Part shown: positions 1-62,816 of the stretch, one piece after another
Numbering within the stretch: position 1 is the stretch's first letter
How the letters are laid out: each line of letters begins with the position of its first letter
NCBI GenBank assembly: GCA_903840415.1
Contig: CAIMFY010000040.1
Coordinates: 1-62,816 of the forward strand
Direction of reading: 5' to 3'
DNA: 62,816 nucleotides
Origin: an uncultured Opitutia bacterium
GTDB lineage: Bacteria; Verrucomicrobiota; Verrucomicrobiia; Opitutales; Opitutaceae
Position numbers and translations under genes: made by a program
The notes under the pieces: model-generated
The model's input: the letters and a program-made list of their open reading frames with translations, nothing else
What the model was told of the DNA's origin: nothing
Databases searched by the model: none

Positions 1-187
1 AACTGACGCGGCGATCGTTGTGTCCGGTGCAACTCCGGAGATTAACGGCCGCACTCGCTGTTCGCGCGGCCTCATTGGCTCTTTATCTCAATCGGCCTTC
101 ACGGGCTCGTTGCGATAAGAGCCTATGGTTTTTCGAACGGTTTCCTGCGCCATTGACGCCCCACGCCGCGAGACTACCTTCCGCCGC

Positions 188-436
188 ATGACGTTTGCCG
201 AGGCAGTCGCCCGTTTCACCGCCCAGCTCCGCGAAAATTCCGCGGCGCCCCGGCCCGACTTTCTCTTCGAAACCGTCGATCAGATGCGCGAGTCCAAGAT
301 GCTCCAACGCGCTTTCGATCAGGCCCAGCTTGACCTCGGGCTGGTTACTCCGTCGGAAATGCAGCGGCTCAACTCCGCGGTGCAGGTGGATCACGCCACC
401 GCCCACCGGGTGATCCGTTATCCCCAATATGTCTGA
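188..436 (+). CDS. Small hypothetical protein coupled to a nucleotidyltransferase-like gene
   Basis: An 82-residue soluble protein with no family I recognise. It is mostly charged and amphipathic, probably helical, with no signal peptide or membrane segment. The internal ATG was preferred to one 21 codons upstream because the upstream part looks non-coding and arginine-rich. Its TGA lies inside the first codons of the next gene (8-base overlap), so the two are almost certainly translated together. A small partner before an MNT-fold protein recalls toxin-antitoxin pairs, but that is inference only. The sequence before it (start of the window) shows no gene I can support. Confidence 0.6.
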   Translation: MTFAEAVARFTAQLRENSAAPRPDFLFETVDQMRESKMLQRAFDQAQLDLGLVTPSEMQRLNSAVQVDHATAHRVIRYPQYV

Positions 437-1166
437 GCAGCTCCGCCCGGCCGCCTTTGCGACCGTGCTGACCGATCCCGCGCAACCGCTCATCGTCGGT
501 GGCCAGGCCGTCAACCTCTGGGCGGAAATCTACGTCGAGGCCACGCCCGAGCTTCATCCGTTCGCGCCATTCGTCAGCAAAGACGCCGATATCCACGGCA
601 ACCGCGCTCTCGCGGAAATTCTCCACCGTCGCTCGGGTTGGGCCTGCCGCTTTTTCGACGAACCACGCCAGACTGCCGTCGCCCTCCTGACAAAACCCGC
701 CGACGCCGCCGGCCCGGCCCTAAACGTCGAGGTCCTCCGCACGGTTTATGGCGTCAACGACGACGACCTGAGTCGCAACCTTGTGCGCGAAATCCGTCCC
801 GGCGAACTCTACCGCATCCCGGATCCATTTGTCTTGCTCAAGGCAAAGCTTGCCAACGTCGCCCACCTTTCCGTCGAAAATCGTCCGCAAGACTTGAAGC
901 ACGCCCGCATGTTGCTCCCAATCAGCCGCGCCTACCTGCTTGAAATGCATGCCGCCATCGGTCGCCCAGACATGACTGAGCGCAACTTCCTCGGCGCCGT
1001 TGCCTACGCAACCGAGATCATTCGCTCGCGGGATGCGCGCGCCGTCACCTTGCGCCACGGCCTAGATCTCACTGGGATTTTTTCGCGCACCCTCGCCGAA
1101 TCGCCGCACGAAAAAGTCCGCCATTTCGCCCAAAATCAGCTCCTACGGATCGTCGCCACTCTCTGA
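429..1166 (+). CDS. Nucleotidyltransferase-like protein (MNT fold, AbiEii-like)
   Basis: A 245-residue soluble protein. GGQAVNLW at residues 24-31 followed by KDADIHG at 51-57 matches the G-G...D-x-D arrangement of minimal nucleotidyltransferase folds, as in AbiEii-type toxins and related kanamycin-nucleotidyltransferase-like proteins. The remainder is helical. It overlaps the preceding 82-residue gene, suggesting a two-gene module. Family members transfer NMPs to proteins, tRNA or small molecules; the substrate here cannot be read from sequence. Alternatives are a defence toxin or a housekeeping orphan. The coding call is secure, the function moderate. Confidence 0.7.
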   Translation: MSEQLRPAAFATVLTDPAQPLIVGGQAVNLWAEIYVEATPELHPFAPFVSKDADIHGNRALAEILHRRSGWACRFFDEPRQTAVALLTKPADAAGPALNVEVLRTVYGVNDDDLSRNLVREIRPGELYRIPDPFVLLKAKLANVAHLSVENRPQDLKHARMLLPISRAYLLEMHAAIGRPDMTERNFLGAVAYATEIIRSRDARAVTLRHGLDLTGIFSRTLAESPHEKVRHFAQNQLLRIVATL

Positions 1167-1227
1167 ATGCCACTGTACCGCTTCAACCCCCGACGTGCCC
1201 CATGCCAGTGGTCGGCCGCGTGATCGC

Positions 1228-3147
1228 ATGAAACTGCCCGCGCTCCTCCCGCGTTTTTCGCCTGCCGCGGTGCTCACGGCCGCGCGGACGATCGCGTTGT
1301 TCGGAATCGTGTTTAGCGCGAAGCTGATTTACATTGGTATCGGTGGTTCGGATTTGCCGAACTGGGATCAGTGGGACGCCGAGGCGCGCAATCTCCTGCA
1401 GCCGTGGTTCGAGGGCCGCTTCCACTGGATCGATTTGTTCCAGTCGCACAACGAGCACCGCGTCGCCCTCACGAAGCTCCTCTGTCTCTTCCAAGTCAGC
1501 CTCAACGGCCAGTGGGATGCGCGCTTCCAGTGCGTCTGCAACGCCGCGATGCACGCCGGCCTCGTCGCCGTAAGTTGGCTCTGGCTGCGAAAACTCCTTG
1601 CCGCGGCGTGGGCCAGCGTGGCTTTTTTTCTTGTGCTCGTGGCGCTCACCGCCACGCCGATGTCGTTCCAGAATCTCCTCGGCGGCTTTCACTCGCAGCA
1701 GGTTTTTCTCCTCGGACTTTCGCTCGCGGCGTTTGCCTTGGTGCTCGATGCGCCGGCGTGGACCCGACGTTGGTGGGGCGGCGTCGCCTGTGCGGCGCTG
1801 GCGCTGTTCAGCATGGGCTCCGGATTTTTTGCCGCGGCGGTTGTATTCGGCGCCGCGGCGGTCGATGCGCTACGATTCCGCGCTTGGCGCGAACGTTTTC
1901 CCACGCTGGTCGCAACGGCGTTGCTGGTCGTCGCGGGCTGGTTCCTGCACGTCAACTTCACCCCGCACGAGCCGCTGAAAGCGCACACGGCGCACGATTT
2001 CGTCCTCACGTTTTGGCGGGCGTGCCAGTGGCCGACGCGGGACATCGCGCTCTTCGCCGTCGTCGCCTGGGTGCCGTGGAGCTGGCTCCTGATTCGCGTC
2101 TGGCGCGCCGGTCGCGCGGCCAGTCCGCAGGAACGCGTGGTCGCCGCGACGGGTGCGTGGGTGTTGCTGCAATATGTCGCGGCCGCCTACGCCCGCGGCG
2201 CCGGTGGCGAGTGGCCGGCTGACCGCTACTTCGACACCGAGGCCGTCGGATTGCTCGCCAACGCCGCCGCGCTCATCATCTTTTTCGCCGCACCCGGTTC
2301 GCGCGCGGTGCGAGTCATCGGTTGTGTGGTGGCAGCACTCTGGACCGGACTGCTCACCCACGGGCTGCGCGAACACTTGCCGCACACCTTTAGCGATCTG
2401 GGTGTTGTCGCCCGTGAAATGCGACGCAACGAAATCGTCACCCGCGCCTATCTCGCCTCAAATGATCGCGCGCTCCTCGCCCGTGAACCTGTGCTGCCCT
2501 ATCCGAGCGCGGCCGGTTTTGCCGAGCGCATCGATCCGCCCGTGATTCGCGCTCTCATGCCGGTCTCGGTGCGCGTGCCGTTACCGCTCGCTGCTGCGAC
2601 GCGCGGCGGAAGTTTCCTCTGCTACGATTTCTCCCTGCACCCGCAACCTCTGCTCGGGGCGCCGAAGCCGCCGGAGGTCCGCGACGGCCTGTCGCCTGCG
2701 ACGCCGCGGCTCGAGTATGCCATCATCTGGGGCTCGTTCGGATCGAAGAGCGGCGCCGATTGGGAGAGCGAACCGCTGACGCCGACGCAAGGAGGCTGGT
2801 TGAAATTCGAACTCGCCGGCGACACTGACGTCCCCGGCGTCTCGCTCCAATTGCTCGACGCACGCACGCGCCGACCCATCACCGACATTCGCCCAACCAA
2901 GGCTCCGCACGACACCTGGCGCGCCGCCTATGTGCCGACTCCGGAGCGCGCCTACGTCGTAGTCGCACACGTCGCCGACCCCGCTCACTGGCTCGCGTTC
3001 AATCAGCCCACCGAAATGACCACGATCTCGCATGCCGTCTGGGAAATCATGAAAAACGGAGCGGTCATTCTGTGGATTTCCTGCGGAGCGGCAGTGGTGC
3101 TCGGTGTCGCCAGCCTGGGGCGATTTTCCAGGCGGGGCCGAATCTAA
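1228..3147 (+). CDS. GT-C-like integral membrane protein with C-terminal extracytoplasmic domain
   Basis: A polytopic protein of 639 residues. An acidic WDQWDAE motif at 46-52 follows the first membrane helix and is followed by a HNEHR motif, the layout of GT-C glycosyltransferases that use polyprenyl-phosphate sugars and keep the catalytic acid in the first outer loop. About ten hydrophobic segments fill residues 15-400. A beta-rich soluble part covers about 480-610, and a last helix is followed by a basic tail. An in-frame GTG 11 codons upstream is possible; the ATG was chosen because the hydrophobic start follows it closely. It is the first of five large membrane proteins before 11.2 kb. 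Exact acceptor and donor are unknown. Confidence 0.7.
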   Translation: MKLPALLPRFSPAAVLTAARTIALFGIVFSAKLIYIGIGGSDLPNWDQWDAEARNLLQPWFEGRFHWIDLFQSHNEHRVALTKLLCLFQVSLNGQWDARFQCVCNAAMHAGLVAVSWLWLRKLLAAAWASVAFFLVLVALTATPMSFQNLLGGFHSQQVFLLGLSLAAFALVLDAPAWTRRWWGGVACAALALFSMGSGFFAAAVVFGAAAVDALRFRAWRERFPTLVATALLVVAGWFLHVNFTPHEPLKAHTAHDFVLTFWRACQWPTRDIALFAVVAWVPWSWLLIRVWRAGRAASPQERVVAATGAWVLLQYVAAAYARGAGGEWPADRYFDTEAVGLLANAAALIIFFAAPGSRAVRVIGCVVAALWTGLLTHGLREHLPHTFSDLGVVAREMRRNEIVTRAYLASNDRALLAREPVLPYPSAAGFAERIDPPVIRALMPVSVRVPLPLAAATRGGSFLCYDFSLHPQPLLGAPKPPEVRDGLSPATPRLEYAIIWGSFGSKSGADWESEPLTPTQGGWLKFELAGDTDVPGVSLQLLDARTRRPITDIRPTKAPHDTWRAAYVPTPERAYVVVAHVADPAHWLAFNQPTEMTTISHAVWEIMKNGAVILWISCGAAVVLGVASLGRFSRRGRI

Positions 3148-3192
3148 ATCCTTGTCGCACCGCGCGCACTTCCGCGACACTGCCGACTTCGC

Positions 3193-6100
3193 ATGAAATT
3201 TTTCACGCTCCCGGCCCTGCTCGCCGCCGCGCTTTTTAGCGCTGTCGTCGTCCAACCGTGGATGCCATCCTCGCACCTGCGCGGCGGTGCCTACGTGTTG
3301 GAAGCGCGCGTGGCATCGACGCAGTCCGGCCACGTCGAGGTTTACCCTGACACGGGCGACGGATTTTCCGAGCAAACCGTCGTGCGTGCACCGATCGGAG
3401 CCGACAACACGCCCGTCAAACTGCGCTTCGATTTCGCTGGCGGCGCCTATCGTGCCTTCCGTTTCGATCCGCTGGACAACGACGGCATCGTCACGATTAG
3501 CGAAGCTCGCATCGTCGCCGACAACGGCCGCATCGTCCGCGAAATCTTTCCCAACGAGTGGAAGGTGATGCAGCAAATCGATGCGACGCGCATCACCGAC
3601 TCGCAGCTCATCGTCTCCATCACACCCGGCGCCAACGATCCGCAGCTCACGATCACGTTCGATCCGCTGCTGGTCTTGAAACCGTCGCTCTCGGAGTGGC
3701 TGGACTCGTTTCTTACGCGCTGGCTCGGCGTGCTCGTCGCGTTGGCTGCGCTGTTGTTCGTGCTCGATCGACTGCCGACCAGCGTCCGAGGAATATTTTC
3801 CGCCGCGCGCGCCTGGGCCGGCGCCACTCCCGGTCGCGCCGTCGCGATCGCCGCGCTCGTGGCCGTCGTCGCCAGCGCCTATCCGGTCGTGTTTCTGGGC
3901 AAGAGTTACGTCTCGCCCGACCTCGGTGCGATCCTGCTTTACGACGACTATCCCACGCTGCCCGGCTACAAAACCGACCACGTCGCCGATGTGAAAGGCT
4001 CCGACATCGGTGCCATCGCGTGGCAGGATATTCCGGCCACCGTCACTCAGCGCAGCGCGCTCCTCCAAGGCGAATTGCCGCTGTGGAACCGCTACAATTC
4101 CTGCGGCACGCCGCTGCTCGGTCAGGGCCAGTCGATGTTCGGCGATCCGTTGCATTTCATTCCGCTGCTGGCGAACAGCGCGGCTTGGGCGTGGGACGTG
4201 AAATTTCTCCTCGCCAAATGGCTCTTTGCCTTCGGGCTGGGCCTCTGCGTGCTAACCGTAGCGCGCCATCTTCCAGCGGCGATTCTCACGGCCGCGGTTG
4301 CGCCCTTTATCGGATTCTTCGTTTATCGCGTAAATCATCCGGCGTTTTTCAGCGTGTGTTACGCCCCGTGGGTGCTGGTGACGTGGCTGAAATTCGTCGA
4401 TGCCCCGAGCCGCCGCCACGCCGCCGGCTGGCTCGCTGGCCTGATGCTTGTCAACTGGTCTCTGCTCAACAGCGGCACGGTGAAGGAGGCCTACATGCTG
4501 CTCCTTTGCCTCAATTTCGCCGGCGCTGTCGTGCTGCTCACCGCTGCCCAACCGTGGCGGGAGCGGATGCTTCGACTCGCGGGAGCCGCGTGGGCCGGCG
4601 TGTTGCTCACGTTACTTGCGCTGCCGGAGTTGACCACTTTTTACGACACGCTCGCCGGTTCCTACACGAGCTACAACGCCCCGAGCGCCTACCAGATTCA
4701 ACCCGAACTCTTGCTGGGATTTTTCGACGAGGTGTTTTACCGCCCGCTCTCGCAGGGAGAAATGCTGTTCAATCCCGCGTTGAACCTGCTGCTGCTCGGC
4801 GGCGTCCTCTATTTCCTCGCTACGCTGCGCGAAAATTTTTTCCTGCGCGCCGCAATGGCGATCGGCGCGGCCGCGCTGTTGCCGCTGGCGCTCGCGTTCG
4901 GCCTCGTGCCCGCCCGCTGGATCGTGCAACTGCCGTTCCTCGCCAACATCGCGCACATCGACAACACGTTTTCCTGCGCGCTCATCGTGCTCACCATCGT
5001 GCTCGCCGGCGTCGGTTTCCGTCGCGCCATCGAGCGACTCGGCACCCCTGCGGGCCGCGGCGATCTGGTGGTCACGGGGCTAATGCTGTTCGCTGTCGTA
5101 TTCGGCTACATCGCGTTCACGCAGGCTGTGCATCGCTCGGTCTTCGGCTACGGCACGACTTTCACCTTCATGAAAGCGGGTGAGGCGCTGCCGGTGAAAC
5201 CATTCGTTTGGACTTACCTCGGCGTCGGGCTCGTGGCGCTGGTCCTCGGGGCGGCCACGTTGCGCCACGCGCTCGCGGCGGGAAAATTTTCGCCCGCGAA
5301 CAGCGTCGTGCTGCTCGCCTGCTCACTCGTCCTCGTCTGGCGAAACGGCTTTCAGGCCGGTTCAGGTTACGAATCCTACGTCGTCAACCCAACCACGCGC
5401 GTCAACTTCCATGCGCGCTCCGATGCCATGCAGTTCATGCGCGCCGCGGTCGCCCGCGAACCGGCGCGCGGCGTCGGAATCCAAGGTAATTTCTTTCCCG
5501 GTTGGACCGGCTTCTACAGCCTCGAATCAATCGGCGGGCCCGACGCGCTGATGAACCCGCGTTACCGCGAACTCATTGACGCCAGCGGCATCGAGCGCAT
5601 CTGGGACTGGCGCTACTATCTCACCGCCGGCAGCCTGCCCGCCGTGCGGCCGATTCTCGATGCCCTGAACGTGCGGTTTTATTTCGACTACAAGAGCGAC
5701 CAAGGCCGCGACGGCGCCGTCCTCCGACTGGCCCGCGTCGCCGATCTCGATGTTTACGAAAGCCCGACCGCGTGGCCCCGGGCGTTTTTCACCGACCGGA
5801 TTGTCAGCTACGAAAACGCCCCCGCACTCATCTCCCAGTTTCGCACCGGCGATGGCCGACCCTTCGCCGCCGCGCAAGCCCCTGACCTCGCGCTCGACCG
5901 CACGCTCGATGCCCTGCCCCGCGGAATCGCGGGCCGCACGGTGACGCCCGCCACCAATTATCAGCTGACAGAAAACACCACCACTTTCACAGTGCGCGCG
6001 AACGGCCCCGGCGTCGCCGTGCTGACCGAAGCGTTTCTACCCGGAGATTTTCGCGCTGAGGTGGACGGAATGAAAGCGCACATCGTGCGCCTGAACCACG

Positions 6101-6258
6101 CGTTCAAAGGCGTCGTGCTCGATACCGCGGGTGAACACCGGGTGACGTTCCGCTATCGACCGCGGCGCTATTTCCCGAGTCTGCTTGCAGCGGCCACCGG
6201 CCTGTTTCTGTTGGCCGGCTCATGCTGGGTCGTGTGGCGCAAATCGGCCGCCACATGA
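3193..6258 (+). CDS. YfhO-like large membrane protein (GT-C superfamily)
   Basis: A 1021-residue protein. A signal-anchor-like N-terminus is followed by a beta-sandwich at about 30-160, then more than ten membrane helices. The outer-loop acidic motif LLYDDYP lies at 248-254 and is followed by a LWNRYNSCGTPLLGQGQ segment typical of YfhO-like proteins. The C-terminus carries the YfhO signature: a beta domain with E-V-D-G, R-L-N-H-A-F-K-G and GEHRVTFRYRPRRY, then a final helix. Family members are linked to lipoteichoic or cell-wall glycan glycosylation in Firmicutes; in Gram-negatives they are uncharacterised. The last four bases overlap the next gene (ATGA), so it is translationally coupled to a GT2 that probably supplies its lipid-linked sugar. 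Confidence 0.8.
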   Translation: MKFFTLPALLAAALFSAVVVQPWMPSSHLRGGAYVLEARVASTQSGHVEVYPDTGDGFSEQTVVRAPIGADNTPVKLRFDFAGGAYRAFRFDPLDNDGIVTISEARIVADNGRIVREIFPNEWKVMQQIDATRITDSQLIVSITPGANDPQLTITFDPLLVLKPSLSEWLDSFLTRWLGVLVALAALLFVLDRLPTSVRGIFSAARAWAGATPGRAVAIAALVAVVASAYPVVFLGKSYVSPDLGAILLYDDYPTLPGYKTDHVADVKGSDIGAIAWQDIPATVTQRSALLQGELPLWNRYNSCGTPLLGQGQSMFGDPLHFIPLLANSAAWAWDVKFLLAKWLFAFGLGLCVLTVARHLPAAILTAAVAPFIGFFVYRVNHPAFFSVCYAPWVLVTWLKFVDAPSRRHAAGWLAGLMLVNWSLLNSGTVKEAYMLLLCLNFAGAVVLLTAAQPWRERMLRLAGAAWAGVLLTLLALPELTTFYDTLAGSYTSYNAPSAYQIQPELLLGFFDEVFYRPLSQGEMLFNPALNLLLLGGVLYFLATLRENFFLRAAMAIGAAALLPLALAFGLVPARWIVQLPFLANIAHIDNTFSCALIVLTIVLAGVGFRRAIERLGTPAGRGDLVVTGLMLFAVVFGYIAFTQAVHRSVFGYGTTFTFMKAGEALPVKPFVWTYLGVGLVALVLGAATLRHALAAGKFSPANSVVLLACSLVLVWRNGFQAGSGYESYVVNPTTRVNFHARSDAMQFMRAAVAREPARGVGIQGNFFPGWTGFYSLESIGGPDALMNPRYRELIDASGIERIWDWRYYLTAGSLPAVRPILDALNVRFYFDYKSDQGRDGAVLRLARVADLDVYESPTAWPRAFFTDRIVSYENAPALISQFRTGDGRPFAAAQAPDLALDRTLDALPRGIAGRTVTPATNYQLTENTTTFTVRANGPGVAVLTEAFLPGDFRAEVDGMKAHIVRLNHAFKGVVLDTAGEHRVTFRYRPRRYFPSLLAAATGLFLLAGSCWVVWRKSAAT

Positions 6259-7010
6259 GTGCCTCCACCACAACGCCGGCCAAGCCCCGCGTCCTATCCG
6301 TCGTCGTCCCGGTATTTAATGAACGCGCCACCGCGAAAGAGGCGCTCGACGCCATCGTCGCGAAAATCATCTCCGGCTGGGAACTCGAAATCATCCTCGT
6401 CGAGAGCAACTCCACCGACGGCACGCGCGACATCGTCCTCGGCTACAAAGATCACCCGCGCGTGAAAATCATTCTTGAAGACACGCCCCGCGGCAAAGGC
6501 CATGCCGTGCGCGCCGGTTTCGCGCATGCCACTGGCGAAGTGCTGCTCATCCAGGACGCCGACCTCGAATACGATCTCGCCGACTACGACACTCTGCTCG
6601 CACCGATCGCCGCGGGCCGGCAGGAATTTGTGCTCGGCTCGCGCCACGGCGACGGCGGCTGGGCGCTGCGAAAATTCGACGACCAACCACTCCACGCGCT
6701 GCTCCTCAACACCGCCCATTGGACGTTCACGTTCATGATCAACGTCTCGCTCGGCATCTGGCTGAAGGACCCGTTCACAATGTATAAAGTGTTCCGCCGC
6801 GACTGCCTCGAAGGGCTCACGTTCGAGTGCAACCGCTTTGATTTCGACTGGGAACTGCTCATCAAGCTCGTCCGCAAAGGCCACCGCCCGATCGAGATTC
6901 CGATCAGCTACAAGTCGCGTTCGTTCAAGGAAGGGAAAAAAATCACGATGTTCCGCGATCCGCTGACCTGGCTCTGGGCGCTGGTAAAATACCGCTGTGT
7001 GCGGCTGTGA
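6255..7010 (+). CDS. GT2 glycosyltransferase, dolichol-phosphate-mannose-synthase-like
   Basis: A single GT-A domain of 251 residues without membrane helices. The nucleotide-binding strand LSVVVPVFNER is near 14-24, E-S-N-S-T-D-G at 50-56, and the metal-binding D-A-D at 101-103. The C-terminal K-S-R-S-F-K-E-G-K-K-I segment is typical of DPM1-like enzymes that move a sugar from NDP or GDP to polyprenyl phosphate. The start was set at the ATG that overlaps the stop of the YfhO-like gene. It very likely loads the lipid carrier used by the adjacent GT-C-like proteins (inference). The sugar is not known. Confidence 0.85.
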   Translation: MSASTTTPAKPRVLSVVVPVFNERATAKEALDAIVAKIISGWELEIILVESNSTDGTRDIVLGYKDHPRVKIILEDTPRGKGHAVRAGFAHATGEVLLIQDADLEYDLADYDTLLAPIAAGRQEFVLGSRHGDGGWALRKFDDQPLHALLLNTAHWTFTFMINVSLGIWLKDPFTMYKVFRRDCLEGLTFECNRFDFDWELLIKLVRKGHRPIEIPISYKSRSFKEGKKITMFRDPLTWLWALVKYRCVRL

Positions 7011-7014
7011 GGCG

Positions 7015-8256
7015 ATGAAGGCGACCGGCGCAGCGCCGCCAGACTCACCCGTGCCCCGCGTGCTGCCGCCCATCTGGGGTGCGATTGCAGTGTCTTACCT
7101 TTTGCTCATCGCAAAAAAACCGTGGGCGCTGACCCTGCCGCAACTCTGGGCCGAGGACGGCAGCATCCATCTGCTGGACGTCGACCAGTGGGGCGCAGGT
7201 GCGTTTCTCCTGGCTTATCGCGGCTACCTGCATCTGCTGCCGCGTCTCATCGCGTGGATCGCCAGCCACACCGTCGACGTCGCGCACTGGCCGGGATTTT
7301 ATAATGGCGCGTCCCTGCTTGTCACCATGGTGCTCTTCGTGCGCATGGCCTCGCCGCGTCTCGAACTGCCCGGCAAACCCTGGCTCGTGCTGGCCTTCGT
7401 CCTGATCCCGCACAGCGGCGAAGTCTTTCTCAACATCACCAACTTGCACTGGCTCACCGGGGCTTTTCTCGTGCAACAAGCATTGATCAGCCGGCCCCAA
7501 ACGCTCGCTCAACGGGCAGGCGATTACCTTCTCATCGTTCTGGCCGGACTCTCCGATCCGTCCGCGATCATCTTTTTCTCGCTCTTCCTCTGGCGCTGGT
7601 GGCGCGAGCGGGACAAAGACAACTTGGCCGTTCTGCTTCTCGTCAGCGCCTGCGCCGCGACGCAGGCTTACTTTCTAAAAACAGCCGGCCTGCACTCGGA
7701 CGCCGCCGCCCAGCCACTCCATCTCGCCGAATTGCTCGAGCGGACGGGAGCCCGGTTGATCATTTGGCCATTCTTCGGATCTCGGGCCGTCACACTGCTG
7801 CCGCACTTTGCGCTGGCCGCGATCGCGGTGGTGGCAATCTTTGCCATCGCCCTGTGGGCACTGCGACCGCATCCGCGCCGAACCTTGCGCGCACAGGTCC
7901 TCGTCGCGTGGGCACTGATAACCGTTTCCTGCGTCTATCGGAGTCGGCCCGACACTTGGGATGTCCCCATCGAGGATTTGGGTTACGCCGAACCCTATTT
8001 CTACCTGTCGCGACTGCTCCTCGTCTGGCTGGTGATCTGGGAATTCGATGCGAAACCACAAGCGGTCGCGCTCGTCGCCAAAATCGCCTGCGTGGTGGGA
8101 GCATTGCTGGCGCTTCCTGATAGCCGCGTGCACGACATGCCTGATTGTCACTGGGCCGAAAATTGCGAACCGATTCGGCGCGGCGTGCCCGCGAAAATCC
8201 CCATCATGCCCGAGGGCTGGATCCTCGATTATCCGGGCCGGACCGCCAAGCCCTGA
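7015..8256 (+). CDS. GT-C-like membrane protein, tandem copy 1
   Basis: A 413-residue polytopic protein with about nine hydrophobic segments. The LWAEDGS motif at 45-50 sits just after the first helix and is a probable GT-C catalytic acidic motif. The tail ends with a C-x-P-I-R-R-G-x-P-A-K-I...P-E-G-W pattern shared with the next gene, so the two are tandem duplicates. It begins a few bases after the GT2 stop. An ATG six codons upstream would overlap that gene and is an alternative start. Donor and acceptor are unknown; a lipid-linked sugar donor is the family expectation. Confidence 0.7.
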   Translation: MKATGAAPPDSPVPRVLPPIWGAIAVSYLLLIAKKPWALTLPQLWAEDGSIHLLDVDQWGAGAFLLAYRGYLHLLPRLIAWIASHTVDVAHWPGFYNGASLLVTMVLFVRMASPRLELPGKPWLVLAFVLIPHSGEVFLNITNLHWLTGAFLVQQALISRPQTLAQRAGDYLLIVLAGLSDPSAIIFFSLFLWRWWRERDKDNLAVLLLVSACAATQAYFLKTAGLHSDAAAQPLHLAELLERTGARLIIWPFFGSRAVTLLPHFALAAIAVVAIFAIALWALRPHPRRTLRAQVLVAWALITVSCVYRSRPDTWDVPIEDLGYAEPYFYLSRLLLVWLVIWEFDAKPQAVALVAKIACVVGALLALPDSRVHDMPDCHWAENCEPIRRGVPAKIPIMPEGWILDYPGRTAKP

Positions 8257-8269
8257 CCACATCGCATCG

Positions 8270-9526
8270 GTGAAATCTCTATCCGTAAGCGCCACTCACC
8301 TCGCAAATGAAATTCGGGATTGGTGGCGAACTCCGCGGCTGACGTGGCCGGTGTTTGTCGCGTTCGCCGCACTGCTGGCAATTCGAAAACCCTCCGCGTT
8401 GCTCACCGCTCAGCTTTGGGCCGAGGACGGCAGTATCTTCCTCGACCAAAACGATCACCTCGGACTGCGCGCCTTCATCGAGCCCTACATGGGTTATCTC
8501 CACGCGCTGCCGCGACTGATCGCTTGGGCCGCCGCGCTCCTCGTCGATCCGAAGTGGTGGCCTCTGTTCTACAACGCCACCGCCGGCGCGATCGCGCTCG
8601 CCGTGATGGCCAGAATATTTTCGCCGCGGCTCGCGCTGCCCGCGAAACCGGCACTCGCTCTCGCGTTGCTGCTGGGAGCCAGAACCGGCGAGGTGCTTTT
8701 CAACATCACCAATCTCCAATTCGTCGCGGCCGCCGCGCTGGTCCAACTCCTACTCATGTCGCGTCCACGCTCGGCGCTGGCTCGCGCCAGCGATGTCGTA
8801 ATCCTCACGCTCGTGGGCTTGACGGGACCGTTCAGCATCATCTTCGCGCCGTTTTTCGCGTGGCGATGGTGTCGCGACCGCCACCGCGACAATTTGATCG
8901 CACTGCTCGTGGTCGCGAGCTGTGCCGTTATTCAAGGCTGGTTCGTGCTGCACGGGCCAGCCGCCGGCGCCGGACTCGCCGATATTTTCCATCCGATAAA
9001 ATTCCTCGAGATCACCGCCAGCCGACTCGTCGCCTGGCCGCTCGCTGGCGAATGGGCGGTTCGCCACGTATCGCCGAAACTCATCGCCTCAGTCTGTGGC
9101 GGGTTGCTGGTCGCGATGCTGTGGCGCGCCGCGCGGCCCCAGCCACTCCGGACCACGCGGGTGCAAGCTGCCTTCGCGCTCGTCGTTCTACTCGTAGCCG
9201 CCGCCTACCGGGTGCGTTTCGACACTTGGGAGCAGGAGGACTTCGACTCCGGGGAACGCTATTTTTATCTGCCTCGCGTGCTGCTGCTCTGGCTCGTCGT
9301 GTGGGAATTTGAAGCGACCTCACGCGCCGTGCGTTGGCTCGCCCGCGGGGCGTTTCTCCTCTGCATCGTCACCCTGATTCCGGGCTACGTCCTGCCCGCG
9401 CCGCCCGACTACCACTGGTCGGAGCATTGCGATCCGATCCGGCGTGGCGAGCCAGCTAAGATCTCGACGCTGCCAGAGGGCTGGACGCTCGAATACGCTG
9501 GCCGAGCGCCGCGCGGCCCGGATTAG
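8270..9526 (+). CDS. GT-C-like membrane protein, tandem copy 2
   Basis: A 418-residue paralogue of the preceding protein. It shares LWAEDGS (49-55), the G-Y-L-H-A-L-P-R-L-I-A-W segment, the F-N-I-T-N-L motif and the CxPIRRGxPAKI...PEGW tail. GTG is the likely start, because upstream codons overlap the previous gene and read as its shadow. A soluble N-terminus of about 25 residues precedes the first helix. Duplication followed by divergence in the middle loops suggests two related linkages in one glycan, but this is inference. Confidence 0.7.
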   Translation: MKSLSVSATHLANEIRDWWRTPRLTWPVFVAFAALLAIRKPSALLTAQLWAEDGSIFLDQNDHLGLRAFIEPYMGYLHALPRLIAWAAALLVDPKWWPLFYNATAGAIALAVMARIFSPRLALPAKPALALALLLGARTGEVLFNITNLQFVAAAALVQLLLMSRPRSALARASDVVILTLVGLTGPFSIIFAPFFAWRWCRDRHRDNLIALLVVASCAVIQGWFVLHGPAAGAGLADIFHPIKFLEITASRLVAWPLAGEWAVRHVSPKLIASVCGGLLVAMLWRAARPQPLRTTRVQAAFALVVLLVAAAYRVRFDTWEQEDFDSGERYFYLPRVLLLWLVVWEFEATSRAVRWLARGAFLLCIVTLIPGYVLPAPPDYHWSEHCDPIRRGEPAKISTLPEGWTLEYAGRAPRGPD

Positions 9527-9534
9527 GTAACGGT

Positions 9535-11193
9535 ATGTCGAGTCCTGTCACGGTTCACGCATTGGCGGCGCTGACGTTGAACGGCCTTGCACTGGGCAGC
9601 GTGATGCTCGCCGGCACACTCGCCGGCGAAAAATTCGTCGCGCGACGCGAACGCTGGATCATTGGCGCGCTCGCCGTCGGGCTCGCGGGCGATGTGGTTT
9701 TTTGGACCGGATTCTGGCACCCGCCGATCGGCCGCGGACTCGCCTGGAGCGCGCTCGCACTGGCCGTGGCGACGATCATCGCGCGGCGTGCGGCGGCGAA
9801 AAAGATTTTAGGTGAAGCCGCGCCGGTGGCACTGGGTGCGACGTTGTTCGTTTTTGCAGCGACCGCGTTGACGCTGCTTTACCCGCGCGCATCCGTCAGC
9901 GACACCGCCACGTTGCGCTTTCTGGCCTGGATGCCAGGCGACAACACCCTGCCACGCGTCCTCGCCGAGATCATCGACAGCGGCAACCCCACGCGCGTGC
10001 TCGGCGGCGACTGGCTCACGAGCGATCGACCGCCGCTGCAAACCGGCGTGACACTGCTCACATGGCCGTTGCTCAAAATGTGCGGCTGCGACCTCGATAC
10101 GGCATGCGCGACGGCGGGGATTTGGTTTCAGGCGCTGTGGTTCCCGACGGCCTGGCTGCTCTTGCGCGTGCTCGGCCTCACCGCGCGCGCCGCGGTCGGC
10201 GTGACGGCGGTGCTCGGGGCGACAGGATTTTTCGTCTTCAACACCACCTACGTGTGGCCGAAACTCGGCGGCGCGGCGTTCACCATGGCGGCGTTTCTGC
10301 TCTGGTTTTTTCGCAGCGACGGCGAAGAGAAATCCACGGCTCGGATCGTGGTCGGTGGCGCGTGCGCAGGTTGCGCGTGGTTGTCGCATGGCGGCGTGAT
10401 GTTCTCGCTGCTGGCGCTCGTGCCCTTCGTTATTTTCGAGCTGTTTCGTCGTAAAATGTGGCGCGCGTGGAAGTGGGCGGCGGTCGCGTTTGTGGTGCTC
10501 ACGACGCCTTGGCTGCTCTACCAGAAATTCTACTCCCCGCCCGGCAACCGACTCGTGAAATGGCACATCGCCGGCGTGATCCCGCCCGACGCGCGCACCG
10601 TACCGCAGGCGCTGCGTGATCGCTATCGCGAGATCGGCTGGAGCGGCGTGTGGAATGCGAGGAAACAGAATCTCCAGATGCTCGTACTCGGAAATTTCGG
10701 CGAATCGTTCGATTGGGCGGCCGACGCCGCCTCGCGGCGCACCAACGATATTTTCTTCCCGTTGCGCACGGCCGCAGCTTGGACGCTGGGGCTCGTCGCG
10801 CTGCCGTGGCTCGCGTGGCGACGCCGGAGCGAACTGCGCGGCTTCGTTCGAGCCCACGCGCTCAGCCTCGGCTGGTTGGTTGGCGGACTCGTGACCTGGG
10901 TCGCGTTGATGTTCTTTCCCCAGCAAGTCTTCACACACCAAGGCACGCTCGTCACCCAAGTGCTGCTACTGTGCCTGCTCGCCTCGTGGACGTGGCACGC
11001 CAGCCGAGTCTTTTTCGCGATCGTGGCGGCAGTGCAGTGCGCGGGATTTTGGGTGACGTGGGTCGGGCCGAGCACGGCGCCACTGGTGCCGCTCGATCCG
11101 CTCGCAGCGGGTGTGGCGGTGGGTGCGGGAGCGGCGTTGCTCGCATTTGCAGGTTGGGCGCTCGTCGCGCAGGAAACCCATTCAAACGCTTGA
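9535..11193 (+). CDS. GT-C-like (GT39/PMT-type) membrane protein
   Basis: A polytopic protein of 552 residues with about 12 hydrophobic segments. Unlike the previous pair it has two or three helices before the first long outer loop, which carries [16 protein letters not shown] and [13 protein letters not shown], reminiscent of the acidic loop and R-P-P-L motif of GT39-type mannosyltransferase-like proteins. It ends with a hydrophobic segment and short tail. A short A-G-G-T lies upstream of the ATG, one of the few ribosome-binding-like sequences in the region. It is the last GT-C-like gene of this first block. Confidence 0.7.
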
Positions 11194-11245
11194 ACCCCAC
11201 CGCGGAATCCGGCCAACTCCACCCCTTGCGCTTCACACTCTCGGC

Positions 11246-12307
11246 ATGAAAAAAACGCTCCTCGTCACCGGCTCCTCCGGACTCATCGGCTCAGAAGTCT
11301 GCGTCTATTTTGCGCGCGAACTCGGCTACACCGTCCACGGCGTCGATAATAACCAGCGCGCCGTCTTCTTCGGTCCCCAAGGCGATACCCGCTGGAACCA
11401 GAGTCGCCTCGCCGCCGAGTTGCCCGGCTTCGTCCACCACGAACTCGACATCCGCGATCGCGCCGGCGTGCTCGCGCTCGTGCGCGAGGTGAAACCGAGT
11501 GTGATCGTCCACACCGCCGCGCAGCCGTCGCACGATCGCGCGGCGGCGATTCCGTTCGACGACTTCGATACCAACGCCGTCGGCACGCTCAATCTCCTCG
11601 AGGCCGCGCGGCAGGCCGCGCCCGAGTCGCCGTTCGTGCACATGAGCACGAACAAAGTTTATGGCGATGCGCCAAACCGCATCGCGCTCACCGAGCTCGC
11701 TACCCGCTGGGACTACGCCGATCCCGCTTATGAGCACGGCATCGCGGAGACGTTCACCATCGATCAATCGAAGCATTCGCTGTTCGGCGCGAGCAAGGTC
11801 GCCGCCGACGTGATGGTGCAGGAATACGGCCGCTACTTCGGCTTGCCAACGTGCGCGCTGCGCGGCGGCTGCCTCACGGGCCCGAACCACAGCGGCGTCG
11901 AACTGCACGGCTTCCTGAGCTACCTCGTGAAATGCAATCTCGAGGGCCGCGAATACCGCGTGTTTGGCTACAAAGGCAAACAGGTGCGCGACAACATCCA
12001 CTCGCTCGATGTCGCTCGCTTTATGGCGGTGTTCGTCGCCGCGCCGCGCGCCGGCGAGGTCTACAATCTCGGTGGCGGCAAGGCCAACAGCACCTCGATC
12101 CTTGAGGCGTTCAAGATTGCGGAGAAATTTACCGGGCAGGCACAGGTCTTCACCTACGTCGATCAAAACCGCGCGGGCGACCACATCTGCTACTACTCCG
12201 ATCTGCGAAAAATGCGCGCGCACTACCCAACCTGGGATATCACGCAGTCGCTCGAGGAAACCATCCGCCAGATCGTCGCGGCGTGGAAAACGCGAAACCG
12301 CGTCTGA
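11246..12307 (+). CDS. NAD-dependent sugar epimerase, CDP-tyvelose-2-epimerase-like (extended SDR)
   Basis: A 353-residue extended [11 protein letters not shown] at 8-15 binds NAD and STNKVYG at 134-140 holds the catalytic Thr/Ser region. The [17 protein letters not shown] block and [13 protein letters not shown] are hallmarks of the CDP-paratose/tyvelose 2-epimerase-like group. The expected YxxxK motif reads F180-G-A-S-K184, so the catalytic tyrosine is a phenylalanine; from memory this occurs in close relatives. No CDP-dideoxysugar genes lie in the window, so the substrate name is uncertain. A downstream ATG was used because the upstream part overlaps the previous gene out of frame. Confidence 0.8.
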
Positions 12308-12390
12308 CGGGTCGCCGCCGCGAATTTTAGCGCCGGAAAGTTCCGCGTTTCCTTTCGAGGTTTTCGTGTCTTTTGTGACGTTCTCAAGCC

Positions 12391-13185
12391 ATGTCTGACT
12401 TCAAAAATTTCTTCGGTGTCGCCCCGTCCGATCAAAACGCCCTCGATGTTTTCTCCGGCGAATGGTCGTCGTCGCCGCCAGCCAGCCGACCCGAGTTGAA
12501 GGCTGGCGCTACGCCGCTTTTCGACGACCCGCGCCTCACGTGGGCCGGCGATCGTTTCGGAGAGATGGGCCTCACCGGCGGGTTCGCCGGCCGCGACGTC
12601 CTCGAACTCGGCCCGCTCGAAGGCGGCCACACCTATCTCCTTGATCGGATGGACGCGAAATCGGTCACTGCCGTCGAAGCCAGCTCGCGCGCTTACCTCA
12701 AATGCCTGGTCGCAAAAGAGACTTTCGGGATGAGTCCCCGGGCACGATTTCTCCTCGGCGATTGCCTCGAATACCTGCGCGCCACCGACCGCACCTTCGA
12801 CATCGGCGTCGCCTGCGGTATCCTCTACCACCAGACCAATCCGGTCGAACTGCTCGAACTTCTCACTAAGCGTTGTGGTGCAATCTTCCTGTGGACGGTG
12901 TTCTACGATCCCGAGTTCGTTGCTAAAAACCCGGTGCCCGGCGCGAAATTTTCCGAGGCGCTCGCGATGGAGCACGCCGGATTCAAGCACACAGTCCACC
13001 GCTTCAATTACGGCCCGTCGCTCGATTGGAAAGGTTTTTGCGGCGGCGGCGAAGTCTTCAGTTACTGGATGGAAAAGGCCGAGATTCTCGCCGCACTCAC
13101 GCAGTTTGGATTCGGCGATTTTCACACCCAGCAGCAACCCAACATCCACGGCAGCGCGCTCCTGCTCACGGCCCGGAAGATCTGA
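12391..13185 (+). CDS. Class I SAM-dependent methyltransferase
   Basis: A soluble protein of 264 residues. The SAM-binding segment is VLELGPLEGGHT near 70-81, followed by an acidic strand end at V-E-A and a G-D-C-L-E-Y segment, and the post-motif loop C-G-I-L-Y-H-Q-T-N-P, typical of small-molecule or sugar methyltransferases of the DUF1698/methyltransf_11 kind. The central G-x-G is modified to G-P-L-E-G-G. It follows the epimerase by 83 bases that contain a pyrimidine-rich low-complexity stretch but no clear terminator. Its place among glycan genes suggests O-methylation of a sugar or lipid-linked intermediate (inference). Confidence 0.75.
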   Translation: MSDFKNFFGVAPSDQNALDVFSGEWSSSPPASRPELKAGATPLFDDPRLTWAGDRFGEMGLTGGFAGRDVLELGPLEGGHTYLLDRMDAKSVTAVEASSRAYLKCLVAKETFGMSPRARFLLGDCLEYLRATDRTFDIGVACGILYHQTNPVELLELLTKRCGAIFLWTVFYDPEFVAKNPVPGAKFSEALAMEHAGFKHTVHRFNYGPSLDWKGFCGGGEVFSYWMEKAEILAALTQFGFGDFHTQQQPNIHGSALLLTARKI

Positions 13186-13263
13186 CGGAGGCGTTCCGAT
13201 CCGACGCGCAACGCTACACCGCGTTTGACGAATCTTGGCCAACGCGCCACCGTGCCATCTGTC

Positions 13264-13986
13264 ATGGTCAACGCCAACCGTCCCACTCTCGTCGTCAGGT
13301 TCATTTGGGGCTGCGCACTCAGTCTGGCCGGCCATGGTTTCGCGCAAAGCGAGTTGCCGAAAAGCTCGCCGTTCCTATCCGCCGGAACACCGGCCGCCGC
13401 GAGCGCGCCGGGCGAGAGCATTGAGTTTGCCGCCGTCCGCACCATCGGCAAGCGCACCGAAATAGACCTCTACGACACGCAGGGAAAAAAGAATCACTGG
13501 ATTCCACTCGGCGGCACGGCCGACGGCATGACCGTGGTGACTTACGATGCGCGCCGCGATCAGGTCACGGCGACCATCGGCGGCGTCCAAAAACTGCTTA
13601 CGCTGCGGCAAACTCACGGCGGCACCGCTGGTAATGTCGCGGTTACGATTCCGCCTGGGATGGACTTCTCGAAGGCGACGCCATCGCCGCCAGCCGCAGC
13701 TGCTCCCATCCCGATCCCGACCGATACTACACCCAGCACCGATGCCAACGCGACGCCAGCCACGCCATCCGCAACTCCGGCGCAACCAGCAGCGCCGCTG
13801 ACGATCGCGCGACAGGAAGAGGAAGCCCGTATGCTCGTCAGCGATCTCCTTGAAATCGGCATGGCCCAGCGCAAAGCCTACGAGGAAAAACAAAAACAGG
13901 CGGCCAGCCCGACCGCCATGCCGGCGCAGTCATTACCGGCAGCAGCACCCGCGCCGATTCCGAGTAGTCCGCCCGGAGGCGAGTGA
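13264..13986 (+). CDS. Secreted Ala/Pro-rich hypothetical protein
   Basis: A 240-residue protein with a cleavable signal peptide ending near A-Q about residue 28. A beta-rich domain follows (I-E-F-A-A-V-R-T-I-G...W-I-P-L-G-G), then long Ala/Pro/Thr-rich linkers around a short helical stretch, R-Q-E-E-E-A-R-M-L-V-S-D-L-L-E-I-G. The layout resembles accessory proteins of secretion or pilus systems, but I do not recognise the family. An in-frame start 13 codons upstream exists; the chosen ATG places the signal peptide close to the N-terminus. It overlaps the next gene (GTGA), so the pair is probably co-expressed. Confidence 0.65.
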   Translation: MVNANRPTLVVRFIWGCALSLAGHGFAQSELPKSSPFLSAGTPAAASAPGESIEFAAVRTIGKRTEIDLYDTQGKKNHWIPLGGTADGMTVVTYDARRDQVTATIGGVQKLLTLRQTHGGTAGNVAVTIPPGMDFSKATPSPPAAAAPIPIPTDTTPSTDANATPATPSATPAQPAAPLTIARQEEEARMLVSDLLEIGMAQRKAYEEKQKQAASPTAMPAQSLPAAAPAPIPSSPPGGE

Positions 13987-14411
13987 GCGATTTCAAACGC
14001 ATTGGCCCCGCCGCAATGAACGCTTCGCCCGTCACTCCGCCCGCTCCGCCGGATGACTCGCCACCCGGCTCCCTTCGCGATGCAGCAAAAAACGCGCTGC
14101 GTTATTGGGAAGTCCGCCGCCTCGGCTACAATCTCGTCCTCACGGCGATCGCGGTGGGTTGGGTCGTTTTCACCTGGCCGCATTTCCGGCCGGCCTTCAA
14201 CTGGGCGGCTGCGCTGAAGCTGTTTGGCTTGGCTGCGCTGGCGAACGGTTGTTATTGCGCCGCCTATCCTGTCGATCTCGCCATGCAGTGTTCGCCGACG
14301 CGCGATGTCTGGCTGCGCCGCCGGTGGATTCTCTGGTGCGCCGGGATGCTCTTCTCCGCCGCCCTCGAGTATTACTGGATCGCCGACGAAATTTATCCCG
14401 ACGCGGGGTGA
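13983..14411 (+). CDS. Small membrane protein of unknown function
   Basis: A 142-residue protein with a Pro-rich cytoplasmic start, then two or three hydrophobic segments (about 49-67, 75-95 and 113-128). No motif is recognised. The GTG start overlaps the stop of the secreted Pro-rich protein, which suggests a functional pair at the inner membrane. It ends the long same-strand run that opens the window; the next gene is on the other strand. Confidence 0.6.
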   Translation: MSDFKRIGPAAMNASPVTPPAPPDDSPPGSLRDAAKNALRYWEVRRLGYNLVLTAIAVGWVVFTWPHFRPAFNWAAALKLFGLAALANGCYCAAYPVDLAMQCSPTRDVWLRRRWILWCAGMLFSAALEYYWIADEIYPDAG

Positions 14412-14439
14412 GGCGGCGGCCAATCCAGTAGGCGCACGC

Positions 14440-15120
14440 TTACGCCGGCGGCTTCATGCCCCACGCGTAGGCCCAGAAATCGAGCCGGCCGGCGACGCGC
14501 ACCTCGGCGAAACCGGCGCGTTTCAAAAATGTTTCGAGCTCGGGTTGTGTGGAGCATTTCGAAATCTGCGCGGGGCGCGCCGCGGGCGAAAATTTCGTGC
14601 GGCTCTCTTCAAACACCTCCCAGCCTTTTTTGGACGCAAGGTCGACGTTGTCGCAGTAAAAGCGGCCACCGGGCTTGAGCACGCGGAGCGCCTCGAGCAC
14701 GTAGCCATAGCGATCCCATTCCTCGAGGTGCATGAAGACCACCGTCGAATAAACGGCCTCGACCGAGTTATCCGGGATGGGTTGTAGATCGTAGCCGGAG
14801 ACTTCCTGCAGCCGGACGTTGCCGAGGCCAAGCAGCCGGCGCTTCGCGATGCCGAGCATGTTGGCCGACACATCGCAACCGATCCATTCCTGCACGAAGG
14901 GCGCGAGCACGCGGCCCACGCGGCCCACGCCACAGCCGATTTCCAAAAACGTGTCGGTGGGCCGGATGCCTATGGTCGCGCGGAGGATGGCGAGCGTGTC
15001 CTCGGCGTCGGCGTGAAACTTGTCCTCGTCGGTGTAACCCGACACGACCATGTAGGCGTCGTCCCTCGTGCCGGAGAGGGCGGTCCAGACGGATTTGTAG
15101 TCGCCGCGAAGCTGGCTCAT
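14440..15120 (-). CDS. Class I SAM-dependent methyltransferase
   Basis: A soluble protein of 226 residues with motif I FLEIGCGVGRVGR, then G-C-D-V-S as the acidic ribose-binding strand end, and V-F-M-H-L after motif IV, as in methyltransf_25/11 enzymes. The start was placed at MSQLRGDYKS because the 52 codons upstream translate the low-complexity spacer. It is transcribed away from an SDR epimerase gene across a purine/pyrimidine-skewed spacer. The substrate is unknown; sugar or lipid methylation is inferred from context. Confidence 0.75.
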   Translation of the reverse strand: MSQLRGDYKSVWTALSGTRDDAYMVVSGYTDEDKFHADAEDTLAILRATIGIRPTDTFLEIGCGVGRVGRVLAPFVQEWIGCDVSANMLGIAKRRLLGLGNVRLQEVSGYDLQPIPDNSVEAVYSTVVFMHLEEWDRYGYVLEALRVLKPGGRFYCDNVDLASKKGWEVFEESRTKFSPAARPAQISKCSTQPELETFLKRAGFAEVRVAGRLDFWAYAWGMKPPA

Positions 15121-15224
15121 GCGAAAGAGTGAATGGGAGGGCAAAAGGGAAAGGGAAGAGGAAAAACCGCGCCCGGGCTCACTTTCAACTCCACTTCCAC
15201 CCGCACTTTCACTTTCAATTTCGT
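15121..15224. repeat. Low-complexity purine/pyrimidine-skewed spacer between divergent genes
   Basis: The left half of this 104-base divergent spacer is almost pure purine with GGGAAA-like repeats. The right half is pyrimidine-rich with repeated ACTTTC/ACTTCC units. It must carry both promoters, but no convincing -35/-10 pair is visible. Confidence 0.6.
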
Positions 15225-16292
15225 ATGCGAATCCTGATTTCCGGTGTGTGCGGCTTTGTCGGCAGCACACTGGCACGCGAACTCGCGGCGCGCGGCCACA
15301 CCGTCAGCGGCTTCGACAATTTCATCCGTCCCGGCAGTGAGATGAACCGCGCCGCGCTAAAGAAAGCCGGGGTTAGCTTGTTCCACGCCGATCTCCGGGC
15401 GCCGAGCGATCTGGAAACCGTGCCCGCCGCCGACTGGGTGATCGATGCCGCGGCGAATCCGAGCGTGCTCGCCGGCGTCGATGGCCGCACGAGTTCGCGC
15501 CAACTCGTCGAGCACAACCTCGGCGGCACCGTCAACCTCCTAGAATTCTGCAAAACGCATCGCGCCGGTTTCGTGCTGCTGAGCACGAGCCGCGTTTATG
15601 CCATCACGCCACTGGCGGAGTTGCCCGTCGAGGTGAACGACGGGGCGTTTCGCCCGAAACCGGAGGCCGAGCTTCCGCCCGGACTGAGCCCGGCGGGAGT
15701 GCGAGAGACATTTTCGACGCAGGCGCCGGTCTCGCTCTACGGAGCGACGAAGCTTGCGAGCGAAGCGATCGCCCTTGAATACGGCGAGACGTTTGGCCTG
15801 CCCGTTTTCGTGAATCGATGCGGCGTGCTCGCCGGTGCGGGCCAGTTCGGCCGGGCCGATCAGGGGATTTTTTCGTTTTGGATCAATTCGTGGCGTGCGC
15901 AGCAGCCGCTGAAATACATCGGGTTCGGCGGGCACGGCCATCAGGTGCGCGACTGCCTGCACCCTCGCGACTTGGTGCCCCTGATCGAAAAACAACTGGC
16001 CGCGCCGAAGTTCGCGGCAGCTGACCGGATCGCCAATTTTGCAGGCGGCGCTGGCTCGGCCATCTCTTTGCGCCAACTCAGCGACTGGTGCACCGCGCGA
16101 TTCGGGCCGCAGGCCGTCGCCACGGATTCGGCGCCGCGCCCATTCGATCTCCCGTGGGTCGTGCTCGACTCGGCCAAAGCTGACCGTTTGTGGGGCTGGC
16201 GACCGGCGACGCCAGTCGGAGCGGTCCTCGACGAAATCGCCGTGCACGCCGAACAGAATCCCGCGTGGCTCGAACGCTCAGCCCCGTTTTGA
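15225..16292 (+). CDS. NAD-dependent epimerase/dehydratase (extended SDR)
   Basis: A 355-residue extended SDR with SGVCGFVG at 6-13, catalytic region STSRVYA around 120-126, and a canonical Y172-G-A-T-K176. The G-H-Q-V-R-D-C-L-H-P-R-D segment is typical of nucleotide-sugar epimerases of the paratose-2-epimerase-like class. The C-terminal domain fits NDP-sugar binding. The first 32 codons of the longer frame only translate the repetitive spacer, so the later ATG was used. It is followed two bases later by a GT2 gene; together they probably make and use one sugar. The exact sugar is unresolved. Confidence 0.8.
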   Translation: MRILISGVCGFVGSTLARELAARGHTVSGFDNFIRPGSEMNRAALKKAGVSLFHADLRAPSDLETVPAADWVIDAAANPSVLAGVDGRTSSRQLVEHNLGGTVNLLEFCKTHRAGFVLLSTSRVYAITPLAELPVEVNDGAFRPKPEAELPPGLSPAGVRETFSTQAPVSLYGATKLASEAIALEYGETFGLPVFVNRCGVLAGAGQFGRADQGIFSFWINSWRAQQPLKYIGFGGHGHQVRDCLHPRDLVPLIEKQLAAPKFAAADRIANFAGGAGSAISLRQLSDWCTARFGPQAVATDSAPRPFDLPWVVLDSAKADRLWGWRPATPVGAVLDEIAVHAEQNPAWLERSAPF

Positions 16293-16294
16293 CC

Positions 16295-17050
16295 ATGCCG
16301 GACGCATCGAGCCCGCTGACCCTTTTTTCGGTCGTCATCCCTGCTCGCGACGAGGAGGCATCGTTACCCCCAACGTTGCGGTCGATCTATGCCAAATTTT
16401 TGCGCGAGGAGATTCCGCACGAAATCATCGTGGTGGACGACGGGAGCAAGGATCACACCTGGGCGGTGTTGCAGTCGCTTCGCGAAGAAATTCCGACGCT
16501 CGTGCCGATCCAAAACCCCGGTCCGCACGGTTTCGGCCGCGCGATTGTGCATGGTTTCGGACATCTCCGCGGCGATGCGGTCGTGGTGATGATGGCCGAT
16601 GCGTCAGACTCGCCGGCCGACGCCGTGCGCTACTGGCGGCTGCTCGGTGAAGGCTACGAGTGCGTGTTCGGCAGCCGCTTCGTGCGCGGCGGACGCGTGG
16701 TCGACTACCCGCGGGTGAAGCTGTTCGTCAACCGACTCGCGAATCTCTTCATCCGCGTGCTGTTTCGCCACGGGCTCAACGACACGACAAACGCGTTCAA
16801 AGCCTACCGCCGCCATGTGATTGAGGGCTGCCGCCCGTTTCTGGCGCCGCATTTCAACCTCACGGTTGAACTCCCGCTCAAGGCGATCGTCCGCGGCTAC
16901 ACGTGGGCGCTCACGCCCATCTCCTGGGAGAACCGAAAACACGGCGTCGCCAAGCTCAAGATCAAGGAAATGGGCAGTCGGTATTTCTTCATCTGCATGT
17001 ATGTCTGGCTGGAGAAATACTTCAGCCGGGGCGACTACCGACGTAAGTGA
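16295..17050 (+). CDS. GT2 glycosyltransferase, DPM1-like
   Basis: A single-domain GT-A enzyme of 251 residues. The N-terminal strand FSVVIPARDEEASLP, V-V-D-D-G-S-K-D-H-T at 47-55 and the metal site A-D-A-S-D at 101-105 are present. Two hydrophobic stretches near the C-terminus (R-Y-F-F-I-C-M-Y-V) may associate with the membrane. The T-N-A-F-K-A-Y-R and W-E-N-R-K-H-G motifs match polyprenyl-phosphate glycosyltransferases. It is coupled to the upstream epimerase. Product and carrier are inferred, not shown. Confidence 0.85.
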   Translation: MPDASSPLTLFSVVIPARDEEASLPPTLRSIYAKFLREEIPHEIIVVDDGSKDHTWAVLQSLREEIPTLVPIQNPGPHGFGRAIVHGFGHLRGDAVVVMMADASDSPADAVRYWRLLGEGYECVFGSRFVRGGRVVDYPRVKLFVNRLANLFIRVLFRHGLNDTTNAFKAYRRHVIEGCRPFLAPHFNLTVELPLKAIVRGYTWALTPISWENRKHGVAKLKIKEMGSRYFFICMYVWLEKYFSRGDYRRK

Positions 17051-17163
17051 CAGCCATGTGCCAGCGGCACGAAATAGTCTCATAATTGCAAGGAATCGGC
17101 ACTGGACTTGCATTATAAGTCGGCCGAAAAAAAAATCTGTCAGGCAATTATAACGCTGTTCCC
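17051..17163 (+). promoter_or_regulatory. A/T-rich leader of the TonB-dependent receptor gene with A9 tract and inverted repeat
   Basis: This spacer is clearly poorer in G+C than its surroundings. It contains an 8-base inverted repeat, ATAATTGC (17082-17089) and GCAATTAT (17144-17151), a run of nine A (17127-17135), and GTGCC-AGC-GGCAC. These are plausible operator or promoter elements for the receptor gene, but no -35/-10 pair with good spacing can be assigned. Confidence 0.35.
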
Positions 17164-20100
17164 ATGAACCCACCCACCCATATCCCGTTTGATCCGACCG
17201 CCCCCATGTTGCGCGCGGTTGTTTTGTTTATTGGATTCGCCTTCGCACCGTTTGCGCTCGCTCAGGGCGTCGTCACCGCCGGCTTGACCGGCATCGTGCG
17301 CGACAATGGCGGTAAACTGATCGCCGGCGCCGCAGTCACCGCGGTGCACACGCCGACCGGCACCAGCTACGATGCCAAAACGACCGAGGCTGGCCGTTAC
17401 AACTTCCGTGGCTTGATCGCGGGCGGCCCCTACACCGTCTCGATCGCGGCCAGCGGTTTTAAGCCGGTTGAACGCACCGACCTCATGACGCAGCTCGGTC
17501 AGGATCTCGCCGTGGATTTCGCGCTCGAGAACTCCTCGGTCGTGGTGATGGAAAAATTCACCGTCAGCGGCCAACCCGGCGAGCTCAATGGCAATGCCAC
17601 CGGCGCCGGCTCGCTCCTCGACTCCATGCGGCTCGCCTCGAAACCAACGACGCAGCGCTCCCTCGCCGACCTCGTGAGCGCCTCTTCCTTCGTCACCCTC
17701 GCCTCGCTCTCGAGCGCGAATGACCGCGAAGAAGCCCACATCGTCGCACTCGGACAGAACAACCGCTACAACTCCGTTCTGATCGACGGCTCGCCCATCA
17801 ACGATCAGTTCGGCCTCAACGGCACCGGCCTCGCCTCCTTCTTCAACCCGCTCTCGATCGATGTCATCGACCAGCTCGCCATCGACGTCTCACCCTACGA
17901 CACCCGCCAGAGCGGTTTCACCGGCGCCGCCGTCAACGCCGTCACCAAAAGCGGCACGAACACGTTCCACGGCTCGCTTTACTACGACATCTCGAAAGAC
18001 AAGATCCTCGGCTTCCGCGGCCAAGGCGGGGATGTGGCCGTCGGCCCGACGCAAGGCATCGTGCCGGCCCTCAAGCGCGAAACCAAAGGATTCACCTTTG
18101 GCGGACCGATCCTGAAGAACAAATTGTTCTTCTTCGTTAACTATGAGAAATTTATCCGCGTCGCACCCGCTCTTACCTCCGGCTTGAATCCTGACGCCGC
18201 CGACGTGGCCGCGATTAATGCGGGCATTGCCGCGATCACTTCGGCTGTCGGCAAGGGCGCGAACTTCGGCACCTACAGCCAGAATATCGTCAATCAGGCG
18301 CAGGAAGAGAAGAAGCTCGCCAAGCTCGACTGGAACATCATCTCGGGCCAGCGCCTTTCCGTTCGCTACAGCGAGACTCCGGGCACTGTGCCACAATTCG
18401 GCGACTTCGGCTTGGCCAGCTTTGGATCCGGCATCCTCACCAACTCCGGTGGCGGAACGTCGGTATACAGCTCCGCGTTCTATTCTCAAATCCGCAAAGA
18501 GCGGAACATCACCGCCACGCTCACGAGTCAATGGACCCAGAATTTCAAGACAGAGCTGCGTCTCGGCAACGTGAAGCAGGATCAGTATACTCCCATTGTC
18601 GCCACGCTACCCCAGGTTCGCATCTTTGGCATCAACGGCACCAACCAAGCTGGCGCCCGGATCACCAACGGCGTGCTCGAAATGGGCACCGACCAGTTCC
18701 GCATGGGCAATCAGGTCAATGCCAAGACGAAAACCTATAGCGCCGTCGGCGACTATTTCATGGGCAACCTCACGTTCAGCGGCGGCGCGCAATACGAGAA
18801 AAACAACGACTATAATCTCTTCCGCGCCGGTTCTTTCGGCATCTTCGACTACGCCAATATCGCGGCGTTTCAGGCTGACACTGCCAACGGTTTCAGCCGC
18901 GCCTATTACGTGCAAGGCACACCCGAAGCCGACGTCAGCGACTCCTCGATCCTCGGCATCTTCGGCCAGGCCAAGTGGGAAGTGGTGCCTCGCCTCTCAC
19001 TCTCGGCTGGCGTTCGCGAAGACATCGTCGGCAGCAGCACTCGTCCTCCCTTTAACCAGACGTTCATGAACCGATTCGGCTATGCCAACAACGGCACCAT
19101 TGATGGCGTAAGTGTGACCTCGCCCCGCCTCAGCTTCAACTGGGGTGTCGATGAAAGCCGCTCCACGCAGCTTCGCGGTGGCATCGGCCACTTCCTCGGC
19201 CGTGCGCCCTGGGTCTTCTTCTCGAATTCCTACTCCGCCCCCGGCGTCGGTCGCTACACCGACATCCAAAGCTCGGGCAGCCTCACCACCTATCTCAAAA
19301 ATTCCTTCGATCCCACGAACCCGATCGGTGTCGCGCCCTCGATTCCCGCGACCGGCCGCTTCGAAGTCGATCTCACCGACGACAAGATCAAACTCCCGTC
19401 CGTCTGGCGCGGCAACTTCGCAATCGATCGCAAACTCCCCTTCTGGAACTCAACGCTCACGCTCGAAGCGATTCAGTCATACAACGACGCGGCGCTGTTC
19501 ATCACGAACGATAACCTCCTGCCGACGACGCTGGGCGCTGATGGCCGCCAGCGTTTCGCCGGTAACGTAAACACCCTCGCCAACGCCCGTTTCCCCGAAT
19601 TCCTCAACGTCTATCATGTGAAGAACGTCCGCACCGGCGAGTCCCGCTACATCACGCTCAACTGGGATCGCCCGCTGAAGGAACACTGGGCGGCCAATTT
19701 CAGCTACACGCGCGGCCGCTCCACTGAGGCGTCATCCATGGGTCAGACCACCGCCTCCGGCATGTGGCAGCGCAATTCGGTCTTTAACCAGAACGCCGTC
19801 GAAGAAGCGCATTCCGACTACGAAGTGCCGAATCGCGTCCAAACCAGCGTCACGCGCGAATTTGTTTACAATAAAAATTGGAAGACCGCCGTCACACTCT
19901 ACTACGAGGGCCACACGGGGAATCCGTTCAGCTACGTCTACAGTACCGACCTCAACGGCGACAGTCAGAGCAGCAACGATCTCATCGCCGTCCCGACTGG
20001 GGCGACCGATCCCCGTTTTGATTTCTCGTTGATGAGCGCCGCCGACCAAGCCGCCTACTTCGCCTTCATGCAGAGCACTGGTCTCAACAAGTTTGCAGGC

Positions 20101-20445
20101 GGCGTGGCGCCGAAGAATGCATTTTATCAACCTTGGGTCAATCGGCTCGACCTGCACTTCGCCCAGACCGTGCCGATCTACAAGCCAGCCGAACTCGAAC
20201 TCTTCTTCGACTTCGTCAACTTCGGCACGTTCCTCGACAAGCACCTCTTCAACTATTTTGAAAAGGCTCCGCTGAGCAGCAACGACGTCTTCTGGCGCGT
20301 AAATGCCGGCGGAGCGACCTACGGCCCGGATGGTCGCATCCGTCCGACCTTTAGCTCGACGACGACCAACGCTAACACGGCGTTCATCTACGACAACGTG
20401 CAATCCCGCTGGCGCATCCAACTCGGCGCCAGACTGAAGTTCTAA
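17164..20445 (+). CDS. Oar-like TonB-dependent outer-membrane receptor
   Basis: A 1093-residue outer-membrane protein. A signal peptide (cleavage after A-L-A, near residue 33; a second ATG at codon 15 would give a shorter one) is followed by a carboxypeptidase-regulatory-like beta domain at about 38-122, an EKFTVSG linker common in verrucomicrobial receptors, a plug domain with L-I-D-G-S-P-I-N-D-Q-F-G and V-N-A-V-T-K-S-G-T-N-T-F-H-G-S, and a long beta-barrel ending in L-K-F. The terminal aromatic residue suits BAM-dependent insertion. Oar-type proteins are associated with protein/protease export or polymer uptake; the ligand is unknown. It stands alone between an A/T-rich leader and a strong terminator. 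Confidence 0.9.
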   Translation: MNPPTHIPFDPTAPMLRAVVLFIGFAFAPFALAQGVVTAGLTGIVRDNGGKLIAGAAVTAVHTPTGTSYDAKTTEAGRYNFRGLIAGGPYTVSIAASGFKPVERTDLMTQLGQDLAVDFALENSSVVVMEKFTVSGQPGELNGNATGAGSLLDSMRLASKPTTQRSLADLVSASSFVTLASLSSANDREEAHIVALGQNNRYNSVLIDGSPINDQFGLNGTGLASFFNPLSIDVIDQLAIDVSPYDTRQSGFTGAAVNAVTKSGTNTFHGSLYYDISKDKILGFRGQGGDVAVGPTQGIVPALKRETKGFTFGGPILKNKLFFFVNYEKFIRVAPALTSGLNPDAADVAAINAGIAAITSAVGKGANFGTYSQNIVNQAQEEKKLAKLDWNIISGQRLSVRYSETPGTVPQFGDFGLASFGSGILTNSGGGTSVYSSAFYSQIRKERNITATLTSQWTQNFKTELRLGNVKQDQYTPIVATLPQVRIFGINGTNQAGARITNGVLEMGTDQFRMGNQVNAKTKTYSAVGDYFMGNLTFSGGAQYEKNNDYNLFRAGSFGIFDYANIAAFQADTANGFSRAYYVQGTPEADVSDSSILGIFGQAKWEVVPRLSLSAGVREDIVGSSTRPPFNQTFMNRFGYANNGTIDGVSVTSPRLSFNWGVDESRSTQLRGGIGHFLGRAPWVFFSNSYSAPGVGRYTDIQSSGSLTTYLKNSFDPTNPIGVAPSIPATGRFEVDLTDDKIKLPSVWRGNFAIDRKLPFWNSTLTLEAIQSYNDAALFITNDNLLPTTLGADGRQRFAGNVNTLANARFPEFLNVYHVKNVRTGESRYITLNWDRPLKEHWAANFSYTRGRSTEASSMGQTTASGMWQRNSVFNQNAVEEAHSDYEVPNRVQTSVTREFVYNKNWKTAVTLYYEGHTGNPFSYVYSTDLNGDSQSSNDLIAVPTGATDPRFDFSLMSAADQAAYFAFMQSTGLNKFAGGVAPKNAFYQPWVNRLDLHFAQTVPIYKPAELELFFDFVNFGTFLDKHLFNYFEKAPLSSNDVFWRVNAGGATYGPDGRIRPTFSSTTTNANTAFIYDNVQSRWRIQLGARLKF

Positions 20446-20471
20446 TCGAACCAGCCGCTCCTGCCCTCTCG

Positions 20472-20506
20472 ACCGCCGCATCCATTGGGTGCGGCGGTTT
20501 TGTTTT
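20472..20506 (+). terminator. Rho-independent terminator after the Oar-like receptor
   Basis: A 12-base stem (ACCGCCGCATCC with GGGTGCGGCGGT, one G-T pair) closes on a 3-base ATT loop and is followed by TTTGTTTT. This is the strongest hairpin-plus-U-tract in the window. It separates the receptor from the rhamnose module. Confidence 0.9.
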
Positions 20507-20603
20507 GGCGGAATTGGACGACTCAGTGGTCTTTACCAAGAGTCAGGTTTCATTCGAAAATTCCCTTGTTCCCCGCCCCATCGCCGTTTTCCTTCACCTT
20601 TCC

Positions 20604-21479
20604 ATGATTTACCTGCTCGGAGGCTCCGGTTACGTCGGCCAAACTTATCAGGCGCTGCTCACGCGCAAAGGCATCCCCTTTCGTAATCTCCGCCGCGCCG
20701 AAGTCGACTACACCGATCCCGCCGTCCTCCGCGCCGCGCTGCTCCGCGACAAGCCCGCCTTCCTGATCAATTCCGCGGGCTACACCGGCAAACCCAACGT
20801 TGACGCCTGCGAACTTCACAAAGCCGAATGCCTCTTCGGCAACGCCGTCCTTCCAGGTCTCATCGCGCAGTCCTGCGCCGACGCCGGCGTCCCGTGGGGT
20901 CACGTTTCCAGCGGCTGTATTTACAGCGGCGCGCGCCCGGATGGAACTGGCTTTAAGGAGGATGACACTCCGAATTTCACCTTCCGCACCAACCATTGCT
21001 CGTTCTACAGCGGCAGCAAAGCCCTCGGCGAAGAAGTTCTCGCCGGCGCGCCCAACCTCTACGTCTGGCGCCTCCGCATCCCCTTCGACAACGTCGAAAA
21101 CCCGCGCAACTACCTCACGAAACTGATGCGCTACCCGCGGCTCCTCGCCGCGACCAATTCCATTTCGCAGCTCGAGGAATTCTGCGCCGCCACTTTCGCC
21201 TGCTGGGAAAAACGCGTCCCCTTCGGCGCCTACAACGTCACCAACCCCGGCGCGATCACCACCCACGAAGTCGTCGAGCACATCAAGAAAAGCGGAGTCT
21301 GCCCGAAAGACTACGTGTTTTTCAAGGACGAGAACGAGTTCATGCACCTCGCCGCCAAGACTCCGCGCTCCAACTGTGTGATGGACTCCTCGAAGCTCGC
21401 CCGCCTCGGCATCACGATGACCGAAGTCCACGAAGCCGTCGCCCGCGACCTCCGCACCTGGCGCAAAGCCGCCGCCTGA
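20604..21479 (+). CDS. dTDP-4-keto-6-deoxyglucose epimerase/reductase-like SDR (NRS/ER or UER1 type)
   Basis: A 291-residue SDR with GGSGYVG at 6-12, an [15 protein letters not shown] segment, SSGCIYS with Cys105, Y135-S-G-S-K139, and NYLTKLMRY with Lys173. From memory this pattern matches the plant and giant-virus bifunctional 3,5-epimerase/4-reductase better than bacterial RmlD; the corresponding Cys and Lys are the reported epimerase residues in the Arabidopsis enzyme. It directly precedes rmlB and rmlA while no rmlC or rmlD is present, so it may do both last steps of dTDP-L-rhamnose synthesis. The start was chosen at the ATG directly before the Rossmann fold. RmlD-only function is the main alternative. 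Confidence 0.75.
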
Positions 21480-21486
21480 TTTTCGC

Positions 21487-22554
21487 ATGAACCTCCTCGT
21501 CACCGGCGGTTGCGGCTTCATCGGCAGTAATTTCATCCGCCAGCGCCTGCTCGAAACCAATTCGCCGCTCGCAAAACTCGTCAACCTCGACGCCCTCACC
21601 TACGCCGGCAACCCCGCCAACCTCGCCGATCTCGCCGGCGATCCGCGCTACGTTTTTGCGCACGGCGATATCGGCGATACCGCGCTCGTCACGTGCCTCC
21701 TCGCCGAACATGCCATCGACGCCGTCGTCAATTTCGCCGCTGAGTCCCACGTCGACCGTTCGATCGATTCGCCGGAGCCGTTCATCCAAACCAACGTCGT
21801 CGGCACGCTCCGCCTCCTCAACTGCGCCCGTCTCTACTGGGCGAAACTTCCCGAACCCAATAAATCCGCGTTCCGCTTCTTGCACGTCTCGACCGACGAA
21901 GTTTACGGCACGCTTTCGCTCACCGACCCAGCGTTCACCGAGGAAACACCCTTCGCGCCAAATTCCCCCTACGCCGCCTCCAAAGCCTCCAGCGATCACC
22001 TCGTCCGCTCATTCCAGCACACCTACCATTTTCCGACGCTCACCACCAACTGCTCGAACAATTACGGCCCGTTCCATTTCCCGGAGAAACTGATCCCGCT
22101 GATGATCCTCAACGCCCTCGAGGGCAAACCGCTCCCGGTTTACGGCGACGGCCAGCAAATCCGCGACTGGCTCTACGTCGAAGATCACGCCGCCGCGATC
22201 TGGCTCGTGCTCCAACGCGGCCGCGTCGGCGAGACCTACAACATCGGCGGCCTGAACGAAAAACCGAACCTCGAAATCGTGAAATCCATCTGTGCGCTTC
22301 TCGACCAGAAGTCGCAGCGCGGCGACGGTAAATCGTATTTCACGCAAGTCACCTACGTTGCCGACCGCCCCGGCCATGACCGCCGCTACGCGATCGACTG
22401 CACCAAACTTCAGCGCGAACTCGGCTGGGCGCCGCAGGAAAGTTTCACCACTGGCATCGCCAAGACGGTCGACTGGTATCTCGTCCATCGCGCTTGGGCA
22501 GCCGACATCACCACCAAGAAATACGCTCGCGAACGCCTCGGCGTCGCCAAGTAA
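21487..22554 (+). CDS. rmlB: dTDP-glucose 4,6-dehydratase
   Basis: A 355-residue protein of normal length. It converts dTDP-glucose to dTDP-4-keto-6-deoxyglucose in the cytoplasm. TGGCGFIG binds NAD, the catalytic T136-D137-E138 occurs in S-T-D-E-V-Y-G, Y162-x-x-x-K166 is intact, and [17 protein letters not shown] is diagnostic of RmlB. It starts seven bases after the preceding epimerase/reductase gene and is followed by rmlA, so the three form one module. Confidence 0.96.
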
Positions 22555-22570
22555 TTCCTCACCCCCTCGC

Positions 22571-23455
22571 ATGAATCGCAAAGGCATCATCCTCGCCGGC
22601 GGCTCCGGCACGCGTCTTTTTCCCCTCACGATCGCGGTGAGCAAGCAGCTCATGCCGGTTTACGACAAGCCGATGGTTTATTACCCGCTGTCGGTGCTGA
22701 TGCTCGCCGGTATCCGCGAAGTTCTCGTCATCTCCACCCCAACCGATCTTCCGCTCTTTCGGAAACTGCTCGGCGACGGCGGCAGCTTTGGGCTCAAGCT
22801 CAGCTACGCCGAGCAACCCAGCCCCGACGGACTTGCTCAGGCGTTTCACATCGCCGGTGACACCGGTTTTCTCAAAAACGAGCCCGCCGCGCTCGTCCTC
22901 GGCGACAATCTTTTCTACGGCCACGATTTCACGCGCTCGCTGGAGGCCGCTGGTGCTCGCACGGAAGGGGCGACGATTTTCGGCTACCACGTGGCCGATC
23001 CGAAGAGCTATGGCGTCGTCGAATTCGCGCCCGACGGCCGTGTGCTTTCCCTCGAGGAAAAGCCCGCCGCACCGAAGTCCAACTACGCCATCCCCGGAAT
23101 TTATTTCTACGACGCCGATGTCGTCCGCCGCTCCCGCACCCTGAAACCCTCGAAACGCGGCGAACTCGAAATCACCGATCTCAACCGGCTCTACTTGGAA
23201 ACCGGCAGCCTCCGCGTCGAACTCCTTGGCCGCGGCACGGCCTGGCTCGACACCGGCACCCACGACTCGCTGCTTGAAGCTGCGCAATTCGTCTCAGTCA
23301 TCGAAAACCGCCAGGGCCTGAAGATCGCCTGCCTCGAGGAAATCGCCTGGCGCAAAGGCTGGATCGATCGGGCACTGTTCGACGCTAACGTCGCCAAGCT
23401 CGGCAAGTCCGCCTACGGCGCCTACCTCCGCCGCATCGCCGACGAAAAGCCGTAG
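22571..23455 (+). CDS. rmlA: Glucose-1-phosphate thymidylyltransferase
   Basis: A 294-residue nucleotidyltransferase that makes dTDP-glucose from glucose-1-phosphate and dTTP, the first step of the rhamnose pathway. [16 protein letters not shown] carries the pyrophosphorylase signature, followed by [23 protein letters not shown] and L-G-D-N. Length and motifs are standard. The leader is pyrimidine-rich without a ribosome-binding site. Its TAG stop lies within a GTAG-headed palindrome. Confidence 0.96.
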
Positions 23456-23474
23456 GAGCGGCTTTACGCCGCGA
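23452..23474 (+). repeat. GTAG-headed REP-like palindrome at the end of rmlA
   Basis: GTAG is followed by a hairpin GCGGC-TTTAC-GCCGC. The TAG of the head is the stop codon of rmlA. The layout resembles REP elements moved by RAYT-type transposases. Similar elements lie at 28631 and 31889. Confidence 0.65.
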
Positions 23475-23500
23475 CTCGGCTGCCCCACGCTCGCCCCCGC

Positions 23501-24451
23501 GTGCAGGTCTCGTTCGTCATCCCGCTCTTCAATAATCTCGCGCTCACCCGTGAGTGCGTCGCGAGCCTGCAAGCCACGCTGCCGCCGAACCTCGCGCATG
23601 AGATTATTCTCGTCGACGACGGCAGCACCGATGGCACGCGCGCCTGGCTCGAGACGCTCGCAGCGCCGTTTCGGGTCGTGCTCAACGACGGTAACCTCGG
23701 CTACGCCGCCGCCAATAACCGCGCCGTCGCCCTCGCGACTGGAAAATTTCTCGCACTCATCAACAACGATCTCGTCCTCCGGACGCACTGGCTGGATCGC
23801 ATGCTCGCGGCGCACCGCTCCCTTGGCGATTGCGCTGGAGTCATCGGCAATATCCAACTCGACGCCCGCACCGGCGCCATCGATCACACGGGCATCATCA
23901 TTAATCTCGCCGGCAAGCCTGTGCATGATCGTGCGCTCCCGTCGTGGTGGTCGCGCTTTCGTTCGGACGTGCGGCCGGTGCCCGCCGTCACCGGCGCCTG
24001 CATGTTGATCGAGCGCGCACTCTGGGAGCAACTCGGCGCCTTCGACGAAGCCTACGTCAATGGCGGCGAAGACATCGATTTGTGTTTCCGGGCCCGCGCC
24101 GCGGGGCGCGTCAACGCCGTCGCCCTCACGAGCGTCGTCCGCCACCACATCAGTTCGTCGGTGGGCCGGAAACTTCACGACGAGGAAAATTCCTATCGGC
24201 TCGCGTGCCGCTGGCGCCGCGAGTTCATCGCCGCCGCGGATCTCGCGTTGCACCAATGGTGCCGCAATTACATCGAGCAGGCCCTCATCGAACCGCGCGA
24301 CACCCAGCCGAACCTCGTTTGGCGCGCCTGGCTCTACGCGAACGATCTACGGCGCGCGCCGCCGCCCGAAGCTGTCGCCGCCCTCAAGGCCGCGCTGGAC
24401 CAGGAGTTCGCACACTGGGCCGAATTGTTCGGCCCTGTCACGCGCTCCTGA
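23501..24451 (+). CDS. GT2 glycosyltransferase, rhamnosyltransferase-like
   Basis: A 316-residue GT-A protein starting at GTG. The strand V-S-F-V-I-P-L-F-N-N begins the fold, V-D-D-G-S-T-D-G-T follows, and the metal motif lies in L-I-N-N-D-L-V. The G-G-E-D-I-D-L-C-F-R-A-R motif is typical of WbbL/rhamnosyltransferase-like enzymes. Its position right after the dTDP-rhamnose genes supports rhamnose as donor (inference). The last 14 bases overlap the convergent gene on the other strand. Confidence 0.8.
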   Translation: MQVSFVIPLFNNLALTRECVASLQATLPPNLAHEIILVDDGSTDGTRAWLETLAAPFRVVLNDGNLGYAAANNRAVALATGKFLALINNDLVLRTHWLDRMLAAHRSLGDCAGVIGNIQLDARTGAIDHTGIIINLAGKPVHDRALPSWWSRFRSDVRPVPAVTGACMLIERALWEQLGAFDEAYVNGGEDIDLCFRARAAGRVNAVALTSVVRHHISSSVGRKLHDEENSYRLACRWRREFIAAADLALHQWCRNYIEQALIEPRDTQPNLVWRAWLYANDLRRAPPPEAVAALKAALDQEFAHWAELFGPVTRS

Positions 24452-25370
24452 CTACTTCGCGAACGACCGCCTGCGGCCGTTGGTTCACGGTGAGAAACAT
24501 TCGGCCGACATATTCGCCGATGATGCCGAGCAGCACGAGCTGCGTGCCGGAAAACACGAGCAGCGCCGAGAGCACGAGTCCGAAGCCCGACGGCGGACCT
24601 TGGTTCGTGAACCACCAGTAGACCACCCAGCCGAGCCCGACGAGGCCGGCGAACGCCATACCGAGCCCGAGCAGCGTCGCGACGCGCAGCGGCAGCACCG
24701 AAAAATTCACCCACGCGCTGAGCCAGAGCCGCACCAGCCGCCGCAGCGTGTAGCCGCTCGCACCCTCGCGCCGCGCCTCGTGCCGCACCTCGATCGATCC
24801 GATCCGCTGGGTGACCTGCAGAATCAAACCGTCGATGTAAGGATACGGCCCGGTGTGCGTGGCGACCTCCTTTGCGACGAACGCACTCACGCACCGGAAG
24901 CTGGAGAGGTAAAAGCCCGGCGGCTTGTCCAGCGCCCAATCGGTCATGCGGTTCGTAAACCAGCTCCCAAAATTCCGCCATGCCGAGTGCTGCTTTTCCG
25001 CGTAGTGCCCGAAGACCACGTCGAGCCCGGTCTCCTTCGCGTGGCGCCAGAGCCGCACCGCCTCGGCCGGCGGATTCTGCCCATCATCGTCGAGATTGAC
25101 AACGTGCGCGCCCCGCGCGTGCCTCCAGCCCGTAAGAACGGCGTTGTGCTCGCCGTAGTTGCGCGCGTGCTCCACGAACGTGATCGCCACCTTCGCCTCG
25201 CGCACGAGGCCGCGACACACGTCGCCGGTCGCGTCGCCGCTACCATCGTTGACCAAAATGATCTCGTGCCCGCCTTCGACCGTGAGCGCCTCGATCGCGT
25301 GCACCACCGCACCGATCGTCTCAGCACTGCGGTAGAGCGGAATCACGAAGCTGAGCGCGGGGGTCGTCAT
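24438..25370 (-). CDS. GT2 polyprenyl-phosphate glycosyltransferase, ArnC/GtrB-like
   Basis: A 310-residue protein with an N-terminal GT-A domain (V-N-D-G-S-G-D-A-T at 40-48; D94-D-D-G-Q-N-P) and two C-terminal membrane helices (about 230-255 and 265-285) followed by GIIGEYVGRMFLTVNQRP. This fold and ending are typical of ArnC, GtrB and related undecaprenyl-phosphate glycosyltransferases acting at the cytoplasmic face. It overlaps the upstream epimerase gene (ATGA), so both are co-translated. It probably supplies the lipid-linked sugar to the neighbouring GT-C-like protein. Confidence 0.88.
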   Translation of the reverse strand: MTTPALSFVIPLYRSAETIGAVVHAIEALTVEGGHEIILVNDGSGDATGDVCRGLVREAKVAITFVEHARNYGEHNAVLTGWRHARGAHVVNLDDDGQNPPAEAVRLWRHAKETGLDVVFGHYAEKQHSAWRNFGSWFTNRMTDWALDKPPGFYLSSFRCVSAFVAKEVATHTGPYPYIDGLILQVTQRIGSIEVRHEARREGASGYTLRRLVRLWLSAWVNFSVLPLRVATLLGLGMAFAGLVGLGWVVYWWFTNQGPPSGFGLVLSALLVFSGTQLVLLGIIGEYVGRMFLTVNQRPQAVVREVVRSA

Positions 25371-26368
25371 AGGTAGTGGCGCAGTTCCTTGCGATAGTAA
25401 GCGAGCGTCTTGGTCAAGGCCGCGCGCAAGTCCGTCCGCGGCCGCCAGCCGAGCTTTCGGCCAATCAACCGGTCGTCCGCGTAGTAGTCGCCGATGTCGA
25501 TCTTCTTTCGATCGGCGGGAAATTTTCGCACCACGAACGCGCCGCCCCGATTAATCTCGACGAGCAGTTCGGCGAGCCGCTGCAACGTGACCGGCGGCGG
25601 GCCGCCGAGATTGAAGATTTTTCCCACCGCGACCTCGTGGCTCGCCGCGAGGAGAAACGCCTCCACCGCATCGTCCACGTAGGTGAAGTCGCGCAGCTGC
25701 TCACCGCCCCACACCTCGAGCGGTTCGCCTTCCAAGAGCCGACGAATCCACACGCCGAAAAATGTCTGGCGCGCATCCTTGACGCGCATCCGCGGACCGA
25801 TCGTGTTGGTCAACCGCAGCGCCGTCGCGCGGATACCGTGCACCTGAGAGTAGAGCAGATGGTATTCCTCGCCCGCGAGTTTATTGATGCCGTTCACATC
25901 GACAGGCCGCAACGGGTGCTTTTCATCGACCGGCAGATAATCCGGTTTGCCGTAAATCTGCCTTGTGCTCGCAAACACGATCCGGATGGCGGGGTTGTGA
26001 ACTCGGCAGGCCTCGAGGATCGCGAGCTGCGCGCGACCGTTGATGTCGAGATCCGTCTGCGGATCGGTCATTGAATCCATGTGACTCGTCTGGCCGGCGA
26101 GATTGAAGAGAAAGGCCTGCCCGCGGATGAGGCGCGGCAGGCGCGGCCAGTCGCGGACGTCGGCCCGATGCACTCGCACGCGGCCGGCGAGGCCCGCGAG
26201 GTTGCGGCGGTTGCCACCATATTCGGGAATCTGCGCATCCACCACCGTCACGCGCGCGCCGAGCGCCACGAGCCGGTGCGCGAGATTCGATCCGATGAAG
26301 CCGAGCCCGCCGGTGATGAGCACGCATTTGCCGAAAAAGGCACGGTGAAAATTCGTCGAGGCGGACAT
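25367..26368 (-). CDS. NAD-dependent nucleotide-sugar epimerase with altered catalytic Tyr
   Basis: A 333-residue extended SDR. TGGLGFIGSN binds NAD and F-A-S-T-R-Q-I-Y-G gives the Thr/Ser region. The YxxxK site reads N159-G-I-N-K163, so the usual tyrosine is an asparagine. The C-terminal G-D-Y-Y-A-D-D and F-N-L-G-G-P motifs are typical of epimerases of LPS clusters. I recall close relatives with the same V-D-V-N-G-I-N-K wording, so it is probably a conserved subfamily rather than a mutation. Its stop overlaps the start of the ArnC/GtrB-like gene. The sugar is unknown. Confidence 0.8.
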   Translation of the reverse strand: MSASTNFHRAFFGKCVLITGGLGFIGSNLAHRLVALGARVTVVDAQIPEYGGNRRNLAGLAGRVRVHRADVRDWPRLPRLIRGQAFLFNLAGQTSHMDSMTDPQTDLDINGRAQLAILEACRVHNPAIRIVFASTRQIYGKPDYLPVDEKHPLRPVDVNGINKLAGEEYHLLYSQVHGIRATALRLTNTIGPRMRVKDARQTFFGVWIRRLLEGEPLEVWGGEQLRDFTYVDDAVEAFLLAASHEVAVGKIFNLGGPPPVTLQRLAELLVEINRGGAFVVRKFPADRKKIDIGDYYADDRLIGRKLGWRPRTDLRAALTKTLAYYRKELRHYL

Positions 26369-26425
26369 GCAGCCGGCAGCAAACACCGCTCTCGCGCCGT
26401 GCGCCAACCTGAAAAATGCCCGGCG

Positions 26426-28624
26426 CTACTTCGCCATCACTTCCAGTTCCAGGCGAAAAACACACACGCCGAGCAGCCGCGCATCGCCCGGACCGGCGGC
26501 CATGGGCGCAGGCTGCGAACGCAGCGTGAGCGTCGAGCTCCCCGGCGGAATTGTGACGATCGCCAGCGGCACGCGCGTGCGCTGCGAGCCGAGCCGCACC
26601 GGCGTCGACTCGGCACCGGCGCCACCGGCCAGTATTATGCCGCGGTCCACGCCGAGACTCCATCCGTCAAGCGTGCACCGCACAGTCAGAGGATAATCAT
26701 GCGAATTCTCGCAGCGGACCGTCGCATCGCCCTTCGTCCACTGCCAGCGCTCGCCCGTCTTCGGATCGAATTCCTCCTGATGCCAGCCGTCGCCGAGGGC
26801 AGCGCGGAAATAGTGCTGGCTGCGCGTATCGACGAGCGCGTAGTGGGGCGTGACTTGCCGGCGCGCATCACCGGACGGCTTCACCGCAACGATTCCCGCC
26901 TCCAGATCCCAGTCACCACGCAGCGGGGCGTTTCGCCGGCCCTCGTAGGTGTGCGTGGGAAAATACTGCGGTTTGCCGAGGAGAAAAGCATTGGCCCACA
27001 GGCGCGACCACATGTCGGGGATGCGCAGGTTCAGCGACACCACATCAGGCATCGCTTCGATGTGGCGAAGTTGTTTCAGCTCGTTGCTGACCAGCAATGG
27101 CGGCTGCCACATCCGCCAAAGAAACATGCCGTCCGCGATGACGTTGCCCGCAAGCACCAGCGCCGCCATCGCATACACCGCCACCCATTCGCGGAGGCGA
27201 TCGCTGCCGCGCCGCAGCGTCACCCACCAGCAGCCAGCCGCGAGGAGTTCAGGGTAAAACACAGCAAACAACTTGTAGGCGTCGTAACTCGCGTTGGTGC
27301 CAAGCCTCGCCCCACGCACCTCAAGAAACGCATAGCCCGCCAGCACCGGCACCGTCAGGCTCGCGACGAGCCACGCGCCCCGCGGCCGACGAACCAGCGC
27401 CCACCCGAGCATTCCGCTCACACCCGCCGCGAGCAGCCAGCGCAGTCCGCCCCAGGACCACGCCTGCAACTCCGGCCCGCTCACCAGCCCGAGCCAGCCT
27501 TCCGGCGTTAGCGCGGGAATGCGCCAGCCGAAATCATAGGTCTGAAACAGCCGGAACCGCTCGACGAGCCCGGCGACTCGTTCAAAAAAAATCACCCCGG
27601 CGATCGCCAGTGGGGCCAGCAGCGCCAGCGCCCATCCGGCGAATCGCGTCCAGGCTCCCGTCGCCAGCACCCGTCCACTCGCAAACGCCACCGCCGGCAC
27701 CAAGCACACGATGAGCACGAAGTTGTAGCTGCCGAGCACGAGCGCGTAGCCCAGCACGAGCACCGGCGCGAACTCCACCGCCCGCCGCCACGTCAGCCGC
27801 CCCCGCCACAGCGCAAGCCCCGCCCAAGTGATCAACCCGATCGCCTGCGCCGCCAACAACTGGCCCATCGCCACGTGCACCACCGCATACCAGGTGATCG
27901 GACTCAGCCCGTAGATCGCCGCGACGGCCAGCGAGACGCCACTCGTGTAGCCCAGCACCGCCCGCGCGATCCAGAAGACCAGCGGCAGTGTCGAGACCAT
28001 CAGCACGACGGTCATCACGCCCGTTAGCTCATACGGCGCACAATCGAAGATCGAGCCGTTCAGCGCGATCAACGCCGATGGCGTGAAGTGATTCAGGCGC
28101 AGCCAAAAATCATAAAAGTTGTCCACCGACATCACGCTCACGACCTCGGTGAGACCGAGAAACCCGCCACGCTCCGAGTGCGCGAACTCCATGAACACCC
28201 GCGCGCCCGCCGCATAATCCGCCGCGTCGCAACTGCCGAGCGACATCGTCGTTAGCCCGCGCGAAGCGATCGCCATCGGAAGCACGAGCAGCGCGAGTCC
28301 GCCCGCCATCAGCGCCGCGAGCACGCCGAACCGGCTCGCGTCGGACACCAGTTGCCACGCGCCGCGTCGCCGCCAAGCGACTACCAGCAGCAGCGCCGGC
28401 ACGGCTTCGCTCGCCCACGCGTAGCTGTTGGTGCCGCGCAGATTCGCATAAGCACCGATCCAGACGACGAACGACTGCAAGGTGAAACCCGCCGGAATCG
28501 TCAGCACCGGCCAGAACCGTCGCCACGGCCGCGGCATCGCAAGCACCGCCAGTCCCGCGCCCCAAAACAGGGCGTGACCCAACAGGCCAAACGCGACGAT
28601 GAAAAACATCATGGGAAAACACAT
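26426..28624 (-). CDS. GT-C-like membrane protein with C-terminal WQWT beta-sandwich
   Basis: A 732-residue polytopic protein with about 14 hydrophobic segments up to residue about 560. The first large outer loop carries S-C-D-A-A-D-Y-A-A-G, a likely GT-C acidic motif. The C-terminal 120 residues form an extracytoplasmic beta-rich domain with GERWQWTKG, also seen in the proteins at 32.9 and 36.2 kb. A nearby ATG 12 bases downstream is an equally good start. A GTAG-headed repeat fills the spacer to the upstream methyltransferase. Confidence 0.7.
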   Translation of the reverse strand: MCFPMMFFIVAFGLLGHALFWGAGLAVLAMPRPWRRFWPVLTIPAGFTLQSFVVWIGAYANLRGTNSYAWASEAVPALLLVVAWRRRGAWQLVSDASRFGVLAALMAGGLALLVLPMAIASRGLTTMSLGSCDAADYAAGARVFMEFAHSERGGFLGLTEVVSVMSVDNFYDFWLRLNHFTPSALIALNGSIFDCAPYELTGVMTVVLMVSTLPLVFWIARAVLGYTSGVSLAVAAIYGLSPITWYAVVHVAMGQLLAAQAIGLITWAGLALWRGRLTWRRAVEFAPVLVLGYALVLGSYNFVLIVCLVPAVAFASGRVLATGAWTRFAGWALALLAPLAIAGVIFFERVAGLVERFRLFQTYDFGWRIPALTPEGWLGLVSGPELQAWSWGGLRWLLAAGVSGMLGWALVRRPRGAWLVASLTVPVLAGYAFLEVRGARLGTNASYDAYKLFAVFYPELLAAGCWWVTLRRGSDRLREWVAVYAMAALVLAGNVIADGMFLWRMWQPPLLVSNELKQLRHIEAMPDVVSLNLRIPDMWSRLWANAFLLGKPQYFPTHTYEGRRNAPLRGDWDLEAGIVAVKPSGDARRQVTPHYALVDTRSQHYFRAALGDGWHQEEFDPKTGERWQWTKGDATVRCENSHDYPLTVRCTLDGWSLGVDRGIILAGGAGAESTPVRLGSQRTRVPLAIVTIPPGSSTLTLRSQPAPMAAGPGDARLLGVCVFRLELEVMAK

Positions 28625-28630
28625 CACACT

Positions 28631-28678
28631 GTAGCGGCGGTGTGTGACCGCCGAGGAAAATCGCGCCGCCGCCGCTAC
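28631..28678. repeat. GTAG...CTAC REP-like palindromic element
   Basis: On the plus strand GTAG is followed by CGGCGGT-GTGTG-ACCGCCG (7-base stem). The right end, CGCCGCCGCCGCTAC, reads GTAG on the minus strand, where it supplies the TAG stop of the methyltransferase. It fills nearly all of the spacer between two minus-strand genes. Confidence 0.7.
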
Positions 28679-29409
28679 CGCTTCCGCGCCACGATGAAGA
28701 TCGAGCTGCCAAACGGCAGCGCGCCGAACGTCTCCAGCCATGCGCGCTCCATCGCCATCGCTCCGCGAAACACCGTCTCAATCGGAGCCGGGAAAAGGCT
28801 CACGTCGCTGCCGTCCCGAGGCGCCGGCCACAGTTTCCGTCGCACAACTACCAGTGGCAGTGGCAGGGCGTTCCAGTGCGTGCCCCGCGTCGCCGTAAAG
28901 CCCGCTGCGCCCACCTTTGCGAGCAATTCCTTCCGACCATAGCGCCGACGCGAGTGCACCGCTTCGTCGTGATAGGACCACAGCCAGCGATACGCCGGCA
29001 CGTTGAGCACGACCATGCCGCCCGGTCGCAGTACGCGGAAAAACTCCCGCAACGCCGCCGCATCGTCGTCCACGTGGTAGAGCACATCGGCCGACACCAC
29101 CGCGTCAAAACTCGCGTCCGCTAAAGGCAACGCGGTCACGTTCGCCGCGCGGATTTCGGCGCCCGCAGTGCGCTCACGGGCGAGTTCATAGGCGAGCGGC
29201 TCCACATCGACGCCCGTCCAACGCCAGTTCGCATGGCGCGACGCGAGCCGCCGGATCAGTCCACCGGTGCCACAGCCGGCATCGAGGATAGAACCACCCG
29301 CAGGGCCGAGGCCCGCGATCAGCGTCCGCTCGACGTGCCCGTGCAATGCCCGAAAATACCACATCCGATCCTCGACCTCGGCGAGTTTGCGGTATTCGGC
29401 GGCTTCCAT
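28675..29409 (-). CDS. Class I SAM-dependent methyltransferase
   Basis: A 244-residue protein with a classical motif I, ILDAGCGTGGLIR, followed by G-V-D-V-E-P, a V-V-S-A-D-V-L-Y-H-V-D-D motif IV region and L-R-P-G-G-M-V-V-L-N-V-P. The ending resembles methyltransferases found near dolichol-phosphate-mannose-type genes. The R-M-W-Y-F-R-A-L-H segment at the N-terminus is typical of this subgroup. It heads the minus-strand run ending with the ArnC/GtrB-like gene and is divergent from a GT4 gene. Confidence 0.82.
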   Translation of the reverse strand: MEAAEYRKLAEVEDRMWYFRALHGHVERTLIAGLGPAGGSILDAGCGTGGLIRRLASRHANWRWTGVDVEPLAYELARERTAGAEIRAANVTALPLADASFDAVVSADVLYHVDDDAAALREFFRVLRPGGMVVLNVPAYRWLWSYHDEAVHSRRRYGRKELLAKVGAAGFTATRGTHWNALPLPLVVVRRKLWPAPRDGSDVSLFPAPIETVFRGAMAMERAWLETFGALPFGSSIFIVARKR

Positions 29410-29482
29410 GTCGGGCGAGAGAAACGACCGCGTTATGTTTTGCCAAGGTAAACGCGGCGCCTTTCGCTCTCACTCTCACGAC

Positions 29483-31126
29483 ATGCGTTCCGCCCACCGC
29501 ACGCCTCCCGCTGGCGGCGCCTACTCCCGGCGCTTCACCGACTACGCCGGCCTCTTCTTCGATGAATTCGCCCTCGACTCCGCGTGGATTCGCGAGACGG
29601 CGCGCGTGCGATTGCCACCGCTCGACGGCGCACCCGCGCTCATCATCCGGGGAGAATTTCGGCCACACCCGGCCGCCGTCGGGCTCGAAGCCGCCGCCCC
29701 CAGCCTCACGGTCCTCGTCAACGATCAACCCGCCGGCGCGCTGGATCAGCTGGCTCCGGGTCCGTGGGAACTACGAGTCGCCGTGCCCGCCGATGCCAAA
29801 ATTACCCTCACCTTGCGGCTCGGCGGCACGGGTTTCACCAACCTGCTCGCGTGGCTCGGCCGCGTCACTGGCCTCGGTTCGCTGCAGCGTTTCCGCGCAC
29901 AAAACAAAAACCGCCGGCTCCGCGTGCAAGCGATCACGCTGCCGGATGGTGAAATCATTTTCGATTTCGCGCGGCGCGATGCCCCCTACTCGCCGGCCTA
30001 CGCGCGCAAACACGTGAAGTTCGGCCTCAACATCGTCGGCTTCCTCGCCGCCGATCTCGGCGTCGGCGAATCCGCCCGGTGCATGGTGCGCGCCGCCGAC
30101 GCCGCCGCGATCCCGACGGCGCTCGTGCCGCTCAAGCTCAACTGCAAAAACCGCCTCGGCGATCAGACTTACGCCGCGCGCCTGCAGGACACCAATCCGC
30201 ACCGGGTCAACGTCGTCCACATCGATCCGCCGGCTTCGCGCGACATCGATCACCACCACGGACTGAGTTTCCGCGCCGGCAAATACAACATCGGTTACTT
30301 CGCGTGGGAGCTGCCGGAGTTTCCCGACGCGTGGGCGCCGAGCTTCGATTTCTACGACGAGATCTGGTGCCCGAGCGATTTCACCGCTGCCGCGATCGCG
30401 ATGAAATCGCCGCTCCCGGTGCTAACGATGCCGCACGCCATTTCGTTTGCCCGGCCGATGGAAACGACCACGGCGCTGCGCGCGCGCTTCGCTTTGCCCG
30501 CCGACCAGTTTCTTTTTCTCACGCTCTTCGATTTCAATTCCTACGCGGAGCGAAAAAATCCGCGTGCCGTCATCGCCGCGTTTCGCCAGTCGGGCCTCGC
30601 GACCGCCGGCGGCGCCCTTGTCGTGAAAGTGCAGAATGCCGCAGCCAACCCCGCCGACTTCGCCGCGTTGCAGGCCAGCGTGAGTGATCTGCCGGGCACG
30701 GTGCTGCTCGCCGAGACGCTCTCGCGCGCCGACATTTATGCGCTTGAGGCTGCGTGCGACTGTTTCGTCTCGCTCCATCGCTCTGAAGGCTTCGGTCTCG
30801 CCGTCGCCGAAAGCATGTTTCTCGGCAAGCCCGTCATCGCGACCGACTGGTCCGCGACCGCCGAATTTGTCGACGACACCAACGGCTGCCCGGTCCGCGC
30901 GCCGCTCGTAACACTCGCCGAAAACCACGGCCCCTACGCGAAAGGTTCGACGTGGGCCGATCCCGATCCGGCGCACGCGGCGAAGTGGATGAAAACACTT
31001 TACACCGATCGCGCGCTCGCCTCCCGGCTCGGCGCCGCGGCGCGCAAGACAATCGAAGCGCGGTTCGCGCCCGCCGTCATCGGCGCGCGCTACCGCCGCC
31101 GCCTCGAAGCGATCGCGACGTTCTGA
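29483..31126 (+). CDS. GT4 glycosyltransferase with N-terminal beta domain
   Basis: A 547-residue protein. The first 170 residues look like a beta-sandwich (alternating hydrophobic strands, P-W-E-L-R-V-A-V-P). The C-terminal 370 residues form a GT-B fold with H-I-D-P-P-A, the loop I-G-Y-F-A-W-E-L, E-R-K-N-P in the donor domain, and the E-x7-E motif in E-G-F-G-L-A-V-A-E-S. GT4 enzymes use nucleotide sugars and retain the anomeric configuration. The beta domain is unusual for a cytoplasmic GT4. The start is the ATG nearest the first strand; upstream codons overlap the divergent gene. Confidence 0.78.
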   Translation: MRSAHRTPPAGGAYSRRFTDYAGLFFDEFALDSAWIRETARVRLPPLDGAPALIIRGEFRPHPAAVGLEAAAPSLTVLVNDQPAGALDQLAPGPWELRVAVPADAKITLTLRLGGTGFTNLLAWLGRVTGLGSLQRFRAQNKNRRLRVQAITLPDGEIIFDFARRDAPYSPAYARKHVKFGLNIVGFLAADLGVGESARCMVRAADAAAIPTALVPLKLNCKNRLGDQTYAARLQDTNPHRVNVVHIDPPASRDIDHHHGLSFRAGKYNIGYFAWELPEFPDAWAPSFDFYDEIWCPSDFTAAAIAMKSPLPVLTMPHAISFARPMETTTALRARFALPADQFLFLTLFDFNSYAERKNPRAVIAAFRQSGLATAGGALVVKVQNAAANPADFAALQASVSDLPGTVLLAETLSRADIYALEAACDCFVSLHRSEGFGLAVAESMFLGKPVIATDWSATAEFVDDTNGCPVRAPLVTLAENHGPYAKGSTWADPDPAHAAKWMKTLYTDRALASRLGAAARKTIEARFAPAVIGARYRRRLEAIATF

Positions 31127-31133
31127 TTTTTCC

Positions 31134-31892
31134 ATGCCGACCTTTTCCGATCCCAAGCAAGGCGAACGCGAATACTTCGCCCGCATCGGCGAGGCCGGCC
31201 GGCTCCACGCGCGGCGCAAGCCGTTTAGCGACGAAAACTGCACGCACTACCTGATCAATATCAGCGTGTTTCTCTCGCTCATGCGGCCGCCGCCGGCGCG
31301 CATCGTCGAATTCGGCTGCGGCACCGGCTGGCTCAGTCTGATCTTTGCGGAGCGCGGCTACCAAGTCGTCGGCATCGACATCTCGCCCGATGCCATCGCG
31401 ATCGCGGAGGAGTTGCGCGTGGAGCGTCAACTGGCCCACGCCTCGTTTCGCACCGCCGACTACGAAGAGGTGAAGATCGATCCGCCGGCGGATTATGTTA
31501 TTTTTCACGACGCGCTGCACCACGCCGAGTCCGAGGACGCCGCGATGCGCGCCGCCTATGCCGCGCTCGCCCCCGGCGGCCTGATGATTTGCATCGAGCC
31601 GGGCGACGGGCACAGCCAGTCGTCGACCTCGCTCCACGCCGTGAAGGAATTTGGCGTGCATGAGAAGGACATGCCGCCGCGGAAAATCATCCGACACGCG
31701 CGGGCCGCCGGGTTTCGCCGGCACATGGTGCTGCCGTGGCCGTGGGACCACATGCGGTTTATTTACCGGCCAGCCTACGCGCGGGCTACCAGCCCCAGCG
31801 ATCTGCGCGGGCGAAAATTTCTCGGGATGTGGCGGGCGCTGCGAAATCTTTTCCGCAACCGCGCCCAAGGCGTAGTGTTGCTGTGGAAGTAG
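31134..31892 (+). CDS. Class I SAM-dependent methyltransferase
   Basis: A 252-residue protein with motif I IVEFGCGTGWLSLIF, an acidic G-I-D-I-S-P-D-A strand end, and F-H-D-A-L-H-H-A-E-S. It belongs to the methyltransf_11/25 type and starts seven bases after the GT4, so they are probably co-transcribed. Its TAG stop is the head of a palindromic element shared with the convergent gene. The substrate is unknown. Confidence 0.8.
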   Translation: MPTFSDPKQGEREYFARIGEAGRLHARRKPFSDENCTHYLINISVFLSLMRPPPARIVEFGCGTGWLSLIFAERGYQVVGIDISPDAIAIAEELRVERQLAHASFRTADYEEVKIDPPADYVIFHDALHHAESEDAAMRAAYAALAPGGLMICIEPGDGHSQSSTSLHAVKEFGVHEKDMPPRKIIRHARAAGFRRHMVLPWPWDHMRFIYRPAYARATSPSDLRGRKFLGMWRALRNLFRNRAQGVVLLWK

Positions 31893-31944
31893 CGCGGGCG
31901 TCCTGCCAGCCATTCTGCATTTGCCGGCTGGCAGCCGGCGCTAC
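31889..31944. repeat. GTAG...CTAC palindromic element bridging two convergent stop codons
   Basis: The left arm begins GTAGCGCGGGCG and ends CTGCCAGCC; the right arm begins GGCTGGCAG and ends GGCGCTAC. Nine bases pair perfectly around a 14-base centre, and the outer GTAGCG/CGCTAC also pair. Both genes take their TAG stop from the two ends. It may also act as a bidirectional terminator, although no T-tract follows. Confidence 0.7.
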
Positions 31945-32915
31945 TTCGCGAGCTTGCGCAACCACATCTGGCCACCGCCATCGCGCGCACAGAGCGGCAT
32001 CTGCTGGCGGATAAAATTTTCCCGCTTGATCGAAAGCCAGGTGGTGAACAGTTCGATCCGCCAGGCGGTGTTATACATCAGGAAGGCCCGCAGCAGGTAT
32101 TGCTCGTTCCAGGCGCGGCCCTGCTCCAGCCAGTCGCGGGGATATTCGAGGTTACCCGCGATGTCGTGGATGTGAACGAGCACGCCGGGCGCGAGCACCG
32201 GCAGCACTTCGAAGAAGAGCCGGTTCACATCACTGCCGATTTTGCTGACGTGCGACGAGTCGATGAAGAGCACGTCGTTCTCGCGGAGAGTGGCGAATAC
32301 CTCCAGCGGCACCTCCTGCACGCGACGTTCGATCAAGGTCGCGCGGATCGTGTCGCCCTCGCGCAGCAAGGGTCGCAGCCGCGACATGTCCGGATCGATG
32401 AACGTGAAGTTCACGGCGCCGCCGAGCACGTGGTCATTGAGGTCGAGCATCGCCGCCGAACTGAGGCCCGACCCGACTTCGATGATGCGCTGCGGACGCG
32501 CCTCGCGCAGCATTCCATAGAGCATGATCGCATCGTAGGGACCGTAGGAGCCGTTATCTAAATGGAAGCGACGACCGACCATCGGTTGCTCGGGAAACGG
32601 TTGCTCGGCGTAGTAACTGGCGAAGCGCTCAAGCCGCGCAAACTGCTCCGCTTCGTTCAGGTCTAAAGCAGGAAACGGCGGACCGAAGGCGCTGCGCTCA
32701 AACACATCGGCAATTTCCTCCATCGACGGTAACGGCGAATAAAAATGCCCGGGTGGAAAAAATTTTAGCCACGGCGCGACTGCGGCCCGCTCGGACTCGA
32801 GCACCGCCAAGTGGCCCCGCAGCGTATCGCGTTCGAGAGTGAGTTTTTGCTTTTTCTCCTCGAGCAACCGGTAGGACGGAATCAGCCGGAGCAGCCGCTT
32901 CAAGGTCGGGCTCAT
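31941..32915 (-). CDS. Methyltransferase-like protein with N-terminal coiled coil
   Basis: A 324-residue protein. Residues 15-45 are rich in E, K, R and L and are predicted coiled coil. A SAM-binding-like motif I, IIEVGSGLSSAAML, follows at about 143, then F-I-D-P-D and D-V-L-F-I-D-S-S-H-V, resembling methyltransf_24-type enzymes. It is followed in the same direction from the upstream GT-C-like gene by only ten bases. The coiled coil suggests oligomerisation or docking to the membrane glycosyltransferase (inference). Confidence 0.72.
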   Translation of the reverse strand: MSPTLKRLLRLIPSYRLLEEKKQKLTLERDTLRGHLAVLESERAAVAPWLKFFPPGHFYSPLPSMEEIADVFERSAFGPPFPALDLNEAEQFARLERFASYYAEQPFPEQPMVGRRFHLDNGSYGPYDAIMLYGMLREARPQRIIEVGSGLSSAAMLDLNDHVLGGAVNFTFIDPDMSRLRPLLREGDTIRATLIERRVQEVPLEVFATLRENDVLFIDSSHVSKIGSDVNRLFFEVLPVLAPGVLVHIHDIAGNLEYPRDWLEQGRAWNEQYLLRAFLMYNTAWRIELFTTWLSIKRENFIRQQMPLCARDGGGQMWLRKLAK

Positions 32916-32925
32916 CGCGGTGGCA

Positions 32926-34539
32926 TTAGGGTCCAGCCGCGGGCTTCGCGACGAGCGTCAGATTGGAAATCATGAAAGCCATCTTTCGCGGATCAGCGTC
33001 CACTGGGTGGGCCGGTTTATCCGTGGTAAACGACAAAATGGTTTCGCCCAATGGCACCGTCACACCGAATTGAAATTTCGCCGACAGCGCGCCTAGTTCG
33101 CCCGACCACACCATCGCATCATTCGCGCGGGCCGCCGTCGCGGGCCCCACGCTGATGCGCAGCCGCCGTGCATCAAGGGCAGAGGTCGCGTGACCTGCGC
33201 AGGTGATGAGGAGCGGGCCGCCAGCATGGTTGTGAATGCGCAGTTCCGACTGGCCTGAACTCCACCGCCAGCGCAGGCCGCCGCTGCCTTCTGCGCCATA
33301 CCAACCGCCGGTCCGCTCAATCTTCAGTGCTGAGATCAGTTCGCCCGGCGCCTCCACGGTGTAGAATTCCCGCGGTGGCGAAAATTCATTGAAGGCCGCG
33401 AGGACTGTGAGGTTGCCCGCGAGGAGCACGGCGAACCAACGCGCGCCGCGCGGGACGAGCACATTGAACGCGAGCGTCATCGGCAGAAGCACCCGGGCGG
33501 CCGCGCCCGGAAAACCTTCCCACACGGGCGTGGAAATAAACATTAGCAGCACAGCAAATGTGGCGCCGACCCGCCACCAGATTTCCCGGGGCCGCCACCG
33601 CAAAACGAAAAATAAAAACTGCACGGTGAGCGCGAGCGTGACGGCGAGCGTCGCGCGACTCACGGCGCGGCCGGGATGCTCCATCATCGCGTTTGCGACG
33701 GCGCCCCATTTTTCGGCGAGACCCGCGAGCGGCAGTGTAAAATTATTCAAACCCGTTTCGTTCGCCGGCCCCAACCGCCACCGCAGGTAAATCACCCATA
33801 CGAGGAGCGGTAGTGCCGCCGCCACCACCGCGCGGACGCAGAGCCGCCAGCCAGCGCGATTGTTGCGGTCGCCGGGCGCAAACATCGTTGACACCAACAA
33901 ACTCGTCTCCCGCCCGAGACCGGCAAGTCCGAGCAACACGGAGGCGCGCCACTTTCGACCCTCCTCCCACGCCGCCAAAGCTAGCGCAAGCAACAACAAA
34001 GCCGGGCCATCCACGAGAGAATCGCGCACGCTCATGCAAACGCCATGGGAAAACATCATGCTGAACCAGCGGAAGAAATTTCCCCAACTCGTCGCCGGAA
34101 ACCAGCGGAGCAACACCCACGCGAGGCCGAACCAACTCACGACATTGAGCAACGCAAACGCCTGCACAATCCACGCGGGCTGGTCGAGCCCTGCCGCCCA
34201 CGCCACCCAGCAAAACAAGATCCGCCGTGCACGATATGGCAGGTTGTCGATCGCGGTCGCCAGCCGGGGATTCTGCAGCGTCGGATAAAGCGCCAGCTGG
34301 ACATAATAGGCGCCGTCGTAGCCGGCCGAGTCCTCATAGACGAAGTGCGGCACGTTGCGCAGTTTCGTCATCTGCCGCTGGTTGATCGCGTCGCCGATGG
34401 AAATGAGGCTCGTGAATCCGGTGCCCGGCGCGTAAAATTGCATGATCGCCCAGCCGAACAGGATCACGCACGCCAAGTAGGCGGCCCGCACGCTCCCAAC
34501 CAGTGGCCGGCGGAGCGCAACGGCCTCGACCGCGCTCAT
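32926..34539 (-). CDS. GT-C-like membrane protein, paralogue of the 36.2 kb protein
   Basis: A 537-residue polytopic protein. The first outer loop holds G-Y-D-G-A-Y-Y-V-Q-L-A-L with N-L-P-Y-R-A-R-R-I-L, near identical in layout to G-Y-D-G-L-Y-Y-A-Q-L-A-L...F-A-Y-R-A-R-R-I-L of the protein at 36.2 kb. G-R-E-T-S-L-L is another shared motif. The C-terminal about 115 residues are an extracytoplasmic beta domain with L-R-W-R-W-S-S-G. The 61 codons upstream of the chosen ATG are low-quality and overlap the divergent promoter region. Confidence 0.72.
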   Translation of the reverse strand: MSAVEAVALRRPLVGSVRAAYLACVILFGWAIMQFYAPGTGFTSLISIGDAINQRQMTKLRNVPHFVYEDSAGYDGAYYVQLALYPTLQNPRLATAIDNLPYRARRILFCWVAWAAGLDQPAWIVQAFALLNVVSWFGLAWVLLRWFPATSWGNFFRWFSMMFSHGVCMSVRDSLVDGPALLLLALALAAWEEGRKWRASVLLGLAGLGRETSLLVSTMFAPGDRNNRAGWRLCVRAVVAAALPLLVWVIYLRWRLGPANETGLNNFTLPLAGLAEKWGAVANAMMEHPGRAVSRATLAVTLALTVQFLFFVLRWRPREIWWRVGATFAVLLMFISTPVWEGFPGAAARVLLPMTLAFNVLVPRGARWFAVLLAGNLTVLAAFNEFSPPREFYTVEAPGELISALKIERTGGWYGAEGSGGLRWRWSSGQSELRIHNHAGGPLLITCAGHATSALDARRLRISVGPATAARANDAMVWSGELGALSAKFQFGVTVPLGETILSFTTDKPAHPVDADPRKMAFMISNLTLVAKPAAGP

Positions 34540-34648
34540 CCGCGACGCCGCGCGCCGTGCGCCGGGTGGGGTGCAACAGGGCAATGCGGGCGCTTGTCTT
34601 CCAAAATTCTCACGTGCAGTTTTCGGCATCACAGAACGCACGCGCCTC

Positions 34649-36178
34649 ATGTCAAATCCGAATCCTCCCGTCCCCGTCGCCCGTGCGCCACGCTGGCTCG
34701 TCTGGCTCGGGCTCCTCGCCATGGTCGGTTACGGAATATTCATCGAGCACAATTATTCCATCGTCGCGGGTGGCTCCGACTCCTCCGGTTACTTGAACAG
34801 CGCGCGTCTCTTTGCCGCCGGTCAATTGCAGACCGCGGTGCGCGCCCCGGCGGAATTCGGTCCCGTCGCCACGCTCAACCGGATGCATTTCGTCCCGCTT
34901 GGCTTCTGGCCTTATCCGAACGATCTCAAGCTCACGCCCACCTACCCCACCGGGTTGCCGATTCATTTCGCGCTGGCGTCCCTGCTGACCGACTGGACCA
35001 CGGGCCCGCGACTGATCGGGCTGTTCGCCGCGCTGGGCGCAGTCGGAATGTGCTATGCAGTCGGGCGCGAACTCGGACTCGACGCCCGCCTCGCGGTCGC
35101 GGGAACCGTGGCGCTCGCCGTCTGCCCCGTGTTTCTCTTTACGTCGTTTCAGCCGATGAGCGACACACTCGCCGGCACCTGGTGCCTCGTGGCGGTGTGG
35201 ACGGCCCTGCGCGCGCGCCGCGGCAACGGCTGGGCGGCAGCGTGCGGCACGGCCTTTGCGGCGGCCGTGCTCGTGCGGCCCACCAACTTGATCGTGCTCC
35301 CGGCACTCGTGGTGCTGCTGGGGCTTGACTGGAAACGACTCGCCCTCGCCACCCTTGGCGGGTTGCCCGGCGTCGTATGGCTCGCATTCTACAACCACGC
35401 GCTTTACGGCGGCGCGCTGCGGTCGGGTTATGGCGACTGGCTGTCCGCCTTCGCGTGGTCGTGGGGCCCGCCGACCGCGTGGCATTTCGTCAAATGGCTC
35501 GCGCTGCTGCTGCCCGCGCCACTCCTGCTGCTGCCGTTCGCCGCGCTCGCCCGAAGCGAGACGCGCACGCGGCACCTGCTCGCCCTCGCGGTGTGGTTCG
35601 CCGCGGTCACCGGCCTCTATGCGTTCTACGAAGTCTCACACGAAGTCTGGTGGTGCCTCCGCTTCATCGTGCCCGCGCTCCCTGCGCTGATTCTCGCCGG
35701 CCTGCTCGGAGTCGAGGCACTCGCCCAACGCCGGGCGGAAGCGCAGCAGGATCGCTTCCGGTCGTGGGCCGCGCTCACGATCGCGCTCTGGGCGGTCGGT
35801 GTCTCCGTATTTTGGACCCGCCACTATGCGATCATGGACACCAAGAACGGCGAAAAGATTTTCTCGAAGACCTGCGCTGCCGTGCGTGAACAGGTTCCGC
35901 CGGGCACGCTGATCACCACCATGACCTTCAGCGGCGCTTTTTATTACTACACGGATTTCAGCATCCTTCGCTGGGATCTTGTCGAGCCCGCGGAATTTGC
36001 GCGGTATGCCGCACTCGCTCGAAAGGCCGGCCGCGCGATTGTGGCCGTCGACTACAAGTTTGAGGAAAAGCGGATGATTGAGGAGCACTGCCCCGGCAAC
36101 TGGGTGAAAATTGGCGAGGTATTTGACGCCGACATCTGGCGGCTCACGCCCGCTGTGGCGACCACCGCATCCAAATGA
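34649..36178 (+). CDS. GT-C-like (GT39-type) membrane protein
   Basis: A 509-residue protein with about 11 hydrophobic segments. S-D-S-S-G-Y-L-N-S-A-R after the first helix is the acidic outer-loop motif, followed by P-T-Y-P-T-G-L-P, like the acidic and P-x-Y-P motifs in GT39/PMT-type proteins. The C-terminal domain after the last helix is soluble (I-V-A-V-D-Y-K-F-E-E-K-R). It is coupled (ATGA) to the next GT-C-like gene and is divergent from a paralogue of that gene; it is related only in fold to its neighbours. Confidence 0.72.
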   Translation: MSNPNPPVPVARAPRWLVWLGLLAMVGYGIFIEHNYSIVAGGSDSSGYLNSARLFAAGQLQTAVRAPAEFGPVATLNRMHFVPLGFWPYPNDLKLTPTYPTGLPIHFALASLLTDWTTGPRLIGLFAALGAVGMCYAVGRELGLDARLAVAGTVALAVCPVFLFTSFQPMSDTLAGTWCLVAVWTALRARRGNGWAAACGTAFAAAVLVRPTNLIVLPALVVLLGLDWKRLALATLGGLPGVVWLAFYNHALYGGALRSGYGDWLSAFAWSWGPPTAWHFVKWLALLLPAPLLLLPFAALARSETRTRHLLALAVWFAAVTGLYAFYEVSHEVWWCLRFIVPALPALILAGLLGVEALAQRRAEAQQDRFRSWAALTIALWAVGVSVFWTRHYAIMDTKNGEKIFSKTCAAVREQVPPGTLITTMTFSGAFYYYTDFSILRWDLVEPAEFARYAALARKAGRAIVAVDYKFEEKRMIEEHCPGNWVKIGEVFDADIWRLTPAVATTASK

Positions 36179-37734
36179 TCCCCTCTCCTTCGCGTCGCCG
36201 CTGGCTCGTGCCACTCGCCGGCCTCGCCGCAGTCGCTGCGTTTCTTCTGCTGGTCGCACGCTTCTGGCATCCGGTTTATGGGTTCACCGCGCTCATCCAG
36301 CTCGACGCGTCGAACGACGAAGTAAAACTCACCGCGTTTCGCGAACTTCCCGTTTTCGTCCACCGCCACAACGGCGGTTACGACGGCCTCTACTACGCCC
36401 AGCTCGCCCTCGATCCGAGCCTGCGCGATCCGCAATTGCGCGGCGCGATCGACAACTTTGCGTATCGCGCCCGCCGCATCCTGCCGCCGGCGTTGGCGTG
36501 GACGCTCGGCGCGGGTCGGCCCGAGTGGATCGTGAAAATTTATCCGCTGCTTAACCTCGCGGCGTGGCTCGCTCTCGCCGCGATGCTGTGGCGGCTGCTT
36601 GCGGTCGAAAACGCCCGTGGGCTCCTCCCGTGGGTGGGTGTGCTTTTCTCCGCCGGTGCGCTCGTCAGTGTGCGCCTCGCGCTGACCGATCTCGTCGCGC
36701 TCGCCATTCTCACCGGTGCACTTTGGGCCGTGGAGCGAGAGCGGAAAAAATCCGCGCTCTTCGGGCTCGCTGCCGCAGCACTCGCGAGAGAAACATCACT
36801 GCTCGCGTTCACGGGACTCATCGAGCGACCGTGGTTTTCCGCGAAAAATCTTCTGCGCGCGCTGGCCGCCGTCGCCCCGCTGGCGGCGTGGCTCGCCTAC
36901 GTGCGGTGGCGCGTCGGCCCAGCGGACCAAGGTTGGGATAACCTCACAGTGCCCGGCGCCGGTTTCGTCGAAAAATGGCACGCAGCCCTCAGCGCCACGC
37001 AGACGCTTCCGGACAAACTGCTCGCGTGGACGACAGTGCTGGCGACGCTCGGACTCACGGTGCAGGCGGTGTTTATCGTCGCCCGCCCGCAGCTCGACGA
37101 TCGCTGGTGGCGCGTCGGCATCGCATATGTCGCGCTGATGCTCGTCCTCGGTCGCGCGGTGTGGGAGGATTTTCCCGGCGCGGCGATGCGCGTGCTGCTG
37201 CCGCTCACGCTGGCGTTCAACGTCCTCGCGCATCGCGTGCGGGCACCGATCGTGTGGCTGCTCGTCGGCAACCTCGGGGTGTTCGCCGGATTGCTCGCGT
37301 GGCGCGACACTCCGTTTGCCGCCCAGGAACTCGCTGCCGCGCGCGCCGGCGACACCGCCGCCATCGTGCGGTCCGGCGAAGGTTGGTTTCCGATCGAGCG
37401 GCACGGTCGGCAAACGTGGCAGTGGACCAAGGACCGCGGCGCGATCGTCGTCGAGACTTGGTCGCGCACGCGGCCAGTAACAGTGGAACTCGAGTTTGCC
37501 CTCCGCAGTCTGGTGCCGCGCACCATCGTGCTACGGCAGGAAGGCCACGATTTGTGGCGAACCGAAGTCGGCAACACGCTGGCGACGCACCATCTCACTG
37601 TGCCGATCGCGGCGGGTCACGGCACGATTGAGTTTTCGACCGACACTCCTGGCATCCGCGAAAGCGCTGCGCCCGACGCGCGTTCGCTGGCGTTTGCGCT
37701 TTATGATCTGCGGGTGTCGGTGGCAGAAAAGTAA
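36175..37734 (+). CDS. GT-C-like membrane protein with C-terminal WQWT beta domain
   Basis: A 519-residue polytopic paralogue of the protein encoded at 32.9-34.5 kb on the other strand. Shared features are the GYDGLYYAQLAL loop, A-R-E-T-S-L-L, V-W-E-D-F-P-G-A-A-M-R-V-L-L-P-L-T-L-A-F-N, and the C-terminal beta domain starting at T-W-Q-W-T-K-D-R-G. The start overlaps the previous gene. Two such copies flanking a different GT-C gene look like an inverted duplication. The role is probably addition of a lipid-linked sugar. Confidence 0.72.
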   Translation: MIPSPSRRRWLVPLAGLAAVAAFLLLVARFWHPVYGFTALIQLDASNDEVKLTAFRELPVFVHRHNGGYDGLYYAQLALDPSLRDPQLRGAIDNFAYRARRILPPALAWTLGAGRPEWIVKIYPLLNLAAWLALAAMLWRLLAVENARGLLPWVGVLFSAGALVSVRLALTDLVALAILTGALWAVERERKKSALFGLAAAALARETSLLAFTGLIERPWFSAKNLLRALAAVAPLAAWLAYVRWRVGPADQGWDNLTVPGAGFVEKWHAALSATQTLPDKLLAWTTVLATLGLTVQAVFIVARPQLDDRWWRVGIAYVALMLVLGRAVWEDFPGAAMRVLLPLTLAFNVLAHRVRAPIVWLLVGNLGVFAGLLAWRDTPFAAQELAAARAGDTAAIVRSGEGWFPIERHGRQTWQWTKDRGAIVVETWSRTRPVTVELEFALRSLVPRTIVLRQEGHDLWRTEVGNTLATHHLTVPIAAGHGTIEFSTDTPGIRESAAPDARSLAFALYDLRVSVAEK

Positions 37735-37737
37735 ACC

Positions 37738-38928
37738 ATGCCCGCGCCGCTGCTCCTCGACCTCACGCACACGAGCCACACCCGGGCGCGGACTGGCATC
37801 CAGCGGGTCACGCGATCGCTCTACGCGGAGCTCGGACCGCAGGCAGTCGGCATCACGCACGACCCGCACATGGGCTGGTGGCGCCCGATCGAACCGTGGG
37901 AGACCGCCAATCTCACCGCCGCCGACGCGGCCGCGAAACGCAGCGCCCAATGGCCGCTCACGGCGAAGCTGCGTGGGCGGCTCCAGCGTTGGCGCGGCCT
38001 CCGTGCCGCGGTCAGTCCTCAACTTACACGCCTCCACTCGTCAGGCCTCATCGTGCCGGAAGTGTTTTCTCCCGCGGTCGCATCCGCGCTGCCAGCGCTG
38101 CTGGCCACGACGCGCGGCCCTCGCATCGCTCTCTTTCACGATGCGATCGCGTTGAAATTTCCGGAGCTGACGCCGACCAAAACCGTCGCGCGCTTCCCGG
38201 CTTATTTGCACGAGCTGCTCGCGTTCGACGGCATCGCAGCAGTCTCGGAGGATTCGCGCGATTCACTCGTCGATTACTGGCACTGGCTCGGCGTGCGCGC
38301 GACTCCGCCGGTGCAGGCGATCCCGCTCGGCGTCTCAGTTCCAGCGCGACTATTCACCAGCACGATCGCTCCCACCGCGGATCCCGTTGTGCTCTGCGTC
38401 GGAACGATCGAGGGACGGAAGAACCACCTCGCGCTGCTCGACGGGTGCGCCCAGCTCTGGGCCGGCGGTGCGCGTTTCCAGTTGCGCCTGATCGGGCTCG
38501 CGCAACCCGACACAGGGCGAGCGGCCCTCGCGTGCATCCGAAGTTTGCAGGCGGCAGAGCACACGCTGCGCTACGACGGACCGCTCGGCGATGCAGCCGT
38601 CTCGACGGCTTACGACGAATGCACGTTCACGGTTTATCCGTCGGAAATCGAAGGCTTCGGTCTGCCGGTCGTCGAAAGCCTCGCGCATGGCAAACCCTGC
38701 CTGTGCTCGCAACGAGGCGCCCTCGGCGAATCGGCTCGCGACGGCGGCTGCATGTCATTTGAGCACATGGATGCGACCACCCTCGCCGCTGGAATCGCCC
38801 GGCTGCTGCAAACACCCGACGAGTTGGAGGCTCTGACATCCGCCGCGCGGGAGCGACACGTTCGAACCTGGTCGGACTACACGCGCGATCTGGTCGCATG
38901 GCTGGGTTCGCTCCCGCGACGGAATTGA
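37738..38928 (+). CDS. GT4 glycosyltransferase
   Basis: A 396-residue GT-B enzyme. The N-terminal D-L-T-H-T-S...R-T-G-I-Q-R-V loop is characteristic of a GT4 subgroup found in O-antigen clusters. In the donor domain V-G-T-I-E-G-R-K-N-H binds phosphate, and Y-P-S-E-I-E-G-F-G-L-P-V-V-E-S holds the E-x7-E motif. The gene begins three bases after the GT-C-like gene stop, after a G-A-A-A-A-G stretch that may serve as a weak ribosome site. A distant relative lies at 40.2-41.2 kb on the opposite strand. The sugar is not known. Confidence 0.85.
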   Translation: MPAPLLLDLTHTSHTRARTGIQRVTRSLYAELGPQAVGITHDPHMGWWRPIEPWETANLTAADAAAKRSAQWPLTAKLRGRLQRWRGLRAAVSPQLTRLHSSGLIVPEVFSPAVASALPALLATTRGPRIALFHDAIALKFPELTPTKTVARFPAYLHELLAFDGIAAVSEDSRDSLVDYWHWLGVRATPPVQAIPLGVSVPARLFTSTIAPTADPVVLCVGTIEGRKNHLALLDGCAQLWAGGARFQLRLIGLAQPDTGRAALACIRSLQAAEHTLRYDGPLGDAAVSTAYDECTFTVYPSEIEGFGLPVVESLAHGKPCLCSQRGALGESARDGGCMSFEHMDATTLAAGIARLLQTPDELEALTSAARERHVRTWSDYTRDLVAWLGSLPRRN

Positions 38929-39017
38929 GTGAGGCCACCCTGATTCACGGGCAGCGGGACCCGAACAGCCTTTGCGTTTGCCAAGGGTAATGGCGACTGC
39001 TCTCGTGCATCTCGAAC

Positions 39018-40214
39018 ATGGCGTTATCTTTTTTTTCGAAGAACAAGAAGGCGATTCAGGCCCGCTGCCGGGACGATTACCCGACGAAAATGCGGCTGAA
39101 ATACGCCCCGTATTACCATGCCATGGAGGCGCAGAACGGCACGACCGTCACGCTCGACGGGCGCGATGTCATCATGCTTTCGAGCAACGATTATCTCGGG
39201 CTCTCGTTTCACCCAAAGGTCGTCGAAGCGGCGCGCGCGGCGATACTCAAGTGGGGCACGAGCACCAACGGCGCCCGCATATCGAACGGCTCGCGGTCGT
39301 TTCATCTTGAGCTCGAGGCTAAGCTGGCGGCGTTTCTTGGCCGCGAAGCCTGCCATGTCCACGCCGCCGGTTATCTTTCTTGCATGTCCTCGGTCGCTTC
39401 GTTTGCCCAAAAGGGCGACGTGATTTTCGCCGACAAGAACATTCATTCCTGCCTCTGGGACGGTATCCGCCTTTCGATGGCGACCGTCGAACGCTTCTCG
39501 CACAACAACCCCGACGATTTGCGCGAGGTCATCGCGCAGACCAACACCGACGCGCCAAAGATGCTCGTAATGGAGGGCGTTTACTCGATGGAGGGCCACA
39601 TCGCCCGGCTGCCTGAAATCGCGGAGATCGCCGAGGAGAATGGACTTTTCTCGGTGCTCGACGATGCGCACGGCTTCGGCGTGCTGGGCCGCCAGGGCCG
39701 CGGCACCGTCGACAGCTTCGGGCTCAACGACAAGATCGACGTCATCTGCGGCAGCATGTCGAAGTCGCTCGCGAGCGTCGGCGGTTTCGTCGCCGCCTCC
39801 AACGAAGTCATCGACTATCTTCGCTCGCATTCGAAGCAGACCACATTCTCGGCTGCGCTCACGCCCGCTCAGGCTGCCGCCTCGATGGCCGCGCTCGACG
39901 TCATGCAGACCGAACCGCAGCACCTCGAACGCCTCTGGGCCAACACGAAAAAATACAAGGCCATCCTGAAGCACCTCGGGTTCGACACCTGGGAAAGCGA
40001 AACGCCCGCCGTCCCGATCGTGCTGGGCTCGAAGGAGCGCGTTTACCCGTTTTGGAAGGCGCTGCTCGATCGCGGCGTGTTCACCGTCATGTCGATCGCG
40101 CCCGCGGTTCCCGCCGGCAAGGATCTTATCCGCACCGCCGTCTCGGCAATGCACACGGATGAGCAGCTCGAAAAAATCGCGGACGCCCTCGCCTACGCGA
40201 TGAAGAAACTCTGA
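39018..40214 (+). CDS. Alpha-oxoamine synthase, serine palmitoyltransferase-like (PLP)
   Basis: A 398-residue fold-type I PLP enzyme of the BioF/KBL/SPT family, which joins an amino acid to an acyl thioester with loss of CO2. The substrate-binding S-S-N-D-Y-L-G-L is at 55-62, a PLP-stacking His143 in N-I-H-S-C-L-W-D-G, D215-D-A-H218-G, and the Schiff-base Lys249 in G-S-M-S-K-S-L-A-S-V-G-G-F. The neighbouring ketoacyl synthase, ACP-dehydratase and glycosyltransferases favour an SPT-like role over biotin synthesis (inference; no other bio genes). A run of eight T in codons 4-7 could allow slippage. BioF or KBL are the alternatives. Confidence 0.8.
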   Translation: MALSFFSKNKKAIQARCRDDYPTKMRLKYAPYYHAMEAQNGTTVTLDGRDVIMLSSNDYLGLSFHPKVVEAARAAILKWGTSTNGARISNGSRSFHLELEAKLAAFLGREACHVHAAGYLSCMSSVASFAQKGDVIFADKNIHSCLWDGIRLSMATVERFSHNNPDDLREVIAQTNTDAPKMLVMEGVYSMEGHIARLPEIAEIAEENGLFSVLDDAHGFGVLGRQGRGTVDSFGLNDKIDVICGSMSKSLASVGGFVAASNEVIDYLRSHSKQTTFSAALTPAQAAASMAALDVMQTEPQHLERLWANTKKYKAILKHLGFDTWESETPAVPIVLGSKERVYPFWKALLDRGVFTVMSIAPAVPAGKDLIRTAVSAMHTDEQLEKIADALAYAMKKL

Positions 40215-40226
40215 GCGTCCACGCGC

Positions 40227-41243
40227 TCACGCCGACAGCGTCTGGCGGATGGTCTCGGCAGCAGCAGCCCAGGTCGGCAGCGCTCGGGTCGTTGCCTCTT
40301 GCTCCAAGTGCGCGAGCCATCCCTCGTCAGTTAGGACGCGCCGCAACGCCGCGCACCAAGCCGTGCGATCGTTCACCGCGACAGGCACGCAGCCGCCACC
40401 ATCGGCGTTTTCCCGCAGCACCGGCAAGTCGCTGCACACGCACGGCACGCCCATCCACAGCGACTCGAGCAGCGGCAATCCGCAGCCCTCGGCGATCGTC
40501 GGGAACACTGTAGCCCGCGCCGTGGCATAGAGCCGGGCGACATCGGCGTCACTCGCCGCCTCGCCGTAGTGCAGGCCGGAAAACTTTTCTTCGAGCGATC
40601 GGATTCGCGCCACGAGCGGCCGACCGAAATGCGGATTAACGCGACCCACGAGATTCAGATCGAATCGCAATCCCTCGCGCCACAGTTCCTCACAGACATC
40701 GAGCAGAAAGGTCTGATTCTTGCGCGGCTCGAGAATGCCCACGCACAGCAGGCCGGAGGTCAGGGGCGAGGGCCGCAAAGTCACGCGCGCTGCCGCGTTG
40801 AAATCAGCCCCGAGCGAGAGCACCTCGACCGGCGGGACTTTCTCGACGCCCTGCCAGCGCCAGAACCCGAACAATTCCGCCCGGCTCGCCGCCGACACTG
40901 CCCACACCCGATCAAACCGCGCCAGCAACTTCATATAACCGGGATGCCGCGCCACGCTCTGCGGCCAAGTGATCTGCGGATGCTTCAGCGGAATCGCGTC
41001 GTGAAAGATCGCTGCCAGTCGGCAGGGATGCGCCGCAAGAAAATCCGAGAAGCCCGGGCGTTCCTCCTCAGAAAAAAGTTCACCGGTGAAAAACCAGTCG
41101 TCGGTTCGCACACCCTGTTTCCACTCCGGCCAGCGGACTTCGGTCGCCGCGGCGCCGAGCCCGTCCGCCAGCCGCGCACTCACGCGCATCAGTCCGGAAC
41201 GATGCCCCGATGAACCCGCTTTCGTGACATCAAAATAAATCAT
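40227..41243 (-). CDS. GT4 glycosyltransferase
   Basis: A 338-residue GT-B enzyme. M-I-Y-F-D-V-T-K-A-G...S-G-L-M-R-V is the same type of N-terminal loop as in the GT4 at 37.7 kb. The donor domain shows V-G-I-L-E-P-R-K-N-Q and P-T-I-A-E-G-C-G-L-P-L-L-E-S with the E-x7-E motif. The start overlaps the stop of the upstream GT4 gene (ATGA); the long frame upstream of it is a shadow. It is the last gene of the minus-strand lipid-like operon, convergent with the alpha-oxoamine synthase. Confidence 0.85.
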   Translation of the reverse strand: MIYFDVTKAGSSGHRSGLMRVSARLADGLGAAATEVRWPEWKQGVRTDDWFFTGELFSEEERPGFSDFLAAHPCRLAAIFHDAIPLKHPQITWPQSVARHPGYMKLLARFDRVWAVSAASRAELFGFWRWQGVEKVPPVEVLSLGADFNAAARVTLRPSPLTSGLLCVGILEPRKNQTFLLDVCEELWREGLRFDLNLVGRVNPHFGRPLVARIRSLEEKFSGLHYGEAASDADVARLYATARATVFPTIAEGCGLPLLESLWMGVPCVCSDLPVLRENADGGGCVPVAVNDRTAWCAALRRVLTDEGWLAHLEQEATTRALPTWAAAAETIRQTLSA

Positions 41244-42505
41244 GGCTTGAGCGCGCGCAGCATCAGCGCATGGAGCCGCGCGGCATTCTTGTGGGCATCG
41301 TAGTTTTCTTCCACCCATGTGCGGCCCACCGCCCGAAGTTTTTCGGCGAACACGTCGTCCGTCGAGAGTCGCCGCAACGCGCTGATCCAATCGGCGGGCG
41401 CATCGACCGCCGCGACGAGACCGGTCACGCCATGCGTCACCGCCTCGGTCGTCGCCGCCGCGGCTGAGGTAATCACGAGGACGCCGACCGAAAGTGCTTC
41501 CGGAATCACGTTGGGCAGACCGTCGCGATCGCCACTGGGCGCGATCACGCCGGTGTGCAGAAGCACGTCGGCCCACGCGAGCTGGCTCCAGACTTCATGC
41601 TGGGCCAGATGACCGGTGAACGTCAGTTCCGCCGCGATACCGAGATGGCCGGCCAGTCTTTCCAATTCCTGACGCAGCGGGCCATCGCCCACGATGCGCG
41701 CTTCGAACGCCACGCCCGCCGCCCGCAGCGCCGCGTAAATCCGCAGTTGATGATCGAGGCCCTTCTTCTCGACGAGACGCGCCACGCAGACGAGGTGAAG
41801 CGGGGCGCGCGAGGCCCGCAGCGGCTTCATCGCGGGCAGTCGATCGAGGCCGCGCCGAATGCAAAAAATTCGATCGGTGGCGAGACCGCGCGCGATCAGC
41901 GCTCGGCGGCCCATCTCAGTCGAAGTATGAATGAAGGCCGCGTGTTGCAGTTTGTCATCCAACCACCAGTCGCCGCCGTGTTCGTAGATGTCGTAGGCGT
42001 GCGCCGCGGCGCTAAACTTGTGTCCGTCCATGCGCCAGAGCAGCCAGGCCGCGGTCGCCGGCGCGCCGCCCCACGCGGCGTGGACGAGCGCTGGTGGATT
42101 TTTTCGAAACGCCCGCGCCTCCAGACAGGCGAAGCCGGCGCCGAGCATGTTCTCCCAAAAATTCAGCCACGACGGCGCGCGCCGCGTGAACAGCCCCCGC
42201 AGCAGCTGGCGCAGCACCTCGGGCCGCCGCCACGCTTCCGCCGGGATCAGCCAAATCAGCGTGAGGAGTCGCCATTTGTTGAACCGCGCCACTGGCATAC
42301 CACGGAAGGTGCCCCCACCGCCCCACAGCGAAAAGAGCCGGAGCTCCGCGCCTTGAGCGCGCATCGCGATCACTTCGCGTTGCAGAAACGTCTCCGTGTT
42401 TTTGGGAAACGTCGTGAAGAGATAGGCGATGACAGGCGCAGCGTTCGGCAAGATCGTGCCAGTGTGGGCTTCGCCTAGCGCCCGGCAACGCGGAAGAGGC
42501 GTCAC
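41240..42505 (-). CDS. GT4 glycosyltransferase
   Basis: A 421-residue GT-B enzyme. L-F-T-T-F-P-K-N-T-E-T-F-L starts the acceptor domain. V-A-R-L-V-E-K-K-G-L and P-N-V-I-P-E-A-L-S-V-G lie in the donor domain; the E-x7-E motif is modified to D-R-D-G-L-P-N-V-I-P-E-A. The GTG start overlaps the stop of the GT28 gene (GTGA), and the stop overlaps the next GT4, so three glycosyltransferase genes are chained by overlaps. This is consistent with ordered addition of sugars to one acceptor. Confidence 0.85.
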   Translation of the reverse strand: MTPLPRCRALGEAHTGTILPNAAPVIAYLFTTFPKNTETFLQREVIAMRAQGAELRLFSLWGGGGTFRGMPVARFNKWRLLTLIWLIPAEAWRRPEVLRQLLRGLFTRRAPSWLNFWENMLGAGFACLEARAFRKNPPALVHAAWGGAPATAAWLLWRMDGHKFSAAAHAYDIYEHGGDWWLDDKLQHAAFIHTSTEMGRRALIARGLATDRIFCIRRGLDRLPAMKPLRASRAPLHLVCVARLVEKKGLDHQLRIYAALRAAGVAFEARIVGDGPLRQELERLAGHLGIAAELTFTGHLAQHEVWSQLAWADVLLHTGVIAPSGDRDGLPNVIPEALSVGVLVITSAAAATTEAVTHGVTGLVAAVDAPADWISALRRLSTDDVFAEKLRAVGRTWVEENYDAHKNAARLHALMLRALKP

Positions 42506-43743
42506 TTCGCCGCGCGACCGTGGCCATTACCATTACCGTTTGACGACGGCGGAAACGGACGACGGCGGATCGGTTTCTCGCCAGCCGCTTCGTTTGCCAG
42601 CGCCACGACTTCCTCGATCAGAATCGTCGGATCCTCCTCGTAGCGGAGTTTCAGGAAGTTGGCGCGCACGGTATCGTAGGCGGCGGGGTTCGCCAGCCAA
42701 GTGTCGATGAGGTGGCCAAAGTCGGCGGCGTCCTCGATTTTTTCGGAGGCGGCGCCGTTGCGGAAAAATTTCCACGTGAGCTGCTCCTGCGGCATGATGC
42801 CGCCAAACGCGTTAAAAATAATAGGGCACTTGAAGTGCAGGGCCTTCGCGCAGGTCGTCGTGCCGCCGCGCGTGACGATCACATCGCTCGCCTGCATATA
42901 AAGGTGGACGATGTCGGAGTAGCCCTCGATGTGGCAGTCGAATTCCGGGTGCGTGGCGCGCCAGTGGACGAGTTCGTTGTAGGCTTCCTTGTTGCGGCCG
43001 CAAATGACGATCGCCTGCACGCGGTCGGCGTGGGCGAGCAGCACCGGCAGGAGCTCGTGGTGGTTGTTCGCCCCGTTGCCACCCGTCGCAAGAAAGAAGG
43101 TGAACTTGTCGGCATCGAGGCCGAGCCGCTTGGATTTGAACACGCGCCGGTCCACCGGCGAGAGCACTTCGAGGTGCTGGCGCGGCAGCATCAGGTAACC
43201 GCGCACGCGGGTTTTCTCGATGGGAATGCCGGACTTCACCGCGAAGTCGCGCGCCGTCGGCGTGCGCGAAAAATAGAGATCCACCGTCGGCTCGATCCAG
43301 TTACGGGAGTAGCCCCAGCCACCGGAAAACTCGCCACAATACGTGGCGCAGCGCACCTTGTCGGCGCCGAGCGTCGTGCGGGCGAGTTGAAAATAGCCGC
43401 GGTTGAGACAGTCGTGCACACTGAAGATGAGGTGCGGTTTATACTCCTTCAGCACCTTGACATAATAGCCGGCCCCAAAGGTGACGTCGCTGCGGTTGAG
43501 CCAACTGAGCACTTCGACAACGGCATAGAACAGTTTGTGCACCCACGGCGCGCTACGCTGGATCCGGTTGTAGAGGTTTACGCCGGTGCGGTTCACGGCG
43601 GAGGATTTCTCGAGCATCTGCTCGATGCGCACATCGACATCGTGCCGATAAAGCTGGAAACACCACTCCGCGAAAGCCTCGGCGCGGGCATCGTGGCCGC
43701 CGCCGGTGCTGGAAGTGAGAACGAGAATGCGAAGCTTGGACAT
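42502..43743 (-). CDS. MGDG-synthase-like GT28 glycosyltransferase
   Basis: A 413-residue GT-B protein. The N-terminal S-S-T-G-G-G-H-D-A-R-A-E-A-F matches the GGGH motif of monogalactosyldiacylglycerol synthase and processive diacylglycerol glucosyltransferases, which glycosylate a lipid at the membrane. The central S-V-H-D-C and C-terminal R-G-G-T-T-T-C-A-K-A and P-Q-E-Q segments fit the donor site. An N-G-N-G-N-G-H-G tail closes it. It is embedded between an SDR/ketoacyl synthase pair and two GT4 genes, so the acceptor is probably the lipid made by them (inference). Confidence 0.85.
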   Translation of the reverse strand: MSKLRILVLTSSTGGGHDARAEAFAEWCFQLYRHDVDVRIEQMLEKSSAVNRTGVNLYNRIQRSAPWVHKLFYAVVEVLSWLNRSDVTFGAGYYVKVLKEYKPHLIFSVHDCLNRGYFQLARTTLGADKVRCATYCGEFSGGWGYSRNWIEPTVDLYFSRTPTARDFAVKSGIPIEKTRVRGYLMLPRQHLEVLSPVDRRVFKSKRLGLDADKFTFFLATGGNGANNHHELLPVLLAHADRVQAIVICGRNKEAYNELVHWRATHPEFDCHIEGYSDIVHLYMQASDVIVTRGGTTTCAKALHFKCPIIFNAFGGIMPQEQLTWKFFRNGAASEKIEDAADFGHLIDTWLANPAAYDTVRANFLKLRYEEDPTILIEEVVALANEAAGEKPIRRRPFPPSSNGNGNGHGRAAK

Positions 43744-43749
43744 GTCGGG

Positions 43750-44592
43750 TCAGGTGACGTCGAAATACTTTGCCTGAAGGCGGCGCTTAAACGCAAGGGA
43801 GCCGAAGCGGGCGAGAAATGGCGCCACCACGGCTTGAAAGAAACGGCCTGTGCGCACGGTGCCGCTACGCTGGCGCAGCAGGGCCCGACGGAGTGCGACG
43901 GCGGCGTGCGCCGGCGCCGGACCGCTTTTCATCATAGCGGCAAACGCGGCCCAGGCGCGCGTCTGACGCGGCGATTCGTTGGTGAGGGGACGCAGCACGG
44001 AACCTTCGAAATCGGTCCGATAATCGCCGGGCCGGACGTCGAGGACAATGACGCCGGTGCCGGACGTTTCGAGCAGCAGGCTTTCGTTGAGCGCGGTGAG
44101 GCCCGCCTTCGCGATGTTATAGGCGCTCTGAAACGGCAGCGGAAATTCGGCGGCAAGTGACGAGACGTTAACGAGCGCACCCCGATTACGCGCGAGGAAG
44201 CCACGGAGCGCGGCGTGCGAAAGGCGCGCGGTGTTGACGAGCATCACCTCGAGCTGAGTCTGCCAGACGGGAAACTCCACCGCTGCAAACTCGGCAAAGA
44301 CACCGTAGCCGGCGTTGTTGACGACGAGATCGAAGCCGCCGGCCTCGGCCTCGGATGCATGAAACACCGCCTCAGCGTGTGCCCCGTTCCGCAGATCAAG
44401 CGAGACCGCGGTGAACAAATCGGCGTGCGCCGGCACGGCGGAAAAATGATCAAGCCGCGCGACGTCGCGCGACGTGCCCCACACTCGCACACCGTCGGCG
44501 AGCAGCATGGCGGTGAACGCGCGCCCCAGCCCAGTGCTGGCGCCCGTGACGAACGCCGTGCGGTAAAGATCGGAAACGCGGTCGGCGGGCAC
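43750..44592 (-). CDS. Short-chain dehydrogenase/ketoreductase
   Basis: A 280-residue classical SDR. T-G-A-S-T-G-L-G binds NAD(P), N-N-A-G-Y-G at 92-97, catalytic Ser about 144 in N-V-S-S-L and Y158-N-I-A-K162 are intact. Size and motifs suit either a beta-ketoacyl or 3-ketosphinganine-type reductase; context next to a ketoacyl synthase and an alpha-oxoamine synthase fits both. GTG is the start. The C-terminus has basic and hydrophobic residues that could touch the membrane. Confidence 0.8.
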   Translation of the reverse strand: MPADRVSDLYRTAFVTGASTGLGRAFTAMLLADGVRVWGTSRDVARLDHFSAVPAHADLFTAVSLDLRNGAHAEAVFHASEAEAGGFDLVVNNAGYGVFAEFAAVEFPVWQTQLEVMLVNTARLSHAALRGFLARNRGALVNVSSLAAEFPLPFQSAYNIAKAGLTALNESLLLETSGTGVIVLDVRPGDYRTDFEGSVLRPLTNESPRQTRAWAAFAAMMKSGPAPAHAAVALRRALLRQRSGTVRTGRFFQAVVAPFLARFGSLAFKRRLQAKYFDVT

Positions 44593-44598
44593 AACGGT

Positions 44599-45861
44599 TT
44601 AGGCGACGCGTTTTAGGACGAGGGCGACATTGGCGCCACCGAAGCCACTGCTGTTCTTGACGACAATATTCGCAGGAGTGTTTTTAGTCGTGAGGGGAAT
44701 ATTCAAGCCGGCGCATTCGGGTTCGATCTTGGTGAGATGGGCGTTGCCGGGGATGAAGCCCTCGCGCAAAGCGAGGCCGCAGAAGCCGGTTTCCATCGCT
44801 CCGGCGAGCGAGAGACCGTGGCCGGTGAGCGCCTTGGTGCTGCTGACGAGCGGGCGCCTCGCTGCGTCCTTGAAAACTGAGCGTAACGCGCGCGCTTCGG
44901 AAATGTCGCCAATGAGTGTGGACGTCGCGTGGGCGTTAACGTAATCGACCTGCTCGGGCGCGACGTGCGCGGCCCGGAGCGCGAGCTTCATTGCCGCCGC
45001 CGAGCCGCCACCCTCGGGATGCGAAATGGCGACGTTGTAGCCGTCGGACGCCTGCCCCCAGCCGAGAAATTCGGCATATGGCGTGATGCCCCGGCGCACA
45101 ACCTCGTCCTCGGTTTCGAGCACGATCACTGTGGCGCCGCCAGTGCCGACAAAACCGTCGCGCGCGGCATCGAACGGACGCGAAGCGAGATTCGGATCGG
45201 TTTGCAGGGAAAGCGTTCTCATGCCGGCGAAGGGCAGGATGGCGTCGACGTTGCCATCTTCCGCACCAACGACGAACATCCGTTTCTGCCGTCCGAGCAC
45301 GAGGTCGTCGAAAGCGTAGCCGAGCGCGTGCGCCGACGAGGCACAGGCCGACGAGAAACCGCACGAAACGCCCTGAATCTTAAAAGCAGCGATGAGGTTG
45401 AAGTTCAACGTGCCCGCGATCGAGGCAACGATACCGAACGGTGTGCACCGCATCACTCCGAGCTGTTTGAGTCGGTCGTTGTGGTGATGCAGGAGAAAAG
45501 GCGAACCCGCGGAGGCGGCGTAAAGTCCAGTGTCCGGATTGGAAATATCAGGCTCAGTCAGCTTCGCATCTGCGACCGCTTGAAGCATGGCGCAGTGAGC
45601 GAATAATCCGTTGGGGGCCATCGTACGCAGCAGCTCACGCTTGATTTTGTAGGCCGCGGGAAAAGTCCAGTCCTCGGGATCGGTCGAATCGGTGCCAAAA
45701 TCCTTGATCGTGCCAATGACTTTACAGGGGATATCGGGCTTTTGAAACGGCGGGTAGAGTTCGAATCCGTGGCGCAACTCACGGAGGCTGCGCGTGACGG
45801 TGCCGGCGTCGTTGCCGATGCTTGTGACGAAACCGAGACCGGTAAGAAAAACTCGAGGCAT
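44599..45861 (-). CDS. Beta-ketoacyl-ACP synthase (KAS I/II-like)
   Basis: A 420-residue thiolase-fold condensing enzyme. Catalytic Cys173 sits in S-S-A-C-A-S-S-A-H-A-L, His311 in N-A-H-A-T-S-T (usual G is A), K343 and His348 in S-S-T-K-A-L-T-G-H-G-L-S-L-A-G-A-M-E. This triad extends acyl chains from malonyl-ACP. It is a single KAS with its own ACP-dehydratase upstream, so it is probably a specialised chain-length enzyme rather than the housekeeping FabF. Its GC-rich leader lies after a terminator that ends the ACP-dehydratase transcript. Confidence 0.9.
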   Translation of the reverse strand: MPRVFLTGLGFVTSIGNDAGTVTRSLRELRHGFELYPPFQKPDIPCKVIGTIKDFGTDSTDPEDWTFPAAYKIKRELLRTMAPNGLFAHCAMLQAVADAKLTEPDISNPDTGLYAASAGSPFLLHHHNDRLKQLGVMRCTPFGIVASIAGTLNFNLIAAFKIQGVSCGFSSACASSAHALGYAFDDLVLGRQKRMFVVGAEDGNVDAILPFAGMRTLSLQTDPNLASRPFDAARDGFVGTGGATVIVLETEDEVVRRGITPYAEFLGWGQASDGYNVAISHPEGGGSAAAMKLALRAAHVAPEQVDYVNAHATSTLIGDISEARALRSVFKDAARRPLVSSTKALTGHGLSLAGAMETGFCGLALREGFIPGNAHLTKIEPECAGLNIPLTTKNTPANIVVKNSSGFGGANVALVLKRVA

Positions 45862-45973
45862 GCGTTGGGAAAACGGCGCCGGACAGGCCGGCGAGGCCGA
45901 CGGGTGCCGTTAGGAGAGTCGGAAGTGAAGGCGGTTCGCGGACGGCGGTCAACGCGGGAGGGACGCCGATTCG

Positions 45974-46005
45974 ACAAAAAACGGCGACCAAAATCGGCCG
46001 CCGTT
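45974..46005 (-). terminator. Rho-independent terminator between ACP-dehydratase and ketoacyl synthase genes
   Basis: On the minus strand the stem AACGGCGGCC/GGTCGCCGTT (10 pairs, one G-T) encloses GATTTT and runs into a T-tract. It lies about 30 bases after the ACP-dehydratase stop and before the ketoacyl synthase gene. The two may therefore be expressed at different levels or from separate promoters. Confidence 0.8.
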
Positions 46006-46035
46006 GAAATCGAGAAGCAGTGAATCGGGGCTCAC

Positions 46036-47025
46036 TCAGCCACCCATCGCTACGCGCAGCGGCGGCGTGGCGGCGGCGGACTCGGCGCTACTCGCTGCGG
46101 AACCGTGGTCGGCGCCGTTGACGGTAATCGGCACGGGCTGGTTGACGGCATCGACGAAGCCAAACGTGAGAGTGATTTCCTCGACAATGACGGCTTTCTC
46201 TTGACCGACACGAATCGAGCCTTCGAACGTCGCGAGCGGCATTTTCATCCGCTTCGGCTTGATCGAAAGTGTCAGGATGTCTCCGGGTTTGCACTGGCGG
46301 TGGGCCCGCACGCCCTCGCAACCGGTGAAAAAAATCATCTGTGAACTGACCATCTTGCCAGGTTCCGTCGGCGCACCTTCGAGCAGATACAACACCGCAA
46401 GCTGACCTAGCGCCTCGAGCATAATCGAGGCGGGCATGACGGGGTTATCCTTAAAGTGGCCTTGCAGGAAGAATTCCTGGCCGGTGATTTTGTATTTGCC
46501 GTTGGCCGCGGTGGAACTGACGGAGGCTTCGTTGAGAAAAAGGAACGGCGGCTGGACCGGCATGACCGAGCCGATGTGCTCGATTGGGATGAATTTCGTG
46601 GGTTTGGGCAGAGGCAAACCCCTAATCTTGCAGTCAATAAAGGTCTTCACGTCTCCGACCGTGCGCAGGTTGCGCAACTCGTCGTTGTTAATCGTCATCT
46701 GGAGGACATCTTCCACAAGAATGACGATTTCCATCATCGTCAGCGAATCGATACCCAAATCCTCGATCAACCGCAGGTCGTCGTCGGCATCCTTCAACTT
46801 GATCCGCAAATCCGGCTCCACAAAACGCTCAATCACGCCAATCACCACCGCCGGGACGTGCTCGGCATTGCCGGTCTTCCGGAATTGCACCGCCGCCTCG
46901 AATGTCGAGGGCGAACAACGCTTCAGGGCCTCGCGCAGAGCCGCCTCGTCTTCGGGAGCGAAGGGTTTCGGAGTAGGTGGATTTGGCTTGGCGGTGCCCA
47001 GGCTGGATGAGACTGCGTCTGGCAT
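46036..47025 (-). CDS. ACP-dehydratase fusion (ACP domain plus FabZ/FabA-like hot-dog)
   Basis: A 329-residue protein. Residues about 55-135 form an acyl-carrier-protein domain with the phosphopantetheine Ser94 in L-G-I-D-S-L. Residues about 145-300 form a FabZ-like hot-dog with His190 in Q-G-H-F-K-D-N-P-V-M-P and Glu204 in L-E-A-L-G-Q. The two are normally separate genes. A clear AAAGGA ribosome-binding site precedes the ATG, the only strong one in the glycan and lipid blocks. It heads the minus-strand locus and is divergent from a GT4/thioesterase pair. Predicted role: carries and dehydrates the growing acyl chain. Confidence 0.88.
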   Translation of the reverse strand: MPDAVSSSLGTAKPNPPTPKPFAPEDEAALREALKRCSPSTFEAAVQFRKTGNAEHVPAVVIGVIERFVEPDLRIKLKDADDDLRLIEDLGIDSLTMMEIVILVEDVLQMTINNDELRNLRTVGDVKTFIDCKIRGLPLPKPTKFIPIEHIGSVMPVQPPFLFLNEASVSSTAANGKYKITGQEFFLQGHFKDNPVMPASIMLEALGQLAVLYLLEGAPTEPGKMVSSQMIFFTGCEGVRAHRQCKPGDILTLSIKPKRMKMPLATFEGSIRVGQEKAVIVEEITLTFGFVDAVNQPVPITVNGADHGSAASSAESAAATPPLRVAMGG

Positions 47026-47249
47026 GGTTTGTCCTTTGTATGTTGGGAGGAGAGGTAAAGTAAACCCATTATTTCTTGGTCAGCGGTGCGGCCGATGGAA
47101 CGGTGGCACCGAGGTAGGTTCCGGATCTACAATAATTTTCGCCACTCACCCGCATGGAGCGTGCTTGCAAGAGACGCGTTACCGGCCAATTCTTGCGACG
47201 TCATCAGGCAATGGCCGCGCCTTGTTCCGCGATGCCAGCTACCCTGCGC
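47026..47249. promoter_or_regulatory. Divergent intergenic region between ACP-dehydratase and GT4 genes
   Basis: A spacer of 224 bases between two divergent operons. On the minus strand an AAAGGAC ribosome-binding site lies just before the ACP-dehydratase ATG, and a weak CTGACC/TACTTT pair lies farther upstream. No clear promoter is visible for the other direction. Codons in frame with the GT4 extend into this spacer but look non-coding. Confidence 0.45.
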
Positions 47250-48407
47250 ATGAGCGCCATTTCTACCTTCCCGACTTCCAAATCAGTTTTCCTAATCACC
47301 CACGAGTTCTATCCGGTGCGAGGGGGCATCGCGACGTTTACGGAAGAAATCGCTCGGGCAACCGCTGGCTTGGGCTACAACGTCGAAGTCTGGGCCCAGT
47401 CCGCCCCGCGCGGGGCTGAAAAATCCGACTGGCCGTTCCGGCTCCGTCGCCTGCCGCTCAAGGGTTCGCACGATCTGCTGTGTCAGGTGCGGCTGGCCCG
47501 CGAGCTCATCCGGCACCGCCGCGACCTGCGCCACGCCACCGTCTACTTGCCGGAGCCCGGACCGATGATGACGATGATGCTGCTGCAGTTTTTCCACGCG
47601 TTTCGCCCCCGGCGGCTGGTACTCACGTTTCACGGATCGGAAATCCTAAAATTCGCCGATAGCCCGCTGCGGCGCCGGTTGACGCGCCGCCTCATCAGCC
47701 ATGCCGCGCGCATCAGCACGCTCAGCAACTACACCCAGGAACTCCTCCTCTCCCACTTCCCTGAGGCGGCGGAGAAAATTTTCCTCACCCCGGGCGCTCT
47801 GCGTTCCGATTTTGCCGTGGTGCCGCCCAAGCCCGCCACGACGAAGAATAAGATCGTCGTCCTAACCGTGGGCCGTCTCCACCCACGCAAAGGCCAGCTG
47901 CTCACGCTCCAAGCCCTCCAGTTGCTCGCGCCCGACGTCCGCGCTCGCCTCGAATATTGGATCGTCGGAGGTCAGAGCAAATCGAACTACGAAGACCGGC
48001 TCCGCACTGCAGCCGAAGACTCTGGGGTCACGGTAAAGTTCTTCGGCAACATCCCCGATGAGGAGCTTTCCGATCTTTATGAGCGCGCCGACATCTTCGC
48101 GATGACGAGCATCAACCACGGCCACAGCATCGAAGGCTTCGGTCTTGTTTACCTTGAAGCCGCCGCACATGGACTGCCGGTCGTCGCCCACGATGTCGGC
48201 GGTGTTTCCGAGGCCGTGATCGACGGCCAGACGGGCCTGCTGGTCCCGCCGCATCGGCCTGCACAACTCGCCGCCGCGTTCGAGAAACTCATTCACGATG
48301 CCCCGCTGCGTCGCCGTCTCGGCACCGCCGGTCGGGCTTGGGCCGCGCGCAACTGCTGGAAAGAATCCGCCGAGGCACTCTTCCGCCCCTCCGAGATCGA
48401 CGAATGA
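47250..48407 (+). CDS. GT4 glycosyltransferase, PimB-like
   Basis: A 385-residue GT-B enzyme. Y-P-V-R-G-G-I-A-T-F begins the acceptor domain; H-G-S-E-I and L-S-N-Y-T-Q-E line the active site. V-G-R-L-H-P-R-K-G-Q and E-G-F-G-L-V-Y-L-E-A-A with the E-x7-E motif belong to the donor domain. PimB-like enzymes mannosylate lipids. It overlaps the downstream thioesterase gene (ATGA) and is divergent from the ACP-dehydratase gene, so it is likely part of the lipid locus. Several in-frame ATGs upstream leave the start uncertain by a few dozen codons. Confidence 0.82.
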   Translation: MSAISTFPTSKSVFLITHEFYPVRGGIATFTEEIARATAGLGYNVEVWAQSAPRGAEKSDWPFRLRRLPLKGSHDLLCQVRLARELIRHRRDLRHATVYLPEPGPMMTMMLLQFFHAFRPRRLVLTFHGSEILKFADSPLRRRLTRRLISHAARISTLSNYTQELLLSHFPEAAEKIFLTPGALRSDFAVVPPKPATTKNKIVVLTVGRLHPRKGQLLTLQALQLLAPDVRARLEYWIVGGQSKSNYEDRLRTAAEDSGVTVKFFGNIPDEELSDLYERADIFAMTSINHGHSIEGFGLVYLEAAAHGLPVVAHDVGGVSEAVIDGQTGLLVPPHRPAQLAAAFEKLIHDAPLRRRLGTAGRAWAARNCWKESAEALFRPSEIDE

Positions 48408-48805
48408 TTCAAACCCGCGCTCAGGTCACGGTCCGCTATGCCGAGACCGACATGATGGGCATCGTTTACCACGCCAATTATCTGCCGTGGTTCGAGGTCG
48501 CCCGCACGCAACTCCTCAAGGAGCAAGGCTTCCCCTACCGCCAACTTGAGGCCGATGGCTACCGCATCCCCGTCCTCGAAATTGCCGCAAAGTTTGTCCG
48601 CCCTGCGCTCTACGACGACACCGTGACGATTGTCGCCACCATTCGGGAAAAACCGCTCCTGCGCATTCGCATCGAGTATGAAATTTTTCGCGGCGAGGAA
48701 CTTCTCGTCACGGGCAACAGTGCCCACGCCTTCTGCGACACCAAGGGCCAGCCCACCCGCCCGCCAGCGGCGTTTGTCGCGAAAATGAACGAAGCGTTTA
48801 GGTAG
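48404..48805 (+). CDS. Hot-dog acyl-CoA/ACP thioesterase, YbgC/FadM-like
   Basis: A 133-residue single hot-dog domain. V-R-Y-A-E-T-D-M-M-G-I-V-Y-H-A-N-Y holds the catalytic Asp-x-x-G and the Tyr/Asn block typical of 4-hydroxybenzoyl-CoA thioesterase-like enzymes. It hydrolyses acyl-CoA or acyl-ACP. Coupling to a GT4 and proximity to the ketoacyl synthase suggest release or editing of the acyl chain (inference). Its end overlaps queG on the other strand by eight bases. Confidence 0.85.
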   Translation: MIQTRAQVTVRYAETDMMGIVYHANYLPWFEVARTQLLKEQGFPYRQLEADGYRIPVLEIAAKFVRPALYDDTVTIVATIREKPLLRIRIEYEIFRGEELLVTGNSAHAFCDTKGQPTRPPAAFVAKMNEAFR

Positions 48806-49958
48806 CGCGCCCGCTCCCCGCTTCCGCCGCATATTCCGCGAGCACGATCGGATCGGCTTCGGCCGCGCGCGCCGCGGCCAACTCGCTGCCGCCGCCCAGG
48901 CGATACACCGCCCACACCGCGTGGGCGCGCACCAACGCCGACTCGGGTGCAGAAGCCAGCCGCACGAGTTGTGGCAGCAGCAACGCATCGCCATCACCGG
49001 CATTTCCGGCGACGACACAGGCGTTGCGCAACAGTCCCGTCCACTTCAACCGCTTGATCGGCGTCCCGCGAAACAACGCCGCGAAACGCACCGGCGTCAG
49101 CTCCAGAATATCTCGCAGGGGCAACTCCGTGAGGTCGTCACGCGCAGAGAGCAGCAACCGCCGACCCTCCCGAGCGAATCGATTCCACGGGCACACCTCC
49201 AGACACACGTCGCAGCCGAAAATCCGCCGACCGATTCCAGGCCGCAATTCGCGCGGAATCACGCCCTTGTTCTCGATCGTCTGATAGGAGATGCAGCGCC
49301 GCGCATCGACAACGCCGGGCGCGGCAAACGCCTCCGTCGGGCACGCGTCAAGACAGCGCGTGCATTTACCGCAGAGCAGCCCGATGGATCTATCGCCGTC
49401 CGGCTCCGCGTTCACAATTTTCTTCCGAATGGGTTCGTCCGGCTCCAATTCCATCCGCGTAAGAATCGCCGCGAGCAGCAGCCAGTTTCCGTGCGTGCGA
49501 GAAATGAGCATCGCGTTCTTCCCAACGAAACCCAAGCCGGCGCGCGCCGCCCACTCGCGTTCGAGCACCGGGCCAGTGTCGACGTAGTAGCGATAGTCGT
49601 CGCTCTTTGCGTCGAAAATTTCCTCGAGCGCCCGGCCGGCCGCAACGAGGCCCAGTTTTATCGTATCGTGGTAATCCTCGTGCGAGGCGTAGCGCGCCCA
49701 AGTCGGATTACCCGCTGACTTCGGCGACCAGTAATTCACGCCCAACATCACAATCGACTTTGCCCCGGGAAGGACGAGCTGCGGATCGAGCCGCTTCGGA
49801 GCCGTTCGCTCCATCCAGTCCAGGTCGGCGTGCTTCCCGCTCGCGAACCACTCCGTCAGACCGTCGTGCAGCGGCGGTGTCAGTGCCGCCACCCGCACCA
49901 AATCAAATCCCAGCGTGCCCACTCGTGCCCGCCATGTTTCCTGCCGCTCCCGGCTCAT
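48798..49958 (-). CDS. queG: Epoxyqueuosine reductase
   Basis: A 386-residue cobalamin and iron-sulfur enzyme for the last step of queuosine synthesis in tRNA. Two 4Fe-4S clusters are bound by C196-x2-C199-x2-C202-x3-C206 and C249-x2-C252-x3-C256 with C222 in between; the catalytic Asp is likely D127 in Y-Y-V-D-T-G-P. The C-terminal helical repeats bind tRNA. The start overlaps the aroK stop (ATGA), so both are one operon. Length and motifs are standard. Confidence 0.95.
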   Translation of the reverse strand: MSRERQETWRARVGTLGFDLVRVAALTPPLHDGLTEWFASGKHADLDWMERTAPKRLDPQLVLPGAKSIVMLGVNYWSPKSAGNPTWARYASHEDYHDTIKLGLVAAGRALEEIFDAKSDDYRYYVDTGPVLEREWAARAGLGFVGKNAMLISRTHGNWLLLAAILTRMELEPDEPIRKKIVNAEPDGDRSIGLLCGKCTRCLDACPTEAFAAPGVVDARRCISYQTIENKGVIPRELRPGIGRRIFGCDVCLEVCPWNRFAREGRRLLLSARDDLTELPLRDILELTPVRFAALFRGTPIKRLKWTGLLRNACVVAGNAGDGDALLLPQLVRLASAPESALVRAHAVWAVYRLGGGSELAAARAAEADPIVLAEYAAEAGSGRAT

Positions 49959-50500
49959 GGTTTCGCCCGAGCAAAATCCCTGGCATCGCGCTTCCACGCC
50001 CGCATCACGTGCCCCACGATGTCGTGCAGCGGTCGTGCATCCGTCAGCAGCACGGTGCCCGACTGTTTATAAATCGCTTCGCGCGCGGCGTAGAGCGTCC
50101 GGATGCGTTCTTCAGGATTGTCCGCCACGAGCAGCGGCCGGTGTTGGTGCCGCGCCGTGCGCGCAAGAATCGTCTCGATCGAAGCGTGCAGGCACACCAC
50201 CACGCCTTTCGTTTTCAGGAGCGCGAGCATCCCCGGCTGCACGACGAGTCCGCCGCCGCACGACACCACCGTGCGCGTCCCGGGATGTCCGCTCTCGATG
50301 AACGTCCGCTCCATCCCGCGAAACGCCGCCTCCCCCGCACTTGCGAAAATTTTCGGGATCGCCTGCCGGTGCAGCCGCTCGATTTCGTGGTCGCTGTCGA
50401 TCACCTCGAAGCCGAGTTTTTGCGCGACGGCACGACCCACGGTGCTTTTGCCCGTGCCCATGAAACCAACGAGGTAGAGGTTGACGTCCGCGGCGTTCAT
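49955..50500 (-). CDS. aroK: Shikimate kinase
   Basis: A 181-residue P-loop kinase that phosphorylates shikimate in the chorismate pathway. Walker A G-F-M-G-T-G-K-S-T, the D-S-D-H-E-I shikimate-binding segment and S-C-G-G-G-L are all present. The start was set at MNAADVN because 14 upstream codons overlap the divergent gene. It is translationally coupled to queG. Confidence 0.93.
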   Translation of the reverse strand: MNAADVNLYLVGFMGTGKSTVGRAVAQKLGFEVIDSDHEIERLHRQAIPKIFASAGEAAFRGMERTFIESGHPGTRTVVSCGGGLVVQPGMLALLKTKGVVVCLHASIETILARTARHQHRPLLVADNPEERIRTLYAAREAIYKQSGTVLLTDARPLHDIVGHVMRAWKRDARDFARAKP

Positions 50501-50556
50501 CGCGTGCGCTGTCACGAAACGTCGCTGCACTGCGTTTGCCAAACTCCAAATCCGCC

Positions 50557-51624
50557 ATGTCCGCCCCCCGCCCGAATTACGCCTTCGCCTCCGACAACAC
50601 TGCCGGCGTCTGCCCCGAGGCGCTCGCCGCCCTCGCCGAGGCCAACGCGGGCCGCGTGCCGAGCTACGGCGATGACGTGCGCACGAAGCGCGCGAAAAAA
50701 CTTTTCGCCGACATCTTCGAGACCAAGTGCGACGTGTTCTTCGTCTTCAACGGCACCGCCGCCAACGCACTGGTGCTCGCCGCGCTCTGCCAACGCCACC
50801 ACGCGATTCTCTGCCACGCGCTCTCGCACGTCGAGACGGACGAGTGCGGCGCACCGGAATTTTTCACCGGCGGCAGCAAGGTGCTGCCGATCGAGGCGCC
50901 GCTCGCCAAACTCCGCCCCATCGATCTGGCGCCGGCACTGCACCGCGGGCACGGCGTGCATTTCCCGAAAATCCGCGCTCTCTCGCTCACGCAATCGACC
51001 GAACTCGGCACGCGCTATTCCGCCGCCGAGCTCCGCGCACTCACCGCCTGGTCGCACGCCCACGGGCTCGACGTTCACGTCGACGGCGCCCGTTTCGCCA
51101 ACGCCGCCGCCACAGCCGGCCTCCGTGGCGAGTCGCCCGCCGATCTCACGTGGCGGGCGGGCGTCGATGTGCTCTGTTTCGGCGGCACGAAAAACGGTCT
51201 GCTCGCCACCGAGGCCGTCGTGTTTTTCGACCGCGACCTCGCGCGCGAATTCGACTACCGCGTGAAACAGTCCGGTCAGCTTGCCTCGAAAATGCGTTTC
51301 GCCGCCGCCCAATGGACTGCAGTGCTCCACGATGGCGCATGGATTCGGCACGCGTTGCACGCCAATCGTCAGGCGCAGGCGCTGGCCGCAGGGCTACGCC
51401 AGCTCGGCTTCGAGCTCCTCGCTCCCGTCGAGGCCAACGGCGTTTTTGTCGAGTTGGCTCCTGCGATCGTCAGGAAACTCGAAGCGTGCGGCTGGCATTT
51501 CTACAAATTTGTCGGCGAGCATGGCTACCGCCTGATGTGCTCGTGGGAAACGCAGGACGCCGATGTCGCCGCCTTCCTGGCCGATGCCGTTGCCGCGCAG
51601 GCAACAAAAAGCCCCCGGCGTTAA
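50557..51624 (+). CDS. ltaE: Low-specificity L-threonine aldolase
   Basis: A 355-residue PLP enzyme cleaving threonine to glycine and acetaldehyde. The F-A-S-D-N-T-A-G-V start, V-F-N-G-T-A-A-N, H-V-D-G-A-R and Lys212 in G-G-T-K-N-G-L are characteristic. ATG was chosen over an earlier TTG. It is divergent from aroK/queG and ends in the loop of a strong terminator. Confidence 0.9.
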   Translation: MSAPRPNYAFASDNTAGVCPEALAALAEANAGRVPSYGDDVRTKRAKKLFADIFETKCDVFFVFNGTAANALVLAALCQRHHAILCHALSHVETDECGAPEFFTGGSKVLPIEAPLAKLRPIDLAPALHRGHGVHFPKIRALSLTQSTELGTRYSAAELRALTAWSHAHGLDVHVDGARFANAAATAGLRGESPADLTWRAGVDVLCFGGTKNGLLATEAVVFFDRDLAREFDYRVKQSGQLASKMRFAAAQWTAVLHDGAWIRHALHANRQAQALAAGLRQLGFELLAPVEANGVFVELAPAIVRKLEACGWHFYKFVGEHGYRLMCSWETQDADVAAFLADAVAAQATKSPRR

Positions 51625-51634
51625 CCGGGGGCTT
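51605..51634 (-). terminator. Rho-independent terminator of the FKBP gene
   Basis: A perfect 10-base stem, AAGCCCCCGG/CCGGGGGCTT, closes on the six-base loop CGTTAA. On the minus strand it is followed by TTTTT, so it ends the FKBP transcript. The loop contains the TAA of the convergent threonine aldolase gene. Confidence 0.85.
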
Positions 51635-51669
51635 CGGTGGCGCGGAAAAATTCCCGCCGTAGATTTAGC

Positions 51670-52491
51670 TTACTTCACCGCTGGGGTAACAGGTGTTGGA
51701 ACGGCCGCGGTTGCGGGCGCGGCAGCTGGAGCCTTGATGTCGAGCAGTTCGACTTCGAAGATCAGCGTGGCACCGGGGGGAATGCGCTGGTTGCCCTCGT
51801 CGCCGTAACCGAGCTGCGGCGGGACGTAGAGTTTGATTTTGCCGCCCTTGTTGATCTTTTGGATGCCCTCGGTCCAGCCTGGGATCACACCGTCGAGGGG
51901 GAACTCCGCGGGTTCGCCGCGCTGCACGGAGCTGTCAAACACGGTGCCGTCGACGAGCGTGCCGTGGTAGTGGACCTTCACAGTGTCAGTCGGCTTAGGA
52001 AACGCGCCTTCACCCGTCTTGAGGATTTCGTAGCGCAGGCCGTCGGGCAGCACGACGATGTTCTTGTTGTCCTCGAGCTTTTTGAAAAACGCGGTGTTGG
52101 CCGCGAGGCTCTGCTGTTTCACCTTCCCGAGGTAGGCGGCCTGTTTCTTCTGCATGAACTCGTCCATTTTCGGTCCGATTTGGTCGAGCACGAAGGGCGA
52201 ATCCTTGCCGCCGGCCGAAGCGGAGATGCCCTTAACGAAGGCGGCGATTTCGGCGGGGCTGAACTCGAGTTCGGCGAGACCAACCCGCTTGCCCATGAAC
52301 CAGCCGAATTCCTCGACGAGTTGCGCTTCCGTAAACGCGGGCGCGACCGGGGCGGCGGCCGGAGCCGCAGCCGGAACCGCGGCGGCCGGAGCCGGCGTCT
52401 GACCCGGGATATTGAGTTTGACTTCCTGGGCTCGCACCGCGGCAAGGCCGAGCGGCAGCAGGCAAATCGTAACGATGGATTTTAATTTCAT
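51670..52491 (-). CDS. FKBP-type peptidyl-prolyl isomerase, secreted (Mip/FklB-like)
   Basis: A 273-residue protein. A signal peptide ends near A-V-R-A at residue 20. An Ala/Pro-rich linker and helical dimerisation region (about 50-140) are followed by a C-terminal FKBP domain at about 155-255 with V-H-Y-H-G-T-L-V-D-G-T-V-F-D-S-S and P-G-W-T-E-G-I-Q. It probably folds proteins in the periplasm. It is divergent from the LOG-domain protein. Confidence 0.92.
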   Translation of the reverse strand: MKLKSIVTICLLPLGLAAVRAQEVKLNIPGQTPAPAAAVPAAAPAAAPVAPAFTEAQLVEEFGWFMGKRVGLAELEFSPAEIAAFVKGISASAGGKDSPFVLDQIGPKMDEFMQKKQAAYLGKVKQQSLAANTAFFKKLEDNKNIVVLPDGLRYEILKTGEGAFPKPTDTVKVHYHGTLVDGTVFDSSVQRGEPAEFPLDGVIPGWTEGIQKINKGGKIKLYVPPQLGYGDEGNQRIPPGATLIFEVELLDIKAPAAAPATAAVPTPVTPAVK

Positions 52492-52641
52492 GCGATGACT
52501 TTGGGTGTGAAGAACAGAAACGGCGGCAGAGAGTTTGTGCCGTAAAAGTTGTCGGATGTGCCAGCGCACCCGGGCAAATGCAACCAATTACTCCCCGCTT
52601 GTGTCGCACGCCCCAACTCATCATTTCTTCCCGTCCTACCA

Positions 52642-54549
52642 ATGAACCCCGATCAATTTTGGACCTCACAGGATGGCCAAATCCTTACCGTCAAGAACAA
52701 GGACGAGCGCACTGTCACGCTCACGCTCGCATTCTGGCCCCGCAATCCGGCCGAGTTTGAACTGATGAAAGGGCACCTCGCCGCCCTGAAGTTCAGCGAG
52801 CGCAGCTCGATGGCCCGCATCGGCATAGAGATGCTCGTCCACGGCGTGCCGCACCTGGAAGGCAACCGCGTCCACCTCGAAGCCGACGCCTTCATTTACG
52901 ACCCCAGTTTCCCGAACGCGCCCTATTGGAAAAAACTCCTCCGCGTCGGCTCGCCCGTCGGCCGCCTCTTTTACGCGCCGACCGCGGCCAAGCTCACCAC
53001 CGCGGAGATATGGACCGCGATCAAGGACAACCAGCTCAAGCTGCCCAACACGATCAGCATCGACCGCGTCGGCCGCGTCTTTCTCACGCCCCACCAGGTC
53101 AGCTACACGCTCAACCCGAAGCTCCAGCGCCCGAATTTCGAACGTGTCGTCGCCGGTAACGCCGGCCGCGGCTACCTCGATCGCGTGCAGGTCCGCCACG
53201 ATGCCTCGCCGCTCATCATTCCGCCGCGCTCCGGTATCCTCACGAGTTGCTCCATGTATCTCAAGGAGCACTTTGTCGTGCTCAACCAGGGCGAGGGCAA
53301 CTTCGGCATCCACACCAGCGCCGTCCTCCTCGATCCGATCAAGACGTTTGGCACGAACGTGATGCTGGAAATCTACAACACGGGCGATCAACCCGTCGTG
53401 AATCCGGTCGTCTCGGTCGAACTTTTCCGCGCACCCGAACCCAGCGATCCCGAGTTCAAGTCACTCGCGAAAAAGCGCACGCGCCTGCTCTCGACCGCAG
53501 CCGATCTCTTCAAAAGCCTCGACGAACACCCCGCGCGCGAGGTGGGTGAAGCCCGACCCCGCACGAGGGTCACGGTCAAAGGCCAGAGTTCGACGATGGA
53601 GAACCGCGCCATCGTCGTCCGCGCCAACGATGACCTCAAGAAGACCCTCGAAGGCGAGACCACCTCCGTCGGGTTCCGCACGATGATTCAAGCGCTCGAC
53701 GCCGCGCCGGAGAACGCCGACACGCTCATCCTCGATTATTTCCCCGACTTGCTAGAGCACATTGAGCTCGTCACGCGCCTCGGCGAAGTGAAGTTGCGGC
53801 GCCTGATTTTCCGCAAAGCCTCGCGCACCCACGGTTATTTTCTTTCGAGCAACGCCCACGCGCGCCTCGACATGTCCGACGCCATGGGCCTCCAGATCCA
53901 CTGGTATGACGAGCTCACGAAGGATCTTTACACCCACGTCTACAAAAAGGAGCACGGCTTCTTCGTCCGTGAGGAGATGACGCGCAAGTTCCAAGAAGCG
54001 ACCATCCTTGCTTTTTACGGTTCGGCCGTCGGGCTCGATGATGCCGACACCGCGCGCATCTCGTCGCTCGTCGAAAAACTCACGAGCTTCATCGGCAGCA
54101 ACCTCGGCGTCCTCACCGGCGGCGGCGGCGGCGTGATGCGCCTCGCCACCGATCAGGCCCGAGGCAAAGGCGCGCTCACCGGCGCGTGCTTTCTCGAACT
54201 CGAGGCCCAGCCGCCCGAACTCGGCGTCGACTTCTTCAACACATTCCAGGAATCATCCCGCCACTTCCGGCAAAAATGGTTCGAGGCGGCGGATTTCTGC
54301 ATCTTCAACGTCGGTGGCGTCGGCACGCTCGAGGAAATCGGCATCGAGATGTGCAACCTCAAGCTCGGGATCCGCCCGCGCGTGCCCTACATCTTCTTCA
54401 ACGCGAAATTCTGGGGCGACCTTCGCAAGCAGATCCAGCATATGGTCCGCACGAAGCGCGCCCCAGCGTGGATGCTCGACTACATCCTCTTCACCGACGA
54501 TCCCGACGAAGTCGTGGCGTTCTACCGGAAGAAACTGCAGGTCTTGTAA
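52642..54549 (+). CDS. LOG-domain (SLOG/lysine-decarboxylase-like) protein with large N-terminal extension
   Basis: A 635-residue protein. The last about 185 residues form a Rossmann-like LOG domain with A-F-Y-G-S-A-V near 457, L-T-G-G-G-G-G-V-M-R at 491-500 and N-V-G-G-V-G-T-L-E-E at 556-565; the usual PGGxGTxxE has V in place of P. LOG proteins release free cytokinin-like bases or sense nucleotides. The first 430 residues have no family I recognise and look like two soluble domains. Its neighbours, FKBP and a membrane protein, do not reveal a role. The start is the ATG that begins the conserved-looking sequence. Confidence 0.82.
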   Translation: MNPDQFWTSQDGQILTVKNKDERTVTLTLAFWPRNPAEFELMKGHLAALKFSERSSMARIGIEMLVHGVPHLEGNRVHLEADAFIYDPSFPNAPYWKKLLRVGSPVGRLFYAPTAAKLTTAEIWTAIKDNQLKLPNTISIDRVGRVFLTPHQVSYTLNPKLQRPNFERVVAGNAGRGYLDRVQVRHDASPLIIPPRSGILTSCSMYLKEHFVVLNQGEGNFGIHTSAVLLDPIKTFGTNVMLEIYNTGDQPVVNPVVSVELFRAPEPSDPEFKSLAKKRTRLLSTAADLFKSLDEHPAREVGEARPRTRVTVKGQSSTMENRAIVVRANDDLKKTLEGETTSVGFRTMIQALDAAPENADTLILDYFPDLLEHIELVTRLGEVKLRRLIFRKASRTHGYFLSSNAHARLDMSDAMGLQIHWYDELTKDLYTHVYKKEHGFFVREEMTRKFQEATILAFYGSAVGLDDADTARISSLVEKLTSFIGSNLGVLTGGGGGVMRLATDQARGKGALTGACFLELEAQPPELGVDFFNTFQESSRHFRQKWFEAADFCIFNVGGVGTLEEIGIEMCNLKLGIRPRVPYIFFNAKFWGDLRKQIQHMVRTKRAPAWMLDYILFTDDPDEVVAFYRKKLQVL

Positions 54550-54562
54550 CCTGCATCGACCG

Positions 54563-55351
54563 CTACTTCGCCAACCGCGGATAAGAACTGCCCAAGAACA
54601 CTAGGTGGCGGTCAGGCTGCGCATCGAACACGGCTCCGTTATCGACGAGCAGCACGACTTGATTCTCGCGCAGCCCGAAGCGATAGGTTCGCTCGAACAT
54701 CGCTTCTTCGCGCTGGACCGTCGCACCCGCCCGCTTGCCGGTGAGCTTGCCGTCCTCCAACACGAGGACCGTCGCGGCTGGATCGCCGTAGCGGCCGTTG
54801 AACTCGGCATGCAGACTCGCGACGCGGGCCGGATCACGAACGATTTCAACGCCGGTCGGGGTCGCCGGCCCAAAACTAATGTAGGCCATCGTCGCTGCGA
54901 CGATCACGAGGATCACGAGCACCCACGGGGAAGTGAAAAAGGTGCGCCAACCACCCGACCGCCGGGCGGCGTCGGCCAGGGCATCGGCCTGCTCCGCCGC
55001 AGTATTCGCGGATGAAAAATCCATCGCGGACTCGTCAGCCGTAAGTAGCGCGATTACCTGCTCCGGCGAGCGCTCCGCCGCAGTATTCGCCGCCTCGGGC
55101 ACGAGTGTGGCGAAGAGTTTTCCGCCTACATTCTGCACCGCCACCTTCCCGCGCGGACCGGCGAGATAAATTTTCGCCTCGACGTCGACCAGATCCATCG
55201 CCGACTGGGCGGCGAGCGCCCGCAGCGCCGCGAGGGCAGCATCGATTGTGACCTCGATCGGCGACGCATTGTCGCCCGGCAAGATTTGTGCGCCATCGGC
55301 ACTGAGGTGGCGCGTCGAAATCGTCAGCGAATGAGGAAAGTGTTCACTCAT
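54563..55351 (-). CDS. Single-span membrane protein of unknown function
   Basis: A 262-residue protein. The N-terminal about 130 residues are soluble, with A-A-N-T-A-A-E and S-A-N-T-A-A-E repeats. A membrane helix at about 143-161 (V-L-V-I-L-V-I-V-A) and a soluble C-terminus follow. The gene starts at the ATGA overlap with the pseudopilin gene, so the two are probably functionally linked. No known domain was recognised. Confidence 0.65.
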   Translation of the reverse strand: MSEHFPHSLTISTRHLSADGAQILPGDNASPIEVTIDAALAALRALAAQSAMDLVDVEAKIYLAGPRGKVAVQNVGGKLFATLVPEAANTAAERSPEQVIALLTADESAMDFSSANTAAEQADALADAARRSGGWRTFFTSPWVLVILVIVAATMAYISFGPATPTGVEIVRDPARVASLHAEFNGRYGDPAATVLVLEDGKLTGKRAGATVQREEAMFERTYRFGLRENQVVLLVDNGAVFDAQPDRHLVFLGSSYPRLAK

Positions 55352-55848
55352 GGTGCGCTTTCGATCACGAAGAATACCGTGCTGCCGGCGTCGGTCACCC
55401 GGATATTGCCGGTAGTGAGATTGCCGTCATCCAACCACTCGTCGAGCATCTGGAGATTCTCCAACGTCCACGTGCACCCGACCACTTTGATCGCGGCGTT
55501 GAACGTGACGCCGAGACTGTTGTGCGCGTCCTTGTTGTCCCAGTCATAGTTGCCGCCGAGCGGCGTGGTGCGCAGCCAACTCGTCTTCCCGAGGTAGTCA
55601 TCCGTGCCCAATGGAACCGTGCCTGCCACGGTCTGATCGGCCGGATAGCTGCCTTTCTCATGCGCGTAGCGGCTAAACGCCTCGGTGAACACCCGGCAGT
55701 CGTTGCGAAACACCGTCGCCTGACTGCGAGCCGTGATCCGAAGGAACGCGCTGCGCATCCCCATCATCACAATTCCAATGATGGAGGTAACGATCATCAC
55801 TTCGATGAGGGTGTAGGCGCGATGACGCTGGCGTGAGGCAAGTCGCAT
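55348..55848 (-). CDS. Type II secretion/pilin-like prepilin protein
   Basis: A 166-residue pseudopilin. A-Y-T-L-I-E-V-M-I is the class III leader motif; the -1 residue is Ala rather than Gly, with Glu at +5. The hydrophobic N-terminal helix follows, then a globular domain with a G-N-Y-D-W-D segment. The prepilin peptidase would cut before the Tyr. No pilus or secretion machinery genes lie nearby. The start was chosen so that the short positive leader precedes the motif. Confidence 0.82.
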   Translation of the reverse strand: MRLASRQRHRAYTLIEVMIVTSIIGIVMMGMRSAFLRITARSQATVFRNDCRVFTEAFSRYAHEKGSYPADQTVAGTVPLGTDDYLGKTSWLRTTPLGGNYDWDNKDAHNSLGVTFNAAIKVVGCTWTLENLQMLDEWLDDGNLTTGNIRVTDAGSTVFFVIESAP

Positions 55849-55946
55849 CAGATAGACCGTTATCGTCGCAACCGAAGCGGTGTTGAGGAAAAACCGCTCC
55901 CGATTTTGTCGTTGCTTGCCGTTCGCCTTCACCAAATTTCCGCCAC

Positions 55947-57266
55947 GTGTCTGCTGCCTTGCCCAATTCTACGTCGCCGCATTCCGTCCTGGTCGTCGGC
56001 TCAGGCGGGCGCGAACACGCGCTCGTTCGCGCCCTGCTCGCCTCACCTGCCAAACCGCGCATCGTCTGCGCGCCCGGCAACGCCGGCATCGCGCAGGATG
56101 CGCCCTGTTTTCCGATCGCGGCCGACGACATCGCCGGGCTCGTCGCGCTCGTCCAACGCGAAACGATCGCGTTCGTCGTCGTCGGCCCCGAGGTGCCGCT
56201 CTCGCTTGGGCTCGTCGATGCGCTGGAAAAAATCGGCGTGCCCGCCTACGGACCGAAGGCCGACGGCGCGCGGCTCGAAGCCTCGAAAATTTACACGAAG
56301 GAAATTCTCCAGAAATACGGCATCCCGACGGCGCCCGCGGCGTTCTTCGCCGACGCCGATGCCGCCATCGCCTACCTTCGTGCGCGGTCCGCGCCCATCG
56401 TGGTAAAAGCCGACGGCCTCGCCGCTGGCAAAGGCGTCGTCGTCGCCCAGACGCACGCCGCAGCCGAAGCCGCCGTCCGCTCACTCCTCGCCCTGCCGGC
56501 CCAATCCAAAATCCAAAATCGAAAATCGAAAATCCTCCTGGAGGATTGTCTGGTCGGCGAAGAAACCTCGCTGCTCGTGGTCGTCTCGGGCCGCGACTAC
56601 GTCATCCTGCCGACCTCGCAGGATCACAAACGCATCGGCGACGGCGACACCGGCCCCAACACCGGCGGCATGGGCACCTACTCGCCCGCCGACGTCGTCA
56701 CGCCCGAACTCCTCGCCCGCATCGACCGCGAAATCGTCCGCCCATCCGTCGATGCGATCGCCGCTGAGGGCATCGTGTTTCGCGGCACGCTCTTCATCGG
56801 CATCATGCTCACCGCCGACGGCCCGAGCGTCCTCGAATACAACACCCGCTTCGGCGATCCCGAGACGCAGGTCGTCCTTCCGCGGATCGCAAGCGATGTG
56901 CTCGCGCTCCTCTGGGCCGCCGCCCGCGGCAAACTCGCCGGCACCCCGATCGCCGTGCGGCCCGACCACGCCGTCTGCGTCGTCATTGCCGCGCGGGGTT
57001 ACCCCGACACCTATCCGAAAGGCGAGCCGATCGTTTTCCCTCCGACCGCTGATCTCCCGCCTTCCACCTTCATTTACCACGCCGGCACGGCCAAGAATTC
57101 CGCCGGCCAAATCGTGACGGCCGGCGGCCGCGTGCTCGGCGTCACCGCGCTCGCCCCGACGCTCCGCGCCGCCGCCGACCGCGCCTACGCCGCCTGCGAG
57201 CAGATTCAGTGCGCCTCGAAATATTTCCGCCGCGACATCGGTGCCCGGCAGTTGAATCGCCGCTGA
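55947..57266 (+). CDS. purD: Phosphoribosylamine-glycine ligase
   Basis: A 439-residue ATP-grasp enzyme of purine synthesis joining phosphoribosylamine and glycine. V-V-G-S-G-G-R-E-H-A-L, P-E-V-P-L, K-A-D-G-L-A-A-G-K-G, T-G-P-N-T-G-G-M-G-T-Y and F-G-D-P-E-T-Q are diagnostic. GTG is the start. Residues 186-196 are encoded by a heptamer-like simple repeat within the ATP-grasp domain, an unusual in-frame insertion or replacement. Confidence 0.95.
   Translation: MSAALPNSTSPHSVLVVGSGGREHALVRALLASPAKPRIVCAPGNAGIAQDAPCFPIAADDIAGLVALVQRETIAFVVVGPEVPLSLGLVDALEKIGVPAYGPKADGARLEASKIYTKEILQKYGIPTAPAAFFADADAAIAYLRARSAPIVVKADGLAAGKGVVVAQTHAAAEAAVRSLLALPAQSKIQNRKSKILLEDCLVGEETSLLVVVSGRDYVILPTSQDHKRIGDGDTGPNTGGMGTYSPADVVTPELLARIDREIVRPSVDAIAAEGIVFRGTLFIGIMLTADGPSVLEYNTRFGDPETQVVLPRIASDVLALLWAAARGKLAGTPIAVRPDHAVCVVIAARGYPDTYPKGEPIVFPPTADLPPSTFIYHAGTAKNSAGQIVTAGGRVLGVTALAPTLRAAADRAYAACEQIQCASKYFRRDIGARQLNRR
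56502..56534. repeat. AAATCCA/AAAATCG heptamer repeat inside purD
   Basis: Thirty-three bases made of CAAAATC and GAAAATC units, in frame and encoding QSKIQNRKSKI. The base composition is unlike the flanking GC-rich purD. A related repeat in the opposite orientation precedes glyA. Confidence 0.75.
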
Positions 57267-57296
57267 AACCAAAATCACCACGCGCCCGCGGCGCCG

Positions 57297-58163
57297 TCAG
57301 ATCGCGGTGAGATAAGCCGCGACGATGTCCTTTTTCGAGAGGCTTTTGTGCGCCGTGTTGAGCCCGTCGAGAAAATCGAAGTCGAGCCGCGCGAACACCC
57401 GCGCCACCGCTGGCTCCTTCGCCTTGATGAACCAGTAACTGCCGGCCGTCAGCTCGCGGATTTTCTTCGGCGCGAAATTCGATCCCACCTGCGCAATCGC
57501 GAAATCATACTCCCGCTCCGCCCGCTCCAACGCCTCCTTGCTCGTGCGCGAAAGGTGAAAATGCTTCATCGCGAAATGGTCATGCACCGCCGGCAGTTCG
57601 ACGAGCGGACGCAGCGCATCCTGCTTTTGCCAGACTTGAAACACGCAGTTCACCGATACCGGCTCGCCGCTCGGTAGCACAAATTCCTCGCAATCGAAAC
57701 CGCCAACCAGATGAAACCGCCGATCGATCCGGTTCAGGAAAGTGTGTTTCCGAAAACTTCGCGGCAGGATGAACGCCACGATCGCAGCGAACTCCATCGC
57801 CCGATCAAGAAACCGCATCGCAAACGCTCCGCGCTGGCCGAACGGCGGATTGCCGATCACGAGCACGTTCGGCTCAAGCTGCTGCGACTCGAACCGAAGA
57901 AAATCGCCGCGCCGGATGCCCGCCGCCCTCGGCTCGATGTCGAGGGCCACGACTTTGCCCGGTGGCAATGCGCGCACAAATGCCCCCGCACCCGCACTCG
58001 GTTCGAGGATGGAGCGAAACGACTCGAGCGGGGCGATGGAGTGAACCAGTTCGACGCACCTCCGCGCCAGCGCCTCGGTCGTGAAGTAAGCCTCCGATCC
58101 GACCGAGCGCTTCCTGCCGCCGATGCCCACGGCCCGACCAATTTGTCCTCGCACGCGTGCCAT
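57297..58163 (-). CDS. Orphan N6-adenine DNA methyltransferase-like protein
   Basis: A 288-residue class I methyltransferase. E-P-S-A-G-A-G-A-F at 54-62 is motif I and N-P-P-F at 105-108 is the catalytic motif IV of N6-adenine or glutamine methylases. The C-terminal half may recognise the substrate. No restriction endonuclease lies nearby. The start is the ATG inside a longer frame; the extra 47 codons would overlap the divergent gene. It may methylate DNA or, less likely, RNA or protein. Confidence 0.78.
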   Translation of the reverse strand: MARVRGQIGRAVGIGGRKRSVGSEAYFTTEALARRCVELVHSIAPLESFRSILEPSAGAGAFVRALPPGKVVALDIEPRAAGIRRGDFLRFESQQLEPNVLVIGNPPFGQRGAFAMRFLDRAMEFAAIVAFILPRSFRKHTFLNRIDRRFHLVGGFDCEEFVLPSGEPVSVNCVFQVWQKQDALRPLVELPAVHDHFAMKHFHLSRTSKEALERAEREYDFAIAQVGSNFAPKKIRELTAGSYWFIKAKEPAVARVFARLDFDFLDGLNTAHKSLSKKDIVAAYLTAI

Positions 58164-58254
58164 GATTGCAGAGTAGTTTTTCGCATTGGAGGCGCGCCAG
58201 ATTAAAACTGGCGTTGCCGTCGCGGAAAAATACCGTCGCTCCTCTACCGCCTTC

Positions 58255-58902
58255 ATGAAACGCCTGTTCCTTTTCCTGCTGCTCGCCACCACCGCCTTTG
58301 CCACGCCCTTCGCGTGCGATCTCGGTCAGGGACTCTCCTACCATCGCGTTCACCAACTCCCCGGCGACTTGCCCACTGGCGAGACCGAGCGCCGCCAGCC
58401 CTGCATTCTTGATTTGCGTTACGTCGAAGGCGGGCCCGAGGAAGCCACTGCGCTCGCCGCGTGGCTGAAGTTTCACGCCACCGCCCGCGCCCCGGTCTTG
58501 GTGCTCGCCAACGCCGATACCAGCTCCGCCCTGCTCGCCGCCCTCGTGCCACGCGGCGCGACTGGAAGTCTCGTCGTGCTCGGCGTGGCGAGTGCCAGCT
58601 TCACGCCCGACATCGCGCTGAAAATCTCCGCCGCAGTCGAACGCCGCGCCTACGATGCCCTCGAACACGGCGCCACCGCCGACTCGCTCATCGCCGAAAA
58701 ATCCGACAAGCCGCGCAATGACGAGGCCCAACTCGCCAAGGACCGGCAGCCCGAAGCGGGCGCCGCGGTCGACGAATCCGTGCCCTCCGCTGCTCCCGCC
58801 GACGAGAGCGCGAAGCCGAAGCCGCCGCCACCGCTCGTCGACGCCGTGCTCCAGCGCGCCGTCCAACTGCATCGCGCGCTGCTCGCATTGAAGAAACTGT
58901 AG
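58255..58902 (+). CDS. Secreted hypothetical protein
   Basis: A 215-residue protein. A signal peptide (M-K-R-L-F-L-F-L-L-L-A...A-F-A) is followed by a small alpha/beta domain with L-D-L-R-Y-V-E-G-G and V-L-V-L-A-N-A-D-T, then an acidic, Pro-rich linker and a C-terminal helix. No family is recognised. Its TAG stop is preceded by GT, forming a GTAG that begins a weak REP-like sequence. Confidence 0.65.
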   Translation: MKRLFLFLLLATTAFATPFACDLGQGLSYHRVHQLPGDLPTGETERRQPCILDLRYVEGGPEEATALAAWLKFHATARAPVLVLANADTSSALLAALVPRGATGSLVVLGVASASFTPDIALKISAAVERRAYDALEHGATADSLIAEKSDKPRNDEAQLAKDRQPEAGAAVDESVPSAAPADESAKPKPPPPLVDAVLQRAVQLHRALLALKKL

Positions 58903-59014
58903 GTCGGACTTTGCGCCCGGATTGGTCCAATTGAACCGCGACCGATTGACTACCCCGCCGCCACTCCAGTTTTGCCTTTCGCGCGAAACCGTGCCCTTTC
59001 GCTCCGCCTAACCG

Positions 59015-59509
59015 ATGTCCGCTCCCGGAAAAATCGTCACTGTTTGCACGGCCAACATCTGCCGCAGCCCGATGGCCGCGGCGCTGCTCCAGCACGCGCT
59101 CGCCGCGCAACCCGAGCCGTTGCGCTCGCTGCAGGTGATCTCCGCCGGCGTCGCCGCCCGCGGCGGCGACCCGGTGTCGGAAAACTCCGTGGTCGCCCTG
59201 AAAAAAGTCGGCCTCGATCTCGCCGGCCACGTCAGCCAGCCGCTCACGCAGGCGATGCTCGACGAAGCCGAGTTGATCCTGTGCATGACCGAGTCGCACC
59301 GCGCGATGATCCTGTTTCAGGCGGAGCGGGCGCCGAAAAACATTTTCCTTTTCCGCGAGTTCATGCCCCAGCGCGGCGACAAGGAAATCGGCGATCCCTA
59401 CGGTGGGCCGCTCAAGGTTTACGAGGCGGCCCGCGACGAGATGGTCGAGGCCATCCCCTCGATCGTAGAGTTCATTAAGACACGGTTCGCCGCCAAGCCG
59501 GCGAACTGA
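59015..59509 (+). CDS. Low-molecular-weight protein-tyrosine/arginine phosphatase
   Basis: A 164-residue phosphatase. The P-loop C-T-A-N-I-C-R-S at 11-18 is the catalytic CX5R, and D-P-Y-G-G near 128 gives the general acid. The residue between N and C is Ile, as in tyrosine phosphatases, whereas YwlE-type arginine phosphatases have Thr there. Such enzymes often dephosphorylate tyrosine kinases controlling exopolysaccharide, which fits a chromosome segment with many glycan genes (inference). The start is at MSAPGK. Confidence 0.9.
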
Positions 59510-59540
59510 TTTTGGATTTCGGATTGCGGATTGCGGATTA
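59507..59540. repeat. GATTTTG/GGATTGC heptamer tandem repeat
   Basis: A run of GGATTTC, GGATTGC, GGATTGC and GGATTA following the phosphatase stop, with AAAATCCG just before the glyA start. It is the reverse complement of the type of repeat found inside purD. Confidence 0.65.
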
Positions 59541-59582
59541 AAAACATCCGCTGCCCACGGTTTTTTCATTCCAAAATCCGCC

Positions 59583-60848
59583 ATGCTCAACGCCGCACCG
59601 CTCTCCACCCTCGATCCCGCCGTGGCCTCGGCCATCGCCGCCGAACTCGCCCGTGAGCAGAGTCACATCGAGCTCATCGCCTCCGAAAACTTCGTTATCC
59701 CCGCTGTACTCGAGGCGCAGGGCAGCGTGCTGACGAACAAGTATGCCGAGGGTTATCCCGGCAAACGCTGGTATGGCGGCTGCGAGCAGGTCGACAAAAT
59801 CGAGCAGCTCGCGATCGATCGCGCCAAGCAGCTCTTCGGCGCCGAACACGCCAACGTCCAACCGCACTCCGGCGCGCAGGCCAACACCGCCGTTTACGCC
59901 TCCGTGCTTCAGCCCGGCGACAAGCTCCTCGGCATGAACCTCAGCCACGGCGGCCACCTCACCCACGGCAACCCCGCCAACTTTTCCGGCAAGCTCTACA
60001 ACTTCTGCCAATACGGAGTGCGCGAAGACTCCGGCCTCATCGACTACGACGAACTTGCCGCCGTCGCCCTCCGCGAAAAACCGAAAATGATCACCGTCGG
60101 CGCCAGCGCTTATTCGCGGATCATCGACTTCGCCCGCATGGGCGAGATCGCACGCTCGGTCGGAGCGTTTCTGTTTGCCGACATCGCGCACATCGCCGGT
60201 CTGGTCGCGACGGGGCATCATCCGTCGCCCGTGCCGCACGCCGATTTCGTCACGACGACAACGCATAAAACGCTTCGCGGCCCGCGCGGCGGCCTCATCC
60301 TCTGCCGCACCCAGCACGCCAAGGCGATCGACTCCGCGGTGTTCCCCGGCACGCAGGGCGGCCCGCTGATGCACGTCATCGCCGCCAAGGCGGTGTGCTT
60401 CGGAGAGTGCCTGAAGCCCGAGTTCAAAACCTACTCCGAGCAGATCATCAAAAACTCGCGCGCCCTTGCCGCCGCGTTTCTCAGTCGCGGCTACAAGATC
60501 GTCGCCGGCGGCACCGACAACCACCTCTTCATGATCGATCTGCGGACGAAGTTTCCCGACCTCACCGCCAAGAAAGCGCAGGAGACCCTCGATCTCGCCC
60601 ACATCACCTGCAACAAAAACACGGTGCCGTTCGAGACACGCTCGCCGTTTCAGGCTTCCGGTATCCGCCTTGGCACGCCCGCCGTCACGACCCGCGGTTT
60701 CCTCGAGACCGACATGGCCGAGATCGCCGCGTGCATCGACATCGTGCTCGCTGCGATCGGCTCGCCGGATGAGTCCGCGGCGCTCGGCGCCGTCAAGCAA
60801 CGCGTGGCCGCCCTGACCGCGCGCTACCCGCTGCCATATAAAGTCTGA
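59583..60848 (+). CDS. glyA: Serine hydroxymethyltransferase
   Basis: A 421-residue PLP enzyme moving one-carbon units between serine and glycine with tetrahydrofolate. [25 protein letters not shown] and Lys229 in [13 protein letters not shown] are diagnostic, and length is standard. The leader has no ribosome-binding site. It follows a heptamer repeat. Confidence 0.97.
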
Positions 60849-60884
60849 CGCCGGTTCTCCTACTGCCGCCAGCCGCCGGCCGTC

Positions 60885-61235
60885 ATGCGCCTCGAACGTC
60901 TCCAAGCCTGCGCGCTCGCCCTGCCGCAGGCGACGGTCGTGAAGCAGTGGGGCGAGCACCTCGTGTTCAAGGTGGCGGGAAAAATGTTTCTCATCGTCGC
61001 GCTCGATGGCGCGCTCGCCGAAGGCGCGACGTTCAAGTGCGCGCCCGAGGAGTTCGACGACCTCACCGCCATCGACGGCATTGCGCAGGCACCGTATTGC
61101 GCCAAACGCCACTGGGTGCACGTCGCCGATCTCGACGCGCTGCCGGCGGCGGAGTTCGAGCGCCGGATTCGACACAGCTACGCGCTCGTCACCGCGAAAC
61201 TGCCGAAGAAGGTTCAGGCTACACTCAACCCATGA
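60885..61235 (+). CDS. MmcQ/YjbR family protein
   Basis: A 116-residue protein with the C-A-L-A-L-P-Q-A-T...W-G-E-H-L-V-F-K-V-A-G-K-M-F start and K-C-A-P-E-E and Y-A-L-V segments typical of the MmcQ/YjbR (CyaY-like fold, DNA-binding) family. The exact role is unknown. Its stop overlaps the start of the acyltransferase gene. Confidence 0.85.
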   Translation: MRLERLQACALALPQATVVKQWGEHLVFKVAGKMFLIVALDGALAEGATFKCAPEEFDDLTAIDGIAQAPYCAKRHWVHVADLDALPAAEFERRIRHSYALVTAKLPKKVQATLNP

Positions 61236-62716
61236 ACCTCTCCATCGCCGTCTCGCCCGACCTCGGACCGACACGACGCCTCCCGCTCCTCGACGCACTG
61301 CGGGGCTACGCCATACTCCTCATAATATATTATCACGCGGGGGGCGCCATGGGCTGGATAAATTGGATCCATGCCGAAGCCGGCGTGGACGTATTCTTGC
61401 TCGTTAGCGGCTTCCTGCTTGCCCGCAGTGCCGCGGACCTAACTGCCGGCGAATTTTGGAAGCGCCGTTTCTTCCGCCTCTACCCGAAATACTGGATCGC
61501 ACTTTTCCTCTTCGTCGCACTCGAATGGCGCTACTACCATCACGCTCACACTTGGCCCGATCTCCTCTGGCACGCCACCGGCCTCCACGCCCTCGCTAGC
61601 CCCGACTACTTCTCAAGTATCAACGATTCCTTTTGGTTCGTCTCCCTCATCGTCACGCTTTACGCAGCCTTTTGGCTGCTGCGGAAATATCTCGATGATC
61701 CGCTCGCGCTTGCTGGCTGGGGCATGCTGCTTTCGGCCATCGCCTGCGGCTATTTCACGTTGACCGAGAACAATGGCGGCTTGATTCAGTTCGCCAGCCG
61801 GATCCCCTCGTTTTTCATCGGCCTGGTCGCCGGCCGCTGCTGGACCGTCCGTTCCCTTGTACTGCGACCGAGCTGGCCGATCTGGCTCGGGGCCGCCGGG
61901 CTTCTCGCCGCATATCTGTTCAAAGGTTTTATCGTCTACTACCCCGTGCTCGCACTCGGCTTGATCGCTCCATTTGTCCTCGCCTACAAGGCCTTCCACC
62001 GGTTCGCGCTGGGCCGTGCCGTGTTCTTCGTCCTCGGCGTTATCGGCGGTTTTTCCTACGAAATCTTCCTCTTCCACCAACCGCTCATTCGCGACTATTG
62101 TCACTCTCTCCTACAACTCTTCCATCCCATCGACCCCGACCACATCCCTTCGTGGCTCCGGTTGTCCAGCGGACTTGCGTTCACGGGTGTAATTGTCCTC
62201 GCAATCTTCGGTGTCGAAAAAATCTGGGCTCACATCGATCTCGCTGTCCGCCGCAAAATCTCCTTCGCCGCGCCTCTACTCTTCACCACGGCCGCGCTAC
62301 TTCTCGCGCTGTGGCCGCTTGAAGTCTACACTTGGCAACAATGCACACTCCGGTTCGCGGCGAACCGCGCCGCTCTGCACGAATACATCGATAACCACTC
62401 CGGCTACGCCGGCTATCCCGGGCCCGTCCGGCTCCACGTCACTTTACCACGCACTGTCGGCGCGCGGGGCGGTCCCCTCGTGGTCACTGGCCGCAATGGT
62501 GCAGGCGACATCGTCCACGTCGTATGCGTCGGCCCGGATCGCTACTTTTTCTCCCTCGACCACTGGGGCGCTCCGGTGCGCAACTCCGCCATTCTTTCCC
62601 TGCGCGCGGATCAGCCCCACGAAATCGTCCTTAGTCTCGGTTCGCTCCTACCGCCAGATGCCAGCTCGGAATACTCTAAGCCGTATCCATGCAATAGAAG
62701 TGCGGGTTTGACGTGA
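61232..62716 (+). CDS. Acyltransferase-3 (OafA/YrhL-like) with C-terminal extracytoplasmic domain
   Basis: A 494-residue protein. L-D-A-L-R-G-Y-A-I-L-L-I-I-Y-Y-H-A-G is the AT-3 N-terminal motif, followed by about ten membrane helices and the R-R-F-F-R-L-Y-P-K-Y segment. It would O-acetylate surface sugars. Residues about 390-494 form a soluble, beta-rich domain that is not typical of the family and recalls the C-terminal domains of the GT-C-like proteins. The long upstream frame is a shadow; the ATGA overlap with the previous gene sets the start. Confidence 0.85.
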   Translation: MNLSIAVSPDLGPTRRLPLLDALRGYAILLIIYYHAGGAMGWINWIHAEAGVDVFLLVSGFLLARSAADLTAGEFWKRRFFRLYPKYWIALFLFVALEWRYYHHAHTWPDLLWHATGLHALASPDYFSSINDSFWFVSLIVTLYAAFWLLRKYLDDPLALAGWGMLLSAIACGYFTLTENNGGLIQFASRIPSFFIGLVAGRCWTVRSLVLRPSWPIWLGAAGLLAAYLFKGFIVYYPVLALGLIAPFVLAYKAFHRFALGRAVFFVLGVIGGFSYEIFLFHQPLIRDYCHSLLQLFHPIDPDHIPSWLRLSSGLAFTGVIVLAIFGVEKIWAHIDLAVRRKISFAAPLLFTTAALLLALWPLEVYTWQQCTLRFAANRAALHEYIDNHSGYAGYPGPVRLHVTLPRTVGARGGPLVVTGRNGAGDIVHVVCVGPDRYFFSLDHWGAPVRNSAILSLRADQPHEIVLSLGSLLPPDASSEYSKPYPCNRSAGLT

Positions 62717-62722
62717 TTTTCT

Positions 62723-62814
62723 TGGTGGCGACGCTACGCGAAGACAGGGCGGGTTCCGACTGCATTGCAGTTGGGATTGGGTGAGAGCAGTTTTTCCCAA
62801 AGCCTTCGCCACCA
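62723..62814. repeat. Terminal inverted repeat-like sequence at the end of the window
   Basis: TGGTGGCGA and TCGCCACCA (9 bases, perfect) flank about 74 bases that contain a smaller palindrome ACTGCA-T-TGCAGT. No gene lies between. It may be a small mobile element or the edge of one, or coincidence; the window ends here. Confidence 0.35.
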
Positions 62815-62816
62815 GT

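Follow-up and report, generated by a model that had tools for sequence, protein, structure and literature searches.

Which product would be made by a locus that places an SPT-related alpha-oxoamine synthase (AOS) beside acyl-chain genes and glycosyltransferases? We addressed this question for a 62,816-nucleotide stretch of DNA, hereafter the window, from an uncultured Opitutia bacterium of the family Opitutaceae.

Locus layout, chain-building genes and GT28

All the genes and catalytic residues that the earlier note had listed were found, at the following positions.

37738..38928, plus strand: GT4 glycosyltransferase (GT37), upstream of AOS, a probable associate
39018..40214, plus strand: AOS of the SPT group, own subfamily, 398 aa (profiles, PDB, tree)
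40227..41243, minus strand: GT4 (GT40), 338 aa, ATG at 41243; no more than about 10 kb from AOS at 30 of 40 family loci
41240..42505, minus strand: GT4 (GT41), EpsE/WcaL-like, GTG start; close to AOS at 27 of 40 family loci
42502..43743, minus strand: GT28, MGDG-synthase-like (profile against PDB, predicted model)
43750..44592, minus strand: SDR, classical, C-terminally extended; possible 3-ketosphinganine reductase (Y158/K162, NCBIfam KdsR)
44599..45861, minus strand: KAS, FabB/FabF type (C173/H311/H348)
45980..46005, minus strand: terminator-like hairpin between ACP-dehydratase and KAS, 11 pairs, then Ts
46036..47025, minus strand: ACP-dehydratase fusion, an extended ACP (D93-S94) and a FabZ-like hot-dog domain (H190, E204)
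47154..48407, plus strand: GT4 (GT47), divergent from ACP-dehydratase; 16 of 20 second-module loci
48404..48805, plus strand: 4HBT (YbgC/FadM) thioesterase (TIGR00051); 14 of 20 second-module loci

The 3′ end of AOS converges on the operon across a gap of 12 bp. KAS and SDR, like SDR and GT28, are separated by 6 bp. The reported gene overlaps were confirmed: GTGA joins GT28 to GT41, ATGA joins the GT4-GT4 pair (GT40 starting at the ATG at 41243, not at the start of the 449-aa ORF), and ATGA at 48404 joins GT47 to the thioesterase. GT37 adjoins AOS in many near relatives and is missing from most deep lineages. The hairpin (46005-45980) has the longest stem among the 13 terminator-like sites of the region, where 9.4 were expected. 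Because it lies between the two genes, the ACP-dehydratase gene may form its own transcript, apart from KAS. The same arrangement of genes recurs in other genomes and is therefore not a product of chance.

In KAS, C173, H311 and H348 were invariant in 19 of 19 aligned sequences (17 of the window type and two other KAS from the same genome). The window genome encodes six KAS domains in all, that of the window and five others, together with two FabA/FabZ domains outside the fusion; these other genes include, by eye, fabG-acpP-fabF and LpxC-FabZ lookalikes. Therefore, the KAS and dehydratase of the window are additional copies, in agreement with the earlier claim that they are dedicated to the locus. 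S94, H190 and E204 were invariant in 23 aligned ACP-dehydratases, with a spacing of 14 between H190 and E204, which we take to be the catalytic His and Glu of FabZ. The fusion scored 68 with the NCBIfam FabZ model, below the cut-off of 113, and the thioesterase scored 89.6 bits with TIGR00051, above the cut-off. Aryl polyene clusters are defined by a paired KS/CLF and its partners. Such a cluster is unlikely here, as the earlier note had argued, since family scans found one KAS and no KS/CLF pair in the locus.

The GT28 had been described as a lipid-type enzyme, and both profile and fold agreed. Its profile matched MGD1 in the PDB (4wyi, E 7.5e-33), and the best fold match of its predicted model (pLDDT 88.9) was also MGD1 (E 3e-17). 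MGD1 and a processive diacylglycerol glucosyltransferase were the nearest enzymes, with MurG far lower. In Pfam, MGDG_synth was narrowly missed (24.9 against a gathering threshold of 25), and Glyco_tran_28_C was passed (28.6 against 22). The window GT28 thus shares fold and profile with MGD1 and the processive diacylglycerol glucosyltransferase, at about 19% identity to MGD1.

The SPT-related synthase and the SDR

In our phylogeny, the PLP enzyme fell with neither BioF nor KBL and formed a fully supported subfamily among the SPTs, as the earlier reading of it as a sphingoid-base enzyme had supposed. The 20 window-type AOS form one clade (support 100/100) on a long branch (0.95), and a split supported at 95/94 unites 33 rows, the SPTs and the window type, with KBL and BioF outside; the tree was midpoint-rooted, and ALAS sequences were left out. 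The GxR-x-x-NG motif of SPTs occurs in 20 of 20 window-type AOS, 11 of 12 canonical SPTs and none of the eight KBL/BioF rows. PKS-fused AOS rows, which by analogy with SgaB are likely SPTs, are placed beyond the SPT split and do not carry the motif; therefore, tree and motif neither prove nor exclude SPT activity. Judged by its sequence, AOS is a distinct SPT-grouping subfamily, apart from the canonical ceramide SPTs.

The best NCBIfam match of AOS was SPT-CFB (392 bits against a cut-off of 640); with further SPT scores of 351 against 500 and 266 against 670 bits, every SPT cut-off was missed. The top PDB matches were the SPTs 8guh and 3a2b. K249, H143, H218, N57 and R372 align with 8guh and are invariant in 20 of 20 window-type AOS; we read them as the catalytic Lys (K249), His (H143, H218) and carboxylate Asn/Arg (N57, R372). 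A KBL identity was rejected by both the glycine C-acetyltransferase scores (321 against 460 and 255 against 493 bits) and the tree, and the genome's KBL sits at C94. ALAS was ruled out on score only.

The SDR had been read as the ketoreductase of the chain. That it is an SDR with its active-site residues stood, Y158/K162 being invariant in 16 of 16 orthologues; however, it may instead have a KdsR role. The NCBIfam KdsR model (NF049977) matched 16 of 16 orthologues, the best relative reaching 160 bits against a cut-off of 400, and was the top match for two of nine SDRs scanned singly. A fold search with the SDR model returned generic SDRs including FabG and did not discriminate between substrates. 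In the available text of PMC9278070, KdsR is the 3-ketosphinganine reductase BT_0972. The window SDR resembles it in being a classical SDR with YxxxK and a match to the KdsR model but differs by its score (82.8 bits against 400, the 20th match in its list). Its substrate may thus be 3-ketosphinganine and not the growing acyl chain, although the resemblance to KdsR is weak.

Conservation in Opitutaceae and the ceramide genes

The gene set recurs across the family, consistent with the expectation that relatives would share it. Of the 120 Opitutaceae genomes sampled, 107 have an AOS orthologue by our count, and 111 of 120 gave an ACP-dehydratase match, a few of these being ACP paralogues only. 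Among 75 genomes at least 95% complete, 72 carried both genes, three carried neither and none was discordant. In the tally of joint presence and absence, borderline cases were assigned by hand: AOS matches of at most 42% identity were treated as paralogues and scored absent (G044, G072, G087, G113), and a 145-residue, 78% match at a contig edge (G083) was scored present. For ACP-dehydratase, stand-alone ACP-like matches (G105, G108) were scored absent, and split forms (G005, G053, G117) and partial matches (G086, G107) present. For GT28, matches of 31–40% were scored absent and high-identity partial matches (G010, G028, G036, G080, G086) present; of the 72 genomes that carry AOS in the set at least 95% complete, 10 have no close GT28 orthologue, the gene having been lost or replaced. 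The stand-alone ACP paralogues pointed to an unrelated-looking locus. Isolate names of family members point to lakes, groundwater and peatland.

The earlier note had treated the genes as one joint locus. They are indeed conserved; however, they form two modules, AOS-GT4-GT4-GT28-SDR and KAS-ACP/dehydratase-GT4-thioesterase, which are neighbours in the window lineage but occupy separate places in other lineages. The order of the first is retained in deep lineages, and AOS lacks the remaining core genes within about 10 kb at 9 of 40 family loci. At 41 of 46 loci, the distance between KAS and ACP-dehydratase is at most 2.5 kb, and no KAS was found beside ACP-dehydratase in G238 and G310. The GT4-thioesterase pair (47154-48805) is present as described and travels with the KAS/ACP-dehydratase module. 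All-versus-all clustering of ORFs of at least 100 aa around the loci, many of them overlapping frames, revealed no further recognizable conserved partner in the top 46 groups. The gene identities, their conservation and their co-occurrence are established.

A single bCerS query (E ≤ 0.01) gave no match in the window genome; the same query matched 3 of 20 genomes, 2 of 17 with AOS and 1 of 3 lacking it. PF04339, which we take to be linked to bCerS, had no match in the window genome, and family scans covering the locus and some of the DNA around it named no gene CerR. Some Opitutaceae carry a canonical ceramide SPT beside bCerS and CerR at a separate locus, and the bCerS-adjacent AOS in the mapped loci is a different paralogue from the window AOS. 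A candidate N-acyltransferase at C47 (L240, 401 aa) was rejected as a constitutive partner, as only 9 of the 120 family genomes have it; it sits in another ACP-KAS cluster and has no Pfam or NCBIfam family and no BLASTP similarity to bCerS.

Proposed pathway, alternatives and known systems

Overall, we propose, with a probability of about 0.5, that the locus encodes a dedicated, family-wide Opitutaceae pathway to a glycosylated lipid of the long-chain-base (sphingoid) type, with the chain assembled on an ACP of its own. The product would probably be an undescribed, sugar-coated, sphingolipid-like membrane lipid. As for the chemistry (substrates, N-acylation and product), we infer the following course. 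KAS, ACP-dehydratase and a ketoreductase, either a housekeeping FabG or the local SDR, would build or finish an acyl chain attached to the ACP of the fusion. AOS would condense this thioester with an amino acid, serine being the likeliest, to give a 3-keto long-chain base, and the SDR would reduce its 3-keto group. GT28 would then attach the first sugar, the GT4 enzymes would lengthen the sugar chain, and the thioesterase would clear or release chains. Because no bCerS was found in the window genome, the long-chain base would be N-acylated by an unrelated enzyme or left non-N-acylated. Strict coupling of the genes is opposed by three order-level genomes that have the KAS/ACP module but gave no match to this AOS, and by the 10 genomes without a close GT28 orthologue; the missed SPT and KdsR cut-offs, the AOS loci that lack the other core genes and the two genomes with no KAS found beside ACP-dehydratase also weigh against the proposal. 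More tentatively, and with considerable doubt, we speculate that this is a near-universal family trait: an undescribed glyco-sphingoid class made without bCerS, in which a chain made by a dedicated type II KAS on the ACP-dehydratase passes directly to a new SPT subfamily, possibly yielding a non-N-acylated structural envelope lipid.

Two independent pathways might instead lie side by side, AOS serving a sphingoid or amino-ketone lipid and KAS/ACP-dehydratase, with glycosyltransferases, another acyl chain or glycolipid. The separate module loci of deep lineages would fit, as would three order-level genomes with the KAS/ACP-dehydratase module and no AOS (G227, G235, G266; AOS search, E ≤ 1e-85) and the presence of GT28 and GT41 with the KAS module in G227 and G241. 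However, AOS and ACP-dehydratase are present or absent together without exception in the 75 good family genomes, no more than about 15 kb separates the modules in three genomes from outside the family (G262, G356, G192), and the SDR accompanies either module across genomes. We consider this arrangement unlikely. It is also unlikely that AOS uses alanine, glycine, cysteate or another amino acid to make a 1-deoxy, capnine-like or other amino lipid. Among solved structures, AOS matches SPT better (321 bits) than the cysteate acyltransferase 28eh (197 bits), and it keeps the residues aligned to what we take to be the serine-carboxylate site of SPT. Another substrate would nevertheless suit a separate subfamily on a long branch under all SPT cut-offs, and PMC11334938 states that Spt can take alanine and itself proposes others.

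An ordinary glycoceramide, arising from canonical ceramide synthesis in which the N-acyltransferase has diverged or is unrelated, is very unlikely. An SPT-related enzyme does share one locus with glycosyltransferases, and the three ceramide genes of Bacteroidota lie apart according to the available text of PMC11334938; however, bCerS homologues are as scarce in AOS-bearing genomes as given above, the window genome has none detected, and in the mapped loci the AOS next to bCerS is a different paralogue. We regard it as highly improbable that AOS is the genome's missing BioF, acting in biotin synthesis. It is true that no AOS exceeded the BioF cut-off in 10 of 10 genomes, its own included, and that the third AOS-like gene (C83) is not beside by-eye bio genes. 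However, AOS scored 326.7 bits against the BioF cut-off of 426, the tree also speaks against this identity, and the recurrent neighbours of AOS are glycosyltransferases and KAS/ACP genes.

Searches of papers for Verrucomicrobiota or Opitutaceae sphingolipids and for this gene combination gave no account of the locus. Bacterial sphingolipid makers are usually recognized by Spt, bCerS and CerR together. The window gene set would escape the bCerS/CerR part of this rule, despite the wide occurrence of AOS in the family. If the proposed glycosylated long-chain-base pathway is correct, a large group of bacteria would join the likely producers of sphingoid lipids, and a second route, in which an SDR-type enzyme carries out the reduction, would be added. 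It would also offer a testable example of a type II fatty acid module dedicated to supplying an SPT-like enzyme.

Compared with Sphingobacterium SPT (3a2b/8guh; NF047600), AOS shares the tree group, the PLP and carboxylate residues and the best PDB match, but it is a separate 100/100 subfamily under the curated cut-off, with no bCerS or CerR neighbours seen. The canonical Spt-bCerS-CerR clusters (Klebsiella plasmid L124, Rubrobacter plasmid L126, Opitutaceae L211-L213) are SPT-type like the window, and those of Klebsiella and Roseomonas likewise have an ACP next to SPT. In contrast, the window genome has no detected bCerS, and reduction in the window would proceed by a classical SDR rather than by the epimerase-like CerR. 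A precedent is given in PMC12134224, where Pseudomonas SgaAB makes sphinganines and PG-sphingolipids via an SPT and a KDSR homologue. The SgaAB(C) cluster of Pseudomonas fluorescens described there uses a type I PKS, whereas the window has a discrete KAS, an ACP-dehydratase fusion and glycosyltransferases. In that cluster, which yields free sphinganines, dedicated chain machinery feeds an AOS followed by an SDR, the same order as we propose for the window.

Gene content and the alpha-oxoamine synthase

All the genes named in the earlier note are present with intact catalytic residues, those of KAS and SDR having been checked in orthologue alignments:

39018-40214 (+), PLP-dependent alpha-oxoamine synthase (AOS)
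40227-41243 (-), GT4 glycosyltransferase (GT40)
41240-42505 (-), GT4 glycosyltransferase (GT41)
42502-43743 (-), GT28 glycosyltransferase
43750-44592 (-), SDR
44599-45861 (-), KAS
46036-47025 (-), ACP-dehydratase fusion
47154-48407 (+), GT4 glycosyltransferase (GT47)
48404-48805 (+), thioesterase

In the window genome (4.9 Mb, 98% complete), KAS-SDR-GT28-GT4-GT4 are closely packed, with 6-bp gaps plus GTGA/ATGA overlaps. AOS lies on the opposite strand, convergent to this row, and between KAS and the ACP-dehydratase gene there is a terminator-like hairpin.

The earlier note had described the AOS as an SPT/BioF-type enzyme; the tree, a motif and the best solved structures now group it with serine palmitoyltransferase (SPT) and not with BioF or KBL. 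In a midpoint-rooted tree of 46 rows, 20 AOS of the window kind (window-type) formed a single clade (support 100/100). Adding 12 canonical SPTs and a single ungrouped row gave 33 rows, set off by a branch (95/94) from KBL, BioF and PKS-fused AOS; the closest SPT was carried by a Rubrobacter plasmid (90/93, not starred). All 20 window-type AOS and 11/12 canonical SPTs have the motif G[SA]R-x-x-NG (the Rubrobacter SPT has TG instead of NG), which occurred in none of the eight KBL/BioF or five PKS-fused rows. Sphingobacterium SPTs were the top solved-structure matches, and the best NCBIfam scores were 392 bits for SPT-CFB, 358 for the BioF/Kbl subfamily, 351 for SPT-beta and 327 for BioF, none reaching its cut-off. 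The KBL of the window genome is a separate gene that scores above its cut-off. A third, diverged AOS-like gene (L254, G000:C83:49745-50827, G000 being the window genome; 217 bits to BioF) adjoins, by eye, a dipeptide epimerase-like gene.

Conservation and two gene modules

The gene set, proposed earlier as one locus, is kept in relatives, as judged from AOS/ACP-dehydratase co-presence and recurring gene neighbourhoods. Among 120 family genomes, matches were found in 111 for AOS (E <= 1e-60, some only paralogues), 111 for ACP-dehydratase (1e-20, some only ACP paralogues) and 110 for GT28 (1e-30, 12 of them at only 31-40% identity). By hand-curated calls, 102 of the 120 carry both AOS and ACP-dehydratase, six neither, seven lack only AOS and five only ACP-dehydratase; the corresponding numbers are 88, three, four and one in the 96 genomes at least 90% complete. 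At 95% completeness or above, 72 of 75 genomes have both, three (G044, G061, G097) have neither and none is discordant (Fisher 1.5e-5), but because G044 and G097 belong to one genus the independent losses number two or three, and this P value overstates the evidence. Across the phylum, AOS matched at 1e-85 in 34/288 genomes: 23 of the family, seven outside it (53-63% identity) and four others (37-45%) that fall with canonical SPTs by tree and neighbours. ACP-dehydratase is found in all seven outside-family genomes, G262 having only the ACP part; the 80 named loci retained from 359 confirmed for ACP-dehydratase bear names of Opitutaceae, Opitutae/Opitutia, Opitutus, Cephaloticoccus or Verrucomicrobia type.

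Gene arrangements differ across lineages and thereby define two modules, which lie together in the window lineage, as in some others, and separately elsewhere. In four genomes of deep lineages (G012, G048, G008, G077), and also in G088, AOS-GT40-GT41-GT28-SDR is separate from KAS-ACP/dehydratase-GT47-thioesterase-QueG, whereas in two genomes of other families, G356 and G192, the modules lie 11 to 14 kb from each other; G262, also outside the family, holds AOS, GT41, SDR, KAS and an ACP in a single cluster. Within about 10 kb of AOS at 40 family loci, we found GT40 in 30, GT41 in 27, GT28 in 21, SDR in 18, and KAS and ACP-dehydratase in 17 each, with none of the six at nine loci. KAS lies no more than 2.5 kb from ACP-dehydratase in 41/46 ACP-dehydratase loci. 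SDR occurs with either module, and it comes after KAS in other families of the class (L119, L120, L121). KAS/ACP-dehydratase occurs without an AOS match at 1e-85 in G227, G235 and G266, and no KAS adjoins ACP-dehydratase in G238 and G310, which speaks against tight coupling.

Several neighbours also recur. Two adjacent large proteins at 34571-37734, membrane-like by eye and with no Pfam match, have counterparts upstream of AOS in relatives, where the pair is repeated (three pairs at L074). The gene at 52549-54549, whose 666-aa product ends in a lysine-decarboxylase-like (LOG) domain, has counterparts of 76-78% identity in the vicinity of AOS or ACP-dehydratase in three relatives (L073, L091, L098).

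Putative pathway and its enzymes

Judging from enzyme families, KAS, the dehydratase and a ketoreductase would build an acyl chain on the fused ACP, AOS would join it to an amino acid, SDR would reduce the 3-keto group, and GT28 would add the first sugar, followed by the GT4s. The chief gap in this scheme is an N-acyltransferase. The top profile matches of GT28 are MGD1 (7.5e-33) and processive diacylglycerol glucosyltransferase (1.5e-29), with MurG much lower; MGD1 is also the top fold match of its predicted model (pLDDT 88.9). S94, H190 and E204 of ACP-dehydratase are invariant (n=23). In 16 aligned orthologues, SDR carries an extended conserved C-terminal RxGxFFQ...P segment in place of a FabG ending. 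KdsR was matched by 16/16 orthologues, with the best E-value among the families listed as common to all, but it was the first match in only 2/9 singly scanned SDRs (L120, L121), and its best score was 160 bits of the 400 needed. The fold search returned generic SDRs, FabG among them. A proven bacterial SDR-type 3-ketosphinganine reductase is BT_0972 (PMC9278070).

The window genome has six KAS domains including that of the window, and elsewhere, by eye, a housekeeping-like fabG-acpP-fabF and an LpxC-FabZ fusion. A second ACP-KAS cluster, L240 (G000:C47:32000-46000), looks like an aminolipid cluster. Its KAS shares 55% identity with that of the window (36% for the fabF-like KAS); genes for an alpha/beta hydrolase, a HAD phosphatase, a class III aminotransferase and an EamA transporter come next, then one for a 401-aa protein that fits no known family and occurs in 9/120 family genomes. 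L239 (G000:C119:33000-41100), a putative lipid or polyketide cluster, has in a row a KAS, a short ACP-like ORF, a pair of amine-oxidase-type FAD oxidoreductases flanking a TIM-barrel gene, a FabA-like dehydratase, an enoyl-reductase-like SDR and KAS III. Stand-alone extended ACPs (L230, L231, L234; G000:C14 and relatives), which share 52-58% identity with the fused ACP, adjoin sigma factor/FecR/TonB-receptor-like genes by eye.

Comparison with ceramide loci and SgaAB

The window-type AOS is not the canonical ceramide SPT. As queries against Opitutaceae we used proteins of Spt-bCerS-CerR-like clusters from a Klebsiella and a Rubrobacter plasmid, whose second and third genes were assigned by position, annotation and the families to which bCerS and CerR belong. 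Such a cluster lies apart from the genome's own window-type AOS in G060, G085 and G093, and G009 has a Klebsiella-type cluster with no CerR match. Canonical-looking loci with Spt, bCerS and CerR matches (L211, L212, L213), and one with Spt, AMP-ligase and bCerS matches (L216), occur in Opitutaceae that also carry a window-type AOS. The bCerS query matched 3/20 genomes (2/17 with window-type AOS, 1/3 without), with no match in the window genome. Unrelated proteins may stand in for bCerS and CerR, and 22 Black Sea Verrucomicrobiota MAGs have Spt-like proteins, as stated in PMC11334938. The literature searched, which took in few subscription papers, contained no publication recognisable as describing the window locus.

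In a third kind of locus, present in five Opitutaceae genomes, an AOS domain is fused to a type I PKS, and the gene for a bCerS-like acyltransferase comes next (L208 as read; L207, L209 and L210 from long open frames; L215 by similarity). In Pseudomonas, SgaAB makes sphinganines together with PG-sphingolipids that weigh 154 Da more (PMC12134224), and it is thus conceivable that the window pathway ends in a base with no amide-linked acyl chain. The PKS-fused loci of Opitutaceae resemble SgaAB of Pseudomonas fluorescens as presented in that paper.
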